Positions 1 to 64,000 of a stretch of 64,000 nt of DNA are shown here, piece after piece. This DNA is from Sipunculus nudus (lineage: Eukaryota; Annelida; Sipuncula; Golfingiida; Sipunculidae), in the NCBI GenBank assembly GCA_026874595.1, contig CM049313.1:77492659-77556658 (forward strand), given 5' to 3'. Numbering within the stretch: position 1 is the first letter of the stretch; each line of letters opens with the position of its first letter. A program made the position numbers and the translations under genes. Below the pieces are notes generated by a model. The model ran no database searches, was not told where the DNA came from, and saw only the letters and a list, made by a program, of their open reading frames with translations.

Positions 1-112
1 AGTGTAAATATATTAAAAACTGTGTGAAATCTATACTTATTAACTTAGTTGCAAAATCGATGTGGGAGACCATGCTGTTGAACTGAGCGATAATATAAGG
101 AGTTATACGTAC

Positions 113-238
113 CTTGTGATAACGATCTTGTAGTGACTTGATCTCGTTATCTTCTACTTTCAATCTACTCTTCTTATCACCGAATTTACCTTTTCGTAAA
201 TGAAAAGGGCGTTTGTTACGTTTCTGGTCTCCCGTCAT
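113..238 (-). CDS. First coding exon of an unrecognised basic protein (partial gene)
   Basis: Reading the minus strand, an ATG at 238-236 opens 42 codons that end exactly at an AAG|GTACGT splice donor (GT at 112-111), so the exon ends in phase 0. The peptide is Lys/Arg-rich (begins MTGDQKRNKRPFHLRKGKF, ends LQDRYHK) and has no signal peptide or membrane segment. Such composition fits a nuclear or nucleolar protein, but I cannot place it in a family. Sequence just above 238 is less AT-rich than the flank and is a plausible 5' UTR and promoter. The remaining exons would lie at coordinates below 1, outside the window. The donor, phase and codon content support a real exon; the function is unknown. 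Confidence 0.6.
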
Positions 239-330
239 GTTTGACAGATTGTGGCCGGCACCCACCGAAGCCTCGACGTTCGATGGTTTACGGCACAGAT
301 AGTACAATCTAAAACGTGGATGTCGGAAGT

Positions 331-1670
331 CGGATGTGAAGTCTAATACCAAACCAGACGTCCATCTCAGATGCAATAATCCAAGCCAGCAAAATAGCAG
401 AAATAAAACATATATGAGTATTTTCAGTATAAATGGCGTATGTGTTGTATAAACATGTTTACAAACCGATTAAATTAAATTAATTTTATGAGAGCCGCAC
501 ATGTTATATTATATTATTGAATATTCTTTATACTGGGCATACGGCAAATGCCTGTATACTTAAAACCCAAGACAATTATATAGCCAATGGGCCTATCAAT
601 TTGATGTTCTTACTTCTCCTTACACCCAGACATTTAACTCCTAACTGAGATACTTTTTAAAAAATATGATACTTTAAATTACAGCTTATATATACATGTA
701 GCATAAATACAATTAGGATGTATAAATTATATAAGCGTTTTTCGTAGAATTTCATGACGATATATTACACTGAAGCATTTAACTGAAATATTCCACTGTA
801 ATGTTTGACTTATTTCTTAAAATATTATAACAGAGAAAATGATAAAATCATTGTAGTTTACATTGAGAACGATAAATAATACCAATTAATGGTACCTAGC
901 TCGAATTCGTAAAGCATAAAATAATGGATTAGGGATGGGGTGGATTTTTTAAAACTTTTGCCTTAAAGAAAAGAACATGTTAATTTAATGTACTTAAATT
1001 ATGAAAACATTCTCTGCTAGGATATGTAATAAACAATTAAAATATTTTATTATCTAAGATTTGAAAATATAGTTATTACCAGACTTGAGTGTCTGATGCC
1101 AAATGCCCAAATAAAAAAAAACCTTGTAGTTTAACTTTTAGTAAATAAAATTAAGAAAATTTCTTTAAATAATTAAATTTAACCTTACGCTGAGCCTATT
1201 GTGATTCTTCTGTTTGCTGGTGTACGTGGTGGTTGAATATATAGACGTCGTTTAAGAAGTGCTGCTTTTTTGACTCCATGGCGGGAATGCAGCTTAACCG
1301 GTTTTCTGTTCGAGTAATGATATATTTACTCTACTACACCCCAGAACAGTAACGTTTGTACTAAAAACCTTACTGTAAAGATGTTTGCTGCACGTCCATC
1401 ATAAGTAATTGATATATCTGGGTTCATAAATGGAGAACACTTGAAACATAGTCCCACACCTCATATTATTATTACTAAGAGGGCTCACATGTGTTATTTT
1501 ATTGAGAATGTATACATAAACATAAACTTGTATGTTCGTACATGAACATAGAATAGAATTACAACGCCCATGTTTAATAGACACGCTGGTGGCCGTTTGG
1601 TGGAAAAGTTCATGACCCGCTCGCCAGATAGCAGCACTTGCAAACGTATGGGGCTGTTCGTTTGTGTACG
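331..1670. other. AT-rich intergenic sequence, no gene seen
   Basis: Short stop-bounded ORFs only, none with domain-like content or splice context. Nothing supportable was found here. Confidence 0.6.
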
Positions 1671-2763
1671 TAGGCTGTGTGTAAAACTCGGAAGTCGGAA
1701 GCCGGAAGTCGGAAGCCAAGGATTTTTCATAAATAAAGTGCTAAAACATGCACAAATTACCTCTAGATCAACACCATTTTAATTTCTATTGATAGAATAA
1801 AGTCTGTTCTATCATTCCATGAAGAATCATAGTTATCTATTCCGTAATCTGAAAGTTATAGACGATTTTGTGCTCGGAAGCCATCTCGGAAGCCACTCGG
1901 AAGTGCCGAGATGCGGTCCAAATGTGTAAAACTCGGAAGTCACGGAGACGCACTGGTCAACATATGGTCAGTTTAGAGCCTGCATATATTGCATATATTT
2001 AAGGTGCTTATGATTGTGCTTGTAATGAGTATATAATACAATGCATTGCACATACTAAAATATGATAAAAGAAATCCGAATACGACTTTAAAAATACATT
2101 TATAAATTACGATATCATTAAATATTAAAACAGTTGTAATATATTTTCCTTACGTTGAGCAAATATCCAATATATTTAATATTATCATAATATATTGGAA
2201 ATTCAATTTATCCCTATAGGACATCGCTGGAACAGCAACAAACATATATGTACCGAATAAGACGTAAATTAAATGTGTTTCATAACGTGAGAATTCTACG
2301 ATTTTTTTTAAAATTAAGACATAGCGTAGTAAAGGATACAACAGAACAGGTAATATATCACATACTTATACACGTGTGATTATAAAATCTAATATGTTTT
2401 TATGTTTAAGCATAAAGTTGGTTTTAAACAAAAAATAAAATATTTTCAACTCTTTCTTTCATACTTTCATATTCAACCATGATATTTATTTTCTATTTAT
2501 AACACTCTTGATATTGTTACAACATTATTATAATAATTTATAATTCAAATAAATTGATATTTCAAAAAATTTGAAAATATTTTTATAATTCATATCACTC
2601 TCAGACGTTATGTGCGTAATAAGGGCATCTAAAAACAGAATGTGTTCCTAGCTTCAGTTAAGGAACTGCACGGAATGACGTTTACAACGATCTCCATAAA
2701 GAAATTCCTATCTTGTGTTAGGAGGAGAACGTTGAATGTCAAATCTTAGATAAATAATCTCAT
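1671..2763. repeat. Left arm of a large imperfect inverted repeat
   Basis: Positions 1671-2190 (starting GGCTGTGTGTAAAACTCGG) and 2590-2763 reappear in reverse complement at 4158-4857. The central part, about 2190-2450, is absent from that arm but present in reverse complement at 14740-14975. This is therefore the fullest of three copies. It carries short GGAAGTCGGAAGCC-type direct repeats near its outer end. No coding capacity was recognised. Confidence 0.8.
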
Positions 2764-4157
2764 ATTGTAAAACAACATAGTAATAATTGATTAATTAAAA
2801 TGATAAATAGAATTAAAATTTGACAGAAACAAAACGTCCTGGAAATGTTTCTAAAGATTGTTTAGATAAAATGTTTTATGTTTCATGTATAAATTGACCA
2901 ACCTTTTTATGTTCCATAGATCAAAAATTACTTCAGGATTATGTATCTCTTAGACTCAAAAATCTATTATGTAATATTTAATTGATTCCAAAATATATTT
3001 TATATTTCATGATCATAATGCACATTTTTACAAATTTAAAATGTGATTTTTCCCCGATATGTTCATGCTGTAAAATGAAACCCTATTAAATTCAAGTTTT
3101 AAAATGTTGCCAAAATAGACAGCATAATATGCATATTTCACATTGAATTGTTTGATAATGATTCATCAAATGTATTGGACAACTTTAAAAAGAAAAACAA
3201 ACATAAACAAAACCTTCACAGAAATAAATACATAATACATGTGTAAATAGATATGAAGCCGATTGTAACATTTAACGTTCATATGAAATAAAATTGTTTC
3301 TGTTTTTGCAGAACAATTTGATATTTCCTCGGTATTTTTATGCTATTATGTACAATGTTCGAAAAATTAATGTTCTGAAATTTATAAAAAAACAGACGGC
3401 ACAAACATTAATACTTTTTATATACATATTGTTAATCGCGCCAACAGAAAAAAATCAACAAAAAATCAATAAAACATCAACAAAACATTTAGCCGGGCAA
3501 AAATTATTCAATAAATGTTTGAAAATAAACTGTAACAGAGTAAAACGGCTTTCTTTGTTAAGCAGTCTCTTATAGAAATAAAATAATTACCTAATAAGAA
3601 CCTGATACAAGCAACTATGAGGTCCGAAGGGAGTTAGGTCCGAAAACACAGCCCTACTTTATAGAATTCCGACTATAGTTCAGTGATTACCATGCAGGCC
3701 TAAGAATAAGCTTCCTGTTAACTTGTTTTTTTTTATAAATTTAATAACGAACAGGGTAAATAAATAAGTATCAAATAAAGATTGTGAGTATATAGATAAG
3801 ATTCATGAGCATGAAAAGGATTTTTTATAAAGAGGTTTACTTGCTATTTTATCAAAGAAGAATGGGAATAATTGATATTTATCATTGAAATTTTTATCTT
3901 GGCGGTAAATATCCAACCAGAATTTCCACAGTGATTGATTTGATGGGTATTTGTCGAAAATCATCGGAAAGGAGTCATTTCATTATTGCATTACGACAAC
4001 ATTTTTTATGCATGGAATTTCAAGGTATGAATCTTAGCTAAGCAACCGGTTGGATAAAAATGCCTATATCCGTAGCTTCTTTAAGACACCATTTAACCTC
4101 CAGACATACAGACTTTTACTTGAAGCCCCCAATGTCTTATGTGTCAATAAGATCCTA
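2764..4157. other. AT-rich spacer between inverted-repeat arms
   Basis: About 1.4 kb separating the two arms. It contains only short low-complexity ORFs and no recognisable domain. It could be the interior of an old transposon whose ends are the arms, but no transposase trace was seen. Confidence 0.5.
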
Positions 4158-4857
4158 TTTATGAGATTATTTATCTAAGATTTGACATTCAACGATCTCC
4201 TCCTAACACAAAATAGGAATTTCTTTATGGAGATCGTTGTAATCGTCACTCCGTGCAGTTCATTAATTGAAGCTAGGAACACATTCTGTTTTTAGATGCC
4301 CTTATAGCGCACATAACGAATATATTGAATTTCCAATATATTATGATAATATTAAATATATTGGATATTTGCTCAACGTAAGGAAAATATATTACAACTG
4401 TTTTAATATTTAATGATATCGTAATTTATAAATGTATTTTTAAAGTCGTATTCGGATTTCTTTTATCATATTTTAGTATGTGCAATGCATTGTATTATAT
4501 ACTCATTACAAGCACAATCATAAGCACTTTAAATATATGCAATATATGCAGGCTCTAAACTGACCATATGTTGACCAGTGCGTCTCCGTGACTTCCGAGT
4601 TTTACACATTTGGACCGCATCTCGGCACTTCCGAGTGGCTTCCGAGATACTTCCGAGCACAAAATCGTCTATAACTTTCAGATTACAGAATGGATAACTA
4701 TGATTCTTCATGGAATGATAGAACAGACTTTATTCTATCAAAAAAAATTAAAATGGTGTTGATCTAGAGGTAATTTGTGCATGTTTTAGCACTTTATTTA
4801 TGAAAAATCATTGGCTTCCGACTTCCGGCTTCCGACTTCCGAGTTTTACACACAGCC
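4158..4857. repeat. Right arm of the inverted repeat (copy A)
   Basis: Reverse complement of 1671-2190 plus 2590-2763. The roughly 400 bp between those segments is missing, with the junction near 4320. It ends at the CTTCCGAGTTTTACACACAG motif near 4835-4857. The last ~530 bp also form the left edge of the 10-kb tandem unit A. Confidence 0.8.
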
Positions 4858-5019
4858 GTGTACGTATGTTGGATTATGGATGTTGATATACTATCAGCCT
4901 CAGTAGTTTTTACTTCACATCGATAGTGATTTTTCCCACGATATAAATTGTAGATTTTTCTGTGAATTTATTTATAATAGATGTTTATTACATTGTATTC
5001 GTCTTCAAGTTTATAAATT

Positions 5020-6545
5020 TGCTGAGATAATTTCTGAATAACTTAACAACATGTTTTCCAAGAATATAGTATATGTTATTTACAATAAGCTGATGCAGAA
5101 CTTTGTTTGTAATTTGTATTCTATTGTTTCAATATTCACGGTGTCACAGACCTGTAATATACGCAATAAACTGTGACAGCAGTAATACCTAGCAGCTCGT
5201 TGTCCGTGAATGACTGGTATCTCAGCTGATGTACAGCATGGCATCTAAGCTTGACATGCTGTTGACGTTCGCCTTAACAGACAGTATTCGACTTTCGACA
5301 TCCTAGGTTTAGTCTGTCCCTGCACAGCCATCCAGTCATTCTGTACTCGCATCAACGGATCTTTACGGATCTTACTCATCTCGTACCAAAACAAGTCCAT
5401 TCCTACCCAACAATGTGGCACTTGTATAACACTTCACGGTTGTTTTTAGCCGTATTGGGAATTTGCCCGTGCAAGGCCCTTAGGGAACCCTACTTTATCA
5501 AATAAATATTACAATAAAGATAAAACCTTTGTTAAAAGACAACAGACACTTATAAATAAACTTATGAAAGATTTTCAGCGGTGGAAATTTTTTTAAAACC
5601 AGACCAGCTTGTTTTGTATTTAAACGATCAAATTAATAATATAAGTCAAACCCCCCAAAAAATTTCTCGTCCCTCTTCCCCAGATCCTCCGTCCCCATGC
5701 AAAATGCAGTTGAATTCATATTTGTTCTGTTTTAATTCAATAAAAAAAATGGAAAATTACATGAGTATGATATCACAGTATCTTTAGGCTCAAAATGGAA
5801 ATGGATCAGTACAAACAGGCCCAATGCCGCCATTCCCTATAAAGGCTAAAAAAAAATAAATAAATTCGCACATCTCAATAACAATTATATATCGAGTTCT
5901 TAACTTTAACTTCAGGCATGCATGCTGCATGGGAGCAGTTTCTCTAAATACATGCAAATACAAAGTCACGTACGGACTTGGATAATGTGGCGTTTTACGG
6001 TATATAATATACAAACTTCCGTATATAAGAGGAAACAAGCGGGCCTGGTTTTATCCTTGCTTTGTATCGCGGTCCCTCCGGCACTTTACTGATAAGTTAA
6101 TTTAAAGCAGTTGTGTAAACCGATCAGGAAAATATTTACCGAATGCAGTTTAATAATTATCAATTCATCTTTAAAAATTCTCGTGAGAGTTTTTTATTGG
6201 GGCTTAACTTTCTTGAACAGGTGGACTTGTACCGGAAATATTAAAAAGTCGATGGTCTGATATCACTTCTTAATTCTTCCAACTTGTAAAATCCCAGTGC
6301 TATAATATGTCTTTTGTTGTTATAATTTTTTTCATGTCGTTAATGAACTTTGTATTTTTTATGGGATGGATAAAGTAGGCCTTGGATAAAGAGCGCAAAA
6401 TAGTCCATCTCCAGCCTCGCTTGCATACATGAAGTCATTCGCCGCGGGATCTGGCGTAAAGGCCAAACACAGTGCATGGCGCGGGCGGCATGCAAGCACA
6501 CTGACATTACCTTATATACTATAGTATGTATGTGAACATATGTAT
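5020..6545. other. Repeat-poor part of unit A
   Basis: This stretch (copied at about 15690-17265) lacks the palindrome repeats found further right in the unit. Short ORFs at 5581-5787 and 6038-5790 are preserved in B, but so is all surrounding non-coding DNA, so preservation says nothing about function. No domain, splice pattern or RNA gene was recognised. Confidence 0.5.
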
Positions 6546-8340
6546 ACATGAACATAAGGGCTCAGAGGCACAAATAGTCCCCCAGCCCATGCATTACTCA
6601 AATTTTGGTATTTTCTGAGACATTTTTCCCTTGGGATCGGCTGAAATAGGATAATTCAGGATCCAATGGTGTCTTGTGTAATGGATGCAACCCAACAAGA
6701 AGAGCAGGCGTAAAAAAACGATTACCAGTGGCGCCACCTGTCTTATGAATGCGATAAATCTATGCATGATCTTTCGCTGTGCCAAACACCAAATTCCTGA
6801 GATATGTGTGATATTTACTTAAAACAAAGCGAACATGGCCATAACGGACAAACAATTATGGATGGCGCCACCAGAGTTCAGTATATGATAAAGCTGTCCA
6901 AGAGCTTTCCATAGAAACAAAAATGAAGCAAAGCTGTTGAATGAGTCTTGAGATATGGGTGATTTTTTTGTAGCAGCAAAACAATTAACAATGGCACCAA
7001 CTGTCTTACGTATGCCATAAATCTATTCATAATCTATGACTGTGCAAAATTTCAAGCCGAGAGTGTTCAGCATCCTGAGATTAAATAGAATTACAGATGG
7101 CCAGTATGGAAAAATTATTACATGCTGCGCCACCAGAGTTTAGTACATGATAAAGTTACCTGAGAGCTTTCTACAGAAATAAACATGAAGCAAATCTGTT
7201 GAATCACTCCTCCGATACAGGCGATTATATGCATAAATGGGCCAAAATAGGTCTATTTAAAGTTAAGTTCACTCTCATGGTAAAGATCATGACCTTATTT
7301 TAAAAAGGCTAACAAGATTTTTTTGCAGGGACGCGATCGTATCAAAACCGAGGTATCCCCAGACTTAGAAGTCTGGGAATAAAATAAACCATTTACATGA
7401 ATTTTATTTGTGTAAATGCATATTTAAGTCACATTTATTTTATTTCTCTTGCTCCAGGATACACGTGACCAAGGTATATGAATGATATAGTTCACATTTA
7501 TTATGATCTCCAGACTACTTAAAGTTAACTAGAAGCACCATTTAACCTCAAAGAGAAGACACGACCACATGTGGTGCCATGTGCCGGTGAAATATCAAAT
7601 AGCATTCATATGATATAATTGTGTCCGTCCAACATGGTAATTCTTTTGCACAAAAAATGATATTATGAAAATACATGATTTACTGTTCAGCAAAATTCAA
7701 AGACATATTAAATCATAATTTTAAAAACAATCATATTCCATTGAGTATCCATTTTATCCCCCTTGCTCAAATTAATGTGTGTACATGATGTGGAGGCTTC
7801 AGTTTTATTTACTGAATTATCGAAATTTAAGGGAAAACAACTATATAGTAGGTCTAACACAGGTGGCACCACCTGAAAGATACAATAACATGCTCATGAT
7901 GTGACTAACATGTGTGTAAAAATTAGTAGGGGGTTTAGAATTTCAAGTAAAAGGAGTGAGACGGACAGACGGATGCAGACCATTTTAGTTGTCTCCCCTC
8001 TTACGGCAAGGGACTAATAATTTTTTCCAATATAGTTATCACTAAATTCCCCTAGCTCTAAGGAATCCTTCCATATGATTTGATGGTTAAAGTATTCTAA
8101 TTTACTGACTTATCTAAAGGAAATTGAACAAAAGCCCATGCAGAGGCACAAATAGTCCCCAGCCCAATGCATAACTCAAATGTGTTTTTTATGTGACATG
8201 CTTTCCCTTGGCTGAAATAGGATAATTAAGGACCCAATGGTGTCTTGTACAATGGATGCAATTAGACAAGAGAGCAGGCGTACAAAACGATTATCAGTGG
8301 CGCCACCTGTCTTATGTACACGACAAGTCTATCAAATAAT
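6546..8340. repeat. Dispersed repeats with ~200-bp direct repeat, unit A
   Basis: The segment near 6563-6765 (GAGGCACAAATAGTCCCC to TGGCGCCACCTGTCTTATG) recurs at about 8143-8325 in the same orientation. Both end with a GTGGCGCCACC palindrome followed by a tail. The 228 bp missing from unit B (6703-6930) fall inside the first copy. Confidence 0.7.
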
Positions 8341-8733
8341 TTTTTTTAAATACAGTATTCACTGATTTCCCTTAGCTCCAAGGAATCCTTGCATATGATT
8401 TGAAGGCATAAGTGTTCTAATTTACTTAATTATCTGAAAGAAAGTGAAAAAGGCCATTATGGAGCACAGAAAGTCGCTAAACAGGTGGCTCCATCCGCAG
8501 GTGATTATCATGTGCTGAGTTAGTGTGTAAAATTTGGAAACAAAAAACAAAAAAAACCATGCAGGGTCTTAGTGAAATGTGGTAAAAGAATGGGACGGGA
8601 CGGAAGGCCGCCCGGCCGGCCGGTATGCTGGACGGACTGACGCGGATCTTTTTATTTAAGTAGTTCTCCTTCCTACGGCGGGGGGCTCATAAGAATATAA
8701 TGGTAACGCGGTAACGGAAAAAGGACACTGAGA

Positions 8734-9297
8734 GCCCCCTCACACGAAGCGTTTCACTGTGCAAGCGACTGAACGTGACAGAGGCAACGTTTTCCCAAAT
8801 GTTATCCCACGAAATCTTAAGAATTTTTTTTCAGGGCGTGAAATTACCGCTGTACAAGCGGAATACAGATGTATTCTTTTGACCCCCCCAGTGATTTGCC
8901 GATTTATCCTGTATTTTGTGTGCGATTTCTTAAGTTAACTATGGGAAATTGAACGCTTTGACACGTTTTCTTCGATTTACCTGTGATTGTATTAAATATT
9001 TTGAACACTGTCACAGCCCCCTCACACGAAGCGTTTCACTGTGCAAGCGACTGAACGCGACAGAGGCAACGTTTTCCCAAATGTTATCCCACGAAATCTT
9101 AAGAATTTTTTTTCAGGGCGTGAAATTACCGCTGCACAAGCGGAGTACAGATGTATTCTTATGACCCGCCCAGTGATTTGCCGATTTATCCTGTATTTCG
9201 TGTGCGATTTCTTAAGTTAACTATGGGAAATTGTACGCTTTGACACGTTTTCTTCGATTTACCTGTGATTGTATTAAATATTTTGAACACTGTCAAA
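8734..9297. repeat. 282-bp direct repeat dimer (unit A)
   Basis: Two head-to-tail copies start at 8734 and 9016, both with GCCCCCTCACACGAAGCG and ending near AACACTGTCA. They differ by a handful of bases. The same dimer is at 19211-19774 in unit B. It looks like a short satellite-type repeat captured before the large duplication. Confidence 0.85.
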
Positions 9298-10155
9298 ATA
9301 TTTCAATCCATCACGTCTCTATACACGCTATCACGCGGGGACTCCATTCTTCGATGTTTGTGTGCGAATGTATAGGTTGTCATGCGATTTAGTCAGACGT
9401 TTTTCAGACTAACAGAGATTTCATGAACCCCATAGGAAGTCAAGTTAGAAGATTCTGGGTCCCAAGGTTACGATTTGTGCCCTGTTCACAGATGACTGTT
9501 TCTGGGAAGGTCTAAAAAATTGAGAAACAAAATGTGTAAAAATTAGAAACAAGCAATTTCGTTGAATCAATGTCTTCCGCTTTGGCTCTTTTTGTCTTTC
9601 ATGCTTGATAAGCATATGACATGTTAGGAAAATCTTGAGGGCAGATGAAATCTTAAAACAGATCCATTATGACATGTGGAGACATCTGCAGGTGAACATA
9701 AAAACTAAAACATATTGAGAAATAGGACCAAAATGCATTATGACATGTGGAAAAATCTGCAGGCAAACATAAGACTAAAATGCATTAAGATATTGGACCA
9801 AATTTGATAATTTTGTTTTTGTTATTGGTCAGATAGACACTCCAAAACCAATCCCAACCAAGGTATGCACGATAGCAACCACTGACCCAAATTTTAATGA
9901 AATGGGAAAAAATTTAGGAGAGTTGTTGCACGGAAACAAAAAAAAAAAACCTTAAGGGCGGACGGAAAGACAGACAAACCCAAATCAATGGCCCCCGCAT
10001 CCACAGAAAGGGAGAAATAATACAGGTGGTGCCATCAGTCTGATGAAACACTCCGTGATCAATATGCATGCAATGAATCATAGTGATCAATGGATTAGTT
10101 ATTTAGATACTGCAGATTTCGTATCATATTTTCAATTATTCTTGGGGGTACATAC

Positions 10156-10699
10156 TGGTACCCCGCTCTATTATGGCACCGCTGCTCTAGGCCAATCATA
10201 GAGACGGGCGTACAACGCCATCTTCAGGACTCCCGGCAGACTGGTTCCAACTCAAGTATAATTTATATATGATAAAAATAAGCATTTCGTTTGCTCAGAG
10301 AAGTTGTTAAAAGTTGGCTGTACATTTCGTGTGACATTTATGATTAGATTAATAGGTATTGATAATAAACCAATGCCACGTACAGTGGAATATCAAGTAT
10401 TCAGTATATCGTATGATTCGTATCATCTATACATCCATCAGTCAATTTTTGTGCAAAAACTCATTTTTCAATATTTGGAAACATTAAATAACTGAAGAAA
10501 GTAATTTTATAAGTAATCTTCACGGATAATCAGCCAGGATCGCGAGAACTTCCATGACAATCGGTGTGAGCATACAGACTGGAGTTGGAACCAGTCTACA
10601 GGTAGGTCAGGAGTTGCAACTGGGAGTACTTAAGATGGCGTTGTACGCCTGTCTCTATGCTTGGCTTGAGGGCCTTAATAGAGCAGGGTACCAGTCTAG
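10156..10699. mobile_element. 544-bp non-autonomous transposon with long TIRs (unit A)
   Basis: The ends are imperfect inverted repeats of about 110 bp: 10156-10260 pairs with 10570-10699, for example CATAGAGACGGGCGTACAAC against GTTGTACGCCTGTCTCTATG. The element is flanked on both sides by GTACATAC (10148-10155 and 10700-10707). It splits a dispersed repeat whose uninterrupted form occurs elsewhere in the window (GGGGG...AGCCCCATAGCTCAGAG). The 8-bp duplication suggests a hAT-type MITE. The interior has no transposase. The same insertion is at 20634-21177 in unit B, so it predates the duplication. Confidence 0.8.
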
Positions 10700-10859
10700 G
10701 TACATACGAGCCCCTTAGCTCAGAGGATATGGGTAACAGAGACCTAATTTCAGGTTTCCAAGGAGATCTTTCATGGGCCTTCCTGTATGTCAAGTAAGAA
10801 GATTCCAGGTCCAGCGGTTATGATTTGTGCCTGGTTAACTACTGCTTCTTGAAATGAAA

Positions 10860-12900
10860 AAAAATGCGTAAAAATTGGAAAATATACAGGTGGCGCCACC
10901 AGTCTGCAGGAACTGATGTAACACTCCGTGATCAATATGCATGCAAATAATCATGGTAAACAATGCATTAGTTATTTAGCTACTGCAGCTTTTGTATCAA
11001 ATTTTTAATTGTTCTGGGGGGGGGGGGGGGGGTACTAAAGAGCATAATAGCTCGGAGGATATGGGCAACAGGGACCTAATTTTAGGTTTCCAAGGAGATT
11101 TTCAGGGACCACATAGGATGTCAAGTAAGATGATTCTAGGTCCAATTGTTACGATTTGTGCCCTGTTAACGGATGACCTCAATATTTGAAGGTCTCAAAA
11201 CTAGAGAAAAAAATGCTTCAACATTTGAACCAAGGCCTACAGGCCTAATGCGATTCTGTGAAAGTTTAGGAGTATAAATGGAGGTTTATTTTTATATTTA
11301 ATATTGATCCTCTTATGTCCTGCATATCTTCCTTAGTCATTATGATTTCAGCAAAATGGACGGTAAGTTTCGGACTTGGACATTTAAAAACTAGGATATA
11401 TCAGTCAAGATTTTCGGATGTTCTATTTGGAAGGATTATTGGGACAGATGAACGGACAATTTGACAGCATGGTTTCAAAGAAGAACATTTTTTAATGTTT
11501 TTTAACTTCTTCCCTGTAAAATCTAAGAAAATGCAGTTAGCCAAAAAATAAGCAAAATCCGATAGAGTTTTTTAGATGACTAATTTTTTGCATAAAAGTT
11601 CGTGATGCTAACTCTTGCCGTTTTCAAGATAGTATGGGTTAACGTACAGACGACGGACGCCGGACGACGCCAACCATCGCGTAAGCTCACAGGTTCCCTA
11701 AAAATTGGTGATGCTAGCTCCTGCCGTTTTTGAGATAGATATGGTTAACGTACAGACGACGCAACGACGGACGACGCCGCACCATCGCATAAGCATACAG
11801 GTTCGCTAAAAATACAGGTGGTGCTACCAATCTGCATGAACTGATGAAAGACTCTTATATGCATGCAAAGAATCATGGTGATCAACACATTAATTGTTCA
11901 GTCACTGGAGCTTTTGTGTTCAATTTTTAATTTTTCTGGGGTGTACTTCTGAGCCCATAAATCAGCTGATATAGGTAACAGAAACGTAATTTCAGGTTTC
12001 AAAGGAGATTTTTTCAAGGACTTCCCTCGATGTCAGGTAAGAAGTTACGCTAAATGGTTACGATTTGTGTCCTGCTAACGAAAAACCGCATTCTTGAAGG
12101 TCTCAAAATACAGAAAAAAATGCATGAAACCCGAAAATATACAGATAGCGCCACCAGTCTGCATGGATCGATGAAAGACTCAATGATCAATATGCATGCA
12201 GAGAATCATGGTGATCAACACATAAATTGTTCATATAGTGGAGCTTTTGTATAACATTTTTAATTATTCTGGTGGGTTCTTCTGTGCCCCAAAGCGAGGA
12301 GCATATCGATAACAAACTTAATCATAGAGTCCAAGGAGATTTTTCATGGACCTCCATGGACGTAAAGTAAGAAGATTCGAGGTCAAGTGATTATGATTTG
12401 TGCCCTTTTAACGGATGGACAGACAGACGGACAGACTACGGACCAAGAATAATCGCTACAGCTCATCTGACGGAAAGTCATCCGAGCTATAGCAATCACT
12501 TTATGTCCAAAGTAGCAAAAAGTGGTCTGAAACCCATAAAAAGATTGCTGTGGCTGAAGGGAAGGGGGGGGGGGGGGGGTGGTGGTGGTCCGGATCCTCT
12601 GATCTCCTCCCCTGATGTCACAGAGAACGTACACTATTTGCGCCCAAAACAAATGACACAAAGGCATTTTCTTTCACCCTTTTGCTAATTAATTAAGTGT
12701 CCAATAGAGGTGTTCTTTTTCATGTATGGAGGCGGGTTATTCTTGAACTCTCTTAAAATTGCCAGGTATTCATATGGACATGCACGTGGCTGCATGCCAA
12801 AAGGATGCAAACGTGCCAATATGGTTGTGTTCTCCTGCACACCGTATACACGCTCACCCAATGTCTAAAGCTTACATTATTGAACTAAATACGGAAAGTC
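10860..12900. repeat. Cluster of dispersed bivalve-type repeats (unit A)
   Basis: Degenerate direct copies of a ~200-bp module occur here. Its landmarks are GGTGGCGCCACC near the left, a T-rich stretch then CTGGGGGG, AGCTC.GAGGATATGGG, TTTCCAAGGAGATTTT, GATTTGTGCCCTGTTAACGG, then GACGGACGG-type tracts. Two segments near 11640-11815 carry GACGACGCC...CATCGC.TAAGC...CAGGTTCGCTAAAAA. G-runs lie at 11016-11032 and 12564-12579. Short ORFs here are incidental. The unit B equivalents are at about 21340-23380. Confidence 0.75.
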
Positions 12901-13028
12901 TACAAGCGACTACGTGTATCCGCAAATATCAGAGTAGGACGGGTGAAGTGAAGTATGGATTGAGTGGCAAGGGGAAGTTGGATGTGTTACATATTAGCAT
13001 TGATGTCTGCCACGTAAACATGATTGTA

Positions 13029-14257
13029 GGTGGCGCCACCTGTAATTTGAATGAGAAACTATTCAAGATGTATACACAAGCAAATTTCAGGTGGAAAAGT
13101 CAAACCACTGCCGAGATACGAGTGATTTAATCCCACAGCAGACAAACAAATGGACTCTGTGCAAAAATGGCTGCAGGTGGCGCCACCAGTTTCTTGTATG
13201 ATAGAGAGCTATGCGAGATCCAAACGCTTGCATCGCTTCAGGAATTACGTCAAACTAGTCCGGAAATATTAGCATGGATATCTGCAGCATGAACGTGAAT
13301 GTAGGTGGCGCCACGTGTCATAAAATCAAGAAAGCTATCCAGGATGTATATACATGCCAAACTTCAGGTGAATAAGTCGAACCACTGCTAAGATATGAGT
13401 GATTTTAACCAAGTTCCAATAAACTGATGTTTGCCTGTGGCGCCACCAGTTTTGTGTATGATAAAGAGCTATGTGAGATCTAAACACATGAAAATTTTCA
13501 GGAAGATACGTCAAACCAGTCCAGAGATATAAGCATTGATGTCGGCAGCATGAACGTGAATGTAGGTGGCGCCACCTGTCATAAAATCAAGTGAGCTAAC
13601 CAAATGCCAAATTTTAGGGAATAAGTCGAACCACTGCTGAGATATGAGTGATTTTAACTCAAGTCCAATGAACTGATGGACGCTGAGCAAAAATGGTTCC
13701 AGGTGGCGCCACCAGTTTTGTAAATGATACAGAACTACGTGGGATCTAAACACATGCAAATTTTCTGGAAGATAGGTCAAACCAGTCCGGAGATATAAGC
13801 ATTGATGTATGCAGCATGAACGTGAATGTAGGTGACGCCACCTTTTATAATATCAAGAAAAGCCATCCAGGATGTAAACTCATGCCGAACTTCAGGTTAA
13901 TTAGTCAAACCACTGCAGAGATATGAGTGATTTTAACCCAAGGCAGACGAACAGATGGTTTCTGTGCAAAAATGGTTGCAGGTGACGCCACCTTTTTGTG
14001 TATGTTTTAAAGCTACCCAAGGGCTACATTTGTTTTAAATATTTTTTTTTATTGGTCAAACGAGTTGGAAGATATTTAGGTAAATGTGTCAAAACAGACG
14101 CACAGATGGACACACTGAAGAGAAAAAAGGTCAGAGGTCAACTCCGAATGGTTAGGCACCAGTTCACATGTGACCCAATAATTGGTGTAACTTTCAGAAA
14201 AATCGGTCCAGTAGTCCCAAAAGAGTTCTCCGGAAACGAATTGTAGGTGGCGCCACC
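13029..14257. repeat. Array of GGTGGCGCCACC palindromes, ~131-bp half-units (unit A)
   Basis: Perfect or near-perfect GGTGGCGCCACC palindromes occur at 13029, 13176, 13304, 13436, 13565, 13702, 13831, 13981 and 14246. The spacing is 128-150 bp, with one double gap. Two alternating half-units follow them: one with GCATGAACGTGAATGTAG before and TGTCATAAAATCAAG after, the other with GTGCAAAAATGGTTGCAG before and AGTTTTGTGTATGATA after. The composite period is ~265 bp. The array is repeated in unit B (23510-24738), and related partial copies occur at 45490-45930. Confidence 0.85.
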
Positions 14258-14739
14258 AGTCTTGTATACGACAAAGCTTTACAATATGTTTAAATTTGCC
14301 CAATTTCAGGCCGATATATCAAATTCCTCTGGATATGTTCTTTTTGCCAGGGAGGATTATTGGGACAGATGAACGGACAATTTGGTAGCATGTTTTTTGA
14401 GAAGAACATTTTTTGTGTTTTTCAACTTCTTCCCTATAAAATCTAAGAAAATGCAGTCAGCCAAAAATAAGCAAAATCCGATAGAATTTCTTAGTTGACT
14501 ACTTTTTTGCATAAAATTGGTGTTGCTAGCTCCTGCCCTTTTGAGATAACTTTGATGCACAACGGAAGACAAAGACGCCACATCATTGCATAAGCTCAAA
14601 GATTCGCTAAAAATGCAAACCAAGTTTTTTCAAACAGTTGAAAGATATAGTTCCAATAGTTCTCCAGATATTGTATGGACAGCAGACAGAGCCAGGTCGG
14701 TTGCCATCGCGTCATGAGTTTTTCCAACTTTCGCTAACT

Positions 14740-15525
14740 TTTATTTTTTGTTTAAAACCAACTTTATGCTTAAACATAAAAACATATTAGATTTTATAAT
14801 CACACGTGTATAAGTATGTGATATATTACCTGTTCTGTTGTATCCTTTACTACGCTATGTCTTAATTTAAAAAAAAATCGTAGAATTCTCACGTTATGAA
14901 ACACATTTAATTCACGTCTTATTCGGTACATATATGTTTGTTGCTGTTCCAGCGATGTCCTATTAGGATAAATTGAATTTCCAATATATTATGATAATAT
15001 TAAATATATTGGATATTTGCTCAACGTAAGGAAAATATATTAAAACTGTTTTAATATTTTAATGATATCGTAATTTATTAATGTATTTTTAAAGTCGTAC
15101 TCGGATTTCTTTTATCATATTGTAGTATGTACAATGATGTATTGTATTATATACTCATTACAAGCACAATCATAAGCACTTTAAATATATGCATGCAATG
15201 AAACTGCATTTGCCATGTGGCTCTAAACTGACCACATGTTGACCAGTGCGTCTCCGTGACTTCCGAGTTTTACACATTTGGACCGCATCCCGGCACTTCC
15301 GAGTGGCTTCCGAGATACTTCCGAGCACAAAATCGTCTATAACTTTCAGATTACAGAATGGATAACTATGATTCTTTATGGAATGATAGAACAGACTTTA
15401 TTCTATCAAAAGAAATTAAAATGGTGTTGATCTAGAGGTAATTTGTGCATGTTTTAGCACTTTATTTATGAAAAATCATTGGCTTCCGACTTCCGGCTTC
15501 CGACTTCCGAGTTTTACACACAGCC
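14740..15525. repeat. Third copy of the inverted-repeat arm, at the left edge of unit B
   Basis: Reverse complement of about 1671-2450. Unlike the arm at 4158-4857, it keeps the 2190-2450 segment (14740-14975). The short junction 14712-14739 links it to the end of unit A. Confidence 0.8.
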
Positions 15526-18500
15526 GTGTACATATGTTGGATTTTGGATGTTGATATACTATCAGCCTCAGTAGTTTTACTTCACATCGATAGTGATTTT
15601 TTTTCACACGATATAAATTGTAGATTTTTCTGTGAATTTATTTATAATAGATGTTTATTATATTGTATTCGTCTTCAAGTTTATAAATTTGCTGAGATAA
15701 TTTTCTGAATAACTTAACAACATGTTTTCCAAGAATATAGTATATGTTATTTACAATAAGCTGGTGCAGAACTTTGTTTGTAATTTGTATTCTATTGTTT
15801 CAATATTCACGGTGTCACAGACCTGTAATATACGCAATAAACTGTGACAGCAGTAATACCTAGCAGCTCCTTGTCTGTGAATGACTGGTATCTCAGCTGA
15901 TGTACAGCATGGCATCTAAGCTTGACATGCTGTTGACGTTCGCCTTAACAGACAGTATTCGACTTTCGACATCCTGGGCTTAGTCTGTCCCTGCACAGCC
16001 ATCCAGTCATTCTGTACTCGCATCAACGGATCTTTACGGATCTTACTCATCTCGTACCAAAACAAGTCCATTCGTACCCAACAATGTGGCACTTGTATAA
16101 CACTTCACGGTTGTTTTTAGCCGTATTGTGAATTTGCCCGTGCAAGGCCCTTAGGGAACCCTACTTTATCAAATAAATATTACAATAAAGATAAAACCTT
16201 TGTTAAAAGACAACAGACACTTATAAATAAACTTATGACAGATTTTCAGCGGTGGAAATTTTTTTAAAACAAGACCAGCTTGTTTTGTATTTAAACGATC
16301 AAATTAATAATATGAGTCAAACCCCCCAAAAAATTTCTCGTCCCTCTTCCCCAGATCCTCCGTCCCCATGCAAAATGCAGTTGAATTCATATTTGTTCTG
16401 TTTTAATTCAATAACAAAAATGGAAAATTACATGAGTATGATATCACAGTATCTTTAGGCTCAAAATGGAAATGGATCAGGACAAACAGGCCCAATGCCG
16501 CCATTCCCTATAAAGGCTAAAAAAAAAAATAAATAAATTCGCACATCTCAATAACAATTATATATCGAGTTCTTAACTTTAACTTCAGGCATGCATGCTG
16601 CATGGGAGCAGTTTCTCTAAATACATGCAAATACAAAGTCACGTACGGACTTGGATAATGTGGCGTTTTACGGTATATAATATACAAACTTCCGTATATA
16701 AGAGGAAACAAGCGGGCCTGGTTTTATCCTTGCTTTGTATCGCGGTCCCTCCGGCACTTTACTGATAAGTTAATTTAAAGCAGTTGTGTAAACCGATCAG
16801 GAAAATATTTACCGAATGCAGTTTAATAATTATCAATTCATCTTTAAAAATTCTCGTGAGAGTTTTTTATTGGGGCTTAACTTTCTTGAACAGGTGGACT
16901 TGTACCAGAAATATTAAAAAGTCGATGGTCTGATATCACTTCTTAATTCTTCCAATTTGTAAAATCCAAGTGCTATAATATGTCTTTTGTTGTTATAATT
17001 TTTTCATGTCGTTAATGAACTTTGTATTTTTTATGGGATGGACAAAGTAAGCCTTGGATAAAGAGCGCAAAATAGTCCATCTCCAGCCTCGCTTGCATAC
17101 ATGAAGTCATTCGCCGCGGGATCTGGCGTAAAGGCTAAACACAGTGCATGGCGCGGGCGGCATGCAAGCGTGCATCAAGCAGTTTCGCGGGAAATTCAAA
17201 ACACACTGACATTACCTTATATACTATAGTATGTATGTGAACATATGTATACATGAACATAAGGGCTCAGAGGCACAAATAGTCCCCCAGCCCATGCATT
17301 ACTCAAATTTGGGTATTTTCTGAGACATTTTTCCCTTGGGATCGGCTGAAATAGGATAATTCAGGATCCAATGGTGTCTTGTGTAATGGATGCAACCCAA
17401 CAAGAAGAAGCTGTTGAATGAGTCTTGAGATATGGGTGATTTTTTTGTAGCAGCAAAACAATTAACAATGGCACCAACTGTCTTACGTATGCCATAAATC
17501 TATTCATAATCTAAGACTGTGCAAAATTTCAAGCCGAGAGTGTTCAGCATCCTGAGATTAAATAGAATTACAGATGGCCAGTATGGAAAAATTATTACAT
17601 GCTGCGCCACCAGAGTTTAGTACATGATAAAGTTACCTGAGAGCTTTCTACAGAAATAAACATGAAGCAAATCTGTTGAATCACTCCTCCGATACAGGCG
17701 ATTATATGCATAAATGGGCCAAAATAGGTCTATTTAAAGTTAAGTTCACTCTCATGGTAAAGATCATGACCTTATTTTAAAAAGGCAAACAAGATTTTTT
17801 TGCAGGGACGCGATCGTATCAAAACCGAGGTATCCCCAGACTTAGAAGTCTGGGAATAAAATAAACCATTTACATGAATTTTATTTGTGTAAATGCATAT
17901 TTAAGTCACATATATTTTATTTCTCTTGCTCCGGGATACACGTGACCAAGGTATATGAATGATATAGTTCACATTTATTATGATCTCCAGACTACTTAAA
18001 GTTAACTAGAAGCACCATTTAACCTCAAAGAGAAGACACGACCACATGTGGTGCCATGTGCCGGTGAAATATCAAATAGCATTCATATGATATAATTGTG
18101 TCCGTCCAACATGGTAATTCTTTTGCACAAAAAATGATATTATGAAAATACATGATTTACTGTTCAGCAAAATTCAAAGACATATTAAATCATAATTTTA
18201 AAAACAATCATATTCCATTGAGTATCCATTTTATCCCCCTTGCTCAAATTAATGTGTGTACATGATGTGGAGGCTTCAGTTTTATTTACTGAATTATCGA
18301 AATTTAAGGGAAAACAACTATATAGTAGGTCTAACACAGGTGGCACCACCTGAAAGATACAATAACATGCTCATGATGTGACTAACATGTGTGTAAAAAT
18401 TAGTAGGGGGTTTAGAATTTCAAGTAAAAGGAGTGAGACGGACAGACGGATGCAGACCATTTTAGTTGTCTCCCCTCTTACGGCAAGGGACTAATAATTT

Positions 18501-19210
18501 TTTCCAATATAGTTATCACTAAATTCCCCTAGCTCTAAGGAATCCTTCCATATGATTTGATGGTTAAAGTATTCTAATTTACTGACTTATCTAAAGGAAA
18601 TTGAACAAAAGCCCATGCAGAGGCACAAATAGTCCCCAGCCCAATGCATAACTCAAATGTGTTTTTTATGTGACATGCTTTCCCTTGGCTGAAATAGGAT
18701 AATTAAGGACCCAATGGTGTCTTGTACAATGGATGCAATTAGACAAGAGAGCAGGCGTACAAAACGATTATCAGTGGCGCCACCTGTCTTATGTACACGA
18801 CAAGTCTATCAAATAATTCTTTTTCAATACAGTATTCACTGATTTCCCTTAGCTCCAAGGAATCCTTGCATATGATTTGAAGGCATAAGTGTTCTAATTT
18901 ACTTAATTATCTGAAAGAAAGTGAAAAAGGCCATTATGGAGCACAGAAAGTCGCTAAACAGGTGGCTCCATCCGCAGGTGATTATCATGTGCTGAGTTAG
19001 TGTGTAAAATTTGGAAACAAAAAACAAAAAAAACCATGCAGGGTCTTAGAGAAATGTGGTAAAAGAATGGGACGGGACGGAAGGCCGCCCGGCCGGCCGG
19101 TATGCTGGACGGACTGACGCGGATCTTTTTATTTAAGTAGTTCTCCTTCCTACGGCGGGGGGCTCATAAGAATATAATGGTAACGCGGTAACGGAAAAAG
19201 GACACTGAGA

Positions 19211-19774
19211 GCCCCCTCACACGAAGCGTTTCACTGTGCAAGCGACTGAACGCGACAGAGGCAACGTTTTCCCAAATGTTATCCCACGAAATCTTAAGAA
19301 TTTTTTTTCAGGGCGTGAAATTACCGCTGTACAAGCGGAATACAGATGTATTCTTTTGACCCCCCCAGTGATTTGCCGATTTATCCTGTATTTTGTATGC
19401 GATTTCTTAAGTTAACTATGGGAAATTGTACGCTTTGACACGTTTTCTTCGATTTACCTGTGATTGTATTAAATATTTTGAACACTGTCACAGCCCCCTC
19501 ACACGAAGCGTTTCACTGTGCAAGCGACTGAACGCGACAGAGGCAACGTTTTCCCAAATGTTATCCCACAAAATCTTAAGAATTTTTTTTCAGGGCGTGA
19601 AATTACCGCTGCACAAGCGGAGTACAGATGTATTCTTATGACCCGCCCAGTGATTTGCCGATTTATCCTGTATTTCGTGTGCGATTTCTTAAGTTAACTA
19701 TGGGAAATTGTACGCTTTGACACGTTTTCTTCGATTTACCTGTGATTGTATTAAATATTTTGAACACTGTCAAA
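19211..19774. repeat. 282-bp direct repeat dimer (unit B)
   Basis: Copies start at 19211 and 19493. It is the equivalent of 8734-9297. Confidence 0.85.
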
Positions 19775-20633
19775 ATATTTCAATCCATCACGTCTCTATA
19801 CACGCTATCACGCGGGGACTCCATTCTTCGATGTTTGTGTGCGAATGTATAGGTTGTCATGCGATTTAGTCAGACGTTTTTCAGACTAACAGAGATTTCA
19901 TGAACCCCATAGGAAGTCAAGTTAGAAGATTCTGGGTCCCAAGGTTACGATTTGTGCCCTGTTCACAGATGACTGTTTCTGGGAAGGTCTAAAAAATTGA
20001 GAAACAAAATGTGTAAAAATTAGAAACAAGCAATTTCGTTGAATCAATGTCCCCCGCTTTGGCTCTTTTTGTCTTTCATGCTTGATAAGCATATGACATG
20101 TTAGGAAAATCTTGAGGGCAGATGAAATCTTAAAACAGATCCATTATGACATGTGGAGACATCTGCAGGTGAACATAAAAACTAAAACATATTGAGAAAT
20201 AGGACCAAAATGCATTATGACATGTGGAAAAATCTGCAGGCAAACATAAGACGAAAATGCATTAAGATATTGGACCAAATTTGATAATTTTGTTTTTGTT
20301 ATTGGTCAGATAGACACTCCAAAACCAATCCCAACCAAGGTATGCACGATAGCAACCACTGACCCAAATTTTAATGAAATGGGAAAAAATTTAGGAGAGT
20401 TGTTGCACGGAAACAAAAAAAAAAAAACCTTAAGGGCGGACGGAAAGACAGACAAACCCAAATCAATGGCCCCCGCATCCACAGAAAGGGAGAAATAATA
20501 CAGGTGGTGCCATCAGTCTGATGAAACACTCCGTGATCAATATGCATGCAATGAATCATAGTGATCAATGGATTAGTTATTTAGATACTGCAGATTTCGT
20601 ATCATATTTTCAATTATTCTTGGGGGTACATAC

Positions 20634-21177
20634 TGGTACCCCGCTCTATTATGGCACCGCTGCTCTAGGCCAATCATAGAGACGGGCGTACAACGCCATC
20701 TTCAGGACTCCCGGCAGACTGGTTCCAACTCAAGTATGATTTATATATGATAAAAATAAGCATTTCGTTTGCTCAGAGAAGTTGTTAAAAGTTGGCTGTA
20801 CATTTCGTGTGACATTTATGATTAGATTAATAGGTATTGATAATAAACCAATGCCACGTACAGTGGAATATCAAGTATTCAGTATATCGTATGATTCGTA
20901 TCATATATACATCCATCAGTCAATTTTTGTGCAAAAACTCATTTTTCAATATTTGGAAACATTAAATAACTGAAGAAAGTAATTTTATAAGTAATCTTCA
21001 CGGATAATCAGCCAGGATCGCGAGAACTTCCATGACAATCGGTGTGAGCATACAGACTGGAGTTGGAACCAGTCTACAGGTAGGTCAGGAGTTGCAACTG
21101 GGAGTACTTAAGATGGCGTTGTACGCCTGTCTCTATGCTTGGCTTGAGGGCCTTAATAGAGCAGGGTACCAGTCTAG
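20634..21177. mobile_element. 544-bp TIR transposon (unit B copy)
   Basis: Same element and same GTACATAC flanks (20626-20633 and 21178-21185) as at 10156-10699. It was copied with the unit rather than inserted independently. Confidence 0.8.
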
Positions 21178-23509
21178 GTACATACGAGCCCCTTAGCTCA
21201 GAGGATATGGGTAACAGAGACCTAATTTCAGGTTTCCAAGGAGATCTTTCATGGGCCTTCCTGTATGTCAAGTAAGAAGATTCCAGGTCCAGCGGTTATG
21301 ATTTGTGCCTGGTTAACTACTGCTTCTTGAAATGAAAAAAAAATGCGTAAAAATTGGAAAATATACAGGTGGCGCCACCAGTCTGCAGGTACTGATGTAA
21401 CACTCCGTGATCAATATGCATGCAAATAATCATGGTAAACAATGCATTAGTTATTTAGCTACTGCAGCTTTTGTATCAAATTTTTAATTGTTCTGGGGGG
21501 GGGGGGGGGGGTACTAAAGAGCATAATAGCTCGGAGGATATGGGCAACAGGGACCTAATTTTAGGTTTCCAAGGAGATTTTCAGGGACCACATAGGATGT
21601 CAAGTAAGATGATTCTAGGTCCAATTGTTACGATTTGTGCCCTGTTAACGGATGACCTCCATATTTGAAGGTCTCAAAACTAGAGAAAAAAATGCTTCAA
21701 CATTTGAACCAAGGCCTACAGGCCTAATGCGATTCTGTGAAAGTTTAGGAGTATAAATGGAGGTTTATTTTTATATTTAATATTGATCCTCTTATGTCCT
21801 GCATATCTTCCTTAGTCATTATGATTTCAGCAAAATGGACGGTAAGTTTCGGACTTGGACATTTAAAAACTAGGATATATCAGTCAAGATTTTCGGATGT
21901 TCTATTTGGAAGGATTATTGGGACAGATGAACGGACAATTTGACAGCATGGTTTCAAAGAAGAACATTTTTTAATGTTTTTTAACTTCTTCCCTGTAAAA
22001 TCTAAGAAAATGCAGTTAGCCAAAAAATAAGCAAAATCCGATAGAGTTTTTTAGATGACTAATTTTTTGCATATAAGTTCGTGATGCTAACTCTTGCCGT
22101 TTTCAAGATAGTATGGGTTAACGTACAGACGACGGACGACGCCAACCATCGCGTAAGCTCACAGGTTCCCTAAAAATTGGTGATGCTAGCTCCTGCCGTT
22201 TTTGAGATAGATATGGTTAACGTACAGACGACGCAACGACGGACGACGCCGCACCATCGCATAAGCATACAGGTTCGCTAAAAATACAGGTGGTGCTACC
22301 AATCTGCATGAACTGATGAAAGACTCTTATATGCATGCAAAGAATCATGGTGATCAACACATTAATTGTTCAGTCACTGGAGCTTTTGTATTCAATTTTT
22401 AATTTTTCTGGGGTGTACTTCTGAGCCCATAAATCAGCTGATATAGGTAACAGAAACGTAATTTCAGGTTTCAAAGGAGATTTTTTCAAGGACTTCCCTC
22501 GATGTCAGGTAAGAAGTTACGCTAAATGGTTACGATTTGTGTCCTGCTAACGAAAAACCGCATTCTTGAAGGTCTCAAAATACAGAAAAAAATGCATGAA
22601 ACCCGAAAATATACAGATAGCGCCACCAGTCTGCATGGATCGATGAAAGACTCAATGATCAATATGCATGCAGAGAATCATGGTGATCAACACATTAATT
22701 GTTCATATAGTGGAGCTTTTGTATAACATTTTTAATTATTCTGGTGGGTTCTTCTGTGCCCCAAAGCGAGGAGCATATCGATAACAAACTTAATCATAGA
22801 GTCCAAGGAGATTTTTCATGGACCTCCATGGACGTAAAGTAAGAAGATTCGAGGTCAAGTGATTATGATTTGTGCCCTTTTAACGGATGGACAGACAGAC
22901 GGACAGACTACGGACCAAGAATAATCGCTACAGCTCATCTGACGGAAAGTCATCCGAGCTATAGCAATCACTTTATGTCCAAAGTAGCAAAAAGTGGTCT
23001 GAAACCCATAAAAAAGATTGCTGTGGCTGAAGGGAAGGGGGGGGGGGGGGGGGGGGGGGGTGGTGGTGGTCCGGATCCTCTGATCTCCTCCCCTGATGTC
23101 ACAGAGAACGTACACTATTTGCGCCCAAAACAAATGACACAAAGGCATTTTCTTTCACCCTTTTGCTAATTAATTAAGTGTCCAATAGAGGTGTTCTTTT
23201 TCATGTATGGAGGCGGGTTATTCTTGAACTCTCTTAAAATTGCCAGGTATTCATATGGACATGCACGTGGCTGCATGCCAAAAGGATGCAAACGTGCCAA
23301 TATGGTTGTGTTCTCCTGCACACCGTATACACGCTCACCCAATGTCTAAAGCTTACATTATTGAACTAAATACGGAAAGTCTACAAGCGACTACGTGTAT
23401 CCGCAAATATCAGAGTAGGACGGGTGAAGTGAAGTATGGATTGAGTGGCAAGGGGAAGTTGGATGTGTTACATATTAGCATTGATGTCTGCCACGTAAAC
23501 ATGATTGTA

Positions 23510-24738
23510 GGTGGCGCCACCTGTAATTTGAATGAGAAACTATTCAAGATGTATACACAAGCAAATTTCAGGTGGAAAAGTCAAACCACTGCCGAGATAC
23601 GAGTGATTTAATCCCACAGCAGACAAACAAATGGACTCTGTGCAAAAATGGCTGCAGGTGGCGCCACCAGTTTCTTGTATGATAGAGAGCTATGCGAGAT
23701 CCAAACGCTTGCATCGCTTCAGGAATTACGTCAAACTAGTCCGGAAATATTAGCATGGATATCTGCAGCATGAACGTGAATGTAGGTGGCGCCACGTGTC
23801 ATAAAATCAAGAAAGCTATCCAGGATGTATATACATGCCAAACTTCAGGTGAATAAGTCGAACCACTGCTAAGATATGAGTGATTTTAACCAAGTTCCAA
23901 TAAACTGATGTTTGCATGTGGCGCCACCAGTTTTGTGTATGATAAAGAGCTATGTGAGATCTAAACACATGAAAATTTTCAGGAAGATACGTCAAACCAG
24001 TCCAGAGATATAAGCATTGATGTCGGCAGCATGAACGTGAATGTAGGTGGCGCCACCTGTCATAAAATCAAGTGAGCTAACCAAATGCCAAATTTTAGGG
24101 AATAAGTCGAACCACTGCTGAGATAGGAGTGATTTTAACTCAAGTCCAATGAACTGATGGACGCTGAGCAAAAATGGTTCCAGGTGGCGCCACCAGTTTT
24201 GTAAATGATACAGAACTACGTGGGATCTAAACACATGCAAATTTTCTGGAAGATAGGTCAAACCAGTCCGGAGATATAAGCATTGATGTATGCAGCATGA
24301 ACGTGAATGTAGGTGACGCCACCTTTTATAATATCAAGAAAAGCCATCCAGGATGTAAACTCATGCCGAACTTCAGGTTAATTAGTCAAACCACTGCAGA
24401 GATATGAGTGATTTTAACCCAAGGCAGACGAACAGATGGTTTCTGTGCAAAAATGGTTGCAGGTGACGCCACCTTTTTGTGTATGTTTTAAAGCTACCCA
24501 AGGGCTACATTTGTTTTAAATATTTTTTTTATTGGTCAAACGAGTTGGAAGATATTTAGGTAAATGTGTCAAAACAGACGCACAGATGGACACACTGAAG
24601 AGAGAAAAGGTCAGAGGTCAACTCCGAATGGTTAGGCACCAGTTCACATGTGACCCAATAATTGGTGTAACTTTCAGAAAAATCGGTCCAGTAGTCCCAA
24701 AAGAGTTCTCCGGAAACGAATTGTAGGTGGCGCCACCA
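23510..24738. repeat. GGTGGCGCCACC palindrome array (unit B)
   Basis: Equivalent of 13029-14257 with the same spacing and only scattered base changes. Confidence 0.85.
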
Positions 24739-25191
24739 GTCTTGTATACGACAAAGCTTTACAATATGTTTAAATTTGCCCAATTTCAGGCCGATATATC
24801 AAATTCCTCTGGATATGTTCTTTTTGCCAGGGAGGATTATTGGGACAGATGAACGGACAATTTGGTAGCATGTTTTTTGAGAAGAACATTTTTTGTGTTT
24901 TTCAACTTCTTCCCTATAAAATCTAAGAAAATGCAGTTAGCCAAAAATAAGCAAAATCCGATAGAATTTCTTAGTTGACTACTTTTTTGCAAAAAATTGG
25001 TGTTGCTAGCTCCTGCCCTTTTGAGATAACTTTGATGCACAACGGAAGACAAAGACGCCACATCATTGCATAAGCTCAAAGATTCGCTAAAAATGCAAAC
25101 CAAGTTTTTTCAAACAGTTGAAAGATATAGTTCCAATAGTTCTCCAGATATTGTATGGACAGCAGACAGAGCCAGGTCGGTTGCCATCGCG

Positions 25192-26590
25192 GTGTCTGGA
25201 CCCCCACCTGGTTGAACTGAGTCAGAGTGACCTCTTGACTTGGCTGCTGAAAATTGGCATGTTGTCAAATGTTTTCAAACACAAAAAGCCTTTTTAAATT
25301 GGCTACACTGCTTTTTAAAGCTGCATTTACCCAATCTATTCTTATAAAACTGGCAGAACCCTACCATAGAATAATTCTTGAGAAGTTCAAACCAGTCAGC
25401 TTAAGTTTCATCATAAAATTGTGTATAAACTAGAAAAGTCTAAAATTACATTTTTGCTTGTAAAAATCAAGATCAATGTAGGTGGTGCTACCAATACCTT
25501 AATTTCAGATATGACATATGTAAAAAAAACATTGGCATAAAATGTGGTGACGACAGCTCCAGCCGTTTCTGAGATTTTAATTTTAGTGTGCTTTTTTTGG
25601 ACAGATGACGAAGTTCAACCTCCTTTAACTCGGCCATAAATCACCGAACTGGAGCCATTCAAACAAATTAGGGAGAGATTGTTCTAGGGATCATTTCTGT
25701 GAAATATTGGACAATTTGGCTGGACAGTTTCGGAGAAGATTTTTATATATTTTTTAACTTTTCTTGTATTAAATCTAAGAAAATCATTGAATCAAAACCA
25801 TTTGAACAAATTCGAATTATCAACATCTAAGGATTATTCATGTGTGAGATTAAACTTGACCCAGTGGTTTTTGAGAAGATCTTTGTAGCCACTGAGCTGA
25901 AATGGGCTGCTATAACATTTGACTATATTCAGCTTCCCATAACTCGGCCAAAAGTCACTGGACAGAGACCATTTAAATAAACTTAAGAAAACACTTCCCT
26001 AGTAGCATTTCTGTGCAGTATTAAACAATTTGGCTTTACGCTTTCAGAGAAGAAGTTTTTTGTAGCCCTCTGTATGCTTCAGGCACCGTTGACCCGTGTA
26101 CAAAAAGACAAATGCAGGTTGCGCCACCAATACCTCAGTTTCAGATATGACTCAAGTAACCAACATTTACATAAAATTTGATGATGACAGCTCCTGCTCC
26201 TGAGATTGTAATTTTAGCTTGCAGATGACTAAGTTCAACTTCATGTAACTCAGTCAAAAATAAAAAAAAAATGGAACCAGTCAAACAAACTTGAGACAGA
26301 TTGTTCCAGGAAACATTTCTGTGAAATAATGGACAATTTGGCTAGACAGTTTCAGAGAAGATTTTTAAAGCTTTTAAGCTTTTTCTCTATAAAATCTAAA
26401 TTTATGCAGATACCCAATAATAAGCTCTAGGGCACCAAGTTTCACGTGTCTTATTCTTACATGTTATTTGGAGCTGCTAGCTCCGACATTTTCTGACTTA
26501 CAGCCATGGACGGCGGATGGCCAGCCATGGAAGGCGGACGGATGACACCGCCCCATTGCATAAACTCACAGGTTCGCTAAAAATCTTCTA
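25192..26590. repeat. Degenerate tandem repeats right of the duplication
   Basis: Segments near 25478 and 26113 are direct copies about 635 bp apart (GTAGGTGGTGCTACCAATAC against CAGGTTGCGCCACCAATACC, then TTTCAGATATGAC). A third partial copy lies near 25880-26070. Common inner landmarks are ACTCGGCCAAAA, ATTTCTGTGAAAT, GACAATTTGGCT and TTTCAGAGAAGA. The stretch ends with CATAAACTCACAGGTTCGCT, the same tail as in the duplicated units. Confidence 0.7.
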
Positions 26591-28427
26591 CCCATGTTTG
26601 CTCTATAGATCTACAATATTGTTGATTTTCCAAAAAAGACCTTTGCACAGAGCAATAGTCACAGGTAACTTCAGGATACATTATTATTATCTTGACTTAA
26701 TTTTCATGGTCCTGACCAGGGGGAGGCTTCCTTCTATCACTTGGGATTGGAAACCTTTAGTATACAGACTGATCTTATCAGAAAGTCTGTATTCATGGAA
26801 TATGTACCGTTAAAGAATATGTGCAGCCACAGTAAAATACATATCAAATTTCAAGGAAATCCTACAGCTTTATTGAGCAGTCCATGGAGAAGATTATCCT
26901 AACACCTTCACAAGAAAATCCAGATGTTGCGTTTACTTTAATTCTTGGTCCCATAGCGGGTCATATACTTGAAAAGTGCTTTAATGAGGCATCTTCACAA
27001 ATAAGAAATACATAAAGAATATTTTAAGACTGTCAATCTGCTTTTATTTGTTGATCAACCATTCTGTGACTAGACATCAAAACAGACATGATGACTAACT
27101 GATTATAATGCAAACATGGGACTATAAACGTGTCCTGAACAGGCCAACCAGACTTGCGGTTTAAAATTGATTTCCTGAGATTTTGTGTCTTGTCAATATA
27201 ATACAAACCCATTTTATTCAAATGTAATAAACAATTTCTATTAAAAGAAATGCATTAACATAAATATTTACTCTTTTGAATCAAGTAATCTATTTCAGGT
27301 TTAAGATTAAATGAAATATATTAGATTGCACTGTTAAAAAACTGTCACATGACTGCTACTTGTCAACCTCAAGATTACCACTGAACTTAAAATTACTATA
27401 AATATTAAATAAAATGATGTGGTACAACCTGTCTCATCCAACCAATGAACTTATCCAAGGTAAGATGCATGACAAATTTAAATGCAATAAATCCAATCAT
27501 TACTGGGATATCTGAGCTATCATATGTCCCCCCCCCCCCCCATATCATAATGATTACCTGAATAAAAACGTCACATCATTTAATAACATTTTTTAAGAAC
27601 TTATTAATTTTGTGTTGAGTTTCCAAGCAATAAATGTGTAAATATTGGACATTATTTTAAATCTTATAAACAAATATATCATACTTGTCATCTTCCTTTA
27701 ATACTACAATAAGCAACTTTCAAAACATGCTAAAACTCTGTATGGTAACTCATATAACATAGTCACAGAAACCTAATTTTGAATCTCCCAAGGCCTGACT
27801 TAAGATTTTCAGTTAAAACTCACTTTTACAATTAATTAAAAAAGTAACAGAAAGGTGACCAGATAACCAGACAGCTGAAAAAAGGCTATTGCTTCAGATG
27901 AGCTAGAAGTTCTGCCTGTCTTTCCATCATGTTTTTGATCAAATGATTTGAAAATATATAAGCAGATAAGCAAAGAAAGCATACATATACACTGTCGTAT
28001 AAAATGTAAAAATATTTAAATTGTGTAAACAAACTGGTAAAGAACACAGTATTTTATACTTAGTATAAATAAAGTGCAAAAATAAAAGTGCAAAAGTAAT
28101 TCTATGTACAAGGCAAACAAACTATGATACAGATGTGTTGTCCAGGGAACATTCTGGATGGAGAATCTCAGAAAACAAGCACCTGTGTATGCTAAAGCTT
28201 TCCATTTTTTTATGGATGTATAATGACAGGAACACAAAAAGGATAAATATGAATAAACATAAGTGTATGCAATGAGTCAATGATGAACCCAAATTGATCC
28301 AACACCAAAAACACACCATAAAATCTATAGTAATCAATATAAATCTTTGAAATGTAAACACTGCAAACTGCACAGTTTACTATGAAATCTGTTTGGCTGA
28401 CACGGAGTGCCAGAATAACTGCTTTGA
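26591..28427. other. Intergenic/3' flank of the MARCH gene
   Basis: AT-rich and mostly unique sequence, with a 13-C run near 27530. Only short ORFs were seen. Part may be long 3' UTR of the minus-strand MARCH gene if the polyadenylation signal at 28433-28428 is not used. Confidence 0.5.
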
Positions 28428-28433
28428 TTTATT
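28428..28433 (-). terminator. Candidate polyadenylation signal of the MARCH gene
   Basis: Minus-strand AATAAA about 200 nt beyond the MARCH stop codon. It is the first canonical hexamer I noticed downstream. Other AATAAA hexamers occur further on, so the true 3' end is uncertain. Confidence 0.35.
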
Positions 28434-28636
28434 ATCATAATAATAAAATTCAACACAATTTTTGTTCATTTACATACAAAGTTTGTTCAACATTTTTCCC
28501 CTATTTTACCCTTATATCATAATGTAAAGCTAGCATTGCTAGTCTCTGGAATGTTAAAGCCACTAAGGACAATGCTCACATAAGTGCTCATTTGCTAGAT
28601 GCTATCAGTGCCACATAAGGTGGCAATATCACAGAG

Positions 28637-29095
28637 TTACAGATGGGTGACAGGTAAGGCTCGTAGAGGGAAGAGGCTGCTTGTGTTTGGTGTTCCTGAT
28701 GAGATAGGCAGAACCAGGTGAGTATCACACATGAGCTGAGGCAAAATGTTGCAGGAGTCCTCTGTATTCATATCTATATGCTTTTCTTGACCTTCTTCTG
28801 AAACTGTACGAGAGCGTGAAGTTTGATGATAATGAGTTGTGTTTCTATGTACCCTTGGCAACATGGTCATACATTTTGTGGTTGTTATGGTATCACAGTC
28901 TTTCCAGCTCTGTTTGCAAGAGTCTGATTTGTCCACCACGGCACAGTTGTTGTTGACCTGAGGAACACTTGTTCCACTCATATTTAGTGAAACAAAGTCA
29001 CCCACAGCATGTCCTTGAGAACAATCAATGACCTTGACAATCTGATTTTTCACTTGCCAATCTCTGTAGATTTTGAAGTGGTAGCGCATCGCCAC
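28637..29095 (-). CDS. MARCH2/3-like E3 ligase, last coding exon (C-terminal tail)
   Basis: Acceptor ...GGACAG|GTGGCG places the exon start at 29095 in phase 0, matching the phase-0 donor at 29512. It encodes 152 residues plus stop. The first stretch, VAMRYHFKIYRDWQVKNQ, matches the post-TM2 segment of vertebrate MARCH2/3 (FRYH...Y.EWR.TNQ). The rest is a Ser/Thr-rich cytosolic tail, longer than in vertebrates. The last residues, VTHL, form a class I PDZ-ligand pattern (T-x-L), as vertebrate MARCH2/3 end in T-x-V. The exon assignment is strong; PDZ binding is inference. Confidence 0.9.
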   Translation of the reverse strand: MAMRYHFKIYRDWQVKNQIVKVIDCSQGHAVGDFVSLNMSGTSVPQVNNNCAVVDKSDSCKQSWKDCDTITTTKCMTMLPRVHRNTTHYHQTSRSRTVSEEGQEKHIDMNTEDSCNILPQLMCDTHLVLPISSGTPNTSSLFPLRALPVTHL

Positions 29096-29511
29096 CTGTC
29101 CAGAAAAAATTCAAGAACATATCTTTGATATTACAATTTTTTTTAAATTCAAAGAATATATCTGGACTATTAGGTGTATTAAAATTTATTTTATTTCTCA
29201 AATTCATTCAATGAAAGCTAAATACTATGCAGGCCGTACAAGATTTTCAAGATATGGAGAGTACCATAGATCTGCCAGTGCTTGCTTGACCTCTGACATA
29301 CTGAATATAATCTGACAGAATCTGGTTCCGTAATGGCATTCATCATTGTTTTTGTACCCACAAAACCAGGGACAGGAGGGACTACAAAGGCTGTTGATTA
29401 AATTGATAGAGCTTGCACATGTCAAACCTTTTCGATAAATATATATCAAGCTGAGATAACTGGAAAAGGAAGTTAAATTTTTTAGAAATAATGCTAGAGA
29501 GTTAAACTTAC

Positions 29512-29724
29512 CGAGCACCAGACTAGATGGATACAGACAAGAAATGCTGCCAAACTCATGAGACCTATCACTTCCCACTCTGACTCCTTGTGGTGCGTGT
29601 AGCTCATGGCCCCCGATATACACAGCCACGCACTCACTACAGCCAGAGGGGTCAGCACCAGAAAACAAGCACAGTCTCCTATCAGGTTCCTCTTGTCACC
29701 AAGCCGGGATGGATTTTTCACCCA
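29512..29724 (-). CDS. MARCH2/3-like E3 ligase, exon with two transmembrane helices
   Basis: Acceptor TATGTGCAG|TGGGTG and donor TGCTCG|GTAAGT bound exactly 71 codons, phase 0 at both ends. The peptide begins WVKNPSRLGDKRNLIGD, matching EWL.(D/N)PGP...KRTL..D of MARCH2/3. It contains two hydrophobic helices, about CFLVLTPLAVVSAWLC and VIGLMSLAAFLVCIHLVW, with the conserved TPLA.(I/V)S.WLC block. In this family the two helices anchor the ligase in endosomal or plasma membranes, with RING-CH and tail on the cytosolic side. The loop between the helices carries HHKESEWE. The intron to the next exon is 416 bp. Confidence 0.92.
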
Positions 29725-30420
29725 CTGCACATAAAGATAAGAAGAATTTTGTGTTAACTTAACCCAACACAGAATAAAGTGTTTGCTTAAATCAGCTGGG
29801 CTTTCGATGGGAAGAAAATTTGAAGAGGCCGGGACGCTCAGGCAAAAATTTTTGGAAGTCCCATCTGAGTTAAGAGTGTCCCAGTGGGAGATGATATGTA
29901 TTTTATGTAATTATCATACCATTATATGATTAGAAATCATGTCTAAATGTAAGCCTCTGTTATCAGCACGGTGTTAAAAGCACTGACAGGTTCCATGCAG
30001 GCAGCCGGTAATGGTTATTGACTGCTACAAAAGCGAGAAATTTGCGTCCGCAGAACCTAGCATCCGTAAAAGATTTCAAGCATCGGAGACCCTTACCTCC
30101 TCGTTCCTAAAAGCCCTGCCTAAATGTATATGTTTAAGTACACATCAAGGGGAACCCTCCTTACAGGCACCTCTCTACATCAGCCACTTAAAAGAGGGTC
30201 AATGAGTTGTGGACTTGGGTGGTTGTAAACAATTCTACAGTGGGAAGCCGCAAATGTTTGGTCTGGTTAGTATATAAAATAGGAGGTTCTACTGAATATT
30301 TGATCAAGGGCCTATTGAAGCCTTCACCTGATAACAAATACAAAATCATCAGGTTACTTATGCCATGCTGACATTATTATTGTTATATTTATAATATTTT
30401 GCTTGTTATTATCATTCACC
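29725..30420. other. Intron sequence left of the minisatellite
   Basis: Part of the 1339-bp MARCH intron (29725-31063). No repeat family or exon was recognised; a 64-codon ORF on the plus strand at 30011-30205 has no support. Confidence 0.6.
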
Positions 30421-31110
30421 TGCAAATGATGCTCTCTGTAATGTGCTCATCTCTTGGAAAGATTTTATCCTCCTCTCAATAGAGTGAACCATCTTTGTAA
30501 GGTTCTGGCATCCTCTGAGGAAAGGTTTTTACCTCCTCTCTGTGGTTAACTCACCTGTAGTAAAGGTTTTAGTCTCCTCTCTGTGGAAAACTCACCCCTA
30601 GGAAAGGTCTGTACATCCTCTCTGTGGAAAACTCACCCCTAGGAAAGGCTTAGTCTCCTGTCAATAGGGTTACCATTCTGTGAGGGGTTTTAGACTCCTC
30701 TGAGTAATGTAGTAGATATCACCTATAGGAAAGGTTTTTACCTCCTCTTGGGGGTATATACTCAACCGAAGGGAAGGCTTGGCCTCCTACCAGTAGTAAA
30801 CTCACCTCTAGGAGAGGCTTTGGCCTCCTGTCAACAGGGTATACCATTCTTTGAGAGGTTTTGGCCTCCTCTCAGTGGTGTAGTAGTAACCACCTCTAGG
30901 AAAGGCTCGAGCCTCCTGTCAACAGGGTATACCATTCTGTGTGAGGTTTTAGCTTCCTCTGAGTAATGTAGTTGTAATAACCTCTCGGAATGTTTTTACC
31001 TCCTCTCGGTTGCATATACTCAATTGTAGGAAAGCTTCGGCATTCTAACAGTAGTATACTCACCTCTAGGAAAGGCTTCGGCCTCCTCTCTGTGGTGTAC
31101 TCATAGCCAC
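30421..31110. repeat. Minisatellite derived from the RING exon end and its splice donor
   Basis: About 14 degenerate head-to-tail copies of a 39-45-bp unit. Read on the minus strand, a unit looks like GGAGGCCGAAGCCTTTCC followed by TAGAGGTGAG. The rightmost copy is the last 39 nt of the RING-CH exon plus the functional donor at 31064/31063. Units at about 30804, 30640, 30590 and 30550 still carry intact GTGAGT donors in the same orientation; others are decayed. The exon copy encodes the family-conserved EYTTERRPKPFLE, so the intron copies must have come from the exon, not the reverse. Confidence 0.85.
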
Positions 31111-31274
31111 ATATCTCACACTTGTTGGAGCTGGAGGAGCCAAGCCATTTCTCCACACAGGTCTGGTGGACCGAGCTCATAGAACCAGCACACTGGCAGG
31201 GACTAATCAAGGATTCCACACTCTCACCTTCATGACAGATCCGACACACACTGCTGTCTGTACTCCCTGTACCA
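31064..31274 (-). CDS. MARCH2/3-like E3 ligase, RING-CH exon
   Basis: Acceptor TACTTTGTAG|TGG and donor CCTAGAG|GTGAGT bound 211 nt. The first base completes an AGT codon with the two bases left by the upstream exon at 44155. The exon holds a complete C4HC3 RING-CH finger: C71 and C74 (CRIC), C87 and C89 (CQC), H97 and C100 (HQTC), C113 and C116 (CEIC), counted from the internal Met in the upstream exon. The W at 104 (KWL) between ligand pairs is typical of E2-binding RING-CH. By family knowledge it recruits an E2 and ubiquitinates membrane cargo. Most similar by eye to vertebrate MARCH2 and MARCH3 (CRICHEG, LLSPC.C.G). Confidence 0.95.
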
Positions 31275-31860
31275 CTACAAAGTATATACCAGGGTATATA
31301 AAATCAACAAGCTTGTAAGTCAGACGGCCTTTTAGTTAGTTTAAGGACTTTCATCAACTTAGAAATTCTCCAGCCTTTTATACTAGTGTGGTTTATCTGT
31401 ATACTTCTGGTTTGTGTCATAATAACTTAGTGCCAGATTACCCTAGCAGGATAATCAAATACTAAATATAAGAAAGCAAGAAAAATGCTACTGGTACATG
31501 TGCACTTTTTGGACTACATCTAAGATACAGAAGCCTCTCATGACCAATTATTTGTAAAACTATATATATTTCAACTATGTGAAAGTAATATGTGTTTAGA
31601 ATTCCCACTGGGAATATATGAAAACCTGTAAAATATAAAATAAGGAAGAAAGTGGAGATGAGCTGTTGTATAAAAATATAAATATTTATTTATTAACTGA
31701 AAAAAAATACTGTAAAAAAATAGAAATGTACATCTTCAAATGAGCATTAATTCAATCTAAGGAGTATTTATTGTACTCTGTAATATATAACTGAAACCAT
31801 TTAATCATCCAATATGGGAAAAAAGGTTATGGACCTAAAACTTATACTAAAGGATATATT
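31275..31860. other. Unique intron sequence next to the RING exon
   Basis: AT-rich start of the 12.9-kb MARCH intron (31275-44154). No exon or repeat was recognised. Confidence 0.55.
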
Positions 31861-33119
31861 TGATGAACAAACAAGTGACCCATGGGTCATGACGCTCAGC
31901 TGAATGACATGTTGACAATATGTCCTTGCACAGGCAACTAATTAAGATAATGTAGGTGGCATCATTGTTCATGCATCTTAGCTTATGTTCATCAAGACCC
32001 ATAAGCACAACAAATTTGATGACAATCCAACCAGCCTTTCATGAGGAATCTGGCAATTTTTGTGTATTTTGCTTTATTTCTGGGGTGCTCAATCATACCC
32101 CAAAACTCTGAGAATATAGTTCACAGTGACCTAATTTCAGGTTTCTGGGAAGAACTTTTGAGGAACTCTCAGGATGTCGAGTATGAAGTTTCTGGGCTAA
32201 ATGGTTATGATTTGTGCCCTACTTTGGTATCAAATTTTCAATTATTCTGAGGGGCAGTTATAAGCCCCATAGCTCAGAAAATATGGGTAACAGAGACCTA
32301 ATTTCAGGTTTCCAAGGAGACTTTTCATGGACCTTCCTGGATTTAAAGTAAGAAGATTCCAGGTCCAATGGTTATGATTTGTGCCCTACTTTGGTAGCAA
32401 ATTTTTAATTATGCTGGCGGTGTTTATAAGCCCCATAGCTCAGAGAATATGGGTAACAGAGACCTAATTTCAAGTTTCCAAGGATATTTTTCACAGCCTG
32501 GATGTTAAGTTAAAAGATTCTAGGACCAATGGTTACATAAGTGCCCTATTAACAGACGACTGCATCTGTGAAGGTCTCAAAAATAAAGATAAAATGCGTT
32601 AAAATTTGAAAAAGACAAGATGGTGCCTTGAGTCTGCAGGAACTGATGAAACACTCCAAGGTGCATTTATGCATGCAAAGAATCATGCTGATCAATGCAC
32701 TAGTTGTTCAGATACTAGAGCTTTTGTATCAAAATTTTTGTTATTCTGGGGGGTACTTTCTGAGCTCTGACAATATGGATAACAGAGACCTAACTAATTC
32801 AAGGTTTCCGAGGAGACTTTTTATGGACCTCTCTGGATATAAAGTTAAAAGATTTCAGGTCCAGTGGTTACTATTTGTGCCCTGTTAATAGATGACCACA
32901 TCTTTAAAGGTCTCAAAAACAGAGAAAAAATATTGTAAGAAATTGAAAAAAATACAGGTGGCGCCACCCATCTGCAGAAACTGATGAAACACTCCATGAT
33001 CAATATCAATGCAAAGAATCACGGTGATCAATGCATTAGTTGTTCAGATACTTGAGCTTTTGTATCAAATTTTTCATTATTCTGGGTAGTACTTCAGAGC
33101 CCCATAGCTCGAAGAATAT
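31861..33119. repeat. Dispersed repeat modules in the MARCH intron
   Basis: Tandem-like degenerate copies of the module also seen in units A and B: AGCCCCATAGCTCAG, ATATGGGTAACAGAGACC, AATTTCAGGTTTCCAAGG, GATTTGTGCCCT, TTTGTATCAAATTTT. Copies start near 32056, 32250, 32425, 32740 and 33080. One GGTGGCGCCACC palindrome lies near 32957. The last copy is cut at 33119 by the transposon at 33120 and resumes at 43577. Confidence 0.75.
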
Positions 33120-33959
33120 CAGGGTTGGTTTCAGAATTTTAAGTTTAGGGGGGGAATCCCCTCCCTAATTTTTTTTTTTTTTGGGGGGGGGGGGGGGGGA
33201 ACTAAATTTTTGAGGGGGACCTGATTAGTAATGATAATACTGATGGTAACCCCATGACTGCGCTCAAGAATACATTCAAACATACAGATGGCATGACGCA
33301 CACAGCAGAAAATACAGAGACAAATAAAAAGGCATTATCAGTTAATTTACTGTTTACTGGTAAATTCAGTATTTCCTGTTTATTCCATGTAAAGTGTAAC
33401 TGTTAATGGCCTTTGGGGCATTTGTAGGGCATACTTTCATGTATATCAGCTTTACAAAGAAAATCTAAACTATATCAATATATGTAAATAATAAGATTGT
33501 AATAACTGGAAAGCCTCTTGGCAGAGCAGAGTTGATTTTTAACTGTCCTACTGATTTTGGTCAAAAGTAGAAATTGTATAGTTGTTGATAGTAATAACAA
33601 ATTAACTTTCACATGTATAGAATTTCAACACCATGGTACTTTGCATGCTCAGGAGAGGTGCAAGTATCATAGTGTTAGTATACATGTGAAAGTTAGCCAA
33701 TGGCCACTTTGCAATCCTGTAAAAAATGCTAAAATCATACAAAATGTATATATCACTAATAAAAAATCTTAGATCTGTAACATGGTCCTGTCATATAGTT
33801 ATTACTTGAATAATCTACCGTTCTTTTGATATTTCCAATGAATTATTGCACTACTGAAGTCATATTTCTCATCTTCCGGCCCTTCTAGAGCGATCATTAT
33901 TATGTATTCAAGGTCTGTTCTTGAATTCTGTTACGATTGATTGTTTTTATATGATTCTG

Positions 33960-36066
33960 CATGGAGAATCCCCTTTCACAATCAGACCAATTTCAAGTAA
34001 ATCTAAGGGACCAGATGATATACATCCCTTCATTCTAAAGACCTGTTATAAAGAATTATCATACCCAATTAAAAAAATCGCCGAACTTTCCTTTAACACA
34101 GGAAAACTACCTACCCTATGGAAAAAGGCAAATGTCACACCTATCTTTAAAAGTGGTGATCCTAAACAACCAGTAAACTACAGACCCATATCACTAACAA
34201 GCTGTATATGTAAAATAATAGAGAAAATTATATTTGCCAGAATGCTTAACTTCTTTAAAGAAAACAGAATTATATCAGCATACCAATCAGGATTTTTACC
34301 TAGAGACTCTGCAGTGTATCAATTAACAGACTTGTACAATACTATCACCTATAATTTAGACAATGGAAAAGAAGGAATAGGAATCTTTCTAGATATAAGT
34401 AAGGCTTTTGATAAAGTCTGGACAGATGGCCTTCTCAGTAAGCTACTCTCAGCAGGAATAACAGGTAAACTGCACAGATGGTTATACAACTATTTAACAA
34501 ATAGACAACAACGAGTAATTATAGAAAATGCTCCCTCGGAATGGAAATTCCTACAGCAGGGGTACCACAAGGATCGATCCTAGGACCCCTACTCTTCTTA
34601 GTCTTTATCGACGACATAGGAGAAAAACTCACAAGTAATATTCGTCTCTTTGCGGACGATACAATGTTATACCTAGCCATAGAAAATCCCATCCGAGCAG
34701 CCCAGATACTAAATGCTGACCTTGAAAAGATTTACCAGTGGTCAAGGAAGTGGCTAGTCACTTTTAATGCAGGAAAAACTGAATCGGTACTCTTTTCAAG
34801 GAAAAAAGCACCTGTAAACCTCCCTGACTTATACCTAAATAAAACAAAAATAACTAGACTCAAAATGCACAAACATTTAGGAATAATCCTTAGCCATAAT
34901 TGCAAATGGCAAGAACACATAAACTACATTGCAGCTAAAGCAATGAACAAACTTCTAATCTTAAGCAAGTTAAAATATCTCCTAGATAGAACAACCTTAC
35001 AAAATATATATTTCTCATATATCAGACCCCTATTAGAATATGGAAACATCTTATGGAGCAACTGTACCAAGGAACAAGACCAGACACTTGAAAAAATACA
35101 ATTGATAGCTGCAAGAATTGTAACGGGAGGGGTAAAAGGAACATCACATGAACTCATATCTTGAATCAGGATGGGAAACTCTCAAAAAGAGAAGAGAAAA
35201 CAAACAAATCCTCCTTGTACATAAACTGATTAACAATGAAAGTCCGCAGTATCTACGCATTCTTCTTCCACCTCCACATAGTAACATATACGAAACCAGA
35301 TTTGTAATACACAACCTTACTCCAATACAAGCAAGAACTGATTTATATTTCAATTCTTTTCTCCCAAAATCAATCAGATTATGGAACCAAATGGATCTTG
35401 ATAAGAAAGCTTGCTTGACAAGTGGCTCATTAAACTACCAATTGAAAAAATCAGCTCTAAGAACTAAAACACCTACGTACTACAACTCGGGAACCAGAAA
35501 ATCACAAATAATCCATGCACGCATGAGAATGAAATGTAGTGATCTAAATTATCATATGTACACAAGACATATTAGCCACACCAAAAAATGTCAATGTGGC
35601 CACCCATCAGAAGATCCCAACCACTACCTACTGCAATGCCACCTCTATAACTCCACTAGAAAAACATACTTACCTAGGGATACCCCATTAAAAGTTCTAC
35701 TTTTTGGTGACCCAAAAATAGATGACAAATCAAACAAGGAAATATTCGAATCGGTAGCAAACTTTATTGAAAACTCAAACAGATTCTAACATAAAATAAT
35801 TATACAATTTTGACAAACTCATCCTACACCCACCAAAACTCTTTCTCTCCTCTCAACTGGCACCTTACACTTTCCAAATCACAACTAAAAACATAGTCAT
35901 TATGCTATCCACATCTTCCATGATACCTCAGTCACCAATATGTTAACATCACCCCCCCCCCCCCCCCCGCCATGCATCAGAAAATTACCACTTTAGAATT
36001 CAGGAGCGAGCTTCATAAGCTTTAAGTAGCTTGCGCTCAATCTATTAATACAAGTTTATATTTATA
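33960..36066 (+). mobile_element. 5'-truncated, frameshifted non-LTR retrotransposon (LINE)
   Basis: Three overlapping frames (to 34583, 34541-35164, 35148-35789) together cover a reverse transcriptase. Motifs in order are SKGPDDIHP, KANVTPIFKSGD, NYRPISL, AYQSGF, FLDISKAFDKVW, GVPQGSILGPLLF, catalytic FADDTML, and HLGIIL. A C-terminal part follows with a C-x-C...H...C cluster (CQCGHPSEDPNHYLLQC). Frame changes near 34550 and 35160 and the missing endonuclease and 5' part make it dead. The 3' region holds a C-run (35952-35968) and a GAGCGAGCT...AGCTTGCGCTC stem near 36004-36040, then a T/A-rich tail. It resembles the Jockey/CR1 group; the exact clade was not determined. Confidence 0.9.
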
Positions 36067-36079
36067 TATGTGCTTAGGT

Positions 36080-38784
36080 AGAATACCACGTGAATGTACT
36101 TACTATGTATTGTGTCAATAAATCATTCAAACAAACCAATTTCTGCACGTAACAAAAGAATTGGGGATGGTCTGTGAGTGATGAGCTTTGATTAGTTTCC
36201 ACAAAACAGATGTTTTGTTTGTGGAATACCTCTCTCAGGATGACCTCTTTCAACAGAGTCCACTCCCTTAAACATTCAGTTTTCAGTACCTTAGGACTGC
36301 TAGAAATGCCCGACTGGTGCACTGTGAAGTTAGTGCACCAATTTCTTCCTCCCATTTTCTGACAATACACTCAAAGACCTTAAACCTAAGACTTCAAAGG
36401 CTGTGGCCACTGTTACAGTTTAACTTGGAAATCTCCTGTCAAGTTCGGCTTTCAAAGAATCAATAAAGTCCTTCTTTATGTCACTGATTTGTTTTTTGCT
36501 TCTTTGTAATTTTTCAATTTCTCTGCAAAAAAACTACATACATTTTCAAATATAACTTCAGATGTGCATGTAACATCACTAAGAGTCAAGTTAACAATGA
36601 AGTGGGTTTCTGGATCAAAATTTTGACCCATAAAATGTGTGTACATAACAAATTTTTTGTGACAGTAATGTCTGTACTCTCATCCATCAGCAGGGTGAAA
36701 AAGTAACTGTTCCTCATCCATTAAACAAGTCCTCTTGCATCTGCCATGGAACGCTGGAATTCCTCTGCTGTTTTTCTAGACTGGTAGGTTGCATGGTCTT
36801 AAACATTCAATACAGAAGTGTCACATCCCTGAAGTTTCATCAAGTTCATCAAAGATGTGTACTTGTTTGTAGTTATTTGTTCTTTAGCTAACCAGTAGGC
36901 ATTTCTCATAGCCTTACATACAGAAACATGTTTCTTCTCCATTACAGTGTTTGCCACAGCAAACTCATTCTTCAACAATAAAGCTTTCACAGCAGACTGA
37001 TGTTCACTACTGGCAGCATGTCAGCTCAGTGTTGAAGTCCTAAAGTTTGTACATCCATCAAAAGAAGTAAATGGGTTGATTTGTTTGCTTTTAAGACATA
37101 TATGGCACTATATTCCATCCTTAGCGCTTGTTCTCAGCCATGTATATTGCTGTAGCCAATAACTGAAATTTATGGTGCTTCTGCATTTTAGCTGGTTTAG
37201 TACCACTAGTGCTGTGTGTTTTTTCACCAACAATGGTAGGATTGGTGGCATTAGTGGCACCAGTATTGACAGGAGTGCTGGAACCAGTCGTGGCACAGGT
37301 TGTGGCAGTAATGGTGGCATCAGTAGTGGCAGGAGTTGTGGAACCAGTCGTGGCACCAGCAGTGACAGAAGCACTGGAACCAGTCGTGGCACAGGTTGTG
37401 GCAGTAATGGTGGCATCAGTAGTGGCAGGAGTTGTGGAACCAGTCGTGGCACCAGCAGTGACAGAAGCGCTGGAACCAGTTTTGGCACAGGTTGTGGCAG
37501 TAATGGTGGCATCAGTAGTGGCAGGAGTTGTGGAACCAGTCGTGGCACCAGCAGTGACAGAAGCGCTTGAACCAGTTGTGGCACAGGTTGTGGCAGTAAT
37601 GGTGGCATCAGTAGTGGCAGGAGTTGTGGAACCAGTCGTGGCACCAGCAGTGACAGAAGCGCTGGAACCAGTTTTGGCACAGGTTGTGGCAGTAATGGTG
37701 GCATCAGTAGTGGCATCAGTAGTGGCAGGAGTTGTGGAACCAGTCGTGGCACCAGCAGTGACTGAAGCGCTGGAACCAGTCGTGGCACAGGTTGTGGCAG
37801 TAATGGTGGCATCAGTAGTGGCAGGAGTTGTGGAACCAGTCGTGGCACCAGCAGTGACAGAAGCGCTGGAACCAGTCGTGGCACAGGTTGTGGCAGTAAA
37901 GGTGGCATCAGTAGTTGCAGGAGTTGTGGAACCAGTCGTGGCACCAGTAGTGACAGAAGCGCTGGAACCAGTTTTGGCACAGGTTGTGGCAGTAATGGTG
38001 GCATCAGTAGTGGCAGGAGTTGTGGAACCAGTCGTGGCACCAGCAGTGACAGAAGCGCTGGAACCAGTCGTGGCACAGGTTGTGGCAGTAATGGTGGCAT
38101 CAGTAGTGGCAGGAGTTGTGGAACCAGTCGTGGCACCAGCAGTGACAGAAGCGCTGGAACCAGTTTTGGCACAGGTTGTGGCAGTAATGGTGGCATCAGT
38201 AGTGGCAGGAGTTGTGGAACCAGTCGTGGCACCAGCAGTGACAGAAGCACTGGAACCAGTCGTGGCACAGGTTGTGGCAGTAATGGTGGCATCAGTAGTG
38301 GCAGGAGTTGTGGAACCAGTCGTGGCACCAGCAGTGACAGAAGCGCTGGAACCAGTCGTGGCACAGGTTGTGGCAGTAATGGTGGCATCAGTAGTGGCAG
38401 GAGTTGTGGAACCAGTCGTGGCACCAGCAGTGACAGAAGCGCTAGAACCAGTCGTGGCACAGGTTGTGGCAGTAATGGTGGCATCAGTGGTGGCAGGAGT
38501 TGTGGAACCAGTCGTGGCACCAGCAGTGACAGAAGCACTGGAACCAGTCGTGGCACAGGTTGTGGCAGTAATGGTGGCATCAGTAGTGGCAGGAGTTGTG
38601 GAACCAGTCGTGGCACCAGTAGTGACAGAAGCGCTGGAACCAGTCGTGGCACAGGTTGTGGCAGATACGATGGCACCATCAGTGGCAGGAGTTGTGGTAC
38701 TGTTGGTGGTATGAGTGGTCACGGTGGCAGAAGACTCAGTGGTAGCAGCTTCAGAGATACTTTGACCGGTTACATCATCATCAC
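36080..38784 (-). pseudogene. Decayed hAT/DUF4371-type transposase fused to a Thr-rich repeat
   Basis: From high to low coordinates on the minus strand there is an acceptor GATTTCAG|GTGATG at 38784, then a Thr-rich repeat region open to 37121 (only ~75 bp later lost to frame). After a frame change near 37165 it continues as YWLQQYTWLRTSAKDGI, stop, CHICLKSKQINPF, NFRTSTLS, stop, HAASSEHQSAVKAL (a C-x2-C...H-x5-H zinc finger). Next come AMRNAYWLAKEQITTNK, then YFFTLLMDESTDITVTKNL, NLTLSDVT, DSLKAELDRRFP and LREWTLLKEVILRE. These blocks are typical of ZNF862/DUF4371-like proteins of hAT origin. Several stops and frameshifts show it is inactive, and the 3' part probably ended where the LINE now lies. 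Confidence 0.8.
37234..38745 (-). repeat. 96-bp higher-order repeat (8 x 12 bp), about 15 copies, Thr-rich coding frame
   Basis: Fifteen blocks of 96 bp, each built from eight diverged 12-bp units of the GTNGTGGCANNN type on the plus strand. In the minus frame open from 38890 to 37121 each block gives 32 residues such as CATTGSSASVTAGATTGSTT followed by PATTDATITATT, a tetrapeptide rhythm TTxA. One block has an extra 12 bp near 37715. Three frames, including plus-strand 37209-38714, are free of stops because the short unit has none, so openness alone is not evidence of coding. Its continuity with the zinc finger makes the minus frame the ancestral coding one. Confidence 0.85.
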
Positions 38785-39594
38785 CTGAAATCAACAGACT
38801 CTTTTTATATTTGTCATTTTCAATAGAATGTTTTCTGGTAATTATTTTAATACAGAGTTTTATAATTATGTGAATAAAATAAACTTTCACAAAATTGTGT
38901 TACCTAAATAAAAGACTAAATTCTTAATGACTATAATGTTTAATATCAATATATGCTTTACTTTTGAGCTGTAAATAATCATTTAATTAGTAAATAGAAC
39001 TATTCTGAAAAACAAAATGGGCATTTGTCTCTGGATCTAATCACTGAAAAACCTAATAAGAAAATAAATGAGCAAACAATGAACTAACGATTTCACATTT
39101 TTTTACATAAAAATCAATTATCAAAATATATAAAACTTGGAGAGGATAATATTACATCTCTAAGGGAAAATGGTCTTTCACAGGATTTCTTCAGAACATT
39201 AGTAAATCATTATAAGATATTCAAAATAATACCATATTCATCATTCAATGTCCATGGGCATGAATAAGAAGTTTTCACTTTGACTTATCATTAACAATTT
39301 GAAAAACGCAAAAAAAAATATAAATATATGAATTTGATAACAAGCTGAATAATGACATCATATGGAAAATGGTTTCACATGAAAAATAATCAGGCGAACC
39401 AATACATTTATTTTTTTTATATTAAAAATAAATTAAAATAAAACTATATTCAATAACTTTGTCTGTGACTCCTTTGAGCAAAACATATTAAATTACAAAA
39501 AAATACTTTTCCAATTTCACTGACACCTTACATCCTTTGGTCTGAATCATGCGCAAGTATACAATTAAAACAGTTCATAAAAAAGTACTTTCAA
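38785..39594. other. AT-rich interior of the composite transposon
   Basis: Upstream of the transposase-derived exon. No exon or repeat was recognised. Confidence 0.5.
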
Positions 39595-40513
39595 TAGACC
39601 ATTTCAGCATCTCGGGACTCGCAATGCATGCTAGTCAGGGTCAAAGGTCACCATTACCAAAACACGTTCCTTGACCAGACATGTGCAAGGCAGAAATGGC
39701 GGAACGTCACGTTCCAAGCCTTTCTATATATCTATAAATATTTTCAGTGGACGCCTCTCATAGAAAATGGCACCCTTTATAAGTGTTACACATTGCTCCT
39801 AGGCAGGTTAGAGCTTTTATGCTGGCTTTTTAAACAAAATGTAACAAATACGGGCACTTGTGCAGTCGCTCACTCCATGTGACTCACAGAATCACACTGG
39901 TGAAATATTCAAGTGGACACGTGCTGGTGCTTCACATTTAACTTATTTATATGTAGAAATGTCCTTGGCAACACTTTGATATAAAGGTTAGTAACCATTT
40001 ATTAATCATGAGTATTTAGATTAGATCAACTTTTTTTCTCTCGAAATGCATCTTTATAACTATCTCAAATTTAATTTTCCTGATTCCTGTGTTATTAACA
40101 GTTTATTACAATACTGTTATGTTGAACGCCAGTGTTTCAAGACATAATTCCCTTTAGTCCAGATAATCCTTTAATATTTTTATATTTCCTAATAATAATC
40201 CACACTAATCACTGAGGAAATAATTAATACTGATAACTCTTTGACCCTGTCATGGACAAAACGGAAATGTTTCACTTAATGTTTCACGCAAATGTTCACA
40301 GTTCAGCATGCAAAACTGCTGGACAAGATTATTGTTATTTCAAAATTACAAAAAAGTCTTTATCTCTTGGGTAATGGGATGGTAAATATAAATTATAATA
40401 TAGCTTTTGGGGAACATATCAAGACATTAAAAATATAGTATAATGCAAAACTTGTAAACATAACTGTTTACCCTGTTATTTGTCACTGTTATGGTTAATG
40501 CGTAATACATTAT

Positions 40514-40905
40514 TAAGATAAGATAAGATAAGATAACATTTATTAGCCTTCAGTTCCAGGAATTTGTCGTTGACTTGCAATTCATTACATAAAAATAAAT
40601 AAGTAAATAGATAGATAAATACATAAAAAAATACACAAAATTACATAAAAATCACACATAACATATTGACTATGCATGTAAAATTAAGCATGTAAAAATG
40701 ATAGAACAGATAATTCTGCAGGTAAAACACATAATTCAAAACATTAAATATCTAAAAGGGTTGTGAGTTAATAAGTTTAATACTGTATGGTACGAGAGAT
40801 TGTTTAAAACAAGTTGTTCTGCAGAATATTGTATCTAGGCGTTTACCTGAAGGTAAAAAACAGAAATCTGTAGGGGATGTGTTGGGTCACATGACCTTTG
40901 ATATG
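40514..40905 (-). mobile_element. 3' terminal fragment of a CR1/L2-like LINE
   Basis: On the minus strand, a peptide LPSGKRLDTIFCRTTCFKQS then LVPYSIKLIN and a stop at 40754-40752 matches the R.nrf..S.iP..i.LLN C-terminus common in CR1/L2-type LINE proteins. The element ends downstream in a (TTATC)n tail at 40536-40514, typical of such LINEs. Only the very 3' part is clear; similarity further 5' is uncertain. Confidence 0.65.
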
Positions 40906-42217
40906 AAGGCCATTGTTTTGGTTTCACAGATTTCCTGGTGTGTGGCAAAAGAAGTACCAGTTATTCTACAACTTCTCTTCCTGGTTTTATTTAACTGTTC
41001 TTTAACTTATCAGATATATTTGTATTAGCCTTCTGTTGAAGATGTTTATGGCTTTCATGATCGTGGATAAATATTTAAGTGTCAAAGAACTTGAGAAAAT
41101 ATGATTATTAGAGAGTTTTGTATGGTAGTTTTTCATGGATTTGCCAATGTCATCTCTTAACAGGTTCAGAAATATAATATTTCTATATATTTTATGCTAC
41201 TGGCGTATATATATATATATATTACTGGATTTCACAAATAAAGCAGACCATTTTCAGTAAATAAACATTTTACTTAAACATGACATGTCATTTGAAGGAT
41301 TTAAACATGACTAAAATGCAGTGGGATAAAAGCAAATATATATACTATATGGAAGTCCTTTTATAGCATGCACCTTTTTCAGCTTACATTTTCCTTTTTT
41401 TTATAGTTTTTATGGAGTTTTAACACTAAAAATTTTTTTGAGAATCCTCAAGATACAACATTATACAAGTGTATAATACGTATGCTAAAAATAATATACT
41501 TTTACTATAAAATCAATAAATTTTACTTCATACAAGTGCTTTGGACCAGCTGCTGTTAGACAAGGGCACAATACACTGAATATCAAAGGGGCAGACCATA
41601 TATGCATGTGTGTACCTTTCATGTACCAAATACCTTTCATCAATCAATCAACAATTCATGCTTATTTGGTGTTTTATGCAGGGAGATTTTGGAGTGAAAT
41701 GCCTCCACTTCATTTTTTTTTGGAAAAATGTAATATATTAGGTCTGTATGAAGCATGTAAGGGCAGTTATTTAGAGGATGTTGCAATGAAGCTTTTTTCT
41801 CACCCCCCCCCCCCCCTTCCCCATTGGTATCAAGGGTCAATATTTCATCAAATGTCTTGCATAATCAGACAGACAGGCACAGTGGCCTCCTGTTTCTGGC
41901 TTTTCAACAACTGTACATCTGTTTTGTAATATTTAATGTTTTTAGGTGAGATACTTTTAATGTTGCAAGTGACAGATATTTGTTTTTGTTAAATCTCAAC
42001 TATTACCATTTAACTTAGTTGTTAATGCTGAGTGTGATAGTTTTATTAATCATAAGGAGGAGCAAAATGGCAGTGTCCCCACATTTAAGAAATAAAATAA
42101 AACATAAATAAAAGATGGGTAATACATATTGATAACTTATATCTATTGATAACTAATATATTATAGCGAGTAAAAAATTGTCAATAAGTACATTTAACAA
42201 GAATATAAGGTAACTGC

Positions 42218-42222
<5 letters not shown>

Positions 42223-42265
<43 letters not shown>

Positions 42266-42522
42266 TATTTATATATATATATATATGCATATATGTATGT
42301 TATATGTTTCTTTTCTATGTTACGAAAGAGAGGCAGGCTCAAAGTATTACTTATACTAATAGTAATGCTGTTATACTACTAAATTGATATTAACTATTAA
42401 ACTAAACGTAGCCACACAACTTATTTGGACAGAAATCCCTGCTGTTAAAATTGTCATTAATTCACACATTTGTAACAATGTACCGCTATCAGTAAAATTT
42501 TCGCCAGTAATTCGTTATGATT

Positions 42523-42565
<43 letters not shown>
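42223..42565. repeat. (TA)n microsatellites
   Basis: Pure TA runs at 42223-42261, 42271-42286 and 42526-42565, with a shorter one near 41206-41222. Confidence 0.95.
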
Positions 42566-42568
<3 letters not shown>

Positions 42569-43576
42569 TATTGTATAGTCTATACCATTTTAAACAAAAA
42601 TTGTTTATGTCCGCGCCGATCTGCTGGCAACTTGCACCCACATGCGCGTGACACGGCCTTGGTGCCTTCGTTCACTGATCAGAACTCGCACAACACACGT
42701 GTTGGTTCCTGTGTTTTTCACAGACTTGCTGGCTCTGTCTTCACAAACCATGTGTACCATTGATACAATGTTTCACGACTTTGTTTGGGACGAGGCATGT
42801 TAAACCCCGAGAAACAAGTAACACAGTGTATCTGATGCGTCTGACAAACGAAGCGGCAGAAGTTGCCAGGACCGTATGTAGTTTGTTTTGGTAATGGTGA
42901 CCTTTCACCTTGGGCTCAAGGTCGGTCATCGCACATGCGCGCCTGTAATGCTGAAATGGTCTATCCACGGACCTTGACCTTTATTAATCATAGGACATAC
43001 TGACTAAACCATAATCAGGGATGTATTCTCACATTTACATACCTTTGATTTATTTGAATTTGAATCCCAACAGAGTATTTTGGCCTATGTCCAATGACAA
43101 ATTCAGCCTGCGTTTGTTCCCTGCGTCTTGCCACCCTTTTCTTTTGTTGCCAAGTTGCTTTCGTCATGATAAAGTTTCACACTCGGGTCTCCTTGGCCGA
43201 ATTTGTATTAGTCTCTCCAACAGATGCCAGGTGCCGCCGACGTTGCTTGAGCTGACTCGGAACACTTGATTTTGGCCGAGGAGTTCCGAGTGGCTGGCGC
43301 TGTGAATCCACTATGTACAAGGACTCACAAATATAAGTGAGGATTTCCGAGTGCCTGAATCCTTTTCATTCACCAGATGGCGCTTGTGATTGATACCAAA
43401 ATAAAGTAAAAAGGGTCGTTATGCAGGGTTTATGACGGGAAATCTACCGTGGGAACATATTCTTTACAAATATGGTGGGGGGGGGGGGGGGATTAGGGGC
43501 GGAATAATTTTATCAAGGGGGGATTTTTTGCTTTTATAGGTGAATCCCGCAATCCCGCGCCCTGAAACCAACCCTG

Positions 43577-43770
43577 AAATATGGGTAACAGAGACCTAAT
43601 TCCAGGTTTCCAAGGAGATTTTTCATGAACCACTAAGAATGTAAAGTTAGAAGATTCCAGGTCCAGTGGTTACAATTTGTGCCCTGTTAACTGACAGATG
43701 GCCGGATGAAACAACAGACAAAGAGTGATCGCTATAGCTCAGATGACTTACAGTCAGCTGAGCTAAAAAA
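43577..43770. repeat. Right half of the dispersed repeat split by the transposon, with terminal hairpin
   Basis: Continues AAATATGGGTAACAGAGACC, TTTCCAAGGAGATTTTTCAT, GATT-like CAATTTGTGCCCTGTTAAC. It ends in a 14-bp stem TAGCTCAGATGACT / AGTCAGCTGAGCTA (43735-43765) followed by an A-run. Confidence 0.75.
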
Positions 43771-44154
43771 TGTGTTCATGTAATGAATAATTCTAAAAAC
43801 AGGTTTAAGATATATACATGTACCAATCATCCCTGTGAATTTGGGAAAGCTGAAAAATGTTGTTGTTTAGTTACTGCGCGAATAAAAATCAGCATTGGGC
43901 TGTGGTGGCCATATTGGAATGTGTAATTCAATTGGTCTGGAGCCCTCATATGTACCAATCATGTCTGGGAATTTAGAAAAGTTGAAAAATGTTGCTGTTG
44001 AGTTACCACGCAGGATAGTTCAATAGTTCTTTGACCTAAATATCTTAAATGTTTATGAAAATTCACATACTATCACCACTGTTTTATAAAGAACAAAGTT
44101 AAAAAGGAAATGAGCACAGAAAAAAAATATTGTTTCATTTCAACATGCACCTAC

Positions 44155-44364
44155 CTTGATAGACTAATATCAGATGTGGGGAGAGGCAGAGGGTCACTGC
44201 TGTTACCAAAGGACAAGTTGTGGTAGCCAGATGCTGTGGTACAGATATGGACAGGCGGACATGTGGCAACGTCATTCTCTGAGCTCTGGAAGGTAGAAAC
44301 TTCACTTACTGTTCGCAGGAGGGTGTCGCAGGACATGTTGGCACAGCTGTTACTTTTCACACAA
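44155..44364 (-). CDS. MARCH2/3-like E3 ligase, N-terminal exon
   Basis: Acceptor TTATTTTGCAG|TTGTGTG and donor CTATCAAG|GTAGGT bound 210 nt on the minus strand. The donor leaves two bases (AG) that, with the T at 31274, make AGT, so the frame joins the RING exon across a 12.9-kb intron. The first in-frame Met is at 44336-44334 (MSCDTLLRTVSEVS), giving a total of 354 residues; vertebrate MARCH2 and MARCH3 are about 250. An open frame also continues upstream to the acceptor, so a Met in an upstream exon is possible. The region is Ser/Thr-rich and disordered-looking, as in the N-termini of this family. Confidence 0.75.
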
Positions 44365-45150
44365 CTGCAAAATAAGCACCAAGTATCATACAAAAAGCTC
44401 TTTTTTATACATCAATCACTGTAGAATTGTTTCATTACCAGGTATATAAAATCCTTTTATCAAGAATAAAACATGTATATAAATTGATCAACTGCACATT
44501 ATCTGTTTGTCAAACACTTTACATAAATATCTTTTACATAATACAAAGCTGTCATAATCAATGGATATATTTAAAACTTATCACACTGTACTATGAGGAA
44601 GAAGAAAAGCATGGTTCTAAACATTCTTATGAAAAACTTTTGCTGAACAGCTGCAATGCTTTATCCTGTGTGTGAAAAAAAAACAAAACACTGCAGCAAT
44701 AGGAAACAAATATCATAATTAATTCTGAGCACAGTAATTACTGAAAATAACTGGCTACTGGTATTCTCTGCTGATATAAATCAACACTCATGATCATGGT
44801 TATATCAATTAGTACTCTTTGCTGATGTAGGCCTTATTTGAGGGACAGTAATTAAAACAAAATAATTATGTAAACAAAGCTGGAAATCAGCATAACCTGG
44901 TACAGACACATATACAGGAAGCAGTAGTATCACAATAAATATTTAAAATGAAGAAAAAAAAAATTGCATCGTTTATTATTTTTTGGTGCCAGCTTGCTGA
45001 TACTAGTTTTCAGTGAGGGACTATGATACATGAAATGCCAAAGGAATTTTGATGTTGGAGACAGCACAGGTGCAGACATGCAGGTACAGCAGATTAACAA
45101 AGGTTCTTTGATGTTAATTAAAGTAAAATGTACTGAAATACAAAGCCTTC
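44365..45150. other. AT-rich sequence upstream of the N-terminal MARCH exon
   Basis: Probably first intron of the MARCH gene. No exon or repeat family was recognised. Confidence 0.45.
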
Positions 45151-46060
45151 ATTGACAACAAAATGCAATGTTCAACATACTGTCATACTTTCCATTTGGA
45201 GCAAATTCCTTCTTGTTGTGTGTGAAGCAATGTATCCCCAATTATTTAATAAGATATATTTGCATTGCGTGTGTACGTGTGAGTGTATTCATAGGGGGTG
45301 GGGGGATTTTGGATGGTTTCTTTACAAACCTAATATTTCAAACTAGAATACTGGTAGTCGACAAGCGACTATGTGTATCCGCCAAAATCAGAGAAGGACA
45401 GGGGAAGTGAGGCATGGATTGAGTGGCTCGGGAAATATAGACAGGATCTTTTGCATATAAGCCTGGACGTCTACAGCAGAAATGTGTATGAAGGTGGTGC
45501 GCCACCTGCCACAAAATCCAGAAAGTTATCCAAGCTGTATACAATTACAAAATTTAGGGCAGATAAGTCAAACCACTGTCGAGATATGAGTGATTTTATC
45601 CCACGGCAGACAAACAAACGGACACTGTGTAAAAATGGTTGCAGGTGGCCCCCATCAGTTTTGCGTATGATAAAGAGCTATGTGAGATCTATACACATGC
45701 AAAAGTTTGGCCCAATCGGTCAGACGGTTCCTTAGATATTAGCTTGGATGTCTGCAGCTTAAAGGTGAATGTAGGTGGTGCCACCTGTCATAAATCGAGA
45801 AAGCTATCCAGGATGAATATATACTTGCAAAATTTCAGGTGGATAAGTCCATTCAATGCCAATATGAGTGATTTTATCCCAAGGCAGATGAACAGATGGT
45901 CACTGTGCAAAAATGGTTGCAGGTGGCGCCACCATTTTTTATGTATGTTATAAAGGTATCCGAGAGCTACATTTGTGCAAAACTTTTTCCTGATTGGTCA
46001 AACAAGTCTGAAGTAATGTAGATTAATGTGTCAAAACACAGGCACAGGTTTGTTTTGGCG
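45151..46060. repeat. Partial copy of the palindrome repeat array
   Basis: Degenerate GGTGG.GCCACC sites near 45494, 45642, 45774 and 45920 are spaced about 130-148 bp, with the same two alternating flanks as in units A and B (GTGCAAAAATGGTTGCAG, TGTCATAAA). The ORFs at 45373-45735 and 45639-45953 are by-products. Confidence 0.75.
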
Positions 46061-46628
46061 GATACAATTAGTTTCATCTTATATTCAAAAACCTGCAGTT
46101 GCTCTAGCACTAAATGGCATTTGAACCATTGATAATTTTATACAATGATATTGGGCAAGACATACAAAACTAGAAAGAAAGGATCTCAGAGAGTACATGC
46201 AACCTCAAACATTCTAGTTGGATAACCAGACCTGCATGTCAATGCTACTTCATTATGCAAGAAATAATTTTACACCCAGCTGAGAGAAATGTCTGTCAGG
46301 CCTCCATAACCCCAGGACTGGGTAAAAGTGCAATATAAATGACCTGCCACAATGACTGAATACTGAGTGGCTCTGTCCACCACAAAAGGCCACTTGAATT
46401 TTACACAGGTATTCTCTACCACTATAATCAGTTTCATCTCCTCGAGTCCACCTGTTTTTTGTTATGAAGATTTTTATTAGTTACATTTGAAGGGAAACAA
46501 TTATAGTGTAGCATAAGGGATTAAATTAAGTACCTTATTTACAATAAGGTAAATAAATACCTACCTTACAACTTATTTAAGAAACAGATTCATTAGAAAA
46601 TATGAGAAATTAATCTACATTTTACAGC
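46061..46628. other. AT-rich sequence, no gene seen
   Basis: Non-repetitive as far as I can see, with no coding signal. Confidence 0.5.
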
Positions 46629-46633
46629 ATATC

Positions 46634-46810
46634 CAGAAGTGGATCCAGGGGATCCCGACCCCCCTTTTTCCTCCGAAGCAACCTTTCTTTAAGGGTTTGC
46701 CGCCTGGACCCCACCCTTTTCTTGAACTGGGGACCTTTTTTACATGTTTTTCATTAGTCCTCCTTGGTTGCTCCCCCCCCCCTTCTTAATCCTCAGTAGA
46801 TCCGCCCCTG
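46634..46810. mobile_element. 177-bp MITE with CAG...GGATC termini
   Basis: The left end CAGAAGTGGATCCAGGGG and right end AGTAGATCCGCCCCTG form an imperfect TIR. ATATC flanks both sides (46629-46633, 46811-46815). The interior is C/T-rich with a C-run. Related, more decayed elements lie near 47550-47757 and 49296-49490. Confidence 0.65.
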
Positions 46811-47549
46811 ATATCAGACCCACTTATGGCAGTCAAGGTCATTGGTCACATGTAAAAACAGCCTAATTTGACAGCTGCTGACTGGATAATATTATGTAAA
46901 CACTAAAAAATATATCCAGCATAAACAAAGATGGCTACTCATGCAGGGACACATCATATATCTGCCAGATTATTGTGAAAAGACTAAAAAGTTGTGAACA
47001 TAAACTGGGGCTTTATTGTAAATTTTTTAATTGCCATATTAGATTATCACTTCCATATGTAGTTTTCTAAGAAATTATTGAAAAATAGAAACTTTTATGA
47101 AAATTATCTACAAAAAAAACAGGTGGACAGCAGGTGGTAAAAAGACTATTGTGAACTTACTCATCTGAAAATGGTAAAGAAAGAATAAATTTATAAAAAA
47201 AAGTGTACCACATTACAATCAAAGTTAAAAGGACTGCCCATGACTGTAGGTGTTACCCAGATCCATAAAGAACTTTTCATTAAGTTTTGAGTAAAGTTAC
47301 AAACCAACCAACCAACAGCAGGAAAATCGTATAATTCATGGCATATTTACAGCAAGGAAAAGCGGGACAGGGTCTACACCAAAATAAGAATTTAAGAATT
47401 AGATAGTCAGTTAAACAGCTCTTCCCAGCTCATGTTGCCTTACTGACCTGAAAAGAATCTGACTTAAGATAAAATTTATTTTCTTACTATAACAATAAGT
47501 GCTATTAGCAACTGCCTATTTCAGTGAGCATCTGTGTTGGCAGGCACTC

Positions 47550-47757
47550 ATCACAGGGAGGGGGGGGGGGGGGGGGTTTGGGGGGTCAAAACCCTCCCCT
47601 TGCTCTCAACCAACAACTTTTTTTAGACAAATCTTATGCATGACAGGGGGTTTGGGTCGAGACCCCCCCCCCCCCCGCTATTAGCCAACGACCCTTTTTT
47701 TCAGAGAATTTTTATCCATGACACCCTTTGACATCTCCCTGCAAAAGATCCGCACCT
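47550..47757. mobile_element. Decayed relative of the 177-bp MITE
   Basis: Starts near CACAGGGAGG and ends GATCCGCACCTG. It has a G-run (from about 47560) and a C-run (from about 47663), similar in layout to 46634-46810. The ends are less clear. Confidence 0.45.
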
Positions 47758-47766
47758 GAAATGGTA

Positions 47767-48185
47767 GGTTAAATGGTAATTGTGTAGTTAAGGGGATTTT
47801 TATACACGGCTTATATTACCAATTGATAACGCATAATTTCCAAACCTGTTTTGTTCTATAATAAGAAGAAATGTATACTTATATAAGAATAAGGCATTAA
47901 TAGTTTAATAACCATTTATATTTTATATATAATGACACAAATTGCTCAAATATAAAATGAACCAAGACGTTATCATGCAATTACACTAAATTAAAGGTAA
48001 TTGTGCATTTTAGTGGGTTTTTGTAAAAGGCTTATTTTTCCATTTCTTATGCAATATTTCCTAATTTTGTTTATTCTATAATAAGGAGAAATGTAAACTT
48101 ATATTGGACTTAACTTAAAGTGTTTGATAACCAATATATTTTAGATATGAGAAAATTGCTCAAATATAGCTTGTTTTCTTGGCAA
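47767..48185. repeat. Two diverged direct repeats of about 230 bp
   Basis: Segments from about 47775 and 47997 share GGTAATTGTG, GGCTTAT, TTCTATAATAAG.AGAAATGTA, and AAATTGCTCAAATAT in the same order. Confidence 0.7.
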
Positions 48186-48528
48186 TGTCGTCAATGTCAT
48201 GCATAATGTTATGGCGGACGATGAAAATTTGAGCCAATAAATTCTACTTTTGAGACATTTGGTCTCTCAAAAAACACTACCTTTCATTATATAATCCTTA
48301 TTTTTGTAAAATTATACATCTTTTGTTAGACTTGTATATTGCAGTATATTATTACTTATGTTTATAATATGGGTTAAAGATTGTAAAATAAGTCTCTAAA
48401 AAACCGCTAAAATGCACAATTACCAAATTAAAAAAAAAAAATTAGTAAAACCTTCACAAGAAGTCGAAGACACACTCTCTGAGAAACCTGGAACTGAAGA
48501 CATTTTATTTTTAACCCAGACAGCATAC

Positions 48529-48810
48529 CTTACTTCAGGGTTCTGGAGTGGGAGAAGCAGAACTGTATGGATAACCCGAGTTTCACTTTCAGTATCCGGT
48601 CTACTCCACTTTTGACAGTACACCCAAGTGTATTACGCTCTTCGGAATTTTTCCTGTGTTTACTTTTATTCTTGGTATTGTTTGTGAAAGTTTGTTTCAA
48701 CTGGCCTCCTGTTCCCTCCTGCTCACGCAGTCAACTTACAACCAAGCAAACCGCCCCAGGTCACCTGACCCGGAAGTGGAACAAAAAAGTTCTAGTAACC
48801 ATGCAACGCA
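48529..48810 (-). promoter_or_regulatory. Candidate MARCH promoter and non-coding first exon
   Basis: A GC-richer island upstream of the MARCH gene holds an ETS-type CCGGAAGTGG (near 48770-48779), an adjacent CAGGTCACCTG, and GTAACCATGCAAC at 48795-48807, which resembles an RFX X-box. On the minus strand a possible donor TAAG|GTATGC follows at 48529/48528, which could splice to the acceptor at 44364. All of this is motif inference. Confidence 0.3.
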
Positions 48811-49071
48811 ACCTCTTTTTTTTAGGTAAAACATTAATCGTGGATTGATTTCGAAAATTAATTTTATTTTTATGGTATAACCTAATGATTTATACAGGCC
48901 TATTAATTATTGGTAGAAATTGGTTTTAAATCATAATCGAAATAAAAAAGGCCGATGATCGATTATAAATCGATTATTTTTGTTATTATTATATTACCTT
49001 GAAATCTGCTATAAAGCCCTACGTACCTTTACTATGTATAGTAGGTCTACCAAAAATATTGACCCAAGTAA
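48811..49071. other. AT-rich sequence before the Harbinger-like MITE
   Basis: Nothing recognised. Confidence 0.4.
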
Positions 49072-49611
49072 CGCCAAAAAAAGTAAATAAATAAAAGGTA
49101 TGGTATTCAGGCACTTTTTTTTCGGAAATCAGTGATGGCGGACTATATTTTATTTTTTTTTTTTTTACCTTTTTTGTATGTTTCGATAAAAATGTCATAT
49201 GATCAGAGAAACGCATGAAACAATATATTTTAATTTTGCTAAAAAAGGTAAAAGCACAACATAACAAAGGAAATCTTATCGAAATTGTATTACAGAAGCG
49301 GATCCAGGGGAGGAGTCCAGGGGGTCCGGATCCCCCCTTTTTTTACATCCACTGCAAGTTTTTTTAAAGGGTTTTAGACAAATTTAAATTACGGCCTGGA
49401 CCCCCTTTTTCGGACCTAGTGATCTTTTTCATAAGTACTCCTTGGTTGGACACCCCCACCCCCTCCTAAATCATTGATCTACCCCTTTAATTTATATTCT
49501 TGAAAGATGAAAAAAAAACAAAATGAAATTTTTTTATGCGGGGTGGGGGGGGGGGGGGGGTTAAAATGACGTAGGCGATGCCTGAGAGCCAAACCTTTTT
49601 TTTTTTTGGCC
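49072..49611. mobile_element. Harbinger-like MITE (copy 1) carrying a nested MITE
   Basis: The ends are CGCCAAAA...GGTATGG.ATTCAGGCAC and GTGCCTGAG-like GATGCCTGAGAGCC...GGCC. TAA flanks both sides (49069-49071, 49612-49614). It matches 59488-59825 end to end, except for about 200 inserted bases at 49296-49490 that resemble the CAG...GGATC MITE family. TAA/TTA duplications and a GGCC start are typical of PIF/Harbinger. Confidence 0.75.
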
Positions 49612-51428
49612 TAAAGAGTGTGACATGTAGGCCAACATTGGCATTCCTGATGAAACCATCAATCCAACCGCATCTAAGGTCGACTTGCCGTCGGACGATT
49701 GTTGGCTGTACAAGGTTCGTTTTGATGCTGCTCGTTAAGCATACTTTGTATTCGTATATATCTGATAGGATTTATTAGATTCTCTGCATTTTTGATGGAA
49801 AACGATCAATCATCTATTTAATCGAATAATCGGAACTCCACTAATATTTTCCGATAAAAAATAAAGCGTATTTGCTTCTAGTCCTGAAAAATATCGGCGC
49901 ATTTATGTATTGAAACAAATGTATTTTTAAATCAAAGCCCGGGGGGGGGGGGGACGGGGGGATGGGGCATATAAGTGTAATATAAATTGCAGTATGACAA
50001 TATAATATAATAATAACTGGAGACAATTCTTTCGTACCAGCATTTTGGAGTAAAATGTAAATTTTGATTTATTTAAATAAATTCTAACATTTAGTTATTA
50101 TCTGGAAGTTAGTTATTCGTATAAAAGTCAATTTATGAACAGTCTTTATAGGCCTAGTGTGAAATCCCTAAATTTATATAGATGACTATATTAGCGGTTG
50201 CATGTAGGCCTATATATTAAAATTTATTAGAGGGATGGGTAGACGATCCAACTGACATATATGCGCCCCCCCTCCCCTACTCAAACACACACACACACAC
50301 GTTATGATCGCGTCTCTTCAATGAAATAGACGCCTTTAGTTTAGGCTATGGCCAAAAAGGGTCATTTTCCTTATTTTTCCATAAATATATCTATGGAGAC
50401 ATTTCAGTTTTCAAGGGGCTATCGCAGCGCCATCTGTCGGTAACTTCGACTGTGTATCAAGACAGAAAGCAGGTTATTATTCTGTATCAAGGTACGTGAC
50501 GTGGCTTTTTCCCACCGCAAACAATGCAAGAACAGGAATAACAGTTCCGGATGTCATGAGGTTTCCCCAGTTTGTCGTAAGTTAAGAAACCTAAGTACTT
50601 TCAAATGCCGAAACAAAACATGTACACAGTACATGTACTTTTGCGTATTGGCGATTTACCTTTCTAGATATACAATGGAACTTTAAAAATGTGTACTAAC
50701 AATGAATAAAACGGGCTAAAATATCGCAGAACAAAATAAAAATGTTCTTATTATGTGATATTATTTAATTTTTGGGTCCCATGGAGTCAAAAATGTACAA
50801 TAATTTTCAGTTGTTCCCAGAGCATTAACACAATTTAATTCTTTTAATCAAATATATGGGATAAGAAGGGTTTGAAATAAACGTTTGTTTTATCTGTTGC
50901 TTATTAATATACAAATTATCTTCAGGTTTTTATTTCTATGGCTTGTGCAAAAAAATCTCACTTATTAATGTTAAAATAGGTTTGCCAGTCTTTTTTACAC
51001 AGTTATCTGTTGTATTTTAGATGATAAGACTAGACTGTTAGAACAAGTGCACAATAAATGGACAGGCAGGATAAGCTAGTAATAATAAAATAGGTGAAAA
51101 AAGAGAGACAGAGCTTAAGCCAGGGTAGGTTCACCAAGAAACCTTTGTTTAACCAAAATGAACTAAAGGTGGAAGATAATGTTCAACGTGGAAAGAGGTG
51201 ACATATCAATAAAAGTACATTTGTTTCTACGTTATTCGCTAGATGTCTCTGTGCATCAATGCGGTTCATGACAACGTGCGACCATCCATGACGTTCCAAT
51301 TCACGTCTGAGCAGCAGACCAGAACTGGGATGCTTGTATATATCTTCCGGTAAATGGTCGACAGCCTTACTGAAAACAACTTTCTAAGCGGAGTATCTGC
51401 TGCTGTCTGAACCTTTTTCTCAGCGTGA
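49612..51428. other. Intergenic region upstream of the heparanase-like gene
   Basis: Contains a G-run near 49939-49953, a (CA)n run near 50284-50300 and otherwise unremarkable AT-rich sequence. A promoter for the gene at 51429 is expected in the last few hundred bases, but no decisive motif was seen. Confidence 0.45.
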
Positions 51429-52946
51429 ATGACAAACTACCGACAGAGAATGGGTAATTTTAGATCTTATATTCATCAATATTGCATTTGGTGCGTTCTC
51501 TTGGCGAATTCCATGATTTGCTTGGCACAGGTTAGGGTAAAGGTCACAGTTAATACATCGCGGACCACATTTGTGACAAACAAACGCTTCCTGAGTCTTG
51601 GAATGGATTCCAACCTGGTGAGGAAACACTGGTTGACATTTAATTTCAAGTCGCACCGGGTAGCTACACTTGCTAAAGCTTTGGCACCGGCATATCTTCG
51701 CTTCTCGGGCACAGATGCAGATCGACTAGTCTTCCAATCATCGGAGGCAGAGAGACATACCAGGAATGGTCTGTTTCCAACCTCCAGGTTCAACATGACC
51801 ACAGCTGACTGGGACAAGCTGTATATGATCTCCGAAAGTGTTGGTTGGCGACTTGTGTTTGGATTTAACGCCCAGTTAAGGAATGGCTCCGGATGGAACC
51901 CTGGCAACGCGGAGTCTTTGCTGGAATATTCAGTCAAAAAGGGTTATACAAATAACTTAGACTTCGAACTTGGTAACGAACCGAGCGCTTACACCAAAAA
52001 GCCGAAATTCATTCCGGTGCCCGCTGAACAACTGGGAAAAGATTTCCATGCTCTACGTAATATACTCAGCGGACCCAAATACGGAAAATATTTTGGAAAA
52101 TCACTTCTGGTTGGACCTGATATTAATATTTTAAATTACAAATACCTTGAGAAATATTTAACCACGACAAGTGACGTAATCAATGCAGTGACTTTCCATC
52201 ATTATTACGGACCATTATTCACGGTAAAAGATTTCACAAGCATAGAGAAGTTGGATTCTTACAAAACGCGACTAGAGCCAATCCAACATGTTGTTAGGAA
52301 CAGTCCAAACCCAAATCTCTCGATGTGGAACGGGGAGTCCAGCTCAACCGGACACCCACCAGGGTCATATATAAGTATGAGTTACGTGGCCGGCTTTATG
52401 TTTCTGGATAAACTTGGATTGTCTGCACAGCTAGGAGTTGATGTCGTCATATGTAACACATTCTACGGTTTCTGGATCGCTCTTATAGACCAACAGCTCA
52501 TGCCTACCCCAAGGTACTGGATAGCGTTGCTGTTTAAACGACTCGTTGGGCAAAAGGTGCTACAGGTTGACAGTAATTTTGATTACAGAATGCCTAATTT
52601 GACAAAAGGTGGAGTGCGTATTTATGCTCACTGTGTATCGTCTTCGGCAGGATATCCAGAAGGTGCTGTTGTTCTTTATGGCATGAACTTACTACATGAT
52701 AACGTTACTTTGGATTTGGGCCGGGATCTTCATATGCATCAATTTCTTCTGACCTCAGATAAATGGGGCGGCATAACCTCAAACTTCCTGTTGCTGAATG
52801 GCAAGGTCGTCGTGATGGAACACGATCTGAAACTGCCGAATCTACCCCCACGTGACCTTGGCAAAAGAAACAAATTGAATCTTCCACCAAAATCACTTTT
52901 CTTTGTGGTACTACTTGATTATGACGTAAACGTGTGCCTTCAGTGA
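51429..52946 (+). CDS. Heparanase-like GH79 endo-beta-glucuronidase, single exon
   Basis: A 505-residue ORF with an in-frame TGA immediately before the first ATG. Met1 or Met8 both lead into a hydrophobic signal peptide (about 16-34, CIWCVLLANSMICLAQ). The (beta/alpha)8 fold of heparanases is recognisable: YLRFSGTDAD (89-98), VFGFNAQLR, FELGNEPSAY with acid/base Glu184, TFHHYYGP (255-262), and MWNGESSSTG with nucleophile Glu303. Then come GFMFLDKLGLSAQLGVDVV and a C-terminal beta domain. Both catalytic Glu are kept. Vertebrate heparanase is about 543 residues and loses an internal linker; here the linker region (about 100-125) is much shorter. The enzyme family cleaves heparan sulfate in matrix and lysosomes. 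The absence of introns is unusual for the vertebrate gene. Confidence 0.93.
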   Translation: MTNYRQRMGNFRSYIHQYCIWCVLLANSMICLAQVRVKVTVNTSRTTFVTNKRFLSLGMDSNLVRKHWLTFNFKSHRVATLAKALAPAYLRFSGTDADRLVFQSSEAERHTRNGLFPTSRFNMTTADWDKLYMISESVGWRLVFGFNAQLRNGSGWNPGNAESLLEYSVKKGYTNNLDFELGNEPSAYTKKPKFIPVPAEQLGKDFHALRNILSGPKYGKYFGKSLLVGPDINILNYKYLEKYLTTTSDVINAVTFHHYYGPLFTVKDFTSIEKLDSYKTRLEPIQHVVRNSPNPNLSMWNGESSSTGHPPGSYISMSYVAGFMFLDKLGLSAQLGVDVVICNTFYGFWIALIDQQLMPTPRYWIALLFKRLVGQKVLQVDSNFDYRMPNLTKGGVRIYAHCVSSSAGYPEGAVVLYGMNLLHDNVTLDLGRDLHMHQFLLTSDKWGGITSNFLLLNGKVVVMEHDLKLPNLPPRDLGKRNKLNLPPKSLFFVVLLDYDVNVCLQ

Positions 52947-53936
52947 ACCTAAGATTGGGATGAAAAATGAACAGTTGCATGCAAACAAGTGGCTATATAT
53001 ATTTCAGTGGACATGCGAGTGGTTACGATGTATCCATTGGTAAATACTTATCAAATTCCTCTCGATCATTTTGTCGCAATTACTTACATTAAAATCGTAT
53101 GTAGAAAATAGAACGATCGACGTGCTTATGAAAACATTCTTTAAATTTCTACAATTTTTCGCACATGTAGGCTTTTCAAACGTTCGCATGTAATTTGTCT
53201 TACTCTATTAATTTCCCGCGCATCAGCTAAGATAAAGACTGCATTTGTAAGCATAATATGGCTTGCAAGTAAACAGTTGGCAGGATCAATTTTAAAACTG
53301 CATATTGTATCCCTGTACGTGTGTCTGTGGTGTGTTATATCGTTCACCTATGAAATATGGTGTTCCATTTGAATCTTATAATATTGTAAATATGTGTGTT
53401 ATGCATTGGTCTTTAGGAAATACATCCATTTTTCTCTTAATGCACACTTTAATATCGTTTGTCAATCTTACGAAGATATGATTCGCCTACGGCAGATTTG
53501 AAACAAGTGACCCAGGGGTTTCTTTGGGTGATATTTTGTCCGGAATCGAACCAGCGACCTTCACCTTTTAAATTGTGTTTCTCCTGTGTTTCTTCTTTCA
53601 CGTTACTTATCCCTGTATGAGAGTTTTCGCGCATGCGCAAGTTTGGACCTCTGGTGACGCAGTTTTATAATGGTAAACAGACACCGCGAACCCAGAATTA
53701 TAATTATGTATAAAACAGGTGAAGTAGAGATAGTAAATCCGTGTGCTGGATGTTTTTTTTTTTTTTTTCTTACCGGGAAACTTTATTCAGCAAAGACGAA
53801 CAAATGGTGTGAGACAATGCACATATTATTGCAAATGGTTATGTACCTTTAATCAAAATCTGCATAAAAAATTACTACGAATATATCTGTATAAAACGCA
53901 ATCTTAAAGAATTACCATGGTTTACATAGATCTTTA
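52947..53936. other. 3' flank of the heparanase-like gene
   Basis: AT-rich, no gene recognised. ATTAAA near 53088 could serve as a polyadenylation signal. A T-run lies at about 53752-53768. Confidence 0.45.
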
Positions 53937-54589
53937 TACGGTGGCTCGTATAGGACACACATAAAAATTACTTTTATCTCGTTCCCACGCGATAGTTTCT
54001 CGTGGCCACGCAATAATTATCTCGTTCCCATGTGATATAATTATCGCGTGAGAATGAGATAAATTTAGATAGACAATAGAGTAAGACCGACATCTTAAAT
54101 CCTTGAAGCATTTTTCTCTACACTTGATGACTATTTATGATCTGTTATTTGCATGAATATAGAGCGGGCTTAATATGCTGAGACCTGAAATGATGCAACC
54201 GGGACTCATACAACACTTATGGGCCATGTTTGTTCAGACAACGTGTGAGCTCGGAAAGGGAAAGGGGGGGGGGGGGTGTTAGTTCGGGTAAAATATGTGT
54301 CATACTTAATTTTCATCATATGAAATACATAACTGAAATATTATTTTGCAGAAAAAGATGGGAGGGGGAAGAATGAGCATGTCTCATTGCCTACCCCCCT
54401 CTACCCCCCCCCCCCCCCCAAGCCTATAATGAAGTGGCATGACTGACACCTTTCGTTGAAGGCTTCTGCCTTGAGATATAACACAAACCGACACGTTGTT
54501 TTCCCTGTTCGGTATACCCAAGATTATATAATCCTAACCCTAGCCCTTAACTAGGGACCCACGGGTTTCGACGCTCAGCTGCATTTGTC

Positions 54590-55610
54590 CACAAGGATAT
54601 ACGTTTATGAGGTATTCCAAAATATTGGTCCTGTGATCAGTTTGAAGCCTACCTGTCTACCCAAACTGGAGTTATCATCCATAAACTAATTTGTGAATGG
54701 GTGGGCCCTGTGACCTTAACCTTTGACCTTACAACCCCAAAATCAAAAGGAAACTTCCCCTACTGGCAGGTGCACCATATGTTGATGATGGAAGGATTGA
54801 GATGAAAAGTTTGGCTTAAAATGCATCCACAATCTTTCTAAAGTAGTGGGTCCTGTGACCTTGACCTTTGATCTCATGACCCCAGAATCAACAGTTCTTT
54901 CATCAGTGGTGGGCCATATATAAGTCAAGTTTGCAACCAATGTTTCAAACTAAACTGGGGTTATCATCTTGAAACTAATATGTGGATTGATGGCCACCAT
55001 GACCTTGACCTTGTGACCCCAAAATCCATATGTTACTTCCACTACTGGCAGGTAAGCAACATCTGAAAGTCAGAATGTTTGGGACAGAAATTTTGGCTAA
55101 AAATACATCAACAATATTTTTAAAGAAGTGAGTCCTGTGACCTTGACCTTTGGCCTTATGCCCCCAAAATCAAAAGGGTTCTTACATTTATTGTGGGTCA
55201 TATATAAGTTAAAATTGAAACCAATATGTCAATCCAAACTGGAGTTATCATCCAGAAACAAATATGTGAACAGATGGGCCCCTGTGACGATGACCTTTGA
55301 CCTTGTGACCCCCAAATCAATCAGTTTCTTCCCCTATTGGCAGCTTAGCTATATGTGCTAGATGGAAGGTTTGGATGAAAAGTTTGGCTTAAAATGCATC
55401 AACAATATTTCTAAATAAGTGGGTACTATGACCTTGACCTTTGACCTCACGACCCCAAAATTGAACAGAATCTTCCTCTATTGGCAGGTTAGCAATATCT
55501 TGAAGGTGGAAGGTTTGGGATGAAAAGTTTGGCTTAAAATGCAGGAATAATCTTTTAAAAAAGAGACCTTGACCTCTGACCTCATGACCCAAAAATCATA
55601 TAGGTCCTTG
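54590..55610. repeat. ~145-bp tandem repeat with CCTTGACCTTTGACC core
   Basis: Seven units with core near 54710, 54853, 54989, 55135, 55283, 55428 and 55563. Shared order: TGTGACCTTGACCTTTGACC, CATGACCCCAAAATCA, CTACTGGCAGG or GTGGGCCATATA, then AAACTGGAGTTATCAT or GGATGAAAAGTTTGGCTTAA. Confidence 0.85.
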
Positions 55611-55699
55611 CTTTAGTGGTGGGCAATATGTAATTCAAGTTTGAAATCCATGTGTCAATACAACCTGGAGTTATCATTTGGAAACAAATTTGTGTGGAT

Positions 55700-55712
55700 G
55701 GATGGATGGATG

Positions 55713-55756
<44 letters not shown>

Positions 55757-55757
55757 G
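55700..55757. repeat. (GGAT)n/(GACA)n microsatellite
   Basis: GGATGGATGGATGGAT passes into repeated CAGA/GACA units. Confidence 0.95.
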
Positions 55758-55894
55758 GGTGATAACTATATTGCATCCACTTGTGATCAATACACACACC
55801 AGGTTTTGGGACATGAGATGTAATTACAGCTGAGAAACTGACATGATTGTTGTCATTTTATAGTAAAAAAATAAAAAAATATTCGTTAAAATAA

Positions 55895-56245
55895 CAAAAA
55901 ATACAGGTGACGCCACCACTTTTCGGGACTGACGAAACTAGTCATGGTCAATATTCAAGGCAAGATTCATGACGATCCAAGCATTAATTAACAAGATATT
56001 GGAGGTTTTGTATTATATTTTTTAATATTCTGGGGGGTACTTTCAAACCCCATAGCTCGGAGGATATAGGTCGCGGTTACCTAATTTCAGGTTTCCAAGG
56101 AGATTTTTATTGACCTCCCTGGATATTCACCTAGAAGTTTCTAGGTCCAGCAGTTACGATTTGTGCCCTGCTAACGGACGGCCGGACGGACAAAGCGCCA
56201 TTCCTATACCTCAGTTGACTTACAGTCAGCTGAGCTAAAAAATAA
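55895..56245. repeat. Dispersed bivalve-type module with terminal hairpin
   Basis: Starts CAGGTGACGCCACCAC, then CTGGGGGGTACTTTC, CATAGCTCGGAGGATATAGG, GTTTCCAAGGAGATTTTTAT, GATTTGTGCCCTGCTAACGG and GGCCGGACGGAC. It ends in an imperfect stem CTCAGTTGACT / AGTCAGCTGAG (about 56208-56237) and an A-run. This is the most complete single copy in the window. Confidence 0.75.
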
Positions 56246-56590
56246 AATTTTTTCTGAAAAGCTAAAGTGCAAACAAATGTTTCAGTTTAATCATATGTTT
56301 GGTACACAAGGGTTGATATCACCCTTACCCTAAAAAAAAACTTAATACACTTTTCCATGAACAAATAAAAATGGGCAAGTTGAACCACGCAATGAAATGT
56401 TGAACCAACGCAATGAAAACCCTGAAAATTTAACTCGCAGTATTCTGCGCAAAAGCACATACGACATATAATTATCTCGCGGCCACGAGATACTATCGCG
56501 TGGGAACGAGATAATGATCCCGCGGCCACGAGATACTATCGCGTGGGAGCGAGATAAAAAAAATCTGGGTGTCCTATACGAGCCACCGTA

Positions 56591-59487
56591 TCTATACTCT
56601 GAAGCGAACTTATTAGTAAAAAGATTACCCTCTATGCTGCCGTTTGGCGTTTGCGCCAAACATTGCCACATTAAAAGAAAAAGAGGCACACATTGGCATG
56701 CTGAGGGGTTTCTCAAGGACTCCAAAGATACATAAACATTTGCAAAAACATGTTCATTATCTCACGCCATTAGTTCATTATGGCTGAGAACAACAGTTTA
56801 CCAGTCAAACCATCCCGGCACACGGACCTCCATATCACCTGTTTTATGCGCTGTTGTGGTTCTGTGTGTCAGTAAACGCAGTTCACGCGAGCACGTGTCT
56901 TTTTACCATGGCAAGAGTGCATGTCCAGAGGTACCCCCAAACAAGGAAAAGTTACATGAAAGAGGAAACACAGAAGAAACGCCGGTTGGAAGCTTGAAAA
57001 AATCCTGATTTGCACAATTGATCGCGCCCGGTGCTGGCTTTTATGCACCTGCGTACCGGAGTAAAAACACGGTTTTAGATAGATATATCGACAGACACCA
57101 TAATATTTTTGTGAATAGTTCCCTTTTAAAGTAAGGTAAGTACATCTGACACATGTTTTTGTTACAATCGATTAGATAAAGTTGCATGTACTACTTTTTT
57201 ATTGCTGAACCATATAGCTACACTGTCAGACGTGGTTTTTTATCTATAGGTGTTTATATATTCACGTGCCACGACATATGTAATATCTTCCGCTGAAAGT
57301 TTATTTTTTATCAATACATGAAAAACCACATACGTCTTACAAGTTCAGTGTCTTTTTTTCACCTGTTTTGGTTCACCATGCACGTGTGTTGAAAAAAATA
57401 TAATCTAAGTTATCTACACAATACTTCCAAACTATACCTACACAACTATGAAAAAGAAAGCGTAACAATACCGTGTGGCCGTGACATGAAAATTTTGCGA
57501 ATGCGCCAAGTTTAGCAAGATGTATTTTTTCTTGAATCACCAAGAAATCAAGATTTTTACTGTTCACTGTTAGTTTGAAGTGTTTATGTTTTCATTCACG
57601 TCACTGATCGCGCCCGGTTAGAGTTTATTACTACTGAGCATAGGCTTTGGTAAATGATTTTAGAACAAATTCATGGCAGACACTATTACATTTCCCACTA
57701 GAGAACACTGTATTTTATGTATACCTAATAAGCCGAGTAATGAATTGTGCATTTAGCTTTACATATACACTCTCTTTTGAAATCCGATATTGCACCTGAT
57801 GCCGGTAACTCATATTAAAATTTTCCCGACACTCAAACCAAGTTCATCAATAATCGCGGGGGAGGGGGGTCAATATTAACATTTCTCCCAATAGTCAGCC
57901 CTACAAAGGGCACATTTTTTCCGGTATACATAATTACATACACAAATAAGAACTTACGCATATACTTGACCGACCTATTCCATTGTGTAATTAAAGCACA
58001 TTCAGCTTAAACAAAGATTAGCGTTTTAATTCGGATCTTATAACTGACTGCACGTGCCGATTTATATATTTGCGTATGATTAATCCTTCCTTTTCTATTA
58101 ATCCATTCCGTTAACATCGACAGAGCTAAGCCGGCTTTCCCGTTTTAACGATTACCTGGTGTACTATCTGGCGGTCCCGTGGTGTAAATCCCGCCACTCC
58201 GTGCTAACAGAGAGATCTGTCACGGCGAGGTGTTCATACGTATCCTGTATACATACACAGTGTATATCGTATTGTCACGTGCCTCAAGATTTGGCTTTAT
58301 ACGGCTTGGATTGGTGTACATTGGCCTGTTTATGCGGCCTTTAAGCGGCAGGCAGGCGTAACTGTTGGTAAACATGTGCCCGCCTTGACGTTTCTAAGGT
58401 CGCGCCCGGCAGGAGCAGACAGGGACCACCCCGCAACTTCTTACAGCACCTTGAATAAATCCGACACACGACATGCACCGACCGGTAAGCTATTTGTATA
58501 TATACCTTACACATGATATTGCGCGCCCTTAATGTAGAGTTAAACGTTCTAAGGACCCTTCATTTGTGGTGTGCCTCGCTGATAATAAACCATGGACCTT
58601 GCATGGGTTGTTTGCTGTCGCTATACAAAACGACAATGGAAACGTACAAAGTTTTGATATTTCTCACGTCTGCAGTTATATTTTACCATGCTGTATAATA
58701 TTTATGGTGTGAATATGGAACTTACAGGTTATCTAGACTCTGGATATATACGTTTTAAGAAGCACTTTGAAAAGGTAAGATTAGATCACGTTCTGAATTT
58801 CATTATTTTAGTTTATTCATTAAATAGTAAAGATTTCAGTAAAGCTATTGAATATAAGGCGAGGCAATATAGTGAAGGAAATCCTGACGTCAACGTTGTT
58901 TTGCCGGTATACTAATCCACCAAAACCAAAATGAAATAAGTCATCTATACTAATAAGCTTAATATCACACAGGGGCTCTGGTTTAATGAATACCATATTG
59001 GCAGAGCTGCCCTCATACACTCAGATACCGGCACGGTCAGAGTGCTTCACGTATAGATAGCGGGTGTTGGCGTCAGAAAATGGAGCAGACGACAGCGGTA
59101 TAAACTCTGTTCCATATGATGTCCCGAGTAGACTGCAGATAAAACCCCCCTTTACCTGTGATGACATTACGGTGACCCTGTAATGTCACACACTTACACC
59201 TGTCACCGTGGTAGTGATTACCGATGTATATGAAACCCAGGGATGTTTGACCATGAAGAGCAAAGCTGGGGTCAGGAAAGACTAACTTAGTGATACTTAT
59301 AGTGATCAATATATACATCGTTTAAAATGAAAGATCTGCAAGTTTTAACGGAACTGTTTAATTCCAAAGCTTTAGCGAAATATAGACCAAAGGGATATAA
59401 AATAACAATACAAATAAAAGACTCTGTTTAAGGAAAGTTATATTAGGGCATTTTTTATATTTCGTGTCCAGTATACCATTTTATTAA
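56591..59487. other. Mostly unique intergenic sequence, possible upstream exons
   Basis: GC content rises in places (56770-57060, 58100-58480). Possible splice donors follow short segments at about 57134 (AAGTAAG|GTAAGT) and 58484 (ATGCACCGACCG|GTAAGC). Either could be a non-coding or short first exon of the FAM184-like gene, but nothing confirms it. A 29-codon basic ORF sits at 56908-56997. Confidence 0.35.
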
Positions 59488-59825
59488 GGCCAAAATAAAA
59501 AAAAAAAGGTATGGTTCTCAGGCACTTTTTTTCAGAAACCAATGCGGGCGGGCGGTTTTTTAATTTTTAATTTTTTTTGGTATGTTTCGATAAAAATATC
59601 AAATAAAGAGTGAAAAGCATGATAATAAAATATTTATTTTGCTAAACAAGTAAAAGCACTACATAACAAAGGAAATTGTATGATTTAAATCTTCTTGAAG
59701 GAAATGTCCAAGCGGCTGCAGCTCAAAATTGTTAAATTTGAAAATCAAAATAAAAATTTTTGATGCGGGGGTTTAAAATTGATGCAGGCGGTGCCTGAGA
59801 ACCATACCTTTATATTTTTTTGGCC
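59488..59825. mobile_element. Harbinger-like MITE (copy 2)
   Basis: The 338-bp intact form starts GGCCAAAATAAAAAA and contains AAGGTATGGTTCTCAGGCAC near the left end, inverted as GTGCCTGAGAACCATACCTT near the right. It ends GGCC and is flanked by TAA on both sides (59485-59487, 59826-59828). It is related to 49072-49611. Confidence 0.8.
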
Positions 59826-59904
59826 TAATAGGTCTCCATTTTATCTTAAGAATATGGGTACGCCACTATATTTTCAATAATCCAAAACACAGCTTAGTCC
59901 AAAA

Positions 59905-60075
59905 TGAATTAAAACCACCTAATCTAATGATAATAAAAATAAAAAGAAATGAAACTACCTATTCTAATAATTAAGAATAAAATGAAAGGAAACTACCTAT
60001 TCAAAGAAGAAAAAGATGAATGGAAACTATCGGTTTGAATAATACAGTGAATGGAAACTAACCATTCCAAGGGCC
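59905..60075. repeat. Minisatellite, ~40-bp AT-rich units
   Basis: About five degenerate copies of AATGGAAACTACCTATTC followed by an A-rich spacer. Confidence 0.7.
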
Positions 60076-61188
60076 CATAATTGAAAACCAGAAACCAAGG
60101 CTTCTGAATGATAAATCCTTTCAGTTACATTTAGTGCATGTACAAAATACATTCATTTAAGGCACTGGATGGCTAAATCTGGCGAAATTAGCCTTTGATA
60201 CGGTTATACATAAGTCTGGTCTTTGGTACATTTACATATTAACAATCAATTGTTTGGAGATGGAATATCAGTAACATGACATACACGGCTGGTCGGCTTG
60301 TGCACTTTGATGATACCCTGTACACGGAGTGCTATTGACTGTTTACATGAAATGTTACCATCCAAAAAGTCTTGGAGTGCCAACAGTTGCAAAACGCTAC
60401 TATATATTAAAATTTGACCCTGCCCCCCCCCCCCTAAACCACTATCATTTAACATTTCCAATTCATGATCAGCCAGGATTCATACAGCCGTATACATAAT
60501 GTATACATGATTAACAGTCCTGTCAGCTGTCAGTCCACATCGTGCCGAACAGAGATTAGCTGTGTTAATTCTTTAAACACCATTTGTTAATTCAAATACC
60601 ACGTCAGTGTTTGAATTCTATTAATGCCAGCATACACAAACCGGGCTTACACAGCTCCAATCGTATATTGTTCTGTCAGAATCAAAGAAATCATTATTCG
60701 CCTTGCAAGTATGTCGACTTCACAGAATAGAAATCGTTACCACTGCCAACATTCACTACAGACAAACACAAGCAGGACCTATAGCTTACTTGTTCTCCCG
60801 GCCACTCTGCCGAGCACGATGAAAATCGTGGGAAAATGAACATTAATGATAGGATTTCTTAGACCGAGACAGGTAATTTAGTCAATAGCTAATTATGTTT
60901 CTTTGACCATATAGTATTAGGACCTCAACAGCGCCCAAACCTGCATCTCTAGTTACACGCTATATATGTTTAAATTATCCCAGAGCTGGTGAATGACCAT
61001 TGCCGTGACTGACAACATATTGACCACTAGTTGCCGGAGACACTGGTCACACAGACATAATGTATCATGCAACTCAATAATCTAATCACCTGGAACATGG
61101 CCAGGTAAACGCCTACATCAGGTTACGTTGATCCACTGACTTATACTAAGATGGTTGGCTTCACAAGACGACTCTTTTAACCTGCTGG

Positions 61189-61190
<2 letters not shown>
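60076..61190. other. Intergenic sequence, no gene seen
   Basis: Short ORFs only. A C-run lies near 60424-60435. Confidence 0.5.
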
Positions 61191-61275
<85 letters not shown>

Positions 61276-61305
61276 AGATGGGGGGGGGGGGGGGGGGAGG
61301 GGGGG
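61191..61305. repeat. (GA)n microsatellite followed by a poly-G tract
   Basis: About 75 bp of nearly pure AG repeats (61196-61275), then GATGGGGG with a long G-run at 61281-61305 broken by one A. It lies about 410 bp upstream of the FAM184-like start codon. Confidence 0.95.
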
Positions 61306-61717
61306 AATAATAGTAGCACTGTATTAAGGCAGTAAACTAAACAATACGGGTTGAATTTTATATTTTTTAATCGGTATACGAAAAGGAACTTTTATGAGGG
61401 CGGATAAACGTAAACATTTTAGTATATTTTAATGCTTTAATTTTGTTTTAATTTATTAACCAATATATTTGAGAGTGTGTTATATTTCAATAAGACTCAG
61501 CAATTTAATTCTAATTTCAGTTTAAATGATGTGACGTATCTCAAAGAGTGCCGGGTGGAGTTGCAGACAACATGGACTATGCACGTAAAACAGTTGCCGT
61601 AGATCTCGACATGAATTATACACGCATATATACGTGAACAGATATACTACATAGGCCTATATGTTTACCATTGACACATCGGATACAAGGGTTTAAACGA
61701 CACCAAACAAAGTAAAA

Positions 61718-62461
61718 ATGGCTGCTCAAAATAAGAAAGGGTTTGACTTTCGTATGTCGAAGAAGGTGGCGGAACTCACCCAAGTTGTTCATATGTTGTT
61801 CCAAAGAAACCACGAAAAAGAAATGGAAATGGAAGCATTGAGAGACGCATACGAATACGAGATCGACCTGGTGATCACGGACGCAAAGAACCAGATACAA
61901 AGCTTGGAAGCGAAGTTGAAAAATTTAGAGAGAAACTCCAACTCTGATAAAGTCAACCTGAAGACGCAGATGGACGCATTTGTGGCTCAGAAAGAGAAGG
62001 AGTACAGGGAAGCGACTGGAGCCTTAGACAAGCAGCTCCAGGAGGAGAAGAGAGAATGCCAAAATGTCCGGGATTTATTAATACGAGCTCAGCAGGACAT
62101 AGAACAGTTACGATCCAACGAGAGTCAGGAAACTTCTAAACTTAGTTTACAAATTCAGGACAAAGACAAAGAACTAGCCTCACTAAGAGCAAAAATTAAC
62201 ACATTAGATAAACAACAAAGACACAAAGAAAGTCAGTCAATCGAACTGAAAGATGACCTCCAAAAAGTGAATGAGAGGTTGCAAAAAGAAAATTTTCACT
62301 TACGAGAAGGTTTGACTGATATCAGCAGAACGAAAGACCAGCTCATTGCCAAGACAAAAAGTTTAGAATTAGAAGTCCGGGCTTTAAAACGAGAACTCTC
62401 CAGAAGACTTCCGGAAAAACCGCAGCCAGAGAGGCAGGCGCTACCAAGTGCTGGCTTCATT
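61718..62461 (+). CDS. FAM184-like coiled-coil protein, first coding exon (partial)
   Basis: An ATG in good context (AAAAATGGC) opens 248 codons ending at TTCATT|GTAAGT (GT at 62462), phase 0. Residues 10-60, including FRMSKKVAELTQVVHMLF and EALRDAYEYEI, match the MSKKIAQLTKVIY...ALKDAHEEEI block at the N-terminus of vertebrate FAM184A. The rest is continuous heptad-type coiled coil rich in E, K and Q, up to a Pro-rich break (RLPEKPQPERQALP). Vertebrate FAM184A is over 1100 residues, so most of the gene lies beyond 64000 or in unseen exons. Family function is poorly known; extended dimeric coiled coil is inferred. Confidence 0.85.
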
Positions 62462-63489
62462 GTAAGTAAAGGTTTGTGCATTTTAGCAAAAGTCAGTGGT
62501 TATTGACGCTAAAATTTGCTATAAAACAAACATTTTTCATCGAAAGCTTTTTTTTTTTTTGCTGCCAAGGCACGAGTATATACAATGTATACTAAAAATA
62601 CAATATATCATGAAAAGAGGCCTCCCCGTGCATGAGCAATCATTATGAACACATTCAGGTATGACCCCTAATATGAGTATCAGGTTTACAGTGGTTGCTA
62701 GGGCTGAAAGGGGCATCAAATTTTGGACCCGAGTACTCAACATTAAATAACCGACTTCGAATCGAGTCGAATCAGGGGTGGAAACAATAATTTAGAATGG
62801 GGGGGGGGGGGGGGGGGATCACATTTTGAGGTCGCGAAGCAGGTGAGCCAAAGCGGGAAGCGAGTAGAATTTTTTGAAAATTCAGGTTGTAATCTTGCAA
62901 TCTGGGGAAACTTAAATGAATTGTATTTTTATATTAGGTGCGCGTCCCCTGCCTTCATGAATAAGACGCCACCTCTTAAAAGATTAAAAGGTAATTTATT
63001 CTGTAGCTCCACTGGCATATGACGTATATATATTGTGCCAGTAGTTCCAATCTTAGCATACATTTTACGTTACATTCAAAGATTGAAAATATAAATAATA
63101 TAAATACTTTTGTATATCTGCCACTATAGTGCATGACGAATTTCCACCTGTTCATTGTAACCTTAGGTCCTTGTGCAAGATTATGGGTGGATAAGAGGTA
63201 CATCGTGGAAGTTACTGTATATGATAACTCTAAAGTAAGATCCTGGTATAGAACTATTTATAGTATATATGGCACGTTTATAAACAAATATATGAATCCA
63301 AACCGTGAGAAGTGTGTGTCAACTCGATGGTTGCATTATAGGTCAGCTCTGTCTGCCAGAATAAAAGCGGCTGCAATTACTCCTGAAAACTTATACTTCA
63401 TGTTCCGCTTATACAAGGTAATTACGGTCTGGTCGACCTGACAAACAAACTGCCTATTTCCCAATCTAAAATATTAACTGAAACAAGAA
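62462..63489. other. Start of the FAM184-like first intron
   Basis: Contains a T-run (about 62549-62560), a G-run (about 62800-62817) and no recognised exon. The ORF at 63133-63441 lacks coding character. Confidence 0.5.
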
Positions 63490-63665
63490 CCTATAATATT
63501 GATACAGAATAAATACAATATTAAATTGACATTTCATGTTGATTCAATATAAATACAAAATTTATTGGAACGTTTCAAGTTGATCCAGCATAATTACACA
63601 ATTTAATTGACCATTCCATGTTGATCCACTCTGAATACAAAATTTAGTGGACCGTTCCATGTTTG
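63490..63665. repeat. Minisatellite, ~41-bp units
   Basis: Four degenerate copies of CATTCCATGTTGATCCA followed by an ATACAAAATTTA.TGGAC type half. Confidence 0.8.
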
Positions 63666-64000
63666 TTTTCCTGAACACATAATACGTTAATGATTTATTA
63701 TAAACTTGCTTACAGAAAATAACTACCAACGGAAGTAAAAGCATATCACCCCCCCCCCCCCAAGGTATATATCAAAAGAATCCTACTAACAGAGCTGTCC
63801 CATAAAAAATGTTTCAGAAAATAGCGGCTGTGATGTAGGCTTACACCTTAACATAACACAAACTGACTTTGGCCTTAAAAGCTAAGGGTCTGGTTATTCT
63901 ATTTGCGAGGCGCCCTGTTTGCAAGATATGAATGCATATTATTATACAATAAAGAACGGAAACAAGCAAATGACATTGTCAGTCAAGCACAAGGAAATCT
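63666..64000. other. Intron or intergenic sequence at the right edge
   Basis: A C-run lies near 63749-63760. Nothing else was recognised. Confidence 0.5.

Follow-up and report, generated by a model that had tools for sequence, protein, structure and literature searches.

An Exon-Edge Minisatellite with Decoy Splice Donors in a RING-CH Gene of Sipunculus nudus, and Boundary Duplications at Other RINGv Loci

Introduction

To date, minisatellites that span an exon–intron boundary have been described in lancelets, where they were named mirages. They were found in the globin genes BflGb6 and BflGb9, with Adh3 cited as a further case (PMC3087553), and also in PGBD5 and TnC (PMC3902484). According to the accessible portions of these reports, the units are 10–160 bp long (PMC3087553; PMC3902484) and contain AG/GT signals, haplotypes differ in length, and the RT-PCR results were read by the authors as regular splicing being undisturbed (PMC3087553). 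A title search of the literature covered here, with most subscription papers outside its scope, returned no report of mirages outside lancelets.

Intron gain by tandem duplication, with cases in ATP2A1, the potato RdRp and fission yeast, is a neighboring phenomenon (PMC4974935, excerpts). In human segmental duplications, minisatellites of ~30-bp units in ~4 copies at exon–intron boundaries may alter gene structure (PMC2812944, excerpts).

The array described here consists of tandem units that span a splice boundary and keep its signals, and is thus a mirage in its structure. As in the lancelet genes, each unit joins an exon edge to the adjoining intron with its splice signal, the real boundary is one of the units, and several units keep AG/GT signals (four with an intact GTGAGT). 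It differs from them in its host, a MARCH gene, and in its ~16 degenerate and layered intronic units. With tandem-duplication intron gain it shares a duplicated segment that contains AG/GT or crosses an intron–exon boundary, as given in the accessible part of that report (PMC4974935); unlike those cases, no new intron was formed, and the intron predates the array. The human boundary repeats, as far as the excerpted account goes, lengthen exons or form introns (PMC2812944), whereas use of the native donor here keeps the reading frame. A preliminary description of this DNA called the arrangement uncommon. The term may be apt overall, although lancelets offer a published precedent and three more RINGv loci of the genome carry boundary duplications. 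The kind of array is rarely reported yet already described, and its recurrence at RINGv loci is the surprise.

Host Gene and Native Intron

The window, i.e., the whole stretch of 64,000 nt that was analyzed, was placed by genome search at C8:77492659-77556658 of an assembly of 1.43 Gb in 153 contigs. The gene that hosts the array lies on the minus strand and matches the RING-variant domain (RINGv, PF12906) in Pfam with an E-value of 6.8e-15. Its best solved relative in the PDB is 2d8s, the RING of the "cellular modulator of immune recognition" (E 1.3e-14). Judged by this domain, the gene is predicted to encode a MARCH-type RING-CH ligase; from the look of its sequence we take it to be MARCH2/3-like. 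Its features around the array are as follows.

31064..31261, minus strand: RING-CH (RINGv) exon, translated part of 66 codons, ending in phase 0 (Pfam and translation)
31058..31063, minus strand: native 5′ splice site GAG/GTGAGT, U1 pairing at 8/9 positions, −10.3 kcal/mol; intron position common to paralogues
29512..29724, minus strand: next exon, beginning WVKNPSRLGDKR..., with native acceptor CAG/TGG (translation)

The RING-CH exon ends with ...CEICGYEYTTERRPKPFLE at 31064 in phase 0, and 1,339 nt of intron separate it from 29724. Hydrophobic stretches are seen in the translation of exon 2.

In two paralogues of the same genome, on C2 and C6, the coding sequence is interrupted at the same codon, likewise in phase 0, and resumes with the same tryptophan in the next exon. 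The boundary reads KPFRK/gtaaat...cag/W in C2, KPFSQ/gtgtga...cag/W in C6 and KPFLE/gtgagt...cag/W in the host gene. Downstream of the C2 and C6 donors, neither an exon copy nor a tandem repeat of the array's kind was found. Since both paralogues share the position and phase of the intron, the intron and the coding sequence are older than the array. The preliminary description had held that the exon copy must be the founder, and the comparison with C2 and C6 supports this.

Elsewhere in the window, positions of about 8701-14700 and 19178-25180 are 99.4% alike over 6,011 nt at an offset of ~10.48 kb, which is either a large local duplication that looks recent or a duplicate introduced by assembly. 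At 37254-38697, a 96-nt repeat occurs in 14.9 copies (94% match) inside open frames of >500 codons, in three frames and on both strands. Positions 51429-52946 hold an open frame of 505 aa without introns, which we presume to resemble heparanase.

Structure of the Array

The array runs head-to-tail, with the exon block as its first unit.

31063..31103, minus strand: founder unit u01, 40 bases of the exon end with intron base +1, 41 nt (exon-unit search and hand segmentation)
30424..31062, minus strand: intronic array u02–u17, 16 layered units (exon-unit search, self-comparison and hand segmentation)

As cut by hand, the 16 intronic units comprise nine of 41 nt, one of 40 nt, three of 47 nt and three short ones (26, 31 and 32 nt). 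The 41-nt unit begins with TGAGTA, and the intron after the exon end also opens with TGAGTA. Because each unit consists of 40 exon bases and the first intron base, every unit junction re-creates a donor.

The array at the exon edge is confirmed as real and lies far above chance. The last 60 nt of the exon align to the intron with a score of 45, the best of 500 mononucleotide shuffles reaching 27; the last 45 nt also score 45, against a best of 26 among 200 dinucleotide shuffles. Thus, as had been claimed, the intronic units share the exon sequence beyond chance. With the 41-nt exon block alone as query over 1.8 kb, 15 intronic matches were obtained at E ≤ 1, ten of them below 0.001. Re-estimated models gave 16 matches in the array, and a weak match outside it (29685) appeared in the second round and was gone by the third. 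About 14 degenerate copies had been proposed; tandem copies of the exon end are indeed present, but their number is 16 intronic units by hand segmentation.

The sequence between the exon end and unit 3 is repeated 258 nt further on, with 81% identity over 102 nt, and by eye units 8–11 look like units 2–5. This recurrence and this likeness together suggest that the first duplications were followed by amplification in blocks of ~170 nt. As a whole, the array was found at one place in the 1.43-Gb assembly among the best candidates reported by a search that skips very common words; a dispersed repeat is therefore unsupported within that scope. No Rfam family matched at its gathering threshold within 28500-33500.

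Decoy Donors and the Consequence of Their Use

Every GT in and just past the array was scored by fixed-register pairing with the 5′ end of U1, a rough yardstick. Besides the native donor, four intronic copies retain an intact GTGAGT (first intron bases 30805, 30636, 30595 and 30554), in agreement with the earlier statement that at least four copies keep it in the sense orientation.

30800..30805, minus strand: decoy donor GAG/GTGAGT, nine bases identical to the native site, −10.3 kcal/mol
30631..30636, minus strand: decoy donor GGG/GTGAGT, −9.9 kcal/mol
30590..30595, minus strand: decoy donor GGG/GTGAGT, −9.9 kcal/mol
30549..30554, minus strand: decoy donor CAG/GTGAGT, U1 pairing at 9/9 positions, −11.7 kcal/mol, beating the native site by this yardstick
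30896..30898, minus strand: first in-frame stop on reading past an unused native donor, ahead of all four GTGAGT decoys (translation)

Of 3,661 GT sites on the minus strand in the remainder of the window, two pair at least as well as the native donor, and none attains −11.7 kcal/mol.

When each GT of the array from 31059 to 30419 was joined to the acceptor at 29724, a premature stop resulted in all 30 of 30 cases, a count that covers the GT donors of the array only. A decoy, if used, would therefore not lengthen the protein; its transcript would be liable to nonsense-mediated decay or would encode a truncated product. The proposal that outer donors add repeat-encoded residues between the RING finger and the first membrane helix does not survive this result: productive insertion through the outer GT donors of the array is rejected, and the four decoys lie past the stop at 30898-30896.

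The six donor columns match the founder in 27–80% of 15 intronic units, with a mean of ~51% when gaps are counted as misses. Over all 41 columns the mean founder match is 64%, the value of the last column hinging on gap placement. Since the donor columns are no better kept than the rest of the unit, we see no sign in these frequencies that the decoys are kept by selection.

Boundary Duplications at Other RINGv Loci

A RINGv search of the genome gave seven matches, including that of the window (L004). Three of the other loci carry duplications at a splice boundary.

L006, G000:C1:59698050-59701214, about 1175-1502: array of exon end and donor (TAG/GTCAGT), period 41, 8.1 copies, 90% match
L009, G000:C11:76232884-76235973, about 653-983 and 1590-1686: repeats on the acceptor side of two consecutive exons, with units of 42 nt and 47 nt
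L003, G000:C2:17215500-17218640, minus-strand positions 1287-1499: acceptor and exon start duplicated, 114 nt in 1.9 copies

The RINGv domain is present at these loci by family searches, and from the look of the sequences we assume L006 to be MARCH5-like, L009 MARCH6-like and L003 MARCH1/8-like. The L006 exon ends with CNTEYLIVFPKLG and joins PFVYILDLADK; all 12 of its listed AG/GT or AA/GT decoys lead to a stop at once. In L009, the acceptor and the first ~23 nt of the second RING exon are repeated upstream at 42 nt, in six matches or 7.9 copies by two methods, and the preceding exon shows a 47-nt duplication (2.1 copies) with TTTCAG and only about five exon bases. L003, which matches 2d8s with an E-value of 3.3e-27, has an acceptor copy 114 nt upstream that keeps the frame open over 38 codons.

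Twenty-one splice boundaries, a subset of those of these genes, were placed by eye at the seven loci, and the adjoining 588–800 nt were searched for exon copies with 200 shuffles per boundary. A copy beyond the shuffles was found in the adjoining intron at four boundaries (the window, L006, L003 and the second exon of L009). A fifth, at the first exon of L009, has only a copied splice site, the acceptor: its 35-nt splice-site stretch exceeds the shuffles and its exon copy does not. The reverse holds for L003, where the exon copy is clear and the 35-nt stretch over the splice site falls within its shuffles. At the boundaries of L005/L002, L007 and L008, the shuffle test detected neither an exon copy nor a copied splice site. 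Boundary duplications are thus present at four of the seven RINGv loci.

The five arrays, compared with one another, share only chance matches of 7–13 nt with E-values of 0.07 or worse. Having no common sequence, the duplications at the three other RINGv loci, one on the donor side and the rest at acceptors, arose independently.

Comparison with Other Gene Families

Four family searches gave 82 loci, 56 of which were used; the 26 on contigs outside C1–C17, many of them bacterial-looking, were excluded. Small contigs (G000 C60–C90 and others) hold large intron-free helicase and COX1 frames, with one helicase match in ten contigs and 10 of 11 COX1 matches. They are probably bacterial companions or contamination of the assembly.

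With the edges of the matches taken at −60/+30, five of 112 tests exceeded their shuffles (L006, L009, L004, L037 and L014). A second test extended the edges to the end of the open frame, with a threshold of z 6 and 20 shuffles. Beyond RINGv it was passed by L037, a helicase locus, and by three loci with long frames, L019 and L027 (both RRM) and L063 (kinase). L031 reached z 5.4 and L034 reached z 5.0, short of the threshold. For open frames of <200 aa, the passing edges were 4/12 for RINGv, 0/28 for RRM, 0/4 for kinases and 1/4 for helicases (L037). For longer frames they were 0/2 for RINGv, 2/18 for RRM, 0/2 for helicases and 1/42 for kinases.

None of the passes outside RINGv was retained as a copy of a splice boundary. 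L037 adjoins a 280-nt tandem repeat and has stops within the match. L014, L019 and L027 belong to a single open frame of 344 aa with three RRM matches, and the array of L063 starts just past the end of the open frame. The long-frame passes have the appearance of domains repeated within one gene or of a repeat lying outside the frame. At another kinase locus, L062 (G000:C11:47590841-47594476), a 40-nt repeat of 25 copies lies past the open frame at 2643-3636, with a consensus unit that contains TCAGGTGG.

For frames of <200 aa, the RINGv count of 4/12 against 0/32 for RRM and kinases together corresponds to a probability of ~0.004, calculated by hand and post hoc from sets unlike in kind, with helicases left out and the RRM and kinase splice sites unplaced. 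The enrichment is a lead and not proof that RINGv genes are special. Periods of 38–43 nt account for seven of 65 arrays in 258,807 nt, too few to argue for a preference for units of ~41 nt.

Discussion

Taken as a whole, the array is very probably a splice-junction minisatellite of the mirage kind, formed by tandem duplication across the junction of an old intron, with decoys that are mostly silent and with the other RINGv boundary duplications as independent events. The first duplication may have occurred by slippage or short homology between two copies of TGAGTA, one in the exon, within its Y-E-Y codons and 40 nt from the exon end, and one at the donor. A duplication between these two sites would explain why every junction rebuilds a donor. 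The match may also be a product of the array itself, since tandem copies would create it too. Blocks of several units may later have been multiplied by unequal exchange. The weakest part of this account is that the decoys are presumably silent or unused for the most part. Age and order of events are read here from one genome.

The presumed silence of the decoys is where a different reading could enter. If the decoys were partly used as poison splice sites, stop-containing transcripts would cut the level of the ligase or yield a short RING protein that lacks the membrane helices, and the effect would be tuned by copy number. The four GTGAGT decoys, one of which outscores the native donor in U1 pairing, and the stops from all 30 array GT sites speak for such a role. 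However, the donor columns, at a mean of ~51%, match the founder less well than the unit at 64%, and the globin and Adh3 copies of lancelets are described, in the available part of that report, as without effect on splicing (PMC3087553). We consider partial use of this kind unlikely.

Two further explanations reverse the order of events. In the model of Rogers, an intron arises when part of an exon is duplicated in tandem, and the array would be the origin of the intron itself. AG/GT does occur at the unit junctions, as that model needs, and intron gain across duplicated segments is documented in the excerpts at hand (PMC4974935), but no copy was found at the acceptor 29724, and the C2 and C6 genes are interrupted at the same codon, in the same phase, with no exon copy found after the donor. 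Homologues without the duplication still having the intron, intron gain was rejected on these positions, and overall an intron born from the array is highly improbable. The spread of an older intronic satellite or mobile repeat into the exon end has in its favor that tandem arrays of 15–120-nt period are frequent, making up 2.5% of 254,725 nt sampled. Against it, the exon segment codes for residues common to the paralogues (KPF before the boundary), the array occupies one place among the best candidates reported genome-wide, and the arrays at other RINGv loci are built from their own exon edges. Such a spread is exceedingly improbable. The greater age of the intron and coding sequence argues against both intron birth and satellite spread.

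Duplication across the junction of an old intron is thus the reading that we prefer, and the 41-nt unit, which rebuilds the donor at each junction, offers a concrete model for the multiplication of splice sites. Each array is also a natural experiment on how the spliceosome chooses among near-identical donors. As a tentative and rather doubtful extension, the duplication of splice junctions may be frequent in this lineage, since four of seven RINGv loci are affected, on the donor as well as the acceptor side, and chance similarity between exon and splice signal may have seeded the events. If this is true, frequent duplication would maintain a reservoir of decoy splice sites, most of them leading to stops and some staying in frame, as in the presumed MARCH1/8-like gene. 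Should such recurrence, seen here at four of the seven RINGv loci, hold genome-wide, tandem duplication as a feeder of alternative splicing and intron gain would become testable at scale, beyond the few published lancelet genes.
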